A stretch of 64,000 nucleotides of DNA, from assembly GCF_016097555.1 (NCBI RefSeq), contig NC_054701.1, forward strand, positions 37,588,492-37,652,491. The letters run 5' to 3'. Source of the stretch: Gigantopelta aegis (lineage: Eukaryota; Mollusca; Gastropoda; Neomphalida; Peltospiridae). Shown here piece by piece: positions 1-64,000 of this stretch. The position numbers and the translations under genes are program-made. Numbering within the stretch: position 1 is the first letter of the stretch; each line of letters opens with the position of its first letter. Under the pieces are notes generated by a model. That model searched no databases. It saw only the letters and a program-made list of their open reading frames with translations, and was not told the DNA's origin.

Positions 1-40
1 ATAAACAATCGGCAATATGGGTTACACAAATATAGATATA

Positions 41-2264
41 TTAAGTTGTTTGTAGTAATAGCATATCCCTCATTTTGTTCGCCGGTAGTAAGTATTTGCC
101 AAGGTTATTTATCTCCTTATTGTTTGTAGTTGACAATAGCTGTATTAGTTTAAAAGCACTGGGGTTCTTGGAGTAGTATTTCTTAATAAATCTATTTCTT
201 AAAGTTTCGTATCGTGGACACTGAAGAATAAAATGAAACTCATCCTCAATCTCATTAATATTACATAATGTACATACTCTTTGTGTTCTCTCGATATTTT
301 TGTACCTACCAGCTTCAATATTTAGCCTGTGTGCACAAATTCTCATTTTCGTTATTTCTTTTATATTACGTGAATCAATTGGCTTCGTCAGATATGTTTG
401 TAATTGATATTCCTTTATTAAGTGTTTATATAGTGATCCTTCTGGCGACGCTGTTATTAAACTGTAGGATTTTTGTTTAAATACATCAAATATTCTTTCT
501 TTAATTATGTAATAAAAACAGATATGGGTATGGGTCGATTTCCACATATTACTTAGCCCAAGCGTATCTAATTTCTGCTTAATATTCGTTAGCCAAATAT
601 CTCCATACTCATACATTTCCTCGTACACAGCTTTTAGAATGCAATTACTGGTACTACCAAGGTTTATCCAATACTAGTATTTAAAAATTCTCAGCTTTCT
701 TATAGTAGCTAGTGGTAATCGTCCCAATTCTCTATAAACAAAGTAATTACAAGTTCTATTATGTACACCCAATGAACGTTTACAAAATTGTATATGCACT
801 TTCTCAATGTCGTGTGCTGAGTGAAAACCCCAGACTTCCGATCCATAATTAAGAACACTATTTACATAGGTATCAAATACCGCTAACTTCGTTTCAGTAT
901 TAAAATAGTTCTTATTACAAATATTCATGATCCAGTATTGTGCTTTACGTCCTTGTTCTGCCAGTCTTTTCTGTGCCCGATTAAATTTACCATTATAACT
1001 TAGTAACAATCCAAGATAGTTAAATTCGTCTACTACCTCCAACTGGTGACCCTCATAATCCCATTTCTCGTTATCTTTAAGTTTACCCCCATTTCTAAAG
1101 ACTACCATTTTCGTTTTATTTGTATTAACGGTTAGGTCCCATTTTGTGGTGTAATATTCAAGGGTATTTAACATAGACTGTAACCCTTCTGGCGTCTCGG
1201 AAAGAAGTACCATGTCATCAGCATACATTAGTAGAAATATGTTTAACATTTGTATTTCAATATATGGACAATTGTCTGATATGAATTGCATTTCACAATC
1301 ATTTACATATATAGAAAATAATATCGGTGATAACACCTCACCTTGCAATAAGCCCTTTACACACGAAATACTCAGAAATTACGTTATTATATTTCACACA
1401 GCATTTAACGTTGTCGTATAAAGATCTTATAACTGCCAACATTTTGCCTTCTATGCCCTGTTTAATTAACTTGTACCACAAATTTTGCCTATTTATAAAA
1501 TCAAAAGCCTTTTTATAGTCTACAAAGCAGCAATAAAATCGTTTCTTATTTTTCAGTGCTCGATTTATCAAAAACTATAATATAAAAATAGCATCAACTG
1601 TGGACATATGTTTTCTGAAACCAAACTGCGCATCAGAAATAACGTTATTTTCTTCATCCAATTTTAGAAGCCTGTCATTTAAAATAGAAGTGAACAATTT
1701 TCCCAAACAGCTGACCAGGGTTATACCTCTATAGTTGTCGGGGTCGTTCTTATCACCTTTCTTAAAAACTGGGACGATACAACCTACTGCCCAGCTTTTG
1801 GGGAAATATCCCGCTTTAAAAATGCCATTGAACAATAAAAGTAAACATGGCATTAAAACACCTACACAATTAATAAAATATTCATTTAAAACATTGTCAT
1901 GACCACAAGCTTTATTCTTCTGCAACTTATATATTGCATTGGCTATTTCGTCATCCGTGATTTCACTATCCAGTAAATTGTCATTAGTGTCACTAGTACT
2001 GTTATCAAAACTGGATAAAACAATCGTCAATCTCATTATTAATATTTGGTTCATTCGAAGCAAGGTTACTAAAATGTACGAAAAACTCATCATTTGTTAA
2101 GTCAGATTTTATTCCTTGCTTACGTTTTTGAAAGTGTTTGTAGAATTTCCTAGGGTTATGTCTCCTTAAGTAATTAAGCATATTACCCTGTTGAGATTTG
2201 TATTTTCGTTTAAGTTTATATTGCAGTGTCTTGTATATTTGTTAGCACGAACAAGCTCAATTCT
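41..2264 (-). mobile_element. Broken non-LTR retrotransposon (LINE), reverse transcriptase and C-terminal part
   Basis: Read on the - strand, the region runs 5' to 3' from about 2264 to the left edge. It encodes the end of the pre-RT linker, RT fingers and palm (FKKGDKNDPDNYRGITL near 1760-1710, FVDYKKAFDF near 1520), the catalytic YADD near 1222, and a thumb and C-terminal region (GSEVWGF near 835). It ends with a Cys/His segment (CTLC..., HFILQCP near 270-215). This is the usual order of CR1/Jockey/I-group LINEs; the exact clade was not resolved. The copy is dead: two in-frame stops (near 1576 and 670) and two frame shifts (near 2000 and 1345). No endonuclease domain is present, so it is 5' truncated at about 2264, where a SINE tail begins. 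The 3' end may lie beyond the left edge. Confidence 0.9.
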
Positions 2265-2335
2265 ATTCATCCAATACCCGATGATTAATATAAATCAATG
2301 TGCTCTAGTGGTGTCGTTAAACAAAACAAACTTTA
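2265..2335 (+). repeat. SINE tail fragment
   Basis: This stretch carries the block CAATGTGCTCTAGTGGTGTC followed by GTTAAACAAAACAAACTTT. The same tail ends the full SINEs near 2880 and 55240. It abuts the truncated 5' end of the LINE, so the LINE probably inserted into, or recombined with, an older SINE. From 2336 to 2493 nothing is recognised. Confidence 0.75.
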
Positions 2336-2502
2336 AATTTTGATTCTATAGATGCTGCAGATAGGTTCGACTGTAGGTTTTACCGAATTACAAACTGTTT
2401 TTCTAATGCCTCCGCATGTGACTTTTCGAGATTCGTGGCTTCATCAGAATATATCTACGTTACATCCATCCATTACTAATCTAGCTTATTGAATTAGTTC
2501 AA

Positions 2503-2905
2503 AGCACCGGCCACGGTGGCGTCGTGGTTAGGCCATCGGTATACAGGCTGGTAGGTACTGGGTTCGGATCCCAGTCGAGGCATGGGATTTTTAATCCAGA
2601 TACCGACTCCAAACCCTGAGTGAGTGCTCCGCAAGGCTCAGTGGGTAAGTGTAAACCACTTGCACCGACCAGTGATCCATAACTGGTTCAACAAAGGCTA
2701 TGGTTTGTGCTATCCTGCCTGTGGGAAGCGCAAATAAAAGATCCCTTGCTGCCTGTCGTAAAAGAGTAGCCTATGTGGCGACAGAGGGTTTCCTCTAAAA
2801 AACCCAGTGTCAGAATGACCATATGTTTAACATCCAATAGCCGATGATAAGATAAAAAATCAATGTGCTCTAGTGGCGTCGTTAAATAAAACAAACTTTT
2901 TACTT
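2503..2905 (+). mobile_element. Full-length tRNA-headed SINE
   Basis: The head has pol III-like boxes (GGTGGCGTCGTGGTTAGG and GGGTTCGGATCCC). A unique segment follows, then the core found many times in this window (TGTGGGAAGCGC, AAAGATCCCTTGCTGC), then the tail CTCTAGTGGCGTCGTTAAAT. Direct repeats TTAGTTCAA flank it at 2494-2502 and 2906-2914, as expected for LINE-driven insertion. It shares its head with the elements at 33263 and 58934. Confidence 0.9.
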
Positions 2906-2914
2906 TTAGTTCAA

Positions 2915-3384
2915 CGCGCACTGTAGTAGTTAACCATCCGTGATGTTTATATTTTCTTCCGAACAATTCTTGAACACAAACATCAAATCCACTCGGTAAC
3001 GCGAGATAAAAACATTTGCAAGACATCCATTAACGGCGTCCATGAGTAAAAAGTAACCGTTTAGCGGTAAATAATAAACAAAAGAATGGAGTTATTTGTG
3101 TTTTGTCTACATCAATGTGTCGAAAATAAAATGTGTTAATTCGTTCACTATGTATGCACCAATTCACATCGATAATAAAATTAGTAACTGATCGATAAAT
3201 GATTTTGGATAGCTACATCTACGCTTGAACACACGTCATTATTATATGTTTATATCACCTCAAACAAACGTACGGTAGAAACTATGGAGGAAAAAAGCTT
3301 CAGAATGATCATGGTTAAGATTTCTTTGTTTAATTTATTTCAGTCACTTAGATATATAATTTTTATATGTTTAATTTAATACTT
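2915..3384. other. No feature seen
   Basis: AT-rich spacer. No long open frame, repeat or inverted structure was recognised here. Confidence 0.5.
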
Positions 3385-3570
3385 ACTTACTTACTTATGC
3401 CTATTTGCTCGCTGGGAACTTAGACCATCGAGTAAGGAACGCCACTGTTTGTGGCCATCTTCTCCATCTCTCTCCTGGTGTAACCCATCTCCTTTGTTTC
3501 TTTTTCGGTGTCTCTTTGCCAGTTATTCCGTGGCCTGCCTCTTCGTCTCTTCCCTGGGGGTTCCATGTGA
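3385..3570 (-). mobile_element. 3' end of a second, unrelated LINE
   Basis: On the - strand this encodes a basic RRGRPRNNWQRD segment near 3545-3510. In a shifted frame it then encodes a WRSLLDGL-type C-terminus followed by a stop, a pattern typical of the end of LINE ORF2 proteins. A short (TAAG)n tail follows at 3400-3385. Only the last 180 bp or so remain, with at least one frame shift. Confidence 0.6.
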
Positions 3571-3825
3571 TGACTTTTTAATTTAATGAGTGCACAATAA
3601 TTATATATTTTGGGTGTAATAAACTCTTAGCGGCTAGTGCTAAGTAAACTAACCTCTCCAGTTCTAACATTGGCATAGTCAGCATTTCGTATCGGCGGGA
3701 ACACCATTCCCCCACCCACCATTTGGCTACGCCTGGATCTGTTATTGTTAACATTGGAAAGGAAAGGAATGTCTGTTTAGCGATACAGCACATTTTAAAC
3801 TACTGCGTCTAAGATTATTTTTACA

Positions 3826-4623
3826 CTTAGGCAACACTTTTTTATTTTTTCGGATTACGGATCTGCCGACGTTAATTTTGCCAAAATGAAAAAAAAAAAA
3901 AAATCAGTTTTTAGCCAATTTTTTATTTTATTTTCCCGCCTACTTATGATTTTTACAGTGGCGGGGTCGGGAAATACGAAATAAATAAAAATACAAGACT
4001 TGAAATATAAAGCTAAATCAGTATTTACAAGCCCACCCAATTCCAACTCCGTAAGATTTTGTCGGTGCACTTTCAGCTTTGATCCGGAAGTATTTTATTT
4101 GGTGCGGTGCAACCTGGAGTGGAGTCCTGTGGTATATAGTAAAAAATGGAATTCAATCCCATCGTGTCAAACGGAGTGCCGAAGAATCGTTCTCTCCTTT
4201 TGACATTTCATGATAATGAATTAATATAGTGTTTTTAAACACAAACGTTATTTAAATTTTATCTTGATGATATTTTTCCCATTAAAAGTAGTGCCGACAC
4301 AAGTATGCTTTGAAATGGTGAATTTTATTAAATACTTTAATTTATACCCAACTCCGACTTTGCTGAAATTTCATTTCATCTGTCGACAAGTTCGGAATTT
4401 AGACCAAACGCATTCAGTATGGCCAATATACGTCACAAAACAACGTGTTGATGTCATTGTTTTGACTGAAATCGGTTGTCTTACAAAAAATATCCGTAAA
4501 CAAAAAACAAAAAAATAACAACAGGAATTGGGTGAATTTTATTGTTATTTTTATTCCATCCTCCGACATTGCCTCCTTCAAAAAAAAATCCGTAATCCTA
4601 AAAAAGAAGAAGTGTGGCCTTAG
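3826..4623. mobile_element. Non-autonomous TIR element, about 0.8 kb
   Basis: The left end (about 3826-3862: CTTAGGCAACACTT then TTTCGGATTACGGAT) matches the reverse complement of the right end (4590-4623: CTAAGGCCACACTT then TAGGATTACGGAT). These form imperfect terminal inverted repeats of about 35 bp. No transposase gene lies inside, so it is probably a MITE-like element. The target duplication was not resolved. Confidence 0.6.
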
Positions 4624-4625
4624 TA

Positions 4626-4658
<33 letters not shown>

Positions 4659-4692
4659 ATAATAATAATAATAATAATTATTATTATTATAT
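4624..4692. repeat. Self-complementary ATT/AAT microsatellite
   Basis: A run of ATT units switches to AAT units and back to ATT, so the halves can pair into a hairpin. It lies immediately right of the TIR element ending at 4623. Confidence 0.85.
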
Positions 4693-4814
4693 AGATGTAT
4701 CGAAAGAAAAGTAGTGTTGATTTAACAATATCTCAGCACATTTAAAACTATTAAAGCCACATAAGTTGTTCGTACCGAGAAGCAGGCAAGCGTTTCGTTT
4801 CGAATATACTTAGT

Positions 4815-5145
4815 TTTGTGATTATATCCAATTAACGTTCAAGCACGCCGTCATGAGCACACACCTCAGCTATTTTGACAATCTGTCCAGGACAGTGGGT
4901 TAGTAATTTGTTGTTAGTGCTGAGAGATAAGTCAACTGTACTGGCCTTACACCTATTCATTGAATCGTTAAACCGGGTTGGAACTGGTACTGGGATGCGG
5001 ACCCAGTACCTACCAGACTTAAACACAATAGTTTATATGCACTATTCCACACTATACAATTCGATATATCAGTCTTATGATACAAGCTGGGGTAGTCCGT
5101 AATATGCAAGCGCTTGACCAATGAGCTACTCTGACCATGACCTAA
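4815..5145 (-). mobile_element. SINE, second body type
   Basis: On the - strand this has a tRNA-like start (GTAGCTCATTGGTCAAGCGC near 5135-5110), a box-B-like GGGTCCGCATCCC near 5000, and a body ending in a segment homologous to the SINE at 58934-59186 (shared blocks CAGCTATTT/CAGCTATCT and GTTCAAGCACGC). It is more diverged than that copy. Confidence 0.65.
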
Positions 5146-5169
5146 ATTATGCTTACTGTACGTTTCTCG

Positions 5170-5516
5170 ATATTAATTAAAGGAGAGGACAATTAAGGCA
5201 TTTGGCCTGGTATGCATATTCAACGATATATAATGCACATTATTGCTACATATAATCGTATAGTTAATTAATATAACGGTTAAATGTGACGGCTATTATA
5301 TATAACGGGCGCAGCCATTTTGTATCTTCTCAGTGAATACGCCCTCTGGCGAGCTGGTGGTTACGTAATACTTAACGCGTAACGCCAGGAATGAGCCTTA
5401 GAACTAGAGAAACCCAATCTACCTGGTTTTTGCGGGATGATAAATAGTCATGCATTGCAATGTTCTGTAATAATACACATCTCAGTAAGCCAGCAATAAG
5501 TATATCAATATATATA
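5170..5516. repeat. Left part of an older dispersed repeat
   Basis: Blocks such as GCAGCCATTTTG, TGCAATGTTCTGTAATAATA and CTCAGTAAGCCAG recur in the same order at 58620-58820. The right part resumes at 7118, so the Tc1-like element split it. No coding sense was recognised. Confidence 0.65.
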
Positions 5517-7117
5517 CTACTCAAAAGAATTTAAGGGTCAAAAATTTATAACCAAATAAGTTTCAGAGTGTATTAGATTGATGATGTAAACTACACCAAA
5601 ATGTTTATTTATAGTTCCATATTTACAAAAAAACACAAATAAACGTCACTGTATACAAGAAAGTCACATGACATGCTGTCAAAGTTGAAGGTTGTCAAAC
5701 ATGGATTTTACACATTAGAACATTCGTTTAATAGTGTGTAAATCCACCCCTGGCGCGAATACACTCTACACATCGTTGCCTCATGCTGGTGATCAGACGT
5801 CTGAAGAACTCTTGGGGAATGGCCTGCCACTCTGCCATAAGAAGTTGACCCAGATCATGAAGGTTGGCCGGAGGGGCATGGTTATCCCGAACTCTCCTGC
5901 CTAATTCGTCCCAGGCGTGCTCTATTGGGGCCAAGTCAGGCGAATATGCTGGCCAATCCATCCTGGCGATACCTTGTTGTCTGAGAAAGTCCGTTACCAC
6001 CCTGGCGCGGTGGGGTCTGGCATTGTCATCCTGCAGAACTGCCCCGCCGCCAATCTGCTGAAGGCCTGGGAGAACCAACGGCCGGATAATCTCATTCAGA
6101 TAGCGGATTCCATTCAGATTGCCATCCACCACATAGAGGGGGGTCCTGTGGTGGATAGAGATGCCGCCCCACACCATGACGCTGCCACCACCGAACCGGT
6201 GACGTTGTCTAACGTTAACGTCAGCGAAGCGCTCCCCAGGACGTCTGTAGACACGAACCCGACCGTCGTTGAACTGGAGACTAAACCTGGACTCATCAGT
6301 GAACATCACTCGACCCCACTGAACACGTTGCCACCGCAGATGAAGTGTGCACCAGTGACGTCTGGCCGTTCTGTGACGTGGTAGGAGTGGTGGTCGAACA
6401 GCCTGGCGACGGCAGCGTAGATTATTGGCTCTCAGACGATTGCGTATGGTTTGATCAGACACTCGAGTTCCAGTCGCAGTCCGCAGATTGTCACGTAATC
6501 GGCGTGCAGTGGTTGTGCGTTGACGTAGAGCCATATTGGTGATGTAGCGGTCCTCTCTATTTGTAGTGCTTCGGGGTCTTCCCGAACGTGGACGATTTCG
6601 AACAGAATTCGTTGCTTGGTACCGTTGCCACAGTCGGCCAACGACACTCTGACTGACACCAAGTCTCAGAGCAACATTTCTTTGCGTATTGCCATCCTGA
6701 AGCCAAGCAATAGCCCTTCCTCGATCTTCGATAGTCAGTTGACGTCGTACCATTGTCGAATTTGGAGTGTGCACCGTACACGAACGCAAGCTCCAATTAT
6801 ACGGAAATTCAGCATTGGGAACATGGAATACACATGCAAAGCTTGCAAATGAAGCGCTTTGTGAAAAAGCAAGTTATGGGCACTTAGCAGACCTTTCGCT
6901 TTCGCCCTAAGTTACGTGCAAATGTAAGCATGTTTTCGCCATTAGAACTAGTCGACAGTGTCAATGACATTGGATTTTAATTCATTTATGGGTTGCTTAG
7001 ACCCACTTTCGTCAAAATGGAACAATACCATGCGTGACATTATGGTCTAGCTAATATAATTGACATTCAGAAAATAATGTCGAAAATATCGTCTGACCCT
7101 TAAATTCTTTTGAGTAG
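5517..7117 (-). mobile_element. Tc1/mariner-superfamily transposon, apparently intact
   Basis: The two ends are perfect 24-bp inverted repeats beginning CTACTCAAAAGAA (5517-5540 and 7094-7117), each flanked by TA, the target duplication of this superfamily. The 1601-bp element holds one uninterrupted transposase gene on the - strand. It sits inside an older repeat whose other copy (58.6-59.7 kb) lacks it, so insertion came later. Perfect ends plus an open gene suggest a young copy; activity is inference. Confidence 0.95.
5728..6753 (-). CDS. Tc1-like transposase, complete (341 aa)
   Basis: A cut-and-paste DNA transposase. The N-terminal half has two helix-turn-helix units (LTIEDRGRAIAWLQDG..., VSQSVVGRLWQRY) linked by a GRPRS hook-like motif (RSGRPRSTT), which bind the inverted repeats. 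The catalytic domain shows all three acidic residues in context: MFTDESRF, then LQDDNARPH, then SPDLAPIEHAWD, with 34-residue DD34E-type spacing typical of Tc1. The GGGSVMVWGG block is also present. I chose the methionine at 6753 (MVRRQLTIEDRG) because homology starts there; the frame stays open to 6789, giving 353 aa with an extra 12 residues. There are no stops or frame shifts. GC content is clearly higher than the surrounding DNA, which fits recent arrival. Confidence 0.95.
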   Translation of the reverse strand: MVRRQLTIEDRGRAIAWLQDGNTQRNVALRLGVSQSVVGRLWQRYQATNSVRNRPRSGRPRSTTNREDRYITNMALRQRTTTARRLRDNLRTATGTRVSDQTIRNRLRANNLRCRRQAVRPPLLPRHRTARRHWCTLHLRWQRVQWGRVMFTDESRFSLQFNDGRVRVYRRPGERFADVNVRQRHRFGGGSVMVWGGISIHHRTPLYVVDGNLNGIRYLNEIIRPLVLPGLQQIGGGAVLQDDNARPHRARVVTDFLRQQGIARMDWPAYSPDLAPIEHAWDELGRRVRDNHAPPANLHDLGQLLMAEWQAIPQEFFRRLITSMRQRCVECIRARGGFTHY

Positions 7118-7500
7118 TATATACATATATTATTTTTCAATACAAAATAAAATAGCATTGTCAAAGTGGCTACACAACAAGTCGAAACAATTAACACTGT
7201 TTTGTCCATGCATTAACATACGTACTGAAATAATACACGGAGTGTTTTCTTAGTTAATTGGTCTATGCCGTTAGTCGCTTCTACCTGTGATTCCTAATTG
7301 GCAGGTGTGTATTTGATTGGTAACCAGACGAGCCAATTAATTGACGCTGGCTAGACACAAAAATACATACCGGTATTGTGGAATATTACCTGTCGCCCCT
7401 AAAATTGTAATGGACATGGTTTATTACTGTAAATAGTTCTGTAAAACTATTGATTAAGTAGACTGTTCCATCTAAAACCACAGAACTGACCAATTACGTA
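7118..7500. repeat. Right part of the older repeat split by the Tc1-like element
   Basis: Blocks TTAGTTAATTGGTCTAT, ACCTGTGAT, GCAGGTGTGT, CCCCTAAAAT and GTAATGGACA recur in the same order at 59246-59645. From 7501 to 8354 I see nothing further. Confidence 0.65.
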
Positions 7501-8353
7501 GTCCCAAAGAAAAGAAAATTATCACTTGGGTATCGTGGGTTGTCGTTTTTGCTCCAACGTAGCATATCAATAGGCCTAATAGTGTATATTTTTCCTTTGG
7601 ATTATTTAACAGAGAAAAATACTATAACCCTATTTTGTTCCGTTAATGCAACTTGAAATATATTTAGTTAAATAGTTTATTATATTATTACGTCATTTAT
7701 GTTGTTTTACAAGTCAGGTTGATCAAAGAGAACCGCCTTGTCGAAAATTACTGCTTTTGTTTACACTGTACATACAGGAGATGGTCAGGAGCTGACGTCA
7801 CTTCGCCCCAAGCTATCCCACCGGACGTCACAAAAACAAAACAAAATGGCTGCCCCCAGTTAGCAGGAATAATCATGTTTTTTTATTAACTCTAAAATTA
7901 CGCGTTTTTCATTTGCTAAAGTGTCAGTATGTGTTGGTGGTCCGGGTATGCATCTTTCCAACACATAAGGCTCTTGTTTGAGTTGATCCTACCTTTAATG
8001 CTATTAATAATAATAGCCAATATGGTGGCATCTGGACTTTTTGTCTTATTATCTAGACTAACTGTCACTATATATGCTACAAGGTCAATTAATACGAATA
8101 AATAAGAGCCACTGATTAAACTGTTTGTTGTAAAAATTACAGATTTGCTAAAGTACTAGTACGTTGCTAAAGTTAAAAGAAAAATCCAGGGGAAAATGAG
8201 CTGACCTGAACACTTTTAACGTATTTCCATCATTCATGTAAAAATGCGTGGCTATTCGTTTGCAACCCTATTATAGCTGTTTGGCAGTAATGCTGTTCTG
8301 AATATATGTTGTAATCCATATTCGGGCACTTTTGATTAAATTGGGCAAAAATC

Positions 8354-8602
<249 letters not shown>

Positions 8603-8719
8603 CAAAAATGGTCCTGAGCCCGTACGTCTATATTTAAAAGTCATTGCACCAGTGACCTTCCTGAAATTTTCACTTATATAAAGATATCCGTATATTATTA
8701 TTAGGATTAATTAAATGTT

Positions 8720-8766
8720 CTGATTTTGGGTCAGAAGCATATGAATTATGATTGTGGTACAGAATC
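8720..8766 (+). repeat. Short dispersed repeat, copy 1
   Basis: About 46 bp (CTGATTTTGGGTCAGAAGC then ATATGAATTATGATTGTGG) recurs with one or two changes at 11761-11808 in the first MRPL46 intron. It may be the end of an otherwise unrecognised element. Confidence 0.6.
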
Positions 8767-9522
8767 CCCCCAAAAAACCAAATAAATAAATAAAAATAAA
8801 AATATAAACAAATCCTAGGACACCGGCGGTAGAAAACATTTTGAGGTTGCATAGTACCAAAGAAGAGAGTACCGTGTCAAAGTTCGATGTGCACCGTTCA
8901 AATATTTACGGAGTAAAAGCAGCTGTGGGTGTGATTGGTAGTAATATGTGGCATTGATTATTTGTGCAAATACTATTATCCATTGACAACAAATAAATAC
9001 ACTTTTATTTGTTATACAGTTGTTATGCAGTATATACTAGAGATTGAAACTAATGCGGGGTAGGAACTGCAATGTTCAGCAAAAATGACGGTTGCTATTA
9101 AAAACATAAATTAAATCTTTTAAATGATACGTGACCCCCTATTTTCTTGCAGCTAGATTAGATGTGAGGTGCCACACTTTCTATTGCTGTACTTCCTGGG
9201 TGTGTTGAAACGCTGCTTATATCAGTTTTATTAGTAAACGTTAACATTATCGGCAATAGGAATTGATTTGGTCTAATGGAACCTATGATCCACGGGCTAT
9301 AAACTGTTTCTTTTTTCCATTTTATCCATTCAGCATAACACATTTAACCTTCTGTCTTTATAATACAATTAAGAGATATTTAGTTATATTGCATAAAATT
9401 AAATCCCGTACTTAGACTATTTACCTAAAACTAAAAGCTACAAATAAATCTATACATAAATAACAATGGTGTGTGACCAAAAAAAGAACGCTTTTAGGAA
9501 CGATAACTCTGTTTCAAACAAA

Positions 9523-9574
9523 ATGGCATTTTGTGTGGCTCAAAGTTTAGTTAAAACATTTTGCAAACAAAAAG
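9523..9574 (+). CDS. MRPL46: MRPL46 coding exon 1 (inferred)
   Basis: 52 nt from an ATG in the context ACAAAATGG to a GTGGGT donor at 9575. It ends in phase 1, exactly what exon 2 at 11952 needs. It encodes 17 residues with three lysines and no acidic residue, like a mitochondrial targeting leader. Confidence 0.75.
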
Positions 9575-12500
9575 GTGGGTTTTTTTAATTTGTGTTGTCT
9601 GTCATGTAAAATCATCACCTGTTATGTGATTAATCACACTACATGAGGCATCCCCAGTTATGTAATTTATGTCAAAATGTCTGGTATTAAGTGCATTTAA
9701 AGGTGCATTATCAGTGTGTTGCAAGTGAAGTGCCGTATTTTGCTTTTTCACATTTCTTAACTATAGATTAACCAATATTCTTTGCATAATTATTTGAAGC
9801 ATATCTAAATTTAAATGTGCTATCACTGAGCATCAATGGTCGCATCCTTAAGAAGTTGGGGGCAAAATAGAATTTAACAGAAACATTGCTCAAAACAATG
9901 TAGGTATGTGAGAATCGGCCCCAGGCATCCATATGCTTAGGTCAAATACCTGGTTTCTGGGTTGATCGCAGTGCAGCGGGCAGTGGAAATGCTGTACTTT
10001 CAAGTGCATTTTCTGGGTCGTGGGCGCAAGGTAGAAAATCTACACTTATACTGATGATGTAGTTTACATTTTCAGCAGTTGCCTCGTCTTCGATTTATTT
10101 CCATAAGATTCCTAGAAGTTTCACAAATCGTCTGTTAAAAGTTCGGTATACATAACCAATAAAAAATGCCTCCGATTTACCGAAAAGCGAGTAAAGACTC
10201 TTTTCAAACTTATATAGACCTGTAGTATGTGTTCTTTTCTACCTTTATGTGGATTTTCAAGACAATCCTACATACAGCCACTGATTTATACCAGCAGCAG
10301 GATCGGGTGTCCAAGCCGTTGATGGACAGTTTTGTCAACAAACCTTTGATAATCAACCTCAAAATAATGATGGTTAATCTCATTGGAATTCTTCAAATTG
10401 TAATCAGAATAGTTTATTAACAAGCAAAGATGACTTTGATATGCATTTCATTGAAATTTGGGATTTAATAATGCCGATGGTTAATGATTTTGTCTGGCAT
10501 GTTTTGTTCTAAAAGTGTGCATGCGACCCGAAATTAGGTCACATGACCCAAATGCTGTCACTTGATTGGTCTAGACTACTGTTTACATTGAAATTAGCCA
10601 TGTGCTCAGTGTTTATTTTCTACATATGGTTTATTTTCATCAGTTTTGATGTTCGTTTTAATATTTTTGTGGTAAGTCTCTAAAGTTTCGCCATTATTTC
10701 AATTTGGGAAAGATTGCTGGATCCTGTACTCACTTGATGCACATTTTATTGGAATTATTTCCTTAATGTTTTTTTTTGCATGCATTGCTATGCTCAGTAA
10801 TTCAGTAATGTTATTGTTCAAGTGAGAATAGACCCATCTGATAGAACTTTTTGATAGCTGTCTGCTGGTGTAGGTTTTGTTGAAATATTCCAAATATTAA
10901 GGAAGTTATGGGCATTTTTCAGAATGGGACTACCTCTATTTACAGGGTAATTAGGTAGGTAATTAATTAATTATTAGTGAATTAAAATGACTGATATTGT
11001 GATAAGATGATTTTAAGAGGCAATAACCATCTCTTAGTGGTGGGAGTCTTTCTTACCAATGATACAGATGAAGGGTTGTATGGCATTTTGAAGCACATTT
11101 TTAAAGAAAATGGTCACAGTGTTTCTTTGTTTTACGTGTAAATCCATTGACGAAAACCACCCTAAATTAGGCGACTTCAAAATACCATAGCACCCTCAAT
11201 ATTTATCCTATCATCACAATTCAAAGATCATTTTAAATGTCTTTTCTAGCTCTTTCCAATGATACCAATTGCACTGCAATCAACTGAATATGAATTTTTC
11301 CACCGCAAACACTTATGGGTGGAAAACATATGTTGTATAATGCAATACTGATGTCATATGCTTAATTTATTATTCCTCCTTTATAGAAAAGAAAAAGAAA
11401 AAAAGTCAAAATTAAAAATGTTCTGCCTTTATTGAAATTATTTTTAAACTTGGATCCATAAATTTTTATGGGCATGCTGTTTGAATTATATTTATATTTG
11501 AAAGCAAAAATCAGTAAGTTTGGCCACATGTGGGTAATTTTCGACATGATGAAACTGATACACAGTCTGTCCATCCCATCCTACTTTCAATAACGTTTTT
11601 TTTTTAATCCCAACTATCTAGAGACATCTGAAGACAAATTTTAAAAAAATGTTTTCATTTTACCTCTAGAAATACATCACAGTGACTATAATTTGACATA
11701 ACAATGCAGATTAGTTGGGTAAGGCTGCAAATTTAGAATGATTCTGTGCTTTCGTGAATCCCTGATTTTGGGTCAGAAACATATGAATTATGATTGTGGT
11801 ACAGAATTCCAAAATATCTATATTAAAAAGTTATACGACTATGGCATAATCCCAAAAACAAATCCCCAAATTCAATGCCTGTGGATGCTACTGTCGCTTT
11901 GAAAAGTTCCGTGTCCATGCATGTACATGTATGTACCTTTTTTCTTTTCAGCTCTTTGTTTATTTGTGCGACAGTTGTGCAATGCTCAGACATCAGCTGG
12001 AAGGCAATGGCAGTTGGCCAGTGCTGTTTGTTTGGAGCGACATCCGGTTATCACGAGTGAGAAAACCGAGCTGGAGCAGAAAATGAGTAAACTCATGGAG
12101 CGGATGGAACTGGAGTACAGTTTACTGTCTGACCATGAACTCAGACACAAGGAGGATTTGTAAGAAATGGAATCTTCCACTATATTATTATTAAATATAG
12201 ATCCTCCCAGATAAAGGGGGTGGCAGGAAATAACCTCATGGTAAGCTCTTGCCTAATGTATTGGGCTGCTGTATTTTTTGGTTCAGCCAGTGCTCTACAA
12301 CTGGTGTAACAAAGTCCATGGTATATACAATGTACTATCCTGTCTGTAGGATAATGCATATAAAAAAATCCCTGGCTGTGAGATGAGTAGTCCATGGAGT
12401 GGCAACAGTGGGTTTCTTCTCATATAACTGCAAAACAGAATGTGTTGACTGCTTGGACAAATCAAAACATTTTTGTTTTTTGTTTTTATTCCAGACAAAT

Positions 12501-15500
12501 CAGATTGTTTTTATCTTACTCACCTGTAACAACATTTATCATATAATAGCTAGCATATCCAAACTTGTAATCAACGTACATGTGTATGTGATATTTTTCA
12601 AATCACATACTTTCAGAATTTGATAACATTGCAAATTAGATGTAAATTAATCAAGATCATATCACTACGTTTATTGACATTTAAACAAATGTATTATGGT
12701 GACACTCCATAATTGACGTATGCATTCAGTCATCACACAAAAACATTTCAATAGCAATTTTACACTGAATGCTTTTCAGCATTCAGAAAACAAAAAACGT
12801 TAAGCACTAATATATTTTTATGCAATGATATCCAAAATGACGTCATTTGAGTTTGCCATGATTTCCATTCTAACGTCATTTGAATATCGCGAAATGGCTG
12901 ACTGGAATTAAAGTAGCATATACAGTTTACCAAAACATGTATTAAGCTTGAGATTACATATATAATAAAGAGATTATTACCCTTGTGTGTTTCAGTATTG
13001 TTAATATCATATATTAGGAATAAGAATATGTATTATGCTCACCAGAGGCTAACATAATACAAATTGTATTCCTAATATATGATATTGATGATACTGAAAA
13101 ACACTGGTAACCTCTGTATATATTTCTTAAGCACAAATTTGATCCATATTGTTTACAGTAACACAATCAACTTAAGGCACTGACCTTTGATATTAGTGTA
13201 AACTTACACATCACATAAAACGGCATACTTAAATTATTGAAATTGGCAAATAGAATGTAGTTCAAGTCATCCTAGTGCTTGTAGTAATACAAAATACCTT
13301 TTATTTTCATATGGATTTCTTCATTTTTTTAATAATAGAAATTTTTAAAAAAGCAAAACCATACTTGTACACATAATGGTTTTAATTAATAATTAAAAAA
13401 TACAACAATTTAACTCATTATGAATTTGCATTGACATATTGCAGACTTCTAGCGCAGAAAAGGAAACAAGAAGATTACGAGGAAACAGAAATTGATGCAT
13501 CTCGGTTAACTGCTCTTGATTTAGAAGACAAGTGGGAAGCTGAATTAAAGAATTTTACACCAGCCAGTCGCAACACAGGTAATATACTCATCATTTGTAC
13601 CTGTATGGTTTAAACTATCTTGATGCATATGTGGGCCCATTGGGCTATTTCTCGTTCCAGCCAGTGCACCATGACTGGTATACCAAAGACCATGGTATGT
13701 ACTACCCTGTCTGTGGGATTGGTGGATATAAAAATCCCATGCAGCTAATCGAAAAGAGTAGTCCATGAAGTGGCGACAGCAGGTTTCCTCTCTCAATATC
13801 TGTGTGGTCCATAACCATATGTCTGATGCCATATAACCGTAAATAAAAGGTGTTGAGTGTGTCGTTAAATAAAACATTTCTTTCTTTTTCTTTTATTCAA
13901 AGAGTACTTGCATTAGCAGGCCTCTGAGAATTGTAAATTTGCGTAAACCATTTATGGGTTACACAAAATAAAATTCAGTAACCCATTTTGTTTTTATGTA
14001 TCCCATCATGACTATGTAAATGATGTCATAAATCCAAGGCACGAACGAAAAATGGGTTCCACAAAACTATACTTACGCAGGTGACGCACGATCGAAACTA
14101 TAGCTCTCACAATTCTCAGAGGACTGATAAGATGTAATGGGTTGAAGGTTCAATTCTCCTCAGTAGACACATTGGGTTTTCTGCATCCCAACTAGTGCCT
14201 AATAACTGGTCATCAGAGTCTGTCCTATATGTATCTATGGGGAATTTGCAAATAAACAGTCCCTTGCTTTTATGTGGTAGAATCAGCTTATGAGCCAGAA
14301 ATGGGATTTTCTTGTTATGTAATCATCTTTTTTTTTTGCAAGTAATCTGTAGTAAAATATGAGCTTATTTGTTCAGTCTCATAAATGCAATCCATATGAA
14401 GCAATTATGGTACTGTGATGAGACCGATATGTTTTATGGAGCAAAATATATATGTTGACCGAGGCGGGAGGCCGAGATCTATATTTATTTTTTGTGCTCC
14501 ATTAAACATATTATTGGTCTCATCACAGTGCTATAATTGTTTTGATACTTCAATAATTTAATTTAAAATAAACAACATAAACTAGACCTATTTACAACAA
14601 GTAATCAAGCACTATGCACTATCTAGTAAGCACAAGTATAATTGCACTATGAAACACATGAAACACAACATCATGTGTGAGATGCTATTATTTTCAAATT
14701 CTGTCAAGCAAACCAATGGCACTTATTGATCAGTGCTAAGGGGATTCCCTGTTTTACACCGGAAATAGAGCAATTTCATGATTTATGGGTTCATAAAAGC
14801 ACAGAGCAGTGCAATATGATCTGAAATGGAATCATGTGACATAACATTAACCAGTCGGAAGTCATATAGAATATGCATGGGGTAATAATTATAGGATATT
14901 AAACAAGCTTATGTTTATTTCCCCGAGTGAAATCATTTTCATCTGTCACACGTTTTAGCGAGTGACATTGAAAATTATTTATCAAGTGACATGAACATGA
15001 TACGGAATGGTAGCGAGTTTAATATCCTATTTATTACTCATAATTGATTTTAATGTATATCAGTGATCTCTGTAGGTTAACGTTCTGGTAAGGTTGTAAT
15101 GCACCAACTGATGGTGTCATGGTGTGGTGTAAAAATTATAACGTTCTAGTGAGACATAACACTTTGATATTGACTAAGATATTTTTAACTATATGGGTAA
15201 TTATGTTATGGGTAATGTTTATTATTGCACAGCAAATTAGTTTTACTGAATTTTAGTTAATTTGTATTGCCAGATGCAGACAAATCAGATGACAGGACAT
15301 CAGTTCAGAGGAAACTCGACAGAAAACTGATTCTTATTGTGAAACAACAGCTTGGAGATCAGTCACACTGGGTTTTCCCACAGGGTCTTTGGAAGGATGG
15401 AGAGTCCATGAGACAGGTGATTTATAGTGACAGGTTTATTTTCATTTACAGAGAGAACTATTATTATTATAATTTGATTTTTTTTTATTCCAAATTCATG

Positions 15501-17956
15501 ATACCAGAAAATCTACCTTGTGTTCTGGTTATTTAGTAGTTACATGGAAAGTTTCCACTACATTTTTCGTTTTAATGTATGCACATCCAGTGTTCAAGAT
15601 TAACGGTATCCCAATATCCCGGGGATACCAGATTTTAATTTTGGATACCGGACTTCAAGAAACCTGGATACCATATAATGTTGTTCTTTTTTAATCCTTA
15701 GTTTTTATTTTTCGTATAGTAGCCATTATAAAATGTTTTCACCAATACAGCCTTTTTATTTATTAAAATTAAATTTGGCTTGCTTGCTCTTATTTGAATG
15801 TTAGGTAACCATATCCAAAAGTGGGATACTAAATTCTCAGGTGGGATACCAGATTTTGAAATGTTATTATCCAACTGGGATACTGCTCAAAACATTTTAA
15901 CGTCTAACACTGACATCTTGTAAATTGTAATCAAATTTAATATGTGTACTGAATGGACTTTGTGTGATATTGCTCATCCTCATGTTGAGGTGTTTACCCA
16001 TCTTTAAAAACACATGCACATTGCCATTTTTCCTTTTACGTTTATACTGTTAATGAACATTTTAATAAAAATTTAGCCAAAGTACATGACAGTTGTTTGT
16101 CCGAATTACTCTCCTACCTTTAATTACTGTTAAGATTTCCTCCACATTTTGTCCAGACAGAAATTATGAAAAAAATTACAGATTCAACATACAGTACTAA
16201 ATGGTAACCATGTCACCCATATCCACTTCACTGAGATCTCCTAGGACAAAAAGTATGTAATATTTTACCGGCTGCCATTTTGCTTTTCATGGAATACTCT
16301 CCAAGAGGGGTCAAAGTATTTGTGATGCAATTAATATGACATCATGATGTGTTATGGTATAAAGCAATTATCACCACGTCATATTAATTATGTCACATAC
16401 TTCAGAGGCTTCCACTCTTGAAACATATTCCATAAAAAAGTAAAATGGCAGACAGAGAAAACTTGTATGTTTTTTGTCCTAGGAGATCTCGAGGAAGTTG
16501 ATTTAGACGACATGGTTACATTTTAATATGTGAAATCTGTGTCATTGCAGGGCTTCTATCATTTTTACAAAATCCACTAGCTATGGGATCAATAATTTTT
16601 TTAATTTACTAGCCATGATTAAAAATTTACTAGCCCTACTTTAGTTCTAATGGTAATAATCAGATATGTCGCCTATAGAGGGAGATAGAGCTTAACAACA
16701 CCAAGAGGGGGGTTGGGAGTGGAGTCAGGATATTCATATTTACAAATAGGCTAAAATGCAGCATTTGACCAAAAAAATTCACTAGCTGTTGGGCATGGCA
16801 TTAGTAGTTATTTACTAGCCCAACATTGAATATCACTAGCCACGGGAGTGGGGCTACCATAACCTACAAGCCCTGGTCATTATGATTTGTTTCAAGATTT
16901 CTGTTTGGACAAAATGTGGGGAAAATCAAATGATAATTAAAGGTAGGAGAGTAATTTATCGTTGTTGTTAACAATGTGGTTCAGACTTTAGATCAGTATA
17001 CTAAATGAATAATTAGCCATTTGAATGTAATTTTTAAAAGTGACTTCCTAAATGGTCGGTGAGGTATCCTGTTGAATTTTAAAAATGAATATTTGTGGTC
17101 ATGACTTTTTTTTATCATGAATGATAAATAGCTACAAAGCATGTTATCCTATTCATGATAACTGTGTTAATTATATGTTACTATCATGTACCTTCTGGAC
17201 ATAATTCTGTTTCTCTTGTACTAGACGGCTGAGCGGGTTCTTCAAGACTGCTCTGATGGTAAACTTGATGCCAGGTTTGAGGGTAATGCTCCGTGTGGCC
17301 TGCACAAGTACAAGTTTAAGAGAGAATCGGAAAATGGTGTCAAGGTAGGATAACAGAAAGCTGTGTTTTTTACAGATTTGTATTTTTAACTGTTTTGAAT
17401 TACAGCTTGTTGTGGAAGGATAACTCTCCAAATTATATCTAACAGTCAAGATTACAGCTACTGTTTGATAAACACAGCTTGAAATTGAATTTGGTGAATT
17501 AATTTCTTAATAACTGCCAGATTTAAAACAAGTGCAGCAGACGAGGTAGATTTCAAAATGCAGAAAATAGGCGGTAACAGAAATTAACTTGGTATCACCT
17601 TAATTGCTGGTAATCAGAAAACCAGTGTCTGGTGTATAGGATTAGATCTGAGACAACAAACTGAAATTAATGGACTGACTAGTGACATCAAAACAAATAT
17701 TTGTAAAGAAATTTAAAAACAATATGTACATTGATTTATTATTTTTTTAATTATATTTTTATTTTAGCATGTATATTAAAACAAAATGTTTAATATTTTT
17801 CAGATTTTTTTCTTTCGAGCATCATACGCAAAAGGAAACATTGATCTGACAAACAAACGTGTGTCAGACTTCCTGTGGGTGACAAAAGATGAGTTAACTG
17901 AATACCTTGCTCCAGCTTACATGAAGAGTATTACTAATTTCGTTATAGACTTGTGA
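9523..17956 (+). CDS. MRPL46: Mitochondrial ribosomal protein L46 (mL46), six coding exons
   Basis: A structural protein of the mitoribosome large subunit with a Nudix-like fold. Coding exons: 9523-9574, 11952-12159, 13445-13578, 15274-15416, 17225-17344, 17804-17956. All have GT donors and AG acceptors and phases that fit, giving 269 aa; human MRPL46 is about 279. Matches to the family include CLERHPVI, YSLLSDHELR, DLEDKWE, DRTSVQRKLDRKLIL, WVFPQGLWKDGESMR, GNAPCGLHKYKF, FFFRA and LWVTKDELTEYL...FVIDL at the C-terminus. The Nudix-like region covers roughly residues 135-269. The first exon encodes a short basic, acid-free leader (MAFCVAQSLVKTFCKQK) suited to mitochondrial import; its assignment rests on the start codon, donor and phase only. 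An in-frame ATG lies 57 nt upstream (9466), but it would add acidic residues. Introns hold SINEs, palindromes and MITEs. Confidence 0.93.
9577..11951 (+). other. MRPL46 intron 1
   Basis: 2.4 kb of AT-rich intron, ending in the polypyrimidine tract CCTTTTTTCTTTTCAG. Apart from the 46-bp dispersed repeat at 11761-11808, nothing is recognised. Confidence 0.7.
12226..12455 (+). mobile_element. SINE, headless and diverged
   Basis: Contains the shared SINE core (CAGTGCTCTACAACTGG, CCATGGTATATAC, ATCCTGTCTGTAGG, GGGTTTCTTCTC) in MRPL46 intron 2. No clear tRNA-like head remains. Confidence 0.75.
12985..13112. repeat. Palindrome of about 130 bp
   Basis: The left arm (TTTCAGTATTGTTAATATC then ATATATTAGGAAT) pairs with the right arm (ATTCCTAATATATGATAT then TGATGATACTGAAAA). 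The loop is near 13040-13055. It lies in MRPL46 intron 2 and looks like a fold-back MITE. Confidence 0.75.
13628..13895 (+). mobile_element. SINE with the ATTTCTTTCTTT-type tail
   Basis: Carries GTTCCAGCCAGTGCACC, CCCTGTCTGTGGGAT and the tail GTGTGTCGTTAAATAAAAC followed by a T/C-rich end. This is the tail type seen at 33263-33651, not that of 2503-2905. It starts 50 bp after MRPL46 exon 3. Confidence 0.85.
14130..14335 (+). mobile_element. Old, degraded SINE
   Basis: A box-B-like GGTTCAATTCTCC and diverged core pieces (CATCCCAACTAGTGCC, CAGTCCCTTGCTTTTATG) align with the other SINEs here. Many differences suggest age. Confidence 0.6.
14394..14552. repeat. Palindrome with GC-rich loop
   Basis: Arms GAAGCAATTATGGTACTGTG / CACAGTGCTATAATTGTTTT and the following blocks pair across a centre near 14465-14475 (GAGGCGGGAGGCCGAG). 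This is a fold-back MITE in MRPL46 intron 3. Confidence 0.8.
14880..15040. repeat. Palindromic element, family shared with 33.6 kb
   Basis: Arms ATAGGATATTAAAC / GTTTAATATCCTAT with inner blocks CGAGTGAAATCATTTTCA and TGAAAATTATTTATCA. A partial second copy lies at 33652-33760. Confidence 0.8.
15588..15912. mobile_element. Non-autonomous hAT-like element
   Basis: The ends are CAGTGTTCAAGATTAACG and the reverse complement of TTAACGTCTAACACTG, the CAGTGTT-type termini seen in hAT elements. The interior repeats GGATACC/GGTATCC motifs. An 8-bp target duplication is not clear (both flanks share only ACATC). Confidence 0.55.
16092..16987. mobile_element. Fold-back element, copy 1 of a three-copy family
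   Basis: The left arm (TGTCCGAATTACTCTCCTAC ...) is inverted at the right (GGTAGGAGAGTAATTT ... GGTTCAGAC). Inner blocks TGGAATACTCTCCAAGAGG and CTTGAAACATATTCCATAAA also pair. The related copies are at 52870-53530 and 53672-54321. It is interrupted by the hAT-like insertion at 16548-16875. It lies in MRPL46 intron 4. Confidence 0.85.
16548..16875. mobile_element. hAT-like MITE nested in the fold-back element
   Basis: 328 bp with ends CAGGGCTTCTA / TACAAGCCCTG. The flanks are GTCATTG on the left and GTCATTA on the right, a 6-7 bp match close to the 8-bp hAT target duplication. The uninterrupted relatives read GTCATTATAATG at this place, which confirms a later insertion. The interior repeats CACTAGC/ACTAGCC motifs. 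Confidence 0.75.
17804..17956 (+). CDS. MRPL46: MRPL46 last coding exon
   Basis: 50 codons plus TGA (17954-17956), entered in phase 0 from the exon 17225-17344. It encodes FFFRASYAKGNIDL, then LWVTKDELTEYL and the C-terminal FVIDL. The family is well conserved here. Confidence 0.95.
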   Translation: MFFFRASYAKGNIDLTNKRVSDFLWVTKDELTEYLAPAYMKSITNFVIDL

Positions 17957-18632
17957 TAGAGAGACAAAACTAAAAGACAAACTCATGTCTGTCCGAGTGA
18001 TGATCACCATGAGAGAAAATTAGTTTCAGTATTAACAGATATCTGGAACAGCCAAGCATCTCATCCCATTTGAAACACAGGATTGTGAAATGATGGCATC
18101 AAATACCATTTCCATATATTAAGCAAGAATGCCATGTTATACCCCTTCATATCAATATAACAAGTAACAAGTTACACTAATTAATTATATGAAAATTCTT
18201 ATTTTTCAACAACTGTTAAGATTAGAACCGTGATACTTTCAGAACTTAAGAAATATGATCTTGTTTTTCATGTGGATGATATGCAAGAGGAATTAATTAT
18301 TAATGCGTGGATATATATATAGTTAAACTTGTGCAAATTAACGTGGTAAGCAGTTTGTAAAAAGTGGCTGTTGAAGAAAGTTTGCTGTTTAATCTACGAG
18401 TTAGTACTTTGAAGATTTGGGAGATTATAGGAATCTCTCGACAAGTTAAGTCATTAAAAGAGGTGGTCATGTGTGCAGACTGAACTGTTTACTAAGGTAG
18501 TGATACAGGAAGACAATTCTAAATATGTGGTTCTCACTTGGAGACACACTTCTAACATCTGAAAACTAACACATTAGACAAGAATTCTAACCATAAGTGG
18601 AGTTTTTAATAAATTGTAAAACATTCATCATT
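17957..18632 (+). terminator. MRPL46 3' UTR with poly(A) signal
   Basis: After the stop codon there is about 650 nt without coding sense, ending with AATAAA at 18608-18613. This is the likely cleavage signal. Confidence 0.6.
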
Positions 18633-18752
18633 GTAGAGTTCTAGCTTTTTGTTTGAAATTAACCAAGATTACACATTGAACATTTTCCTTGACTATTGGA
18701 TTATCTATAGTTCGTCCCATCTTCTTACAAAAATGTTTTTTTGTAAATAATT

Positions 18753-18912
18753 TCAGTTTGGTTTGACATAAGAAGAAAAAAAAGAGTTTTGTAGAACCCC
18801 CACTATTTTTGTGTACAATTTGGAAAACAATTGACTCAGAAATAAATAACTTGTAGTAAATTCCGTAGTATGAAAAAAAAGCATTCCCAGTGAAAATCAT
18901 AGTAACAACTAC
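18753..18912 (-). repeat. Dispersed repeat, copy 1 of 3
   Basis: On the - strand it reads CTGGGAATGC, TTTTTTCATACTACGGAAT, TTACTACAAGTTATTTATTT, then TATGTCAAACCAAACTGAA. The same order recurs on the + strand at 56725-56905 and 63655-63805. Confidence 0.75.
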
Positions 18913-18913
18913 T

Positions 18914-19635
18914 TTGTTCAAATTTATGACAGTTGTACTGTAAAAACAAAAATTCTGTAGTCCTAAAATAAATATGTTTATTACATACCTATTCAATCTT
19001 ACTATAGTGATAAAGACATTTTCAAACCGTGTAATAAATTTATTTTGTATTGCACATGTGCAATCTGGACTGGAACTTTTAAATGGGGAATTCCCTTTAA
19101 ATTTTTACTGCAGTTAGCGCCTGCAAGGCACTGAGAAATTATCATGCATTGGTCTAACAAACAATACTATTGGATGTTTTGACGCTTACAAACCAATGAC
19201 CGTGTCCGTACAAAATATGACGTCATCATGATTTGACACACACACACACACAACGTATGTAGTTTAAAGAGTGCGTTTATGGCCGTCTGTTTTTTATGTT
19301 AAATTTATAACAAAATATCATTTTAATGCAGTTCACAATAGATTTTGTACCAGGATAAAGGCAACTTTTGTTTTTGAAAACGAAGTAACTCGTTTATTAT
19401 CCTCTATGTATTAACACGGTTAATAATGGTACGCAAGGTCTCAGGTAATATGTTGCTGATGTTGCGTCAACAAGACCTGTATATATGAGCGTAATGTTTT
19501 CAAGATTTAGTTAAAATGTGCGACGTCAAACTAATGTGTGCTATTCGAGATGATATCATATTACGGATGGCGGTGACTTCAGTACTGGATTAACTAAAAA
19601 TTGAATTAAAATTTTATTTTAGAAGTGTAGGATAA
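18914..19635. other. No feature seen
   Basis: Intergenic spacer between the convergent MRPL46 and CCDC66-like copy A. It holds only a short (AC)n run near 19239-19251. Confidence 0.5.
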
Positions 19636-19637
19636 AT

Positions 19638-19790
19638 AGAATTCGCTACTCGTGTTTTTTAATATGTAAAATATCAACCATGTCTAGTTAATCGGTATTT
19701 GTCGAGGCTCAACAAATACCGATTAACATAGGCTCGGTTGATATTTTACATATTAAAACACTCGTGACGAATCCTAGATTTCGCGAGATG
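19638..19790. repeat. Palindrome of about 150 bp
   Basis: Arms ACTCGTGTTTTTTAATATG / CATATTAAAACACTCGTGA continue inward through TAAAATATCAACC and AATCGGTATTTGT, with the centre near 19708. It looks like a fold-back MITE. Confidence 0.85.
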
Positions 19791-20185
19791 AAATAACATA
19801 AGTTTAAATAACAGTCTTTCTTGGGTACCTATTCCACACTACACTGATCTAACAAACTGACAAATAGAATTTGAAGGTGTTATAATTTTTAATATTTTCA
19901 CAATATAATTGAACACACTTTGTACAATCAATTTGAAATGCATAACAAACAAATATATTGAATCATATATACAATGATAAAAATTGATTATGGTTCTGTT
20001 GTCACTAAAAATAACAATAAAAACTAATAAAAGTACTCTGTTTAGTACTAGTATAAAATGGACGGATTTCCATGAAGTGAATGTTAAAAATAAAGCATGA
20101 TAACTAATTCAAAATGGATATTCTATGACACCGAACTGACTGAAATCGGATCTTGATATCTGCCGGATTGGTGTTCTCTGTTAGT

Positions 20186-20335
20186 AGCCTAGATCAGGCC
20201 TGGTGCTTATAAAACTTTTTAGTCTAGACTCGAGACTCTAATATACTCCGAGACAGTAACGTCATAGCAATGCCATACAAATTGCATGTGTGTGACGTTA
20301 TTTGAGATTGAGTTTTATAAGCACGGGCCCTGACC
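20186..20335. mobile_element. Fold-back MITE, TGCTTATAAAAC family, copy 1
   Basis: Ends GGTGCTTATAAAACT and AGTTTTATAAGCACGGGCC are inverted. A relative with the same termini and the shared interior blocks CATACAAATTGCATG/CATGCATACAATTTG lies at 22545-22706. Confidence 0.8.
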
Positions 20336-20611
20336 ACATTTGTCTCGAGTCAACTTTTTATCATCAACTAATTGCAAATACATCAAGCTGCTGACAGATT
20401 TATGCAAGCAGTGGTTTGATTAGTCAAATGAAAGGTCGTCTAACAATGAGCAATATTGTTTTCAGTCAGCACTTTGTAACACAAAGCAGTCGTAAATATT
20501 TTTATATTATGTGTTGAGGTACAGCAGTTGTAGGAAAATTTAGTTCCATACCCCAAAACATAAGTAGTATTAACGTAAGGCACGTTTAAAAAAACCAGCA
20601 CTAGAGTACAT

Positions 20612-20815
20612 TGAATTATTAATTATGGGTTACCTAATGTCAAACATCTGGTCATTTAAGAGGAAAGCCCCTACATTTTTCCATTAGTAGAAAGGGATCT
20701 TTTATATTACACCATCCAACAAACAGGATAGCACATTCCATGGCCTTTGATATACCAGTTATGGTGCAATGGCTGGAACAAGAACACACTTAACATTAGA
20801 GAAACATGACTAACT
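20612..20815 (-). mobile_element. SINE fragment
   Basis: Carries the reverse complement of the shared core: AGGGATCTTTTATAT, ACAGGATAGCACATTCC, CATGGCCTTTGATATACC and GGTGCAATGGCTGGAAC. Confidence 0.8.
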
Positions 20816-20911
20816 CAAACTTTTTATCTGCTTTTGAAAAAAAAGAGGATTCCCTTCTTGTCATCAATTAACTGCATGGTAAATGCTTAAAACACGTACT
20901 GATAACAAACT

Positions 20912-21114
20912 GAGTGGGATATAGCTCAGATGTAGAGCACTCCACTGAAGGGTAATGGGTTCAAGAATAGATCACCCTTAGTGCACTTAGGTTTTTCCCA
21001 TCCCGACTAGTGCTTTGTGACTTGTACATCAAAGGCTGTGGTTCGTCATTACAAAGTGTATATAAAATATCCCTTACTTCTTTTTGGAAGGAGTAGCCCG
21101 TGTGTTGGCAGGTT
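20912..21114 (+). mobile_element. SINE with GCTCAG-type tRNA head
   Basis: The head ATAGCTCAGATGTAGAGC with box-B-like GGGTTCAAGAATAGATC is followed by the shared core (CATCCCGACTAGTGC, AAATATCCCTTACT). It is truncated at a microsatellite. Confidence 0.8.
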
Positions 21115-21182
21115 TCATATATATATATATATATATATCTGTCTGTCTGTTTCTATCCATATGTCTGTCTCTCTCTCTCATT
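21115..21182. repeat. (AT)n, (CTGT)n and (TC)n microsatellite
   Basis: Three simple runs follow one another directly after the truncated SINE. No coding meaning is likely. Confidence 0.85.
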
Positions 21183-22132
21183 TTACACCTTTGTACTGCT
21201 ACAACTTTCAAACTATTTTGAGTTGCAAGCCCTAGATCTAGCAACAGAAACCATCTCAGTGGTGTGGACAGATCCAAATGCAATTGCATGAAAAAATGCA
21301 TTTTTATTTCAATTTTTTTTTCAAAACATAGGAAATGGACGGATTTCTGTCTCTATCGATTATCACATTCTGATTCAATAATAACAATGGACGGATTATG
21401 TATTTCAGAACCCTACGAAAATGCATGGATTTATATATGATGTACACCTCGGCCATTAATTATTTTTCAACCATCATGAATGGAGATGCATCTACAACAT
21501 CTATCCATATTTGTGACACTGATAACATTATTCTCATGACCTGCACACTCAGATGAACAAGACTAGTTTTATCGGTTTCTGTTTTTACATTTCTCATGCC
21601 ACATAATGCGTATACATGTACAGACTGCAAGGACTGATCACCTCATTATGCTCTGTGCGAATACATTGAATTATATGAAAATATTAAATTCATAATGTAC
21701 TTCAACAATACAAAATGGTTCACTACACAACTTTTCACTATGGTATATTTTCTCACATGTCTTAAGTCATGGAGGATTTTATCCAAGGAAATGACCAATA
21801 ACTCTATACAGACTGAGTCAACTCAAAAGCTGACAGTTTTTTTCAGTGTCAGTTTATTTTACTTGTAAAGCATAGTGGATGAAGTATGTGACTTAATGCA
21901 AAAAGAGTGATCAAAGGGATACAGATGAGTATTAAGATTTAAACAAATACTGGACAGGATTTAAAAAATTGTTAATATTTCAAAAAATATACAGAAAAAT
22001 GGAATCTACAAAATACCGAAAGGATTGAATGCATGTTTAGAAGTCATAAGGCATAATAAAAGGAATATTAAAGTAAAGAAGCATTCTGAGAGTACTGCAA
22101 AAGCAATACGTGTCCCCTACTTAGTCAACTTT

Positions 22133-22345
22133 TATTAGCTCCTTAAGTTCAAGGGCCATAACTCTGTCAAAAGTGAGTAAATTACCATGAAACTCAAACT
22201 TGATCTGTAACAGTACATGATAAAGCTATAAATAAAATTTCAGCTCACTATCTGGAGGAAATTTTTCCAGAAACTGTGTTGGACAGATGGCTGGACAGAA
22301 GGATGGATATGAAACCTATAATCTCCTCCAGTTGGACCGGTAAGG
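22133..22345 (+). repeat. Dispersed repeat of the AAGGGCCATAACTCTG type
   Basis: The blocks CAAGGGCCATAACTCTGTC, ATGAAACTCAAACTTGATC and GGACAGATGGCTGGACAG form a pattern often seen in molluscan spacers. A relative in the other orientation lies at 48570-49360. Confidence 0.6.
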
Positions 22346-22544
22346 AATTAATAAGGCACAAAAAATAATGGTACTGTAACATTATAATACATATAGCATT
22401 GCAACTTGTGGGTAACATATTGTAAGAATGATTTGAACTGTTCAGCCAAATATATGATTTCTATACATTTAGTGGCTAAACTTGGACTTGGGACTTAGAA
22501 TGTAGACTCCTCTTAAAACAACTGCATGCAGTTCAAGTCCTGGA

Positions 22545-22706
22545 CCTGTGCTTATAAAACATTTAAAAGTCTAAACCTCAAAACCATGAATGACGTCACA
22601 TGCATACAATTTGTATGGCATTGTGAGAACGTTAAGGTGTCAGATTCTGATATATTAGGCTTAAATCTAAGACTCTAAAAGTTTTACAAGCACAGACTGA
22701 TCAGCT
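22545..22706. mobile_element. Fold-back MITE, TGCTTATAAAAC family, copy 2
   Basis: Ends CCTGTGCTTATAAAACAT / AGTTTTACAAGCACAG are inverted. It holds GACGTCACATGCATAC and TTTGTATGGCATTG, as in copy 1. Confidence 0.75.
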
Positions 22707-23094
22707 TATAACTGATTATACAAGCAATTCAATGTACAAAACACAAAGAAGCTATGCATATGTACAATAATTCTATAAACACTTGCAAGATATTACAATA
22801 TAACAAATGATAAGACAGCAGTGGAAGATTTTCTCTGCAATAAGGAAAAACAATCTACAATTAGGAATTGTAATGTGTGCATGTCAAATATAAATATATG
22901 ACCAAAGTGTATATTATTGCATTATTAATTTGAAGTTTAATAAACGTCTACTGGGAAGCATTTTTAACACCAGAACCACTAGATTACTGAATGTTTTATA
23001 TTAACAAAAATTTAACAAGCTTATATTTCGCAAACTGTCATTCTAGATACAAACTGAATTATGCTAGTGATTGTACCCTAAGAATTGCTTCACA

Positions 23095-23877
23095 TTTATT
23101 AATATAGATTTATGAATGGGGCATCTTTTAGTTTATGTCTATACATAAAAACAAGTGGATAAAAATTACAAACAATAATGTTAAATTAATAAATATCTTA
23201 AAAATTAATAACACTTCTACAAACCATCAACTATAATGGGGTGCCAATAACTTAAAAAATCAACAGATACAAAAATGTATAGGTTCAGCAAATAAGAAAT
23301 TACCACAAAATTGCGAAGTCAACACAAAAAAAATAATGTCTTGGTTATCACAAAATGCGTATAAACAGCATGGAGAGAAGGTTGTGTAATGCTTCAATGG
23401 GTATTTGGTAATGGTAAAATTAAAATCTATATGAAACAATTTTGGCAAGACCACATTTTAAAAAATAGATACCAAATGTGAAGTCATTAATGGATATCTA
23501 ATAATACTGAACAAGGCATTCATGTTTAACTGTCTTAGTGATTGTTAGAAACGTGCTACTCGCAGAACAAGCAACACGAAAACATGTTTAAGTGTATTTT
23601 ACACTCATGGAAACAAATAGCAAAATATACGTCTGTTTAATGATATCACCGCATACTGTTAATCACTCACTGGCTATTAGATGCCACATATAATTGAGAC
23701 ACCCAGTCTAAGAGTGAAACAAGAAATAAACGGGGGGAAAAAGAGAAGAAGAAAAACAGAAGGTAATGCTTCGAATCAGATGAAGAACTGCTATTTGTAA
23801 AGTTACATTTAGCAAGTTATATTAAATATAACTCTGTAAACATACAGATGAAGACTGTCTATTGCGAATATTACTTC
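23095..23877 (-). terminator. Probable 3' UTR of CCDC66-like copy A
   Basis: Left of the stop codon at 23878-23880 there is no coding sense. The first AATAAA on the - strand lies at 23095-23100, which would give a 3' UTR of about 780 nt. This boundary is inference. Confidence 0.4.
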
Positions 23878-24371
23878 TTATATCACATCCAACTTGGATC
23901 TGAAATTGAAAACAAAATAAAGTCAGATTGTCTTTAAAGTACGAGCTAGTTTTGAATAATGTTTTCTGAACTGAACAATCGTTGATAGCAAGAGCTAATT
24001 AAACTCTGTTTGCGATAAAGAAAGCAGCGTTAACATCCACAAATGGCCACATACAATATAGTTGTACCGAAATGGACCAACAGAAGATTTAGTTTTTCAT
24101 AAATAATCAATCTTATTATCATGGTAATAATCTACAGAATTATTTCACCAAGTTCAATTTTGTCAAATAATGCAGATTTCCTGATGTGACAAATAAGTAT
24201 ATTTTTGATGCACTGGTACTCACAATCTGTCCTGCACACTTGTCAGCTGTTCTGGCAGAGGAGCGGGTTTGTAGTCTGCTGTAAACCGGTCTAGCCAGGA
24301 CATGTCTCCAAGAGTTTTCTCCTCCTGACGTTCTTTCAGCTTTCTCTGTTTCTGCTCCTGCATTTGCTTTT
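23878..24371 (-). CDS. CCDC66-like copy A, last two coding exons
   Basis: Exon 24224-24371 encodes the coiled coil (EKQMQEQKQRKLKERQEEK) followed by MSWLDRFTADYKPAPLPEQ. The GTGAGT donor leads in phase 2 to a 22-nt terminal exon 23878-23899 that adds SKLDVI and a stop. The acceptor TTTTCAATTTCAG is good. A longer form using unseen exons cannot be excluded. Confidence 0.75.
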
Positions 24372-27300
24372 CTGAAAACAAAAATCAACGAATCATGAAT
24401 CTTATGCAGATAAGATCTAAACATATAAACAACAATTTTATATCTTGTGTAAAATATATTAAAATTGTCTTAAAACTTATTTTTAAATCCCAACATTACA
24501 TTAAAAAAACACACAAAACTTCACAAAGCTGCAGTATTTTGATTTCCAATTATGTTAAAAGCAGATTTTATGTTCTGGAATGTAAACACTGATGTTTTAC
24601 TTGACCTGTTAAAGGCCACGTTATTATAAATTTACACAGAATCTAAGTGTCTAAATATATTAAATAAACAGAATAAATATAGGAAATCTAGATAGATTAC
24701 ATAATTTTACATGCAAATAATTATTGTAAACTAACTGCGAGTGTGTTCTGTATTGTGATTGGTTAATTACATTCTTTTTCCAAGATCAAATATACAATAA
24801 CACCCGGAAAGCTAATAACGTCATTAGAAAATGACGTCATTAGCAATTGGAACAGGCGAAGTTGACGATTCAAGGGCCTACAGTTAGATTGTAACCAGTT
24901 ATTTTTTCAAGAAATGCCAAATATACAGTTAGTTCTGTAGAAAAACGATTCAGTTTACAATGGACATAATCATATGGAGTTTTTAGATTTGCAGGTGTTA
25001 TTGTCTATTTGATGCCCGCAAATGTTTCATTTTTGACCTCAGGCTTACGCCTTCGGTCAAAATTGACATTTGCAGGATCAAATAGACAATAACACCCGCA
25101 AATCTAAAAACTCCATATGGTTATCTCCTAAAGGAAATATACCCACCAAGCTCAGCCATCCATTCTTTCTTTGAATCACGACTTTTTTGTGGTTTTACAT
25201 CATACATGTCCTGTACAAAAAAACAACAATAAAACATAATATTTTAAAAAACCAAAATATTTATTCATACTGACATTCCAAAAAAATATTTAGTATGATT
25301 TACATATACTAACTAGTCTCGTGACATCTGTAATTTCATACGATTGCTGACTTCTGATGAAATATAAATAATATTTGATAAAAAACATGAAATATTCTCT
25401 ATTTAATCAAACATCATTTTACATCATGAGGAAATATTTGCCTGAATTTGTCAGTAACTGTGCATATGCATATATATATTAATATCACAAACCTTGAAGG
25501 CATTTTATAACTGTCATGAAACATGCAGTTTATTTTTAAGTGAAAACTAGTGAAAAAAAGGTAACGTCTTAAGATATACACCTGAATCAATGCATTCTCT
25601 TGCACGGGTCGACCCATAAAGTCATACTTTGTGGCTGAAGCAGAGTCCTCTGGTTTAACAAGCTGGGCATGTCTTGCACCACCCCCTGGTTTGCCCCACG
25701 GGTCATATGTGTCTGCTTTCTCACTCTCAGCCGGCCGACTTCTAGGCTCAACTACAGCTCTCCGGGGCAACGGAGCACTGGTGCCATTTGTTGCTGGTAA
25801 GCTATGTTCCGTGTAGAAGGGACCGTTTAACGTGCTTGTGTTTTGATACGTTCTGTGCTGGCTAAATGGGTCTGATGCTCCTTGCTGTTCACCTGTATAT
25901 CATTAAAAAAAAATTGTTTTGTTTAACAACACCACTAGAGCACATAGCTTTATTAATCATCGGCTATTGAATGTCAAACATTTGGTAATTTTGACATATA
26001 GTGTTAGAGAGGAAACCTGCTACAATTTTCAATTAGCAGCACCGGATCTTTTATATGCACAATTACACATACAAAATAGCACATACCATGGCCTTTGGTA
26101 TACCAGTCACACTGGTTGGAATGAGAAATAGCCTAATGAGCCCACTGACAAGGATCGATCCCAGACCCACTGCAAATCAGGTGAGTGCTTTACTTCTACA
26201 TTTAAAAAATATATCTCTTTAGCACATACACATAACTTTTAATGAATCTCTATCCAAAGCTTGAAGGAAAAAATGTGCTGGTATATTTGCTTTTAGTTCT
26301 ATAGATTATATATGAACTACCAGTAATTCTTTAGTCTAATACCTGGTACATTCATTTTACAGACCATGAGTCCAATGATGTTCGATAAAAAAAAAAAACC
26401 CCACCATTTATGCAGGTACACATTAACTGAAATTAATAGTCAAAAACAAAAAGTTAATCTCATTGAAACAATTTAAATTATTAATGATTTGGTACAATTT
26501 GATGAATATGCAAAACAAGGAATGTTATGCTTAGCCAAAATCAGTTTGTCTTAGACAAGAAACAGAATAAAATTCATTAACTGATTTGTTTAGAATGAAC
26601 TTAAAGAGTATTTTTACATGCCCCTATACCACTAAGGTTTCAGGCATTTTAGAATGAGCCTTTCAGTGAATATATTTTGAAATGCATTTGCTAAATTTAA
26701 CTTCAATTCATATTTGGCAAATGACAGCTTAAATCCCATGGAAGATATACGTGTCACCAATAGAAGTGAAGGTAACTATTGTGGTGGAAAAATACAAGTA
26801 CAATGATACCAACATTGCAATAGCGGCATGTGTGACTTGTGATACAAGACATATCTCAATATATGGGTCACAATACAAAACATATTGCAGGCCCATAGGA
26901 ATGATATCTCAAGTATGTGTAAGTGGGTTTGACGGCGCACATTTTTATCTTTATTTATGTAGAATAGAACAAAAAGTGGGTGGATGAGACCTGAGTCCTC
27001 TCCAGTTCCTATGAACCTGTTGTGATATTTTTCTATTGTTTTGTAAATCATCTGAATTTGCATGCCATTAATGTTACATGTAGTTTGTTTGGATGAGTAA
27101 TGAAAAAGTAATACCTGGTCTTACATTTAAGTAAATTTTGCAAAACAACCCATTTTCTTTACAATGTAATGATGGCAATAAGTATGTAGACACTTTGCAT
27201 CATTAGAAATATTTACCTCTTTCTCTTGCCCATTGCAATCTCTTCCTTTCTCCAACAGTCATGTGATTTTTATGCACCAAGGGGGGTAAGTCTATTCCTG

Positions 27301-30300
27301 AATTTGTTTCAGTAGTTCCGTTGATGTCTGTGTGGTCACGAGATCCCAAAGATACATCTTTCTTTATATCATGAGTACCATTGCTACAAAAGAAACATCC
27401 ACATCCATTTGATAAAAATACTTTAGTATTATACAAATGTCATGTATTTATTTATTCTTTAATTACAATACTAAGTCTAGTATTAATTCTAAGCATTTGT
27501 AAAAAAAACCCACCATCTACCGGGTATGTTGGAAGACACTGATAAAATTATGCTTCAATAACTTTTACAACAAAGAAAATTGTTAAACATATACTATCTA
27601 CACTTCAGAAGAGTCATTTTATTAATTGCATACTATTATCAGGATTTTTCACCTATGTTTTTAGAATGCGATAATCGCCATCATTCCCCACCATTCCCAA
27701 GGGCGAAGTCATTTTTATTCACAATTTTGGATTAAAAAATTCCCTGTCTGAATGTAAAATATTCCTTTTGTTTATTATTATATACAGATATATTTTCAAA
27801 TCTATACGTAACACTTGACAAACACCCAAACCATTTCATAATGCAAAATAGATATTATAATATTAATTTGAATAAAAACAAGTATACGTCATTGAATACT
27901 ATTACTCTTTTAGATTCTAACTTCGTAATAAGATGTTTTTGAAATAAAACTGAAAATTCTCTCTTTTTTTTGTAAAATGATGCTAAAATTCCCAAAGTTA
28001 ATAGCCATGGGTGTCAAGTCAAATTTTAGAAATAAAACCCTGATTACATGCTTAACCTTCTGGATACTGCAGGCGAGATATCTCACCCGACATCACAAAA
28101 GTCGACATACTGTACACTGTATACATTGCATTCCCCAATTCATATTTCTCGCCGTTTAGCACGACATCAGAAATAATAAGAGAACAGGAAATAGATTAAT
28201 TAAGAGTATGACAGCTTTAGATTTTTGTTTTTCAATGGAAAATACCATGGTTTTCGGCAAGTATTTTTGCTTGACAACAATGCAGAATGTCATGGTCATT
28301 CTAAGGAATTGATAGCTGATTGTGACAGCTAATTTGATAATGAAAATAATGAAATATTGGGACATGAATCGTGGTTCATTTGCTAAAAAAAACATCTGAT
28401 AAAAAAAAACTCAGTTATTGGGAATAATGAACATAAATACTGGACATCTGGCCACAAATGCCTATACGTAAATGCAACTTTTTCTATTTTTACCCAATTT
28501 TAATCCACATTAACTGATCTAAAATATGCTAAAAATTAGAAAAACACATGAAAATAATACTTACCTATTCATATATAACTTTATTTTATGTATTTATAAA
28601 ACATTTAAGAGAAAATATGTTGAGTAAAAGTTATACCCATCCACGTGGTTTTTGTCAAAAATTAATATAGTAGTCAGAAGGTTATAGTCCAGGCAATCTA
28701 GCTAATTTTTTCACTCAACTTGGAACAAATTGCAACAGAATTTTTTTCACCACAGTGCATTTCTGTGAGGTCCCCAGAACACCATATTAAAAGTCCCAAG
28801 AAATCCCTTCAGGGTAAATACGTCTAATTTGCATAAATCCAATATGGCCACCAAATATCAATAATATACCATATCTTTGCTCTCAGGTGACATATTTGAG
28901 TGACTTCAAGTTCTAGAATGGGATTATTTGTCTCAAGGATGCATTTGGAGTGCATCTGAATTTGATTGGATGAAAAATTCATTTGCATAAATCCACGATG
29001 GCCGACAAATTCAAGTATTATCAAAATCAAAGACAACAGCTTAGAAAATTCCTCAAAGCTGAGCGAACTGGTAACTGGAGATTACACCTCCAAGCCATAC
29101 ACGAAATGTTGCCTTACTTTGCAGCAGCCGGACATACCCTATATGCAAAGTGTGCATACGTATACCTACAGACAATGATCCAACTTCAAGCCTTGCATCC
29201 AGATGTCCATCAGAAATTCGATGGAGGATACCACGTGGTGAGGCGTAGTGACAGGTATTGGGCAGGTCTGTCGACAGATCTCATCACTGAACAGGTTTTG
29301 ATGAGGTGTGTGAAGACTCGCGGTGGCTTGACAAGGGGAAAGGGAATGACAGACACTCAACGATTGGTGTGAGTCCTATCCATGCCAACATGTGCAAGTA
29401 TCAACGAGGCCATACAAAAGTTCAGCAGTGTTTGATACGAAACCAGTGATCAACATAAGGAGCAGCACAAGGACATGTCAGCAGCTAGACAAGCTAGAGA
29501 TGTTAGTGACACGCTTGATCTTATCAGCTATCTGAAAGAGAGAGATCCATTTGTTCAGAATGCATCACTGGTTAACATTGCTAATGGTATGGCAGCCCAG
29601 GAAGAGGTCAACGTTGAAAGATCAAGAGAGGTTGGAGAACATATTTTAGCATCCATGGTTGGGAAATCTGTGGACAATTTTATCTTCCAGAAAGTTGACC
29701 AAGCAGTAACACTTGGTTCGAAAACAGTTGTCAAGATCAAGGGGGAATCTGTGAAAGTAGATCCACAATTGCTATTAAGGAGGTTGATTTTAGTTGGTGA
29801 GCACCAGGAAGATCTACCATCATTGTTCAAGTATGAACTCTGTACTCACCCCCCCTGCATTGTTTGAATCGGCCTCCCTTCCACTGCAGGCTAATAAAGC
29901 TGTCCTTGCTGATGCTCTATGGATGGTTGTGGAAATCAAAAGGGGTGCAAAGAGAACCTGGTGGAGATATCCAGTATATCATTGATGGTGGTGCTCTACT
30001 CCATCGAATACCATGGCCTAGAGGTTCCACATATGACAGTGTGTGTGAACTGTATGTTAGATATGTGACACAGAAATATGGTGCTGCTGCCGCCGCCATT
30101 GTCTTCGATGGCTATACAGATGATCCAACAACCAAGGATGCCACACACCTGAGAAGAACAGGGATGTGCACAGGTGTTACAGTGCACTTCACTGGTGGAA
30201 TGGTTATTCAATCCAAGAAGGACGAATTCTTGAACAATACCACGAACATCCACTATCTCAGCGACAAACTAGAGCGGGCTGGGTGCAGCACAGATCACGC

Positions 30301-33300
30301 AAAGCATGACGCTGATCTGCCTATTGTCCAAACGGCTGTCGCATCTGCCAGAAGCAAAGACACCATTGTGATTGGGGATGACACAGACTTGCTTGTTCTT
30401 CTATTACATCATGCTGTCATGGATGCCCATGAGTTGTTCCTGGCACCAGAGCCCAAGCGAGACTCAAGGAAGAACATGATATGGTGCATAAAGCAATGTA
30501 AGGAACGTCTTGGTCCAAATGTTTGTGATCATATACTCTTCATCCACGCAATTCAAGGGTGTGATACAACCTCTCGCTTATTTGGATTAGGAAAGGGTTT
30601 ATCATTGAAGAAGATCCTGAGTGATGCTCTGTTCTGCCAACAGGCTAAGGTGTTCAGTGCGGCAAGACAAATTGCCAAGGATATCATTGCAGCAGGAGAG
30701 AAGGCATTGCTGTCTTTATATGGTGATGCCAATGAGGAAGAACTGAATAGGTTACGATACAAGCGATTTTGTGATAAGGTTGCTAAGAGTACATCTTATG
30801 TGGAACCACGGAATCTACCACCAACCTCAGCAGCTGCCAGGTTCTATAGTTTACGTGTATACTATCAGATGATGGAGTGGAAAGGGACAGCTACTGACAT
30901 GAAGCCAGAAGATTGGGGATGGCACGTGTTAGATGGACGATATCTACCAATTCAGACTGACCAGCCTGCAGGGCCATCAGAACTACTGGATATCATCTGC
31001 TGCAGTTGTAAAGAAGACTGTAGTACAAGAAAGTGCACTTGCCGAAAATATGATCTGCCTTGCACTGCTGTGTGCAGAGTATGCCATGGTACATGCTGTA
31101 CCAACTCGCAGAAACCAGATTTCACTGATGAACTCGATGAACTTGACATGGCTTTTGAGTAGAACAATGTTACACCTAGGCAACATTGGTGAACTATAGC
31201 ATTAACACATGTACAACATGGAAGGTCAGATAATACATGTAGCCTCTAGAAACTGCCGGGATCATCCAATGGTGTCATCCAATCATATTCAAATGTCCTT
31301 CAAATGCATCATTGTGATAAATAACCCCGCCCTAGAACTTTAAATCACTCAAATATGTCGCCTGAGAGCAAATATGGCAAAATACGTGAATTTGTCAGCC
31401 ATCTCGGATTTATGCAAATGAACTTTTCATCCAATCAAAATCAAATGTCCTCCAAATGTATCCTTGTGACAAATAAACCAGTTGTAGAACTTGAAATCAC
31501 TCAAATATGTCACCTGAGACCAAATATATGGTATCTTATTGATATTTGGTGGCCATATTGGATTTATGCAAATGAACTTTTCATCCAATCAAATTCAAAT
31601 GTACTCCAAATGCATCCTTGAAGGAAATAACCCCATTCTAGAACTTTAAAACTCTCAAATATGTCACCTGAGAGCAAAGATATGGTATATTATTGATATT
31701 TGGTGGCCATATTGGATTTATGCAAATTAGACGTATTTCCCCTGCAGGGATTTCTTGGGACTTTTAATATGGTGTTCTGGGGACCCCACAGAAATGCATT
31801 GTTGTAAAAAAAATTCTGTTGCAATTTGTTCCATTTCAAACCTTACTTTGCCTGGACTATTAATATGGAACATAACTGAAGCACAGCAAAATCAATTGGT
31901 TGAGCTCTTCCATGGTGATTAGATTTCCCGTCCTTTCAAATACGAATTTATGGCTAAAATGCGACTATGCTTTTGTAATCCAACTCCTACATATAATTGG
32001 GTTTTGACTAGTACACAGTAAAATGCAGGATTGCACGGCAGTTGTTCTATTAAATGAGGGAGCAAAATATTGATTGAAATTATATACACTTATGATTTAA
32101 TTTATCCATTTAATTGGTCAACTGCTTTACAATCCCGACTTTACAGTTTTATCGATTTTAATTCTTACTCATATGAGTAGCCTTGGCCAAGATACCTGGA
32201 TTCATTGACTGCATAGTGTTTATCATAGTCAGCGAGAGACAACACATTGCTATCTCCACAGTCTTGATTCAAGCTTTCTTCACCATTCATCGTTCTTGGA
32301 GATTTTTTAACATGTATTTCATTGTTCTCATTGTCTGAAAGCATTCAAATACAAATAATACCAGTATGCATGTATGAACTTTACAAAACATAATAATTAT
32401 ATTAACTAACTTGCAAAATTTTAGGCTTTCATTACATACCAACCACTCTCACAAATTTCAATTTCCTCTCAAATAGTTTGAAACAAAATACAGGATACCA
32501 ATGCCTAATACAAATTTCTATTAAACAAATACTATATTATTAATATTTTAGCAGATGCTCACGAATCATACCTTTAAATCTCTATAGATTTCTAACACTA
32601 TCATACACATGAACAAATCAATAACATAGCTGAAGATAAATAATGACTACATGGCTTCATAGATTTCATTTTTTATAATGATATAATTGTTAAATTTAAT
32701 TAATATGACCAGTAAACACATTAAATTTTATTAATCAACCAATACAAGTATCACTGAAATATAGTAAGCATATATTTAAAAAAATGGAGGTACATAAAAT
32801 ATATTTTAACCAAATTGATTCATTGATTGTAATCTCAGGATTCTACATATCTATGCTTCGAGATTCAACATAAAAATCTTTGACTCCATTACCATATAAA
32901 CAGACTGCAGTTTCAGTACCGATTCATGTTTGAAATATAGTTTTAACAGGGGCCAGTGCATGGTAATACAATATGCACAACAAACAAGTGTTAATCAATG
33001 TTATTATAAATTTTGTGTTTGTTTGTTAATGAATCATGCAACATTTCAAGGCTTAAACAATACTAAAACATTCAATAAAAAAACGTAAAACAGAAACAAA
33101 TCAGATATGTGCAAAACTCAGCATATTAAATTTTATTTACTACATGTACATGTATGGCATAGGTCATGGTTTAATATACATCTGATTAAACCAGTGAAAC
33201 AGAAATAACCCATAACTGTAATATAGTAATGGTATACATGTACATGTATTTATAGGATATTATTTACCGGCCTCGGTGGCGTCGTGGTTAGGCCATCAGT

Positions 33301-36300
33301 CTACAGGTTGGTAGGTACTGGGTTCGGATCCCAGTCGAGGCATGAGATTTTTAATCCAGATACCAACTCCAAACCCTGAGTGAGTGCTCCGCAAGGCTCA
33401 ATGGGTAGATGTAAACCACTTGCACCGACCAGTGATCCATAACTGGTTCAACAAAGTTTGTGGTATCCTGCCTGTGGGAAGCGCAAATAAAAGATCCCTT
33501 GCTGCTAATCGGAAAGAGTAGCCCATGTAGTGGCGACAGCGGGTTTCCTCTCACAATCTGTGTGGTCCTTAACCATATGTCTGATGCCATATAACCGTAA
33601 ATAAAATGTGTTGAGTGCATCGTTAAATAAAACATTTTTTTCTTTCTTTACAGGATATTAAACAAGCTTCCATTTCGTATCATGTTTATGTCCCGAGTGA
33701 AATAATTTTCAGTTGTCACAAGCTTTAGCGAGTGACAATGAAAATTATTTCATTTTTACTTTGTAATTACTGAGCATCCATGGTTCCATCAAACTAATGG
33801 TCTAATATACAAATAATTCACTTTGTTGCTGATTTACGGTATATCCTAGCTAACCATATGTCTTTCATGCACTAATGGATTTCTTAAAAAAGAACAAAAT
33901 AAATAAATCTCATCAAAAATCTCCCTTTTATGTGAAGCTTGCAGTAGTGCTGTGCATCAGGCTATATTTTATGACTCAGACTGAACAAATGGACCCTTAT
34001 TAGAAAGCTTTATTTATAGGCTGTGGAAAAGGGAAAAACAACATCGGTTATTATTTTTTAAAGTACATTTTGAGAAATGCACATTACAATCTCCCCTCAC
34101 TTTCTCTTGGGTTTTATTCCACATAGATATTAGACACTTTTCTGCCCGTCTACTGGGAGGGAACTATTGAACTTGGCTATCAAGCAATATTCCACTTGCC
34201 TATTGTGCAATATTCCACTTGCCTATTGTGCAATATTTCATTTCCCTACTGAGCAATATTCCATTTGCCTACTGAGAAATATTCCACTTGTCTATTGAGC
34301 AATATTGTACTTGCCTATTGAGCAATATTCCACTTGCCTATTGAGTAATATTCCTCTTGCCTATTGAGCAATATTACCCTTTCCTATTGAGCAATATTCC
34401 TCTTACCTAGTGAGTAATATTCTACTTGCCTACCAAACCTTCTATGTATTAGTAGAAACAAATTAGTTGCAAACTAGGTGAATACCTATAATCAAATGAA
34501 GTTCACTATCTGTGCCCGAAGAATTTAGCCTACCAACAGATGCAAGGATAGCATTTAACTGTTCTTGTGTCAACGTCACAGTGTTTGGATTGAGCTTCGA
34601 CCCCGTCGTCGAGTTGGAGGCCGGCTGGCCCAGACTGTCTCGGTTCTTCTTGATGAAGTTCTCGGGCGACCTGCCGTTTCTAACTGTTGAGTAAGTGGAG
34701 ACAGGTTCCTCCGGCTGCGGTTTTCTTACCGGGTGTCTCATATCCTTCTTCTTGTAGCCAAACTGAAAATGTTTCTTAAATTATCCAAAAATATTGCCAG
34801 AGTTAGACCGACCTGTGAACAAACCTATAAAAGTAGCAGGTTATACTCCGCAAAATGCAGTACATGTGTACATGTCCCCAAATTGTCTTCAGGAACTTTG
34901 GTTTAGATCATTGCTTATTTGGCCCAGGTGAAAGTCACCACATGCATGTTTAAGATGTTAAATATTGATAGGATATTATATATTTCATTACAGGTACAGT
35001 TAAATTGCCAGGTACATCACTGGAGTAATATTTAGATGCATTAATTTTTACTTTAAGCACCAATGTAAACAGTTGCCTATGATTACCATAAAATACCTGT
35101 AATTAACCTCCCAATTAAGCTAACTTACTCTTCCACTACATAATAGTTTTTAGTTTGGAGATAAAGCTTAGCAGTTCCCAAAGATACACGCATATGTTAA
35201 ATATAAATACCTTTCTGTCATTTGGTTTTGGATTATCTGAAATACAAAATATCAAAATAAACATCTACATTTATTTATTCACTTCCAATAAAAACTTTCT
35301 CTTTGGTTTAATATAGTCACACCAAATTTGAAACTGTAATAAAATACTAATTTTTAATCTGTATTTCAAATGTTTTACTCCCTATCAACGATGTTTAACA
35401 TTAATTCAGCAATGCCTAGTGCTATATAACTGTTTTACTACATCATTTAGAAAAAGGTCTGTGCATATCCTAAATGTAGATGGATGATAACATGCATATG
35501 GTTAAATTAAAGGGACTGCCCAAGTTTATAGACATTATAGTTATAAGATATTTCTAACAGACTTTTTGGATACTAAAATTATGTATTAAATAAAATAAAA
35601 ATGTATTAGAATACTAATGGCTGTATAAATAATGTGTTTGTGGTCGTGTACTAAGTCTGTTTTGTTTAACAACACCATATTGATTAATTAATCATCAGCT
35701 AACATTTGGTAATTCTGACACTAGTCATCAGAGGAAACCTGCTACATTTTTCTAATGCAGCAAGGGATCTTTTATATGTGCTTTCTTACAGACAGGAAAG
35801 CACATACCACTGCCTTTGACCAGTTGTGGTGTACTGGTTGGAACAAGAAAAAAACAATCAGGTGAATGGATCCACCGAGGTGGTTCGGTCCTGCGACACA
35901 AGAACCTCATGCGAGTACTCAACCCACTGAGCTAAATACCGCCCCTTTGGTCATGTACTAATGTTTGTAGCAGTAATTTTTCTTTTTGTTTCATAATATG
36001 TTTTGTACAAGATTATTGGAAGGTAAGATCTGGTCTGAGCTACTACAAACATTAGGACGACAACAAAACACCTTGTTTATACAGACACTCATTTTCTAAA
36101 CAAGAATATATTAAAAAAAAATGTAATTGTCAGGTGCTGATTCAGGCAAGGGCCCAAAGGCCCCCCCCCCCCCCCCCCCCCCCAATCCTATTTTTGGTAA
36201 AACAATATATATTACAGAATATGCAATATCCCGTCCAATTGTCAAGGACCTTTAAAATCTATGTTACAAAAACAACAACAGGTTTTGAACCCCCTTTATT

Positions 36301-39300
36301 AAAAAATCCTGGATCTGTGCCTGATTTTAGTAATTAAAAAGGCTCCATATGTTGTACAAATAATACAATGGCTGCAAACTCGGGATAAACCCTTTAAAAT
36401 GTAAAATAACACACACATATAATATTACCTTGTTGCCACAGTATGCTTGGTTTACCACGTGTCTTTTCCACCTCAAACCTGACAGCACTACTGTTAAAAA
36501 CAAATAATAATAACGTATTAGGAACTTTGTGACATTTCATTTTCTAAAAGCTTCCTAAACTTGGTTATCTCCTTTTATAGCAAGATAAAGCAATACTCAG
36601 GTCCAGGCTTTTGGACTAGTATGCATATTCAGCGATATTTAATGCACACTATTCCTTAATAATAATTGTAGTTGGTCATTTATCATTCAGTGTTATTATA
36701 GTTATGTACTTGTCATAATCTTAGAAAGTTCTAAACTTGGTTTTAAAGGTTAACTTTATGATAACATAGGTTAATAACAAAGGTTTTGCAAAGTTATAGT
36801 CAAATATCAAAAGATGACATAATATGTTTTCATTTTGATTTTATAAAATTTTGTGAAAATCTTGCTTTTGGCTAAATGGAAAAACGACTCTAGAACAGTG
36901 ACATAATTCGTGCGACTTTTCATAGACTGCAAATATGTAATGACAAACTTAAAATGTACATGAATGACATCAAGTAATGAATAATGATGTCATCTTTGAT
37001 TTCAAATAACGTTTCAAACATTTAGCATACATATTTTGTCAGACAAATTGCAATACGTAAGTGAAAGCAAAAGTAGGAACAACACTGTACTAATTATTGG
37101 AATACAAAGTACATGTATATATAGTAAAATAGATTTTAAACCATATAGATCATAGTTAAAGGGACATTTCTCAGTTTGCTTCAATTTTAAGAAGCTATCG
37201 ACTAACAAAGACTTTTTAACATTGTAATTACATATCAAATATATTTTTTCTGCATAAAATATTAGTGGCTGTATATTAAGCATGTTTCTGATCGTTCTAA
37301 TATTTGTACTAGGTTAAATTTAATTTAATTTCCTAAATATATTTTTTTTGTATGTACGAAATTATTTAAAGATAAAATCCAGTTTGGGCTTCTTACAAAT
37401 ATTAAGACGACCAGAAACACATTGAATTTGAACAGAAAATCCAGTTTCGGCTTCTTACAAATATTAAGACGACCAGAAACACATTGAATATACAGACACT
37501 GATATTCTAAACAAGGAAATATATTTAATCTGTAAGTTTAATAGTAGAAATATTTTATTAGTCGGAAACATCTTACAATGCAGCAAACTCAGGAATGTCC
37601 CTTAATAATTTTATTCTAATAATAATAATGTTTAATAACATAGATGATTTTATGGTCTTAAAGTGGATTACTTGAACAGTTTAAACAAGTAGGTTAAAAA
37701 ACTAAATGTTTTTAAAAATCATTTCAATTCAATTCACTTTAAAGAGCTTAATTTCTTTTTACTATTCATCATTCCTCCCAACCCCACCCCACCCCCAGTT
37801 ATTTGCTAGTAAAACAACACCCCTATCAGCTCTTTATTATTCAAAGATCCAATGGTAAAGGCTTCAAGGCTCGTATACAATTAATCCGAAATATATAATG
37901 AAGCACATAGCTTAAGGAAGCAAACACGTAATTGATTTAATCTCCAACAGTGAAATCAAGCAACTAGCAAAAAAACAAGAAGTAATTATTTCATACATCT
38001 ACTAATCAGTGAATATCATCAATAATTAATTGACAAACGAAAACAACAATGATGAAGAACTGCCAAATATCCAATTATTAAACAACTAACAAAGTAACAA
38101 AGTTGGAAGTAATGGAACCTACACTGAATCTATATTTACATTTGCTCTGGTAATTTTCAAGAAGATAATTAAACACAGTTTTGGTACACACAATTATGAA
38201 TTTAGGTTAATTGGTGGGGTAAGAGTACTGGTACTATGCAAGGTTCGATTAAGGTTTGGTTTGGTTTAGTGTGGTAAGGCATTCTATTGTATAGGGTAGG
38301 GTAGGGTAGGGTGGGATAGATTACTGGCCAAGGATAAGATAGCATATGGTCATGTTCAACAAGAATGTTAAAGGAATGTTGGTTTGGTCTGCCTGTAAAG
38401 TACATGTATTTGTATTTCCTGTAACAAAGACCATGAACACAATATTACTTTTCAGATGACATAGGTTTTATGCACTTACATCCAATCAAATGTCAGGATT
38501 TAGCTTGGCTTCTCAAAAATGAGAAGTGTAATTAAATCAAGCAAACTCGCTTAAGACAGATGCCCGCTGATTACAGGTTGCCACATATAAAGTCTTTAAA
38601 ATGTTTATTGTTGTTTCTTTTTGTTCTAATTAAGTTGACAATAAATCAACTTTCAACATGTCGGCTTCTTCAAAAATAATATAACTGGAATGTATTAATT
38701 TAACCGTTCTCAACTTTTTTTTTTTTTTTTACCATTTAATTATTTTATTCCAACTTCATATGATGTATTTTCATAGTAAGTGTCAAAGTTCATCTACAAA
38801 TGTCAAGCTTAGCCTACCCAGAGGCAATAAGATGCATACCAGAGCCTACCCAGAGGCAATAAGATGCATACCAGAGCCTACCCAGAGGCAATTAGATGCA
38901 TACCAGAGCCTACCCAGAGGCAATAAGATGCATACCAGAGCCTACCCAGAGGCAATTACATGCATACCAGAGCCTACCCAGAGGCAATTAGATGCATACC
39001 AGAGCCTACCCAGAGGCAATTACATGCATACCAGAGCCTACCCAGAGGCAATTACATGCATACCAGAGCCTACCCAGAGGCAATAAGATGCATACCAGAG
39101 CCTACCCAGAGGCAATTACATGCATACCAGAGCCTACCCAGAGGCAATTAGATGCATGCCAGAGCCTACCCAGAGGCAATTAGATGCATGCCAGAGCCTA
39201 CCCAGAGGCAATTAGATGCATGCCAGAGCCTACCCAGAGGCAATTACATGCATACCAGAGCCTACCCAGAGGCAATTACATGCATACCAGAGCCTACCCA

Positions 39301-42300
39301 GAGGCAATTAGATGCATACCAGAGCCTACCCAGAGGCAATAAGATGCATACCAGAGCCTACCCAGAGGCAATTACATGCATACCAGAGCCTACCCAGAGG
39401 CAATTACATGCATACCAGAGCCTACCCAGAGGCAATTACATGCATACCAGAGCCTACCCAGAGGCAATTACATGCATACCAGAGCCTACCCAGAGGCAAT
39501 TAGATGCATACCAGAGCCTACCCAGAGGCAATTAGATGCATACCAGAGCCTACCCAGAGGCAATTACATGCATACCAGAGCCTACCCAGAGGCAATTACA
39601 TGCATACCAGAGCCTACCCAGAGGCAATTACATGCATACCAGAGCCTACCCAGAGGCAATTAGATGCATACCAGAGCCTACCCAGAGGCAATTAGATGCA
39701 TACCAGAGCCTACCCAGAGGCAATTACATGCATACCAGAGCCTACCCAGAGGCAATTAGATGCATACCAGAGCCTACCCAGAGGCAATTACATGCATACC
39801 AGAGCCTACCCAGAGGCAATTACATGCATACCAGAGCCTACCCAGAGGCAATTAGATGCATACCAGAGCCTACCCAGAGGCAATTAGATGCATACCAGAG
39901 CCTACCCAGAGGCAATTACATGCATACCAGAGCCTACCCAGAGGCAATTACATGCATACCAGAGCCTACCCAGAGGCAATTACATGCATACCAGAGCCTA
40001 CCCAGAGGCAATTACATGCATACCAGAGCCTACCCAGAGGCAATTACATGCATACCAGAGCCTACCCAGAGGCAATTACATGCATACCAGAGCCTACCCA
40101 GAGGCAATTACATGCATACCAGAGCCTACCCAGAGGCAATTACATGCATACCAGAGCCTACCCAGAGGCAATTAGATGCATACCAGAGCCTACCCAGAGG
40201 CAATTACATGCATACCAGAGCCTACCCAGAGGCAATTAGATGCATGCCAGAGTAATACTTTCTTAACTGATACACAGGAAAGATGTCGGGACTGAATAGG
40301 TACTGTTATTCCTGAAGGTGTGACGGTCAAATGTTTGCTGAACCTTGTTGCTGTTGTTGAAAATATCTCTTTTATATAATAATAAATGTTTATTGTGGCC
40401 ACTTAAAGGTATACTGTCACGGATTTAAGGACCGTATTTCTCTAAAACTGGATAATAAATAAAAATTACATTAATTGTTGGAAACCAAATCTAGCTAAGC
40501 CATCACCGTAACTGGACCATGATAGAGCAATTTTAGTTTTTGAATTATGGACCATTGCCATAATTCAATTATTTTTACAAAATGTCATTAATAAATGGAG
40601 TATGGTGGTTATGAAGATGGTTGAATAAAGTACATTTAGGTACAAATCAAATTATTTTTGTTCAGGTAATACTTTGTTAGACCATTAAATAGGTCAGTGG
40701 TCTGTGACAATATGCCTTTAAAGGGACACACCCTAGTTACGGCCATTTGTTAACCATTACGGCGTTGTTTTTCGCTATTAAACCCCATTTTTTACAAATA
40801 AAATTGCACTTTACTTACATTTTATTATTTAGAATACACATTTCCATTCACCTGAAGTGCTTTTTGGTAATCCTGATGTTTGTAAAACCACGAAATGCAT
40901 TTTTTGCATTTTTTCACAAGACGTTCTGTCGAGAAAAAACCGTTAAGCGAGGTCCAATCTATTTTTAGAGGGGATATTTCCATTTCAATGTCACAGACGT
41001 TGGTATATCACGTGACCGTTATCATTTTGGTTCGGTTTGTTTTCTCGTGCACGGTTTGCGCAATCAACATCCGATTTGTTGTTGTTCATTTGTGAGATTT
41101 TTCTTCACAGTTCGTGAACATTTTCAGTAACAGTAAAAGTTCAGACAAGTAAGTATCTCAATACAAAACATTACAAACCCTTAAAACCAATAATTTTGCT
41201 AAGTCTTACGATATCTGGAGAGGGGATACAACCAGGACAGAACAGTTGGAACATGTCCAGGAGAGGTGAAATGAACGCACCCCAAGTCTGTGAAATTTGT
41301 CGTGACGTAGGCATTGATGTGCTTCGAGCGACATTTACCGGTGACATCAGAATACTAACTTTCAAAATTATTTCAAGCAATTGGGACATGGGGATTCCCA
41401 TGGTATTTATCGATATAAAACCTGCTTTTTCACTCCATTTGATAAAAACGTGATCTAAGTGTGTTACAGGTTTGTAGATTAACCAAATTATAATTTATTT
41501 TCGCTGGATGGAACTAGGGTGTGCGGCTTTAATACAGGTATTTTAGCGATTTGGGATCGGATTTAGGTGGCCACTGTCTGTGTTAGACAGATGACTGCTT
41601 ATTATGAGTGCACTTACATTAAAACTCGTTTTGGAGGGACAAAAGTGGCAGTTTACGGTAGGTGACCGCTGATTACAGGCAACCACTAGGACAGGTTTTA
41701 CTGTGTACTCACCATGGTGTCAACTTGTTATTCGCTACAGTAACTAAAATTCACCAATAAGTGCTTAATTATTGTCTGTCTATATTACTTCATAAATCTT
41801 GAATTTTGGTCAACATTATGAAACCAAATCTATCAAAATGCTAGTAACTGGATTTTTTTAATCACCTTAATCCACTTCAACATTTAGAAACACCACTAGG
41901 CTAAATCCCTTGCATTTAGTACATAAAAGGTCATGGTTGTGAGACAAACAAGGCAACAGATGAGACACACTGCACATGTTACTTACTCCAACATGTCTTT
42001 GCTCCATCTCCATTCTTTCAGTCCAGGCAGCCTGTCATTGGACATGGCGTTCAGGAGAACCATACTGCACAGCTCAAATGTACATTTATATACGCACAGA
42101 AGATAATGTTCACTGATATAATAATTCAAACAACTGCAGCTATATTGTCAGTCACATTTTATATCAGTACATGTAGCTCATGGCCTACAATCATCAAAAA
42201 CAGAATGTAGATTTAACAAACACAGAACAAAACAAAAAAAAATCTATTTTGTATTGAAAGCAAAAAGTGACAAAGACTTTGATTAGGAACCACATCAGAA

Positions 42301-45300
42301 AAATTCTTCACTCTGATAGAAAAGCTCTTCATGCCAAAATCCCAATTTGATTAAAATCTGACCTAAATTACAAACATTCCTCTTGAAAAAAAAGTCATAT
42401 CTCCATGCAGAAAAAGACATTCTGATTACGGTAGACACCACCACGATTGTATTCCTGTCTTACAGTGTACCTATAGCGAACTGTTTATTATGAACTGAAA
42501 ATACATTTAATCCTAGATTCAATTAATCATTAATGTCAAACCGAATGCGGACTTGTATTGATTTATTTGTGATAAAATACATATGCTCATGAAGACACAC
42601 ACAAATGCATGCAACCAATATATAGCTCTCAGAATGAAAGAAATACAAGGCTTCTATAAAAAACACAAATAATCAACAGTAAAGAGAAAATTTACATGCA
42701 TAGAACACTATGGACTCCACCTCTATTCACAATGACACGCTCACAATAGTCAAAAAGCTTTATAAATCCACAGATCAAATCGGTAGCACACGGACACACA
42801 ATTAAATCTGGATTAAAGAACCCCTTGAGGTGTTTCCAAAAAGTGACCTCTTCCGATAGGCGATTCCATTAACAGGTAATTTTGTTATAAAGTGATTCAT
42901 CTGGGACCACGCAATCAGCGACCAATTATCACAGGTCACTGATTAAAAGGAGTCCCTGCTTAAGAGTATCTGTTTATCCTGACATTAAGATATCTTAATT
43001 ACAAAATCCAGTGTACATGAAGATATACCATTTATTTTTATGTACTTAAAATTATAATCAGAAATATTCCACGGAATATTATATGCATGCTCTCCACATT
43101 ATATTATCCATAACACAATAACACACACTTCATGCTGTATAGGTTGTAACATCTCAGTAATTAATCTAACAAAATGTTCTCCAACCTATCACCAAATACA
43201 TGTAAATTATCCTTAGACTGGTGAACAATGAAACACAATAAAAAGAAACTCCATGCAAAATTAAATTAACTGCTATCCAAACCATCTCCAGAAGATATGT
43301 TCCTATATATGATCAATTGAACATATAAAATAGATCCAAAATGATTTCCATTAATAAGAATATAAACATGTATAATTTATATCTTCCTACGTCAGGATCT
43401 AGCTCAGTGGTAGAGCACTCGCTGAAGAGAAATAGGTCATCATATCGATCACTATTGATGAATCCAACAACTTTTTATTCTGTCCCAGCCTATGAGTATA
43501 TCAAAGGCTGAGGTATGTGCTGTCCTGTCTATAAGGAAGTGTGTATAAGGGATCCTGTTCTTCAATTCAGTAGTAGAAGCCAACATGTAAGTTGTGGTAG
43601 AAGGTTTCTTTCTCACTACTTGGACCAAATTTTGGCATAACTATTTGCCTATTAGTACTGTACCAGTGTTTATTAACCATTTACCACAGCATGGCCTTCT
43701 GTGGTCCATGATATATCACTCGCCTTATTAACCAGCAATGAGTCATAGACAGCCAGAGGGTAAAACGGGTATGGAGCCATACACCAAATTTTGGGCAACA
43801 AAATTAATTACTTATCATTACTGATTTTCTTAACCCTATTCTTCACCCATTTTCTTTCTGGGGGAGGCCCCCTATACCCCCAGTTGACTGTGGTTGCATT
43901 CAATTCCACATCCAAAAATTTCGTTCTGGCAGAAACACTGATAGGACAGAACTTCCCTCAGTGGACTTAAGTTTTTCCCCTTCTTCAGGCCTGCCTCACA
44001 ACTAGTACATTCAAGACCATGGTATGTACTGTCTTGTCTATGAGAAAGTGAATATAAAATATGTATCATTACTTTTGTCGGTTGGAGAAGCCTATGTGAT
44101 GAAAACTAGTCTGTCTGTCTGTCTGTCTCTCTCTCAAGAGTTGAAATAACCATATGTTAAACATCAAATACATATAGTCATAGTTTACAAATATTTCTTT
44201 CCTTTTTTGGATCCATTATATACACACATCTAGCAGCACAGAATACAAAAGGTCAAAATTTCAAGAGAAGTCACATCAGTTTAAAAAGCTATCGTCCAAC
44301 CACAAAACGATTGAGAAACATTATTCTAAAAGACATAACAAACACAGAAACTATTCTTCATGATGACCTTTCTCAAATCCACATGAATTCATTCCCACTA
44401 ATAACTCTGATTTTCAACTGAACATACTTTAAACTCACTATTTTCTCAGCATTGAACACAAATACCACAGAACACAAAACCTCCACAAACGTTAGAATGC
44501 CATATGAATGCGACAGGCTGTTTAGAAGACAGGACGAGAATAGGCAATGAAAATATCTGTTTTGAAAATCAATAAACCGTCGTGACACTGAAATGTCAGA
44601 AGACGATTGCTAGACTTTATGTCAGATAAGTCTCTGTGATTTCAGTGATAAAGATGGAATAACTTTACGTTTGTGTGACAACATGCAACCAATAGAAATC
44701 TTAAGCAGACAGCATACGTCATACCAGTTGGTTTTCACTTCCCATAACAGCAGGACAAAACAACGTAACTTATCTTTTATAATTAGGTCTAATTGAGAAT
44801 AAGAGTGGTTTGTGTTTGAAAGGTGGAAAGCAAGTTTGTTTTAATAAACACCAACAACATGCAAGTCTCAAAAGGAACAGCCATCAAGAGGCAATTGCCA
44901 AATCAAAATATGCTTTCTGGTAATCTTTTTTTACAAGCTCAGCTTTTGGTTTTCATTTTACAGCATTGTACAACTATTCAGATTAACAAATTAATTCAAA
45001 CTATTTCAACATTACCTCGACCAATATTAAATTAAATATCACTAAAAAGAAGGGAAAACAAGAATTCCAAGGAATTAAATATGTTACCTACCATAACACT
45101 TATTCCATATCACTGACACTTGTATCCATAAAAATAAATAAATAAATACTAAAATAAACATTAATAATAATAATAAACTTTAATATCCTTAGGTGCAACT
45201 ATAAACCATGATTCACTGATGTAGGAGCTAAATGCGAAACGTTAACATTGAGCTGAACGCAAAAGTTGATGCCATCACCCCTACTGAAAAAGTAATACCT

Positions 45301-48300
45301 ATATATAATGTCACCTTTTCACTTCATAAAGTGAGACAGAAATTAGTAGTTTCAATTTACATAAATCAAGAGTGAAGGTTTACACAGTATCAATACAAGC
45401 GGTCTAGAGCTACTTCTCATTTTCTAGCATTTATTTTCAGACTAAAATGTTAGAAGCAGAGATTGCTTTCATTCCACAAAATGAATTTTGAGCCTTGTAC
45501 ACACACACACACACATGCATGCGAGCACACACACACAAACATGATACATTCACATGCATGTAAACACATATGGCACAAACCACACATACCCGGTCCTGTA
45601 TACAGTGTCTGCAAAAAAAGTTAAATCTGCATTCCTCGTGCAACAATGTATGGTATATTTGATTAAAATTAAATGTTTTACTTAGATTTTCATTTTAGTA
45701 CATCTGGTTTAGTGGGATTTTTTTGTTGTTGACAGTTCTGACATGACCAAATGGAGCATGCCAGACATTTCATAATACTGCAATTTATACATCCTGTGGA
45801 ATCATTAGGATACTCATTTCTAGATAAGATTTCAAAACGCTGGGTTGGAGAATGCACCTGTGAATCAATATTACATGACCAGCTGGGGCTGAGATGTCAA
45901 CACGTTAATAATTAAAGCAGGAAATTAAAAGTTTTACCCAGCAAATATTTCCTATAACGTTGTAAGAGGACCCAGTACATTTACGTTTTGGTGCATTCTG
46001 TGTCAAGCAGCGATGATGTGTAACAAATAGTCTTACAAATCACAAAATACTTTGACTACTTCAAACAATACATGTAAATGCCTATTGTATTGACACTGAA
46101 ATAAGAATATCAATACAAGTAGTACTTGGTAACCCATGTAAATTATGTGTTCTGGTAACTTGTAGGTTACAAAATATGTATAAAGTTGTCAACTCACCGC
46201 TTAACGGGAGCTATCACTCTCGCTCTCCATTACTCAAGGAGAGTAATTTTTTAGCCCATCTCAGCATGTAAATTTTGTATAGTACATATATCATTATCAT
46301 TATGGTAGTATCTTCAACGGCTCCATATAATGTACATTAGTGGAACAATTAATCACTCCCCTCTATTTGTTTCACATCACAGTCTGAACAACCGTTCTTG
46401 ACTTATGTTGATGCCTGCTTTGTTGCAAATTCCCATGCTGATTTCTCCTTCAACTGAGAACACAGCTACTAACAATACTGTCACACAAATGGTACATGTA
46501 CGCGTTGGGTAAAGATATAACGGTCACGACAATGTCATGTCTAATCTGCAGATATTCGCCAATAAGACTATTATGTCAGCTGGTTTATGTAATTTTGTTG
46601 GTGCATATTTTTAGACAACTGCCAGTCTTTGTCACAAAAACCTTTCCGAAAGATGAGCAAGCACTCATGCTCACAGTTTTAGAAGACAATTCCTGTTATT
46701 GCCGGCGGCAATGATGTGGAGATTGCCACAGAATTTTTTCATTTTCTGCAGCATTTCTTTTGCCATGGACTATACTGGATTTTTATTTCAAGATTTATTT
46801 TTTTCGTTCTCGTAAAAAAAAAATACTTTGTAACTGAAAACAGATTAAAAGTAAATATTAAAACAGTAACTGCACCGTTATTACTAAATTATCTGAATCT
46901 CAGCTCTATCGGGTATGATCGGAAATATATGTAAAATACCAATCCAAAGTTCAACCAGCAAATGCCATTATTAAAGAAAATTATTTAAATTCTATATCGA
47001 TTTAAATATATTCTGACACTTTGATGTAATATATTAAATGATAAGGATTGAACTGGCATGTCAGTGTGGAATGACTACGCTGTATATATGATAAATTGTC
47101 ATCCCTTTACAACCCCATTGTTCTTGATCGTGAACGTGTTATTTGCGTGTTAACTGTTATGTCACTTTCAGTCAACGAATACCCCCACTGGTATAAATTA
47201 ATCTTACAGCATATTGGCAAACACAAATAAACTCATCATTCAAATTTACTTACAATCCAGAGTTGCAAACATGTTAATGGTAAAATTGCCATGGAAAATA
47301 TCGCCGTGGACACTATTTTTCCGCGGCAATTTTTTTATTGTGGTAATTTTCTTAATTGCAGAGGTTGGGAGAGCAGCAAACTGATTGCCTTGCAACAAAT
47401 GTTTTTTTAAATATCATGTGGTTTGCTAGCCTAGCACTACTTCAGGAGAGTGATCTTCAGCTCACCTCAATTTTGTTCATGGCAAAGACGACTGCCGACT
47501 CAACCTAGCAATCAGCATTTATTGTGTGTACATCTTTCCATCACTATCTATCAGTTATCATGAGTTACAAGACAAAACACTATGCTAAAATAATAATAAT
47601 AATAATAACCTGGTGATAATATCTGCGGAGTAGTAGATTAAAAAAAAAAATCTTGTTCGTTTGGCTAATAGAAAATGTTTAACTTCTGCAGGCCTTTTAC
47701 TATACTAATGAATAATCTACAGTGAAGTAAAACTGTAATAATATATAAATTCAGTTATTAGAATCAGTCAGATACACCATTTCTTTGTTAATAATGTGGT
47801 AAGCACATTTATGATGCATCCATTTTCAGTGAAAGGTTTACTTCAGTGGAGTTGCAAAAAGTCTCTGCAACATGAGTGAGTGGTTTTGTTGGGGGGTTTT
47901 GGTGGAGGTGAATGTGGGTAAAAACCTTTATAGGCCGAGTCCCACAATACTTGAGTAAGGCTTTTAAAGGTTTTTTTGTTGTTTTAATGACACCACTAGA
48001 ACACACTTATTTATTTATCATAGACTATTGGATGTGAAACATTTGGTAAATTTGACATAGTATTAGAGACAATACCACCAAAAACATTTCATTAGTAGCA
48101 ATGGATCTTTATATATATATATATACACGCACTATCCAACAGACAGGCTAACGCATACCACAGCCTTGGATATACCAGTCATGGTGCACTGGCTGGAATG
48201 AGGTGTATATGCACATTTAATTACATTTAATCCACCCTAATGCGTAATTTGAACAATTGTATTTGTATATTAATTTAATGAAAAAGTAAAAATGTGAAGG

Positions 48301-51300
48301 CTATTATAAAATATATGAACCTCACAGAGTCCTGTATTGTGGTTTATATAACATGCAATAATATAGTCTTTGTTCAGCAAAATGAAGAAAATACAAAATA
48401 AATCGAAGGCACATATTTTATTAACAATATAAGCATGCCATGTAAGGAATTATGACCAATGACAGCTTATTACTCCAGAAAAATAAATAAATTCAACATT
48501 AAAAACAAACATGTACCGGTAAATAATAATAATAGCATATGTTTACATGTATTTGTTGATGTTACTGTTAAAGTTTAGTCCATTACCGGTCCAACTAAAC
48601 AGGGACTATAGTTTTTATCTACATCTGCCAGTTTGTCCAGCTGTCCTGCATATGATTTCCCGGACATTTTTGCAATGCTTTAAGATATTTAGCTGAAATT
48701 TGGGGTTTTATCATGTACGAGGCAAGATTTAGATGTCGGATGAGTGCTCGCTTGAGGTGCTTGCGTCGCAGGATCGAACCACCTAGGTGGATCCATTCAA
48801 ATGACTGAATTGTTTCTCATTCCAACCAGTGCACCACAACTGGTCAAAGGCTGTGGTATGTACTTTCCTGTCTGTGGGAAAGTGCATATAAAAGATCCCT
48901 TGCTGCATTAGGAAAAAAGTAGTGGGTTTCCTTGGATGACTACGAGTAAGATTTACCAAATGTTTGACATCAAATAGCCACTGATTAATTAATCAATGTG
49001 CTCCAGTGGTGTCGTTAAATAAAACAAAGTTATCATGTACAGTTACAGGTCAAATTCAAGAATCATGGCAATTTACCCATTTATGAGAAAGTTATACCTC
49101 AAACTATCATTTTCTAGACTTTTTTTTTGCAATGCATCAAGATATTGAGTTTAAATTTTGCAAACAATCTTTAATTATCATATACTGAATCACATCACGA
49201 CCGACTGATGAGGATTTGCCCATTTTGACCGAGTAATGGCCCTTGAAAAATGAGATACACACTTTATTACAACCATCACAATTTTATGGACTTTATAGCT
49301 TTATCATATCAACTTTAATGTAGTTTTAGCATGCATGTAATTATGGCCCTTGAACTGGGAAATATTACAACCATCACATTACATATTTCATGACATTTCT
49401 TTGCAAGGCTTCAAGATATTGGTATTGTTCAGCCATGTAGAAGACACACTGCTTCAGCAATACTCTCAGAATTTATTTTCTTTATCATCAAAAAAAGCCA
49501 GCATAGAAGAACTCCAACAAATAACCAGTAACCTTTAAAATGGCAACTAACATTATCAGCTATTTCAAATTAGATTGTGTTATTTCACATCTGAGCTTAC
49601 TTTATTTCTGTAATTTCACAATACCGTATATCACTGTGTATAAACCGACCCTGTGGATAAGCCGACCCCTTAGTTTGCCTCTCAATATCTGGTACAAAAA
49701 GGTTGGTATGATGTATTAGCAGACTCAACTTTTATGTGTATGTAGTTGTCCAAGTTGAAACAGGAAAAATATTGATACATCCGATCAAGATAATGTCGGT
49801 CTCATGCAACAGTCAATCGTGGGAATAAAATATAAATTTTACTGTGTATCAAACAATCAAATGGACACTGGTATGGGACTTAATACAGGCTGTTAAAAAT
49901 ACTGGTTAAATAATGCAATGGTAAGGTTTTGAAACGTAGTTTATCAGACATTTTTTCGTTAGTATTGTATTTCTGTACATACCGATATTTTGTTGTTTTT
50001 CTCAGACATTTTTTGGTTAACTCCGTGTATTGGCCAACCCCTTTACTCATGATGGTATTTAGAGACTTGAAAAGTTTGCTAATATACAGCAATATACAGT
50101 ACATATAATTAAAATGCTTTTCAGTTATGCAACTAGTACATGTTTTTCTATTCATTCCAGTTCAGGACTTGTGCTTCTAGACAAGATTGGATTTACCAAT
50201 TTAAGAATTATACATTTTATAAACATTTTATCTCCGGGTGTCTTTTTTTTCAGGGTGGAGTCAGTTGCAGAAGCAATTTTATGATTTTCTATGACTTTCC
50301 ATGACTTTTTATTGAAAATCATATTTACCAGGTTTTCCAGACCTGGATTTTTAAATCTCAAATTCCATGACTTTCCAAGTTTTCCATGATGTGTGAGAAC
50401 CCTTAATTCATCTCATTATCATCCATGTTTGTAATATCATAGGGTTTTACTTCTAAAATTTGACTTGACACACATGACATTAACTTTGGGAATTTTAAAA
50501 GCACTCAAAATTCAAATGTTGTTATCATCACAGTCATGATGCAATAATACATGGTACGAAGTCCAATATTCGTTCATGGGCAAGTTTTGTGCGGGCACTA
50601 AAAATAGCAATATCTAGCACAATAACATATTCCGGTTGATTTCCAATTGCCAAAATAAAGCTAAAAACCATTTCATCTTTGTTGCAATAAACGCAGTTAA
50701 AAATATGTTTCCAATATTTCGCAGACTTCACGGCTTCTCGAACGTTCCTCCGCAGGAAGCAAAACTGCAAAGTCATCTTACACCACAGGACCCAAATGAT
50801 TAGCTAACAGAGTGTCATCATCTTTGCCATCTTTCCATAACTGACAACCCGATCACCTCCAACTTGAACTCTGAAATCGTGAGTGCCTTTCCAGGGATTT
50901 TCAGACTTTCCTTTGCGGCCGTTTGTTTGAAATATCGTGAAAAACAGGACCCTTTTGGGAGGAAGGCTTCCTCTTCATACTTTTCAGATCAAAATACTCT
51001 AGAGAATCGTTCATATTGCCTTTTAACTAAAGGAAAATTTCAATGCAATGCCTAGTATTCAATAAACAAAATGTGTGTGAGTGACAGCCGCCGATTAACC
51101 CATCCACTTGTGATTGGAACCATTTCATTGGTCATGTGCAGGCAGCACCGGTTAGCTGGAGAGATACATGTTTTTGATTGGATAACAGTAGTCTAGTCTG
51201 GAGTGTTGTTACGTAATAATTTTGGACAGTGCAAGTGGAGTCCTGCTAGGTGTGAAGAATTTTGGCGCAATAATGATTTTTTATGACGTACATATAAAAA

Positions 51301-54300
51301 AAATGTGTGTGAGTGACCGCCACCGATTAACCCATCCACTTGTGATTGGAACCATTTCATTGGTCATGTGCAGGCAGCACCGGGTAGCTGGAGAGATACA
51401 TGTTTTTGATTGGATAACATTAAGTCTAGTCTGGAGTGTTGTTACGTAATCATTTTGGACAGTGCAAGCAGAGTCCTGCTAGGTGTGAAGAATTTTGGCG
51501 CAATAATGATTTTTTATGACGTACATTTAATGTCTGTTCTATCAATATGTAGTTATATACAAATTTTATTTATTTATTTATTTTTTAATTAATTATTTTA
51601 TTTTATTTCTTTTCACCCACAAAAAAACCAAGCGCCACTTTTTTTTAAGAATCCCCACCAAAAAAATCCCTCTTTTTACAGAAGGATAAGTGGCAGATAG
51701 ATTTTAGGATAGATTTTATAACCGCTCCGAAACATGGTGTCAAAAGTTTTGAATACCCGCTATATATAGGGTATGTAACAATATTTGGATGTATAAAGTT
51801 ATTAAAGAACCACACTTTATATGTCCCTTTGGACTACCTCCCTCCACCCCCACCCCCTATATCGTTCCTATTAAAGGTTACTAGTCACTTCATACCATGG
51901 TCATTTCGTACCATAGACATTCTGTACCTAATTTGGTTGTTTCGTACCCTGGTCATTTTGTACTTTGGTAATTTCGTACTCTGGTCATTTCGTACCATTG
52001 TAAAATGTCATTTTGTACCTTGGTCATTTCGTATCATAACCGAAAGTCATATTGTACCATGGCATAACAATTTATAGCAATCACCCTGGTAGTGTCTTTT
52101 ACAAAATAACATTAAATTACATCTATAAGATGCAAAAACCACCTGCAACTGACTTTTGTTTTGACTTTATAAATCATTAACCATTTAATCTTGTCCCTAA
52201 AAAAAATCAAGTCACTTCGTACCATACACTGAAACAAATTTGTGGTTAATTTAAGGGATATTTTATCAGCAAAAAAATAAACATTATTGCCACATGAGTC
52301 GTAACCCAATAATTTTTGGTTATGGTCTTGCAAGTTGTAACGAGGTCTGACTGCATACATCAGGCACAGCAGAAGCAGGTAGACATTGATTGAGGGCTGA
52401 TTGAGATAGAAGGCACAAAATAATGTTTCTAGGGGGTTAAAAACTAGATGTCCTGAAATGAATCAGGAGCCCCCCAGCTCCCCTGCTCCGCTGTGCCTGT
52501 ACATGTATAACTTGCTTTTTCATTATGCCAAATTGTAACTTGTCAAAAAAGATACATGTCAAAAGTTTGAAAAGAAGATCTAATAAATAATATTTTGTTG
52601 GTCCATTATGTTGTTTTGTTGTTTGTGAAAGTTAAGACTAATTATCTGAAGCCATTTCACAAAACATCGAAGCTGGCAGTTAGTAGTAAATACCAAGTAC
52701 GGCTCTTGTCAGGTAAAATGTAAATAACAGTTGACAGGTATTATGGGTATCAATAACGATATGCTGCACAGTAACGTGTTCTGAATTTCAAACTGTCCAA
52801 ATAAAGGTTTAAAAAAAAAAAAACCACTGCTGTTATGCTATGGTCGATTCGTTTTATGGTATGAAATGACTATTGTCCGAACCAAATTGTTAACAACTAC
52901 AAAAAATTACTTTCCTACCTTTAATTGCAGTTAGATTTCCTCCAAAGTTTGTCCAGACACAAATTGCAAAAAAACACTACAAATATACAGATTCCACACA
53001 CGAGACTGCAACGATGTCGCCGATATCGTCTTTGCTGAGATTGCATAGGAAAAAATACATGCAGTTTTCTGCCGTCTGCCATGTTGCTTGTTTATGGAAT
53101 ACTCTTCAAGAGGGGTGAAAGCCTCCAAAGTATGTGACACAATTAATATGAAATCAATGATCCTCTAGTGGTATCATTAAAAATAATCATAATAATAATT
53201 AAAAAAATAATAAATGATGTCATCACGTTTTCTTTTATATCATAACATGTTATGACATTGTTAGATTAAGTCCTATCCTTTCACCCCTCTTGAAGAATAT
53301 TCCATAAAAAGTTAAAATGGCATCTGGCACAAAATTACATGCTTTTTGCCCTATGCGCTCTCAGCGAAGTCAATATAGGTGACATAGTTATCATCTGGTA
53401 TGTGGAATCTGTGTCATTATAATGGTTTTTTCAAGATTTCTGTCTGGACAAACTTTGGAGGAAATCTAACGGCAATTAAAAGTAGGAGAGTAATTTTTCG
53501 TAGTTGTTAACAATTTGGTTCGGACAATAGGGTACGAAATGACGTTTCACAATGGTATGAAATGTGTACAGTACGAAATGACGTTTGCAATGGTACGAAA
53601 TGACCAAGGTATAAATGACTAGAGTACGAAATGACCATGCAGCATAGTACAAAATGGATGGTACGATATTACTATTGTCCGAACCAAATTGTTAACAACT
53701 ACAAAAAATTACTCTCCTACCTTTAATTGCCGTTAGATTTCCTCCAAAGTTTGTCCAGACACCAATCGCAAAAAACCCACTACAAATATACAGATTCCAC
53801 ACATGAGACTGCAACGATGTCGCCGATATTGTCTTTGCTGAGATTGCATGGGGAAAAATACATGAAGTTTTCTACCGTCTGCCATGTTGCTTGTTTATGG
53901 AATACTCTTCAAGAGGGGTGAAAGCCTCCAAAGTATGTGACACAATTAATATGAAATCGATGATCTCTAGTGGTATCATTAAAATAATAATAATAAATAA
54001 TAATATGACATCATCACGTTTGATTTTATATCATAACATGTTATGACGTTGTTAGATTAAGTCCTATCCTTTCACCCCTCTTGAAGAATATTCCATAAAA
54101 AGTCAAAATGGCAGCTGATACAAAATTACATGCTTTTTTCCCTATGTGCTCTCAGCAAAGTTGATATAGATGACATGGCTAGCATTTGGTATGTGGAATC
54201 TGTGTCATTGTAATGTTTTTTTCAGGATTTGTGTCTGGACAAACTTTGGAGGAAATCTAACGGCAATTAAAGGTAGGAGAGTAATTTTTCTTAGTTGTTA

Positions 54301-54639
54301 ACAATTTGGTTTGGACAATAGGGTATGAAGTGACTATGATTTCTATCAAATAGGCCTGGTAAAGGTCCTTTATGAGTTGTTAGGGTGAGTAGTAATAATG
54401 GTGTACATATGCTTAGCCAAATGAATAGTGAATACTCTAAAAAGTAGAATATGCATGTAACTGTAGGTTAAACACCGAATAGCCGCAGTTTTAAATCTGC
54501 CAAGGTGTTATTCAACGAACATTCCTTTCATTTCTTTTCCAGATTCACGCAAACAAAAAGTTGTAAACACCACTTTAAAACAACGACTGTCTAAAACTAT
54601 TCACATCCTTGAATACTATGATACTTACTCAAAATTCAT
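23878..54639 (-). CDS. CCDC66-like protein, copy A (about 443 aa, eleven coding exons)
   Basis: Relative of coiled-coil protein CCDC66, which in vertebrates acts at centrosomes, microtubules and cilia. Coding exons, in transcript order: 54629-54639, 41987-42063/64, 36429-36490, 35211-35236, 34486-34762, 32169-32334, 27217-27383, 25582-25892, 25147-25210, 24224-24371, 23878-23899. All junctions have GT/AG and matching phase. Landmarks: MNF...VRFEVEKTRGKPSIL at the N-terminus (vertebrate form MNLGDGLKLE...GKTKLIL, from memory), LTQEQLNAILASVG near residue 123 (vertebrate LTQDQLQQIL), ERKRLQWARERG near residue 255, DPWGKPGGGARH near 325, and a coiled coil WMAELEKQMQEQKQRKLKER near 383. Vertebrate CCDC66 is about twice as long; this one stops soon after the coiled coil. 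Introns carry many mobile elements. Confidence 0.85.
24955..25132. repeat. Palindrome of about 175 bp in a copy A intron
   Basis: Arms CATATGGAGTTTTTAGATTT / AAATCTAAAAACTCCATATG with inner GGTGTTATTGTCTATTTGAT and its inverse. The centre near 25045 reads CAGGCTTACGCCTTCGG. The right arm ends 10-15 bp before exon 25147-25210. Confidence 0.9.
25582..25892 (-). CDS. CCDC66-like copy A, exon with DPWGKPGGG motif
   Basis: 311 nt, entered in phase 1 and left in phase 0. It is Ser/Pro/Gln-rich at first, then DTYDPWGKPGGGARH and YDFMGRPVQENALIQ. Similar Trp-Gly-x-Pro-Gly-Gly-Gly motifs occur, as I recall, in the CCDC66/CSPP1 group. Confidence 0.85.
25912..26195 (-). mobile_element. SINE with GCTCAG-type organisation
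   Basis: On the - strand the order is head, core (CATGGTATGTGCTATTTTG, AAAGATCCGGTGCTGC) and tail (CTCTAGTGGTGTTGTTAAAC). It lies in a copy A intron, 20 bp upstream of the 25582-25892 exon in transcript sense. Confidence 0.85.
26196..27216. other. Copy A intron, no further feature seen
   Basis: AT-rich intronic DNA. Open frames near 26751-27063 on both strands have no recognisable protein character. Confidence 0.5.
27217..27383 (-). CDS. CCDC66-like copy A, exon with ERKRLQWARERG
   Basis: 167 nt, phase 2 in and phase 1 out. It encodes a Thr/Asp-rich linker, then MTVGERKRLQWARER, a charged Trp-containing motif before the central domain. Confidence 0.85.
28998..31162 (+). pseudogene. FEN1/XPG-like PIN nuclease with C-terminal CXC zinc domain, broken
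   Basis: About 720 codons in all. The N-terminal part (from MADKFKYY) has MLPYFAAAGHTLYAKCAYVY, HVVRRSDRYWAGL and TRGGLTRGKGMTDTQRL, a domain I recall from multicopy invertebrate proteins. Then follows a FEN1-like nuclease: IIDGGALL, AIVFDGYTDD, ADLPIVQTA, VIGDDTDLLVLL and FIHAIQGCDTTSRLFGLGKG. These line up with the acidic motifs and the GCDY...GIG block of FEN1/XPG. The end carries CCSCKEDCSTRKCTC...CRVCHGTCC, a tesmin/TSO1-like CXC zinc motif. About four breaks (in-frame stops and frame shifts) lie in the first half; the last 400 or so codons are open with all acidic motifs kept. It may be the mobility gene or cargo. Confidence 0.85.
31262..31710. repeat. Three subterminal units of about 150 bp
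   Basis: Each unit has TTTATGCAAATGAACTTTTC or a variant, CATCCAATCAAATTCAAATG, ATGCATCCTTG, AGAACTTTAAA and CTCAAATATGTCACCTGAGA. The left end of the element has one full inverted unit plus the start of another. Confidence 0.85.
31863..32168. other. Copy A intron, no further feature seen
   Basis: AT-rich intronic DNA between the TIR element and the next exon. Confidence 0.5.
32169..32334 (-). CDS. CCDC66-like copy A, low-complexity linker exon
   Basis: 166 nt, phase 1 in and phase 2 out. It encodes DNENNEIHVKKSPRTMNG, then a Ser/Asp/Tyr-rich stretch ending RYLGQGYSYE. No domain is recognised. Its acceptor TGCTTTCAG and donor GTAAGA are sound. Confidence 0.85.
32335..33253. other. Copy A intron, no feature seen
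   Basis: Very AT-rich intronic DNA with no recognisable repeat. Confidence 0.5.
33263..33651 (+). mobile_element. Full-length tRNA-headed SINE inserted in a fold-back element
   Basis: Head GGTGGCGTCGTGGTTAGG, box-B-like GGGTTCGGATCCC and core TGTGGGAAGCGC, with the T/C-rich tail type (GTTAAATAAAACATTTTTTT). Target duplications AGGATATTA lie at 33254-33262 and 33652-33660. It inserted into the edge of the palindromic family seen at 14880. Confidence 0.93.
33652..33762. repeat. Partial copy of the 14880-15040 palindromic element
   Basis: GATATTAAACAAGCTTCC, CCGAGTGAAATAATTTTCA, GCGAGTGACAATGAAAATTA match the 14.9-kb element in order. The far arm is missing. Confidence 0.75.
34176..34428. repeat. 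23-bp minisatellite, 11 copies
   Basis: The unit is close to CCTATTGAGCAATATTCCAC plus TTG, with 1-5 changes per copy. It lies in the copy A intron, 58 bp downstream (in transcript sense) of exon 34486-34762. Confidence 0.9.
34486..34762 (-). CDS. CCDC66-like copy A, exon with LTQEQLNAILASVG
   Basis: 277 nt, phase 0 in and phase 1 out. It begins FGYKKKDMRHPVRKPQ and contains ENFIKKNRDSLGQ and the signature LTQEQLNAILASVG. The copy B exon 61520-61817 is its paralogue (YGYKSKDLRHPVRQP ... LTQDQLNAILESVG), 21 nt longer with the same phases. GC is higher than around it. Confidence 0.93.
35211..35236 (-). CDS. CCDC66-like copy A, 26-nt microexon
   Basis: Encodes DNPKPNDRK with its split first codon. 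The acceptor is TTGTATTTCAG and the donor GTATTT. Copy B has a microexon of exactly the same length (60761-60786), which supports both. Confidence 0.8.
35655..35945 (-). mobile_element. SINE inserted in the MITE
   Basis: Shared core and tail on the - strand (tail TTGTTAAACAAAAC, core AAAGATCCCTTGCTGC, CTTTCCTGTCTGTAAG). The flanks GGTCGTGTACTAA and GGTCATGTACTAA are a 13-bp target duplication with one change. Confidence 0.88.
36161..36183. repeat. 23-base C run
   Basis: An uninterrupted poly(C) tract, probably within a separate repeat (about 36130-36330) that inserted into the right arm of the MITE. Assembly length may be unreliable. Confidence 0.85.
36429..36490 (-). CDS. CCDC66-like copy A, N-terminal exon
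   Basis: 62 nt encoding SAVRFEVEKTRGKPSILWQQ. The copy B exon 60456-60517 has the same length and phases and encodes SSLKFNVESHNGKPSILWQQ. Confidence 0.88.
37155..37605. mobile_element. TTAA-flanked fold-back MITE
   Basis: Ends TTAAAGGGACATTTCTCAGT and the inverse of CTCAGGAATGTCCCTTAA. Long imperfect arms pair through GTTTCTGATCGT / ACGACCAGAAAC. A 62-bp segment (AAAATCCAGTTTGGGCTTC ...) is duplicated in tandem at 37373-37487. Confidence 0.8.
37606..38813. other. Copy A intron, nothing certain
   Basis: AT-rich intronic DNA with a short (TAGGG)n run at 38295-38315 and a T18 run near 38717. No gene or mobile element was recognised. Confidence 0.5.
38814..40252. repeat. 32-bp minisatellite, 45 copies
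   Basis: The unit AGCCTACCCAGAGGCAATTA plus CATGCATACCAG is repeated about 45 times with almost no length change. Copies differ at only a few sites: AATAAG, AATTAG or AATTAC, and ATACC or ATGCC. AATAAG copies are confined to the left third; a run of eight identical AATTAC copies lies near 39905-40165. Because 32 is not divisible by 3, each forward frame reads the same 32-residue repeat every 96 bp, so the long open frames are by-products. It lies in copy A's intron between 41987 and 36490. Confidence 0.97.
40404..40721. mobile_element. TTAA-flanked MITE (GGTATACTGTCAC type)
   Basis: Ends TTAAAGGTATACTGTCACGG and the inverse of CTGTGACAATATGCCTTTAA, about 20 bp with a few differences. 318 bp, no gene. 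Its right TTAA is shared with the next element. Confidence 0.75.
40718..41532. mobile_element. TTAA-flanked MITE (GGGACACACCCTAGTT type)
   Basis: Ends TTAAAGGGACACACCCTAGTT-like (40718-40738) and inverse AACTAGGGTGTGCGGCTTTAA-like (41512-41532). About 0.8 kb. Open frames inside (41171-41453) lack protein character. Confidence 0.78.
41987..42064 (-). CDS. CCDC66-like copy A, 78-nt exon: cassette or alternative start
   Basis: The acceptor AGCTGTGCAG lies directly before T-ATG, and the donor is GTAAGT. The length is 26 codons with the same phase (2) at both ends, so it can be skipped or kept without shifting frame. It encodes MVLLNAMSNDRLPGLKEWRW plus SKDML. A transcript could also start translation at its ATG (42061-42063), giving 439 aa. 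No equivalent was found in copy B. Confidence 0.65.
42065..43385. other. Copy A first intron, proximal part
   Basis: AT-rich, no coding sense. No repeat was identified with confidence. Confidence 0.5.
43388..43650 (+). mobile_element. SINE with GCTCAG-type tRNA head
   Basis: Head TCTAGCTCAGTGGTAGAGC, with a diverged core (GTCCCAGCCTATGAG, TGCTGTCCTGTCTATAAGG). The 3' end is unclear. Confidence 0.75.
43940..44200 (+). mobile_element. Diverged SINE with (GTCT)n run
   Basis: Core pieces CCATGGTATGTACTGTCTTG and tail-like CATATGTTAAACATCAAAT surround a (GTCT)n tract at 44110-44130. Confidence 0.6.
44201..47964. other. Copy A first intron, central part
   Basis: AT-rich intronic DNA. It includes a CA/CATG microsatellite at 45497-45540 but no gene or mobile element I can name. 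The many short open frames have no recognisable protein. Confidence 0.5.
47965..48208 (-). mobile_element. SINE
   Basis: Inverse of the shared tail and core: GACACCACTAGAACACA, ATGGATCTTTATATA, CCAACAGACAGGCTAACGC, GTGCACTGGCTGGAATGAG. Confidence 0.82.
48570..49360 (-). repeat. Dispersed repeat split by a SINE
   Basis: Blocks ACCGGTCCAACTAAACAGG, GTTTGTCCAGCTGTCC and GCAATGCTTTAAGATATT, then, after the SINE, ATGGCAATTTACCCAT and GTAATGGCCCTTGAA. This matches in inverse order the repeat at 22133-22345. Confidence 0.6.
48735..49029 (+). mobile_element. SINE with 11-bp target duplication
   Basis: Head with GAGTGCTCGCTTGAGG, core AAAGATCCCTTGCTGC, tail CTCCAGTGGTGTCGTTAAAT. The duplication TTATCATGTAC occurs at about 48709-48719 and 49031-49041, so the true left border is near 48720. 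Confidence 0.85.
49620..50250. repeat. Possible old transposon relic
   Basis: GTGTATAAACCGACCCTGTGG then AGCCGACCCC at 49636-49670 and GTGTATTGGCCAACCCCTTT at 50026-50045 are related GC-richer blocks. The borders are not resolved. Confidence 0.35.
50251..50404. mobile_element. Short hAT-like MITE with TTCCATGACTTT repeats
   Basis: It begins CAGGGTGGAGTCAG and ends TGTGAGAACCCTT, inverted termini of hAT type. The interior repeats TTTCCATGACTTT/ATTCCATGACTTT. Confidence 0.55.
51068..51534. repeat. 233-bp tandem duplication
   Basis: Two copies of about 233 bp (51070 and 51303 starts, ATGTGTGTGAGTGAC) with only scattered differences, for example GCAAGTGGAGTCC against GCAAGCAGAGTCC. No coding sense. 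Confidence 0.92.
51868..52240. repeat. Satellite-like TACC...GGTCATTTCG motif array, left part
   Basis: Repeated short units such as CATGGTCATTTCGTACC, CTGGTCATTTTGTAC and CTTGGTCATTTCGTATC. The same motif appears inverted at 53531-53670 and 54322-54345, on either side of two fold-back elements. Confidence 0.75.
52870..53530. mobile_element. Fold-back element, copy 2
   Basis: CTATTGTCCGAACCAAATTG at the left end is inverted at the right as CAATTTGGTTCGGACAATAG. The arms of about 290 bp pair through CTCCTACCTTTAATTG and TGGAATACTCTTCAAGAGGG. Confidence 0.92.
53672..54321. mobile_element. Fold-back element, copy 3
   Basis: 650 bp, close to copy 2 over its whole length, with ends CTATTGTCCGAACC / GGTTTGGACAATAG. 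Copies 2 and 3 are in direct orientation, 141 bp apart. Confidence 0.92.
54629..54639 (-). CDS. CCDC66-like copy A, 11-nt first coding exon (inferred)
   Basis: ATG AAT TTT GA, followed by a perfect donor GTAAGT on the - strand. Phase 2 fits both the 78-nt exon (41987) and the 62-nt exon (36429). The resulting N-terminus MNFD... resembles vertebrate MNLG.... Copy B has an equally long first exon at 57464. Confidence 0.7.
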
Positions 54640-54765
54640 AGCAACTTGAGAAAACAGATCACAAATGATCTGTAATAAAGGAGTCTTGAATCGTTTCCAC
54701 ACTTTCCGTTGTCAACAGGCACAACTATTTTTGTTCAAACATGCGCAGAGCTATAAAGGGAAACT
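54640..54765 (-). promoter_or_regulatory. Putative promoter/5' UTR of copy A
   Basis: On the - strand, TGCGCATG (54740-54747, an NRF1-like half site) is followed by AACAAAAATAGTTGTG about 20 bp on, then the start codon about 100 bp downstream. The copy B upstream region has TGCGCATGCG and AAATAGTTGTTGG in the same order. Confidence 0.5.
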
Positions 54766-54961
54766 ACTCTATTTTACAAACACCTGCCAAACATATTACT
54801 GAAAATTAAGTTGGAGTTACACCATTACAAGCACAATATAGGACTGTTGTGTAGGTAGTATGGCACTGGCATAACCAGAGGGGGTCATGGGTGCCATGCC
54901 CCCTACAAACACATCTTAATCCCACTATCACATTATATATTTTCCTGTCGTCCTATAGCAT

Positions 54962-55250
54962 ATATGGGATTAGACGTATCCCAGTGGTAAAGCGCTCGCT
55001 TGATGCGCGGTCGATCTGGGATCGATTCCCGTCGGTGTGCCCATTGGGCTATTTCTCGTTCCACGTGGTATGTGGCATCCTGTATGTGGGGTGGTGCATA
55101 TAAAAGATCCCTTGCTACCAATGGAAAAATGAAGCGGGTTTCCTATCTAAGACTATATATGTCAAAATGACCAAATGTTTGACATCCAACAGCCGATGAT
55201 TAATAAATCAATGTGCTCTAGTGGTGTCGTTAAACAAAACAAACTCCATA
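54962..55250 (+). mobile_element. Full-length SINE with third head variant
   Basis: tRNA-like head (CCCAGTGGTAAAGCGC, box-B-like GGGATCGATTCCC), core AAAGATCCCTTGCTACC, tail CTCTAGTGGTGTCGTTAAAC. It lies between the divergent CCDC66-like starts. Confidence 0.88.
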
Positions 55251-55924
55251 ACATGACTATACTAGTGTGATCCCCCCACCCCTTGTGAATATAACTGCAC
55301 CCCGAAAAAATATAATTTCAAGTTACATATTAAAGGAAGACTTTTAAATATAATTTTATTGTCCCCCTGGTTGAACAAATGGGCATATCATAGAACACAA
55401 TGCCGTACACCCACCCACAATATACTTGTCAGTGCTGACTGTTCAGAATAAGAGTGCTAATAATTTAACTAAATAGGTCTCACTACACGGATCACTCCCG
55501 GGTGAGAGTTGATTGATCACGGTCCACTATAGTTCCTAATTGTGACACAAGTTATATGGTTCACATATTCACTTCTAGGAAATGGTGAAGAATTACAACA
55601 ATATGTATGTGTTAATGATAAGCCTTCTGGCTGTATTTTGCCCATGCTATTTTGTAATATTGTGCATTTACCTTTTGGGACATGAGTGCATAGCGTTAGT
55701 GACAGCTGGGGTGAATCGGTGAAACGAACCACCTGTTCGGATTGGTCATATAACAAAAACCTGAGACGGAAATGTTCTCAATTTTGGAGTGAAAATAAAT
55801 GCTTATATAATGTATATTCGCAATGGTATATGTTATTAGTGCCAACGAGAACCCGTTCTATTGGTAATCTTCATTTGAAGTTGAGCAATTTGACATGGGT
55901 TTCAATGGCAGATCACATCTGTGT

Positions 55925-56705
55925 ATAGCCTGAGTACTCTGGCTGTAAGAGAGCTAGACGGACATTTGGACATAAATACGCTCACGTTACAGTCAGAGAC
56001 CAAGCTATGTATTTTTTGGGCAATTCCTGACAACCAAAACGTTGGCAAAGATTTCCACTCTAATACCACAACAATCCTATGTTTGACGTCAAATACCTTT
56101 ACATCGATCATTTTCGAGTTAACTGATTTAAAAAAATCCACATATTAATCACTAATACACATAGTACAGAAAGAAATCCGACAGCACCCACATTCAGCTA
56201 CGCTTCATGACACTCCGTCGCAAGAATTACAAAGCTCGGTGACCTATTTCGTGACGTAGATCACGTGATCGCCCACTGGGCGATTCCGCCTAGTAGACGG
56301 AATGGCTGAGTGGGCGATCATGTGACTCAACGTCACGATATAGGTCGGCGAGCTTTGTAATTCTTGCGACGGAGTGTTACGAAGCGTAGAATTCTGCTGT
56401 CCGGAGTTTGCCGAAGCTTAGCTGAATGTGGGTGCTGTCGGGTTTCTTTCTGTAGTGTGTGTATTAGTGATTAATATGTGGATTTTTTAAAAATCAATTA
56501 ACTCGAAAATGATCGATGTAAAAGTATTTAACGTCAAACATAGGATTGTTGTGATATTAGAGCGGAAATCTTTGCCAACTTTTTGGTTGTCGGGAACTGC
56601 CAAAAAAATGCATAGCTTGGTCTCTGACTGTATTGAGAACGTATTTATGTCCAAATGTCCGTCTAGCTCTCTTACAGTCAGAGTACTCGGGCTAATCTGT
56701 GTAGT
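55925..56705. mobile_element. Large palindrome (fold-back element), about 780 bp
   Basis: Left blocks in order: GTAAGAGAGCTAGACGGACA, GTTGGCAAAGATTTCC, CAATCCTATGTTTGACGTC, CGATCATTTTCGAG, ACTCCGTCGCAAGAATTACA. Each recurs inverted in reverse order on the right. The centre is near 56300 (GGCGATTCCGCC). Arms are roughly 370-390 bp. It lies in the 2.8-kb divergent promoter interval. Confidence 0.93.
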
Positions 56706-56713
56706 GAGGTCAT

Positions 56714-56905
56714 AGACCTTCCCACTGGGAACGAATTTTTTCATGCTATGGAATTTACTACAAGTTATTTGTTTCTGAGCTGATTGTTTTCTAAATTGCA
56801 TTAAAAAATAGTATGTGATTATTATTATTATTATTATTATTACTTTGTTGTTATTCCCAAAACACTTTTTCCTTTTTTCTTACGTCAAACCAAACTGAAA
56901 GTATT
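56714..56905 (+). repeat. Dispersed repeat, copy 2 of 3
   Basis: CCCACTGGGAACG, TTTTTTCATGCTATGGAAT, TTACTACAAGTTATTTGTTT, TTACGTCAAACCAAACTGAA, as at 18753 (inverse) and 63655. It includes a (ATT)n run at 56820-56842. Confidence 0.78.
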
Positions 56906-56939
56906 AACAAAACACCACACATTTTTGTAGCATTTTAAA

Positions 56940-57360
56940 TGAATAAGGATAAGAATAAGAATAATTTATTTGCATAACACCCGAATATGGGCAGAGCAAA
57001 AATAACAATATATTATACATTTATCTGCAGTAACAATAACATAAATATACATTATTACATGAACAAACATCTGAATCAACAAATACATATGTAATTTAAG
57101 CCTTATAATTTATTACTAGTGATATTAATATTTATTTAATGTTTTAGCTTAATAAAATATTAATTGCTATCCTTATTAGATACCCACTCAAACGTGTTAC
57201 ACAGTTAACTTCACATTAAATAATACTGATCAGCATCATCATGATATTATCATCATCATCGTCATCGTCATCGTCATCCATGATAGTTCTTCAGTTGGTC
57301 ATTTGACTGTAGTTGACTTGAAGTCGCTCTTCAACTCTATAGTTTAAGTCTAAAGAACCG
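56940..57360. other. Spacer upstream of copy B
   Basis: AT-rich, with a (CAT)n/(CGT)n microsatellite at 57236-57282. No gene seen. Confidence 0.5.
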
Positions 57361-57463
57361 GTCCGAATGCGCATGCGTTTAAATAGTTGTTGGCGACAAA
57401 TAACATCAGTATATTTCCGTCTTTTAGTTATGTGTTTTTGTTGTCAAAAATCGTTTTGACAGC
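57361..57463 (+). promoter_or_regulatory. Putative promoter/5' UTR of copy B
   Basis: TGCGCATGCG at 57368-57377 is close to the palindromic NRF1 site (YGCGCAYGCGCR). It is followed by TTTAAATAGTTGTTGG and, 87 bp downstream of the site, the start codon. The same order occurs upstream of copy A. Confidence 0.55.
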
Positions 57464-60400
57464 ATGAGTTTTGGGTATTTATATTTTTAAAAAGCTATAT
57501 TAAAAACTAAACCATGTAGTATATGTTTGTTGTTACCGTACTGAATGACTGACAAGTGTCATATGAATTTTATTTTAAAAATTTATGACTGGTTCCTACA
57601 TCTTTTGCCGTTACGGCGTTAGGCATGTGGAATTGACAAAGTTACTTTGTGTTAAATTTTTCACATAAAACTGACCTTATTTGTAATTTTGTAATAATGC
57701 CATGATGTTAATGGTTCAGGATCTCTAATTGGTACCAAAGAGTCGGTATCGGAAAGTCGCATTGCATGATACAAACTACGGTCAACGACAGTCACTTTTC
57801 GCACCCATGTTTTGTCTTTGTACACAATAAATATAACATATCCAATTGTAACTTTTTGATATGATATATTTGACAAAAGGTACTTCCTTTTATTTCTTTG
57901 ATCTTTTAAAATTAAACTTAACATTTTGTCCAGAATTATAAACAAAACATAAAAATATACCCACCTGTAAACAAAGTAGTCTGCTGGTTATAGAATTTTG
58001 ACAGGTGTCGAAGCATTGTAATAATACAGCTAATTTTGAATTTGAATGACGTCAGTTTTCCAACGACGTCACTTTACATCTCCTTATTGATTTTGTTTTG
58101 TTTGAACATTATTAATGCACCTGGATGTGTTTGAAGAAAATCTTGTAATTAAAAAATTGTACCATTTACGAAATTAGGATTTCAAGTGAAATTATGGTGA
58201 GATATGCTATATTTATGCCAAAACAAGGATGCAAAAAGTGACTTGTCGACCTTATATAGTGCACAGGGCACATTATGTCAATACTTTTCTTAACACATTC
58301 TATGTCCCTTCGGACGGGATACAATCGCTTGTTATCTACAGAAATGATGCAACAACAACAAAAAAGCTTCCATCATATGATGAACTTCATGACATCAGTT
58401 CCTGAAAGTTTATCCCACATTTCTGAAGAAAAAAAATTAGAAGTGGAATAATGTAACATAATCTAACGTCATGACACTTACTACTTAAGATATAAAGTAA
58501 TCGCCCATACTTTGGAGGCTTCCATCCCTCTTGAAGAGTATTCCATTAAAAGGAGAGTAATTTATTGTAGTCGTTAACAAAGTATATTGGTATATTTAAT
58601 TAATAAAACACAAAAAACCCTGATGACATATAATGTGGGCACAGCCATTTTGGTCGATCCCACAGAATCAGCCCTCAGGGGAATAAGTAGTTACATTTAT
58701 ACTTAATGCATCATTTAGAACTGAAAAAACAAATGTAGTTGGTCTGCTGATTTTTGTGGAAAGACGAAACGAATGCTTCGCAATGTTCTATAATAATATT
58801 CATCCCAGTAAATCAGAAATAATTATATTGTTTTCGTATACAAAATAAACCACCATTCTCAAACTGGCTACAAAACTAAATAATTGTCTGACTACCAGGT
58901 ATGTATCATGTTTTTTCTATGAAGAAGTGATGTTTCATTTCATTTCAACTTATTTTCATGCTTATATCCAATGAATGTTCAAGCACGCTGCCCTGGGAAC
59001 ACACACCTCAGCTATCTGGGCTGTCTGTCGATGACAGTGGGTTAACTATTAGTTGTTTAGTCGTTAGTTGGTTAGTCATTAGTTAGAGAGAAGAGGGTGT
59101 AGTGGCCGTACACCTACCCATTGAGCGAACCCTGTACCTACCAGCCTGTAGTCCGATGGCTTAACCACAGCGCCACTGAGGCCGGTAGAAGTGATGTACT
59201 TCAGAAACCTACATGCTAAAATGATAAAATTAACCATTTACTTAGTTAATTGGTCTATTCTTTTAGTTGCCTTTACCTGTGATATTTGTTTAGCAGGTGT
59301 GTGTATTAGATTACCAGACATTGCAATTGTCTGGTAGCTCTGCCACTGTCTGGACATAAAAGAGAATTGTGTATGGTATTACTAACTAAGGGTATTGTGA
59401 TGTATTTTTTATCAATCTGTTGTGTCATGACATGTCCTAATAGTAGTTTTTGTTTAATATAATGGGGAAAATATATGGGCTTATGTTATTAGCATGTAAT
59501 GGATCATTGACATCAATGTGCACCAGTGGTGCCATTAAACAAAACAAACTTTGCAATGGATCATGACCCGTGTAACCATTATTGATCAATGAAATTAAAA
59601 CATTCTCCAACAAATAACCTATAACCCCTAAAATGGTAATGGACAAATTATCAAGAAACAGGGTTTATTACTGTCATTTATAATTCTGTAATGTAATGGC
59701 CACTTTAGATGTTGGGTGATAATAACAGTGATCTTGTTAAATTACATTAAAATATTTATGCATTCACAGACTTAAAAATGTAGATGGAGCTCAGAGATGT
59801 GCAGTATAATCGGTGTACTGCAATATAAATTTTGAACAACACGTATCACAACATTTTTCTAACTTACTGATATATTGTGCTTATAATATATAATTTAATT
59901 TTGTATACATTTTAGTCACACACATTATGTTTCCAAACAAAAACTACCTGTTTTTTTGGAACGAAACGTTGTTGACCGGTGTGTCATTTTATTAAATTAT
60001 ACTAAATAATATAGCACTTTATAAAGTCTAATAATTGAGAATTAGTCTTCCCAGTATATTGTGTTACATATCGAAATTCAGGTTCCTGCATCGCAGTATG
60101 AAAATTTTGGCAATGCCCATCATTATTAAACCTGTAACACCACCAAAACTAGCAAAATATTCATACTTTTGGATTTTTAATAGTGAATTATATAGATTGC
60201 AAGCTGTTTGTATCCATTTAATAATACATTTTCATTAAATATTTGTAATACCTTGAGTTGAATATAGGCAGTAAATTCAAGATGAACTGCCAGCTATGAT
60301 CATGATTATTGATACACTCTTACTGCAAAGTTATTTTCATTAAATATTTGTAATACCTTGAGTTGAATATAGGCAGTAAATTCAAGATGAACTGCCAGCT

Positions 60401-61817
60401 ATGATCATGATTATTGATACACTCTTACTGCAAAGTTATTTTCTGTTTTTGACAGGTCTTCCTTAAAGTTCAATGTAGAATCTCACAATGGAAAACCATC
60501 TATACTGTGGCAACAAGGTATGGATCTTTAATAACATTATTGTATAATTATATATTATTCATTGACTTTTTATCTGGGGTGATATCATACATAATGGGGA
60601 GATTACAAAATAAATTTTTAAAATGTGTATAATATGTCAAAGGAGTAATGTTTTTGACATTTTATATGCAGGTTATTGATACATAAGATGCCCTATACAA
60701 ATGATTTTTTTATATATACCAGGTGCGTTTTGTACTTAATTTGTTTTATTTATTTTTCAGAAAAACAACAAAAGAAGCCAAGAAAAGTGAGTGGATTCAG
60801 TTGTTGGACATTTTTGTTTTTATGTATTTGCATGTAAATAATGTAGATATTTACATGTAATAATAAGTAGTTTTAGATTCTGCTCGAATACATTTTATAA
60901 TTTGAGATTTTGGTTTATCTAAAATATTTTTTTAATAAAAAATAATATGTGGATATCTGTTTTATAATTGTAGTTTTTATATGCCCGTCTTTGATGGGTC
61001 ATATTATGATATAATGTTGTCTGTATGTCCATCTGTAAATTCCAGTCAATTCATATATGATCATGAAACAAATGCAAGTACATTTGGAATGGCAGTGTGA
61101 CACGTACCATAATTAGGTCACCACAACCTACTTTTCACATATTACAGCACTGAAAGGAAATCTTTGTCGGTGTTATATCTCCCTATCACTTCATATAGGA
61201 TCATCAAACCTTGCATGCAAATACAACTAGGGATGGCGGTGTGTTGTCACCAAGACCTACTATTTAACACCCAGCCAGTGCACCACGACTGGTATATCAA
61301 AGGCCATGGTATATGCTATCCTGTCTGTGGGATGGTGCATATAAAAGATCCCTTGCTGCATTAAAAAAAATGTAGCGGGTTTCCTCTGATGACTACATGT
61401 CAGAATTACCAATAACCGATGATTAATTAATCAATGTGCTCCAGGCATGTCATGTACCTCACAAATACTCTTGTTTAGTAATAAATTACAACGTAAAGGA
61501 CACATTTATTTTCTTACAGTATGGCTACAAAAGCAAAGATCTTCGACACCCAGTAAGACAACCTGCAGATGAAAACTTCCACAATAATAAAAATGCAGAA
61601 GAGCAAAATGATGAGAAGAAAGAAGAGAAAAAAGAGAAGCGAAAAGATTTCATAAAAAGAAATCGAGAAAAATTCAACGAGAATAAGAAACTTGGATCAA
61701 ACAGTAACCAGGCAGAGAAGGGAACTGTGACTTTAACTCAAGATCAACTTAATGCCATATTAGAATCAGTGGGCAAAATTGCTGCTGGCAAAGGGAAAGG
61801 TCTTCGAATTAATATTG
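57464..61817 (+). CDS. CCDC66-like protein, copy B (N-terminal part, continues right)
   Basis: Exons 57464-57474 (MSFG), 60456-60517 (SSLKFNVESHNGKPSILWQQ), 60761-60786 (EKQQKKPRK) and 61520-61817. The last begins YGYKSKDLRHPVRQPAD, goes through a Lys/Glu-rich stretch (KKEEKKEKRKDFIKRNREK), and contains LTQDQLNAILESVGKIAAGK. Lengths 11, 62 and 26 nt and all phases equal those of copy A. The fourth is 298 against 277 nt. The N-terminus MSFG-SSLKFNVE fits vertebrate MNLGDGLKLE. The first exon uses a weak donor (GTATTT) and is inferred. The final donor GTAATT is in phase 1, so later exons lie beyond 64000. No stop or frame shift is seen. Likely a centrosome/cilium protein. Confidence 0.83.
58590..58933. 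repeat. Older dispersed repeat, second copy, left part
   Basis: Same block order as 5170-5516 and 7118-7180 (GCACAGCCATTTTGG, GCAATGTTCTATAATAATA, CCCAGTAAATCAG, ATACAAAATAAA...CTGGCTACA) but without the Tc1-like element. Confidence 0.65.
58934..59186 (-). mobile_element. SINE, head shared with 2503 but with a different body
   Basis: On the - strand the head is GGCCTCAGTGGCGCTGTGG then GGCTGGTAGGTACAGGG. The body then differs (GTAGGTGTACGGCC, CACTGTCATCGACAGACAG, GTGCTTGAACATTC). An 11-bp target duplication AGAAGTGATGT occurs at 58923-58933 and 59187-59197. Confidence 0.9.
59198..59700. repeat. Older dispersed repeat, second copy, right part
   Basis: TTAGTTAATTGGTCTAT, ACCTGTGAT, GCAGGTGTGT, CCCCTAAAAT, GTAATGGACA as at 7245-7420. 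Interrupted by a SINE stub at 59508-59554. Confidence 0.65.
59508..59554 (+). mobile_element. 47-bp SINE stub with target duplication
   Basis: Only the SINE tail is present (CAATGTGCACCAGTGGTG then CCATTAAACAAAACAAAC). It is bracketed by AATGGATCAT at 59498-59507 and 59555-59564, so it is an extreme 5'-truncated insertion rather than a decayed copy. Confidence 0.85.
59701..60227. other. Copy B intron 1, distal part
   Basis: AT-rich intronic DNA with no recognisable feature. Confidence 0.5.
60228..60443. repeat. Perfect 105-bp tandem duplication next to a splice acceptor
   Basis: The unit from ATTTTCATTAAATATTTG to TACTGCAAAGTT occurs twice without a difference (60228-60332, 60333-60437), plus 6 bp. 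The second copy ends about 12 bp before the acceptor AG of exon 60456-60517, so it fills the branch-point region. Confidence 0.95.
61010..61267 (+). repeat. Dispersed repeat of the CATATGATCATGAAAC type
   Basis: TGCCCGTCTTTGATGGG, TTCATATATGATCATGAAAC, then a second related half TTCATATAGGATCATCAAAC. This pattern is common in molluscan spacers. A SINE follows at once. Confidence 0.5.
61268..61455 (+). mobile_element. Headless SINE in copy B intron
   Basis: CAGCCAGTGCACCACGACTG, CTATCCTGTCTGTGGGATGG, AAAGATCCCTTGCTGC, CAATGTGCTCCAG. The tail is cut short. It lies 65 bp before exon 61520-61817. Confidence 0.85.
61520..61817 (+). CDS. CCDC66-like copy B, exon with LTQDQLNAILESVG
   Basis: 298 nt, phase 0 in and phase 1 out, acceptor TTTTCTTACAG. 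A lysine/glutamate-rich segment (residues about 55-85) replaces the Ser/Thr-rich segment of copy A, while both flanking motifs are kept. Confidence 0.92.
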
Positions 61818-61917
61818 GTAATTTAATTTTATGGGTGTTTTTTATACAGGTTTTTATTTATTACATCTAATGATCAATTATTTCATTTTATGGGAGATTG
61901 GGAGTGGGTGGGTAGGA

Positions 61918-62105
61918 TGGGATGTAGCTCAGTAGTAGAATGTTCACCTGAGGTGAGATGGATTGCAGGATCGATTCCCTTCAATGTATTCAGGTGAGGT
62001 TTTTATTTGCCTTACCCCTACTAGTGCCTCATAACTGGTACATCAAAGGCCTACTCTCCTGTTTACGTACATGTTATATATTACTTCCTTCTTATCTGAA
62101 GGAGT
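61918..62105 (+). mobile_element. SINE with GCTCAG-type tRNA head, truncated
   Basis: Head TGTAGCTCAGTAGTAGAATG with box-B-like GGATCGATTCCC, then CCCCTACTAGTGCCTC and CATCAAAGGCC. Confidence 0.8.
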
Positions 62106-62430
62106 GAAATTCTGCCATATGAATTTACAGAAACACCTAAATTTCACAAATGTAAATTACATTAAATGAATGTTTCACTTTATTCATTTAGTTTGCAAAT
62201 GTCCAGAGAGTTATTTTTAAAAAAAGCAGCATGAAAATTGGCAGTACCAGAAATAGTTGTTATGTAATCAACGCTAAAATCAAATGGGTATACTATTATC
62301 TTTATTTTCACATATTATGTTCCATATCTACAGCAAGCAAGCATAACATACTAAAATGACCTAGTAAGTTCTTTGCCAGTTGAACAGTGTGTAACACCAG
62401 CATTGACATAAAATGTTCCAAGTCCTGTAT
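62106..62430. other. Copy B intron, no feature seen
   Basis: AT-rich, with no recognisable repeat or exon. Confidence 0.5.
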
Positions 62431-64000
62431 TACTCTCGAGTGCCAAATAAACGTACACCTACGTTTATTAAATTTGTGAAAAAATTTTGGTGTCTACGCT
62501 TATTCAGCACCCTATGTTAATTACATCTAAAATTTGTTTAACCCCCTACGCTAATGGGGCACCAGCGCTTATTACAATTCTTAATTTATCAAATGCTTAC
62601 ATATAGCCTCTATTAGGGGTACCGATTCCGTGATCGCGGACGGAATTGCAAATCTTAAACAGAATTTACAATTTTCCGGGTTGTCAAATAAAATGCCAAC
62701 TTTTATGGTCAGATAATACATTTATTTATTTATTAATATACATACATTGTTTTTCTGCTTAATTGATCATTTGAACCATTAAGACACAACAAAGTATGTT
62801 ACTCTACGACAAAATGTAAAGACACGTTTCCGAACATTGTTGGCCGCCATTTTGTTTTTATCGCTCGGCTCGGTTCAGTTTTATTCGGTTGGGTAAATTT
62901 CTAGGATGCGTTCGATTGAGTGCTCGCCTGTAAATCATTGCAACAGTTCATGCAAGCACTTTATATAAATTAATCAATTACACTTCAATACTTCATCTTT
63001 TCATCAAACATTGAAGACGGGGGTACCGAATTCTTAAAGGTAAATATGACTTTTTGTTAAGCTATGTATACTAGAGTAGATAAAGTACAGTTCCTTTAGG
63101 ATATGGGGAACTGGCCCAAACTTTATCTACATTCTTTCCTCATTTTATATATATTTTTTGACATTACAAATTCCACTCATTTTAATTACAAATTCCACTC
63201 AACCTTTTTATTTTTACTTGCAAATAGAGTTTATTAAAAATTAGCGATAAAAATTAGGCAGAGTTACATCCCCTAAACGCGTGGCCGATGACCACAGTTG
63301 TTTGTGAATCTTCAGCTGAGATTTATGCATGCCAGCCCCTGGCATCATAAGTGTCCCCACCTATGCTTTAAAAATAAAGAATGATACAGGTAAAAATTAA
63401 GTTGATAAAATTACGTTTTCTTATAATTGACCATGTGTTAAATATACTATAGGAGATGAATCTAGCGAGCTGTCATCCACCCTGATTGTTTTGGTTTTCT
63501 TGCATGGAACTTTTGGATTTTTTTTCAAAGCTGCAATCTCACCTCACATTAATTATCATAATTTCATTTAAATGTACAAACACACAGTTTTAATAAATTG
63601 TGTGTGACAGTGACACAGTTTAACAGTTCGATAATAGAAACATATGTTTATAGTGAACACATTTTTTCATACTATGGAATTTACTACACGTTATTTATTT
63701 CTGAGCCGCTTGTTTTGTAAATTACATGTACACATGTACACACAAATATAATGTATTTTTGTTATTTCCAAAACACTTATTTTTATTTTTATGTCAAACC
63801 AAATTGTTTTCATTACTAGTAAATTTTTACAGTTTAGCTAAATTTCCAGACCCTATGCTAATTCCGCACTTTACTCATTGTTTTTTTTTGTAATTTCCAC
63901 ACCCTATGCTAATTCTGCACCCTACTTTTAATTGATTTTAGAACATTTTCCAGACCCTATGCTTATTCAGCCCCTATGTTTATTAGGCACTCGAGAATAA
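62431..64000. mobile_element. TIR element of about 1.56 kb ending at the window edge
   Basis: The left end TACTCTCGAGTGCCAAATAA (62431) is the inverse of the right end TTATTAGGCACTCGAGAATA (63980-63999). Near both ends, variants of a motif CCCTATGCTTATTCAGCAC are repeated in the same orientation (62505-62575 and 63850-63975). No transposase was seen. It holds dispersed-repeat copy 3 (63655-63805). Confidence 0.7.
63655..63805 (+). repeat. Dispersed repeat, copy 3 of 3
   Basis: TTTTTTCATACTATGGAAT, TTACTACACGTTATTTATTT, CCAAAACACTTATTTT, TATGTCAAACCAAATTG, as at 56714-56905. Confidence 0.78.

Follow-up and report, generated by a model that had tools for sequence, protein, structure and literature searches.

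A nuclease-carrying element of Gigantopelta aegis is very probably an internally deleted AcademX-type transposon

The 64,000-nucleotide stretch of the Gigantopelta aegis genome analysed here (the window) contains a 3175-bp element (28685-31859) with matched ends TAGTCCAGGCAA and a perfect TTA duplication, which is very probably a mutated, non-autonomous derivative of an AcademX-type Academ transposon with an internal deletion. The fit to AcademX is one of architecture, duplication and length, the Academ transposases being compared by description.

Results

The element in the window

The element and its nuclease gene, as seen in the initial annotation, are real, and both the inverted ends and the flanking TTA were found at the expected places (Table 1). 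The motif AACAAATTGCAA is located at 28724-28735, inside the left long inverted repeat, and the spacers between the long inverted repeat and the terminal 12-mers (24 nt on the left, 14 nt on the right) are unmatched. By eye, a motif like AACAAATTGCAA was also seen near the ends of elements of other families. The open reading frame at 29864-31162 (432 aa from TTG) contains the VFDG, ADLPIV, GDDTDLL and GCDTTS...GLGKG motifs and the Cys block that had been ascribed to one gene; the motifs and the frame stand, but the frame is the 3' part of a larger gene. A coding remnant upstream is separated from the nuclease frame by two frameshifts and also carries two in-frame TGA codons.

Table 1 Features of the element and its flanks in the window.
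Feature	Position	Strand	Basis or remark
Left target-site duplication TTA	28682..28684	.	Sequence; 3-bp duplication in 8/8 family copies with both ends
Left terminal inverted repeat, outer 12 bp TAGTCCAGGCAA	28685..28696	+	Sequence
Left long inverted repeat	28721..29010	+	290 nt, 93% complementary to 31544-31833
Internal deletion junction	29019..29044	+	About 2.6 kb of L010 (element positions 336 to about 2903-2927) absent from the window copy
Coding remnant between transposase core and nuclease	29020..29864	+	In-frame TGA at 29370-29372 and 29433-29435; frameshifts near 29850 and 29930-29955
Nuclease and C-terminal Cys block, open frame	29951..31162	+	403 aa and stop
FEN1/XPG-type nuclease core	29984..30616	+	D12, D53, D120, D122, D144, D146, D205, numbered from 29951
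C-terminal Cys block	31001..31099	+	7 Cys invariant, 2 nearly invariant (14 aligned sequences)
Three 154-bp sub-repeats, right inverted repeat region	31275..31727	+	
Right long inverted repeat	31544..31833	-	Pairs with 28721-29010
Right terminal inverted repeat, outer 12 bp (reverse complement of TAGTCCAGGCAA)	31848..31859	-	Sequence
Right target-site duplication TTA	31860..31862	.	Sequence

The nuclease and the Cys block

A profile of the nuclease matched human EXO1 sequences in the PDB with E-values from 0.00039 to 0.0076, and these were the sole matches below E = 1. The single window protein gave no match there at E ≤ 1, so that the profile was needed. In the profile alignment VFDG, EAD, EDSD and GCD of EXO1 follow one another in order and match the window protein from D53 on. 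This bears out the FEN1/XPG-like character proposed earlier; the similarity to FEN1, EXO1 and XPG nucleases is nonetheless remote, and the nuclease studied here differs from them in its fusion to a transposase-like part and in the Cys block behind it. Among curated models, no XPG model matched the window protein at E ≤ 1, and XPG_I matched three of the 14 aligned nuclease sequences (best E = 0.025). A search of NCBIfam returned nothing useful, and a single-sequence structure prediction of the window protein (pLDDT 36.5) was too low to use.

Residues D12, D53, D120/D122, D144/D146 and D205 of the window protein align with those of its relatives, and some decayed relatives have lost at least one of them. 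Among the 14 sequences aligned over the nuclease, L028 and L030 have a deletion of DAD, L025 has Y in place of its first D, VFDG reads VFVG in L030 and GCD reads GCN in L029. The name CXC zinc domain, which had been given to the Cys block, proved weak, the sole CXC-type match listed being preSET_CXC at E = 0.61 in one of the 14 aligned sequences. Identification of the block as a tesmin/TSO1 CXC domain was supported by no model and was rejected.

Longer and shorter copies of the same family

Eight copies of the family with both ends were fetched from the genome. They range from 1943 to 5727 bp, share their ends and have perfect 3-bp duplications in all cases; six of the eight are internally deleted, and every deletion is different. 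Three copies with the same ends are longer than the others (5050, 5546 and 5727 bp). Compared with the longest (L010), the window copy corresponds to element positions 1-335 at 97.9% and 2928-5727 at 96.6% identity, and the approximately 2.6 kb that it has lost encode a transposase-like core preceded by a Cys-rich N-terminal region. The transposase-like part is therefore absent from the window copy. In all three long copies the pieces of the transposase part and of the nuclease occur in order within the same coding region, but with frameshifts and stops; since all three are broken, no uninterrupted open reading frame was seen in this family.

Uninterrupted relatives in other families

Each of four elements of other families (L049-L052) has one uninterrupted open reading frame of 1469-1489 aa, which starts with a Cys-rich N-terminus and continues through a transposase-like core and an XPG nuclease to the Cys block; in L053 the frame has 955 aa. 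As L049 and L050 are near-identical (99.5% protein identity), L049-L052 represent three families. The complete elements L049, L051 and L052 measure 5.1-6.0 kb. In the elements of other families one alignment spans the transposase core, the nuclease and the Cys block, and the seven acidic positions of the nuclease are kept in all four uninterrupted frames. For L051 against L052, the nuclease gave a pN of 0.233 and a pS of 0.801, and the transposase part a pN of 0.208 and a pS of 0.718.

The suggestion that the gene is multicopy was borne out by nuclease-Cys matches across the genome. Among the matches listed, a nuclease locus lies at most 6 kb downstream on the same strand for 44 of 87 transposase loci, and none of the 87 has one in another arrangement. 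Four of the remaining 43 transposase loci were fetched: one has a nuclease, one has lost the nuclease core and keeps the C-terminal Cys part, and in the other two N runs prevent judgement. Very long frames among the genome matches (2101 and 3237 aa) are artefacts of N runs and were set aside. Viral contigs were also scanned, with a single piece each of the nuclease and the transposase, and nothing was confirmed.

Target-site duplications and empty sites

The duplications of the eight family copies are TTG, TGT, TTA, TTA, ATG, ATA, AAC and TTA. A perfect 3-bp duplication is expected by chance in 1 of 64 cases for each copy, and its presence in all eight is therefore more than chance. Among five elements of other families, TAGT... 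ends and a duplication of 3 bp were found in four, with GTA and TAT among the duplicated sequences; L050 is without a clean duplication. The duplication is thus 3 bp long and variable in sequence, which refutes the idea that TTA, or the TWA typical of PIF/Harbinger, is duplicated at each site. Empty sites were found for two relatives, each with a single 3-bp copy: the site for L051 matches at 95 of 97 bp and holds a single TAT, and two sites for L010 show no gap at the junction. An empty site for the window copy was sought and not found, and none was among the matches listed for L009 and L011.

The transposase core and DUF6589

A Pfam search with the window protein, L010, L050-L053 and the L012 and L016 pieces gave no transposase family. 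DUF6589 scored below the Pfam cut-off, with E = 0.0052 for L050 and E = 0.02 for L010, and was unlisted for L051, L052, L053 and the L012 and L016 pieces. The protein L056, which lies above the DUF6589 cut-off (54.6 versus 27 bits), matched L050 in BLASTP with E = 2.5e-23 over L050 residues 372-923. Hence some proteins of DUF6589, a Pfam family of unknown function, are by sequence similarity related to the transposase core of these elements. The group of L056 and L058 resembles L050 in its core and, by eye, in an XPG-like tail, but is a separate group with approximately 22% identity. For the DUF6589 proteins L054 and L059, hhalign against Academ-type proteins gave E = 0.24 and made no direct link. 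Acidic positions are conserved in the transposase core, and D452, D601 and E868 of L050, guessed from this conservation, are candidate DDE residues. An XPG nuclease fused to a DUF6589-related core was seen in two groups of the G. aegis genome, in the second as judged by eye.

Discussion

Classification

The Academ superfamily and its AcademX lineage reportedly go back to Kapitonov and Jurka (2010) and Kojima (2020). We take the AcademX nuclease to be of the XPG type and its C-terminal Cys-rich finger to be the one named Cys8. The elements described here share with AcademX a nuclease encoded together with a transposase, a 3-bp duplication, terminal inverted repeats, a C-terminal Cys-rich block and a length of approximately 5.5 kb; the window copy differs as a deleted, mutated derivative, and no difference of kind was found. 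Among the literature matches listed, Academ and XPG occurred together, in the sense meant here, in no paper. AcademX is described with 3 or 4 bp duplications, tied to the encoded nuclease, and AcademH, of the same superfamily, with 9 or 10 bp duplications and an encoded helicase (PMC10045372). In contrast to AcademH, the duplication here is 3 bp, and a Pfam search with L050-L053 listed no helicase family at E ≤ 1. Two further papers give a mean of 5565 bp for 100 curated Academ elements of bivalves (PMC10294476) and place Academ among the DDD/E superfamilies (PMC9587614).

Alternative explanations

In the window a long open stretch exists only in the nuclease frame, as would be expected if the XPG-Cys protein served as recombinase by itself and the element were complete at 3.2 kb, i.e. 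a separate, nuclease-only type of transposon. We regard this as highly improbable, and for the present family the longer copies with identical ends refute it, since they include the transposase part. In other families, four elements join this part to the nuclease in one uninterrupted frame; the window copy itself retains a disrupted fragment of the coding sequence upstream of the nuclease; and the other short copies carry other deletions, as expected of derivatives. Even less credence is due to membership of PIF/Harbinger or another TWA-duplicating superfamily with the nuclease as cargo. The TTA at the window copy would agree with it, but the duplications elsewhere (TTG, TGT, ATG, ATA, AAC, GTA, TAT) do not, the Pfam matches at E ≤ 1 included no Harbinger family, and a single open reading frame encodes both the nuclease and the transposase-like part. 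This last point also decides between the mobility gene and the cargo considered initially, in favour of the former; inverted-repeat-flanked copies with a transposase do exist, but the nuclease, fused and with its acidic positions kept, is not a chance passenger in them.

An origin of the transposase different from that of Academ, in a superfamily of its own with the XPG fusion and the 3-bp duplication in common, would be compatible with the weakness of the match between the core and DUF6589 and with a comparison to Academ proteins by description. It is unlikely, as duplication length, nuclease and element length match the AcademX and Academ descriptions (PMC10045372, PMC10294476). The AcademX assignment thus preserves, from the initial interpretation, a multicopy DNA transposon with a FEN1/XPG-like domain that is part of a mobility protein, while the unclassified nuclease-only type and the TWA preference are given up.

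Proposed mechanism and meaning

A complete element encodes one protein of approximately 1470-1490 aa, in which a Cys-rich N-terminal region and a DDE-like core precede a nuclease of the FEN1/XPG type and a Cys-rich block at the C-terminus. Either or both of these Cys-rich regions may bind the element ends, with AACAAATTGCAA as a candidate subterminal site. The transposase core, with the candidate catalytic residues named above for L050, would cut and join with a 3-bp stagger, and the XPG domain might trim or cut a strand or flap left by the DDE chemistry. Given two in-frame stops and two frameshifts upstream of its nuclease frame, the window copy would be mobile only in trans, and was presumably last moved in this way by a complete relative. 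It may further be speculated, at what we consider even chances, that DUF6589 is the DDE, RNase H-like catalytic core of Academ-like transposases and that the XPG nuclease fused to it is a recurrent component of the transposition machinery, kept by selection. If so, elements with this joint DUF6589-XPG composition would finish cut-and-paste transposition with their own flap-type nuclease.

The nuclease-Cys gene is thus explained as a fragment of a transposase-nuclease protein, which removes a supposed new class of mobile elements, and the same explanation probably applies to many of the other nuclease-Cys matches in the genome. As this genome holds uninterrupted relatives, the role of the XPG nuclease in transposition is open to test, and the link to DUF6589 may point to a function for this unannotated Pfam family.

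Copies of the element and their target sites

The terminal sequence TAGTCCAGGCAA is present in inverted order at both ends of the window element and is flanked on each side by TTA; the boundaries given in the initial annotation are exact. Inside these termini, the element contains a longer inverted repeat (290 nt, 93%) as well as 154-bp sub-repeats. Its upstream coding part is reduced to a stub interrupted by two TGA codons and two frameshifts. The nuclease frame that comes next is open and contains the previously named nuclease motifs. This frame lacks four residues (columns after N99) that are present in the other 13 aligned sequences. The left flank consists of a dispersed repeat terminating close to the insertion point, and 38 of its 40 matches listed map elsewhere with 82-89% identity.

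Features of the window and of related loci in the same genome (positions without prefix refer to the window)
Feature	Position	Strand	Remark
Window element	28685-31859		3175 bp
Nuclease ORF	29864-31162
TGA codons in stub	29370-29372, 29433-29435
Dispersed repeat in left flank	~28555-28690
Three ORF pieces	41-2096	-	resemble non-LTR retrotransposon reverse transcriptase (by eye)
Uninterrupted 381-aa ORF	5728-6873	-	Tc1/mariner transposase-like (by eye)
Pure (AC)123 repeat	8355-8600
Minisatellite	38811-40252		32-bp unit, 45 copies, 97% matches; open frames run through
Tandem repeat	60228-60443		105-bp unit, 2.1 repeats, 100%
L054	G000:C1:20461085-20462629		DUF6589 protein
L056	G000:C6:19559092-19559973		DUF6589 protein
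L058	G000:C1:22169389-22170258		DUF6589 protein
L065	G000:C12:35630800-35633700		Academ-type copy

A search with the left end of the element as DNA against its own genome (1.15 Gb) revealed at least 70 matches (40 of 98 candidates scored). Ten places were fetched and eight of them contained both ends; L014 and L017, with a single end in the fetched piece, were left out. All eight two-ended copies are flanked by a perfect 3-bp duplication (TTG, TGT, TTA, TTA, ATG, ATA, AAC and TTA), and in each case the flank match stops at 3 bp. The 3-bp sequence thus varies among the copies, and the duplication of TTA at every site that the initial annotation had considered does not hold. The copies measure 1943, 2798, 3175 (window), 3354, 3722, 5050, 5546 and 5727 bp, and their longest shared piece shows pairwise identities of 92.8-98.7%. 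Relative to L010, the longest, six are internally deleted, every deletion being different, with approximately 2.6 kb missing from the window copy, while small gaps and a single sub-repeat account for most of the difference in the 5546-bp copy. In L010, L012 and L016, a Cys-rich N-terminus, a transposase-like core and the nuclease pieces map in this order, and the coding region is interrupted by frameshifts or stops in all three.

Related families with uninterrupted reading frames

The window nuclease as query yielded at least 107 matches in the genome (103 of 1903 candidates scored). Four of the matches listed (L049-L052) lie within open frames of 1469-1489 aa, and L053 (955 aa) is the best match listed outside the window's family. 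Inverted repeats surround the ORF in all five elements, although their ends were picked by scanning ranges and thus less strictly than those of the window family. They start with TAGTCTAAGC in L049 (duplication TAA), TAGTCCAGTC in L051 (TAT), TAGTAGGGTC in L052 (GTA) and TAGTCCGGG in L053 (TAT). For L050, which is near-identical to L049, AAGT was seen at one end and a clean duplication was not found. By eye, a AACAAATTGCAA-like motif occurs with variations approximately 30-50 nt inside the ends in the five families seen (window copy and L049-L053), and represents a candidate transposase binding site.

Empty sites were found for L051 and L010. The repeat unit adjoining L051 matches the joined flanks of this element (95 of 97 bp identical) with a single TAT. 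For L010, there are two paralogous sites (92-93%), gapless at the junction, of which one carries TGT, as in L010, and the other TAT. None was detected for the window copy, L009 or L011 among 40 candidates scored per search, most entries of the list for L009 and L011 being due to a dispersed repeat that flanks L009.

Protein identity is 99.5% between L049 and L050, about 40% between either of these and L051 or L052, and 61% between L051 and L052. The middle of the alignment contains the motifs TLDGxxTFHGM, FLPxID, TFDQPLYWKA, GSGxxE/D and DLxIEQ, after which come the nuclease motifs and, C-terminally, the Cys block. D452, D601 and E868 (L050 numbering) constitute a putative DDE triad. The suggested relationship to FEN1-type nucleases was borne out by a profile of fourteen nuclease regions, which matched human EXO1 sequences (E=0.00039 to 0.0076; next match E=1.7); single sequences matched XPG_I at most weakly (3 of 14, best E=0.025). 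Seven acidic nuclease positions are intact in L049-L052, and one or more are lost in the aligned copies L025, L028, L029 and L030. Between L051 and L052, pN and pS are 0.233 and 0.801 for the nuclease and 0.208 and 0.718 for the transposase part, ratios that are only roughly known because synonymous sites are saturated. Within this limit, the nuclease is under constraint about as strong as the transposase part. The 6 synonymous and 8 non-synonymous changes between L049 and L050 are too few to judge selection.

Linkage of transposase and nuclease

At least 102 transposase matches (94 of 614 candidates scored) clustered into 87 loci, and the nuclease matches into 98. Among the matches listed, 44 of the 87 transposase loci are followed downstream, within 6 kb and on the same strand, by a nuclease locus, with a spacing of 1310-2527 bp in 38 of these pairs, and no other arrangement was found at any of the 87. 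Absent partners mean little, because both lists comprise scored candidates only. Parts of four of the 43 unlinked loci were fetched: L064 contains a frameshifted nuclease, in L065 the nuclease core is gone but the C-terminal Cys part remains, and the sequences of L062 and L063 run into N.

Similarity to DUF6589 proteins

Pfam DUF6589 matched residues 608-830 of L050 (E=0.0052) without reaching the cut-off and a piece of L010 with E=0.02; L051, L052 and L053 showed no match. Of 36 matches in a genome search for DUF6589, L054 is the best. L056 exceeds the cut-off (E=9.9e-15) and matches residues 372-923 of L050 by BLASTP (E=2.5e-23; hhalign probability 99.2), whereas no direct similarity of L054 to Academ-type proteins was found; the link between DUF6589 and Academ-type proteins therefore holds for the L056 group. 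In L054, the stretch matching DUF6589 includes a weak match to the PHD finger (E=0.00072, under its cut-off). L058 is, like L056, similar to the Academ-type transposase core, and in both an XPG-like region with the motifs DTDVLLLAL and TGCDTTG was seen by eye after the core. For this tail of L056, hhalign by itself returned a probability of 9.4. L056 and L058 may form a second nuclease-bearing group.

Probable assignment to AcademX

A passage in PMC10045372 gives duplications of 3 or 4 bp for AcademX and 9 or 10 bp for AcademH, lengths seemingly tied to the encoded nuclease and helicase, and an excerpt of PMC10294476 reports a mean of 5565 bp for 100 curated Academ elements of bivalves. The window-type element agrees with AcademX in every feature tested outside the transposase itself. 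The window element is most probably a derivative of an AcademX-type transposon, ordinary in kind though well documented. The initial annotation had considered an unclassified type of DNA transposon; the nuclease instead forms part of the transposition protein and does not mark a new mobile type.
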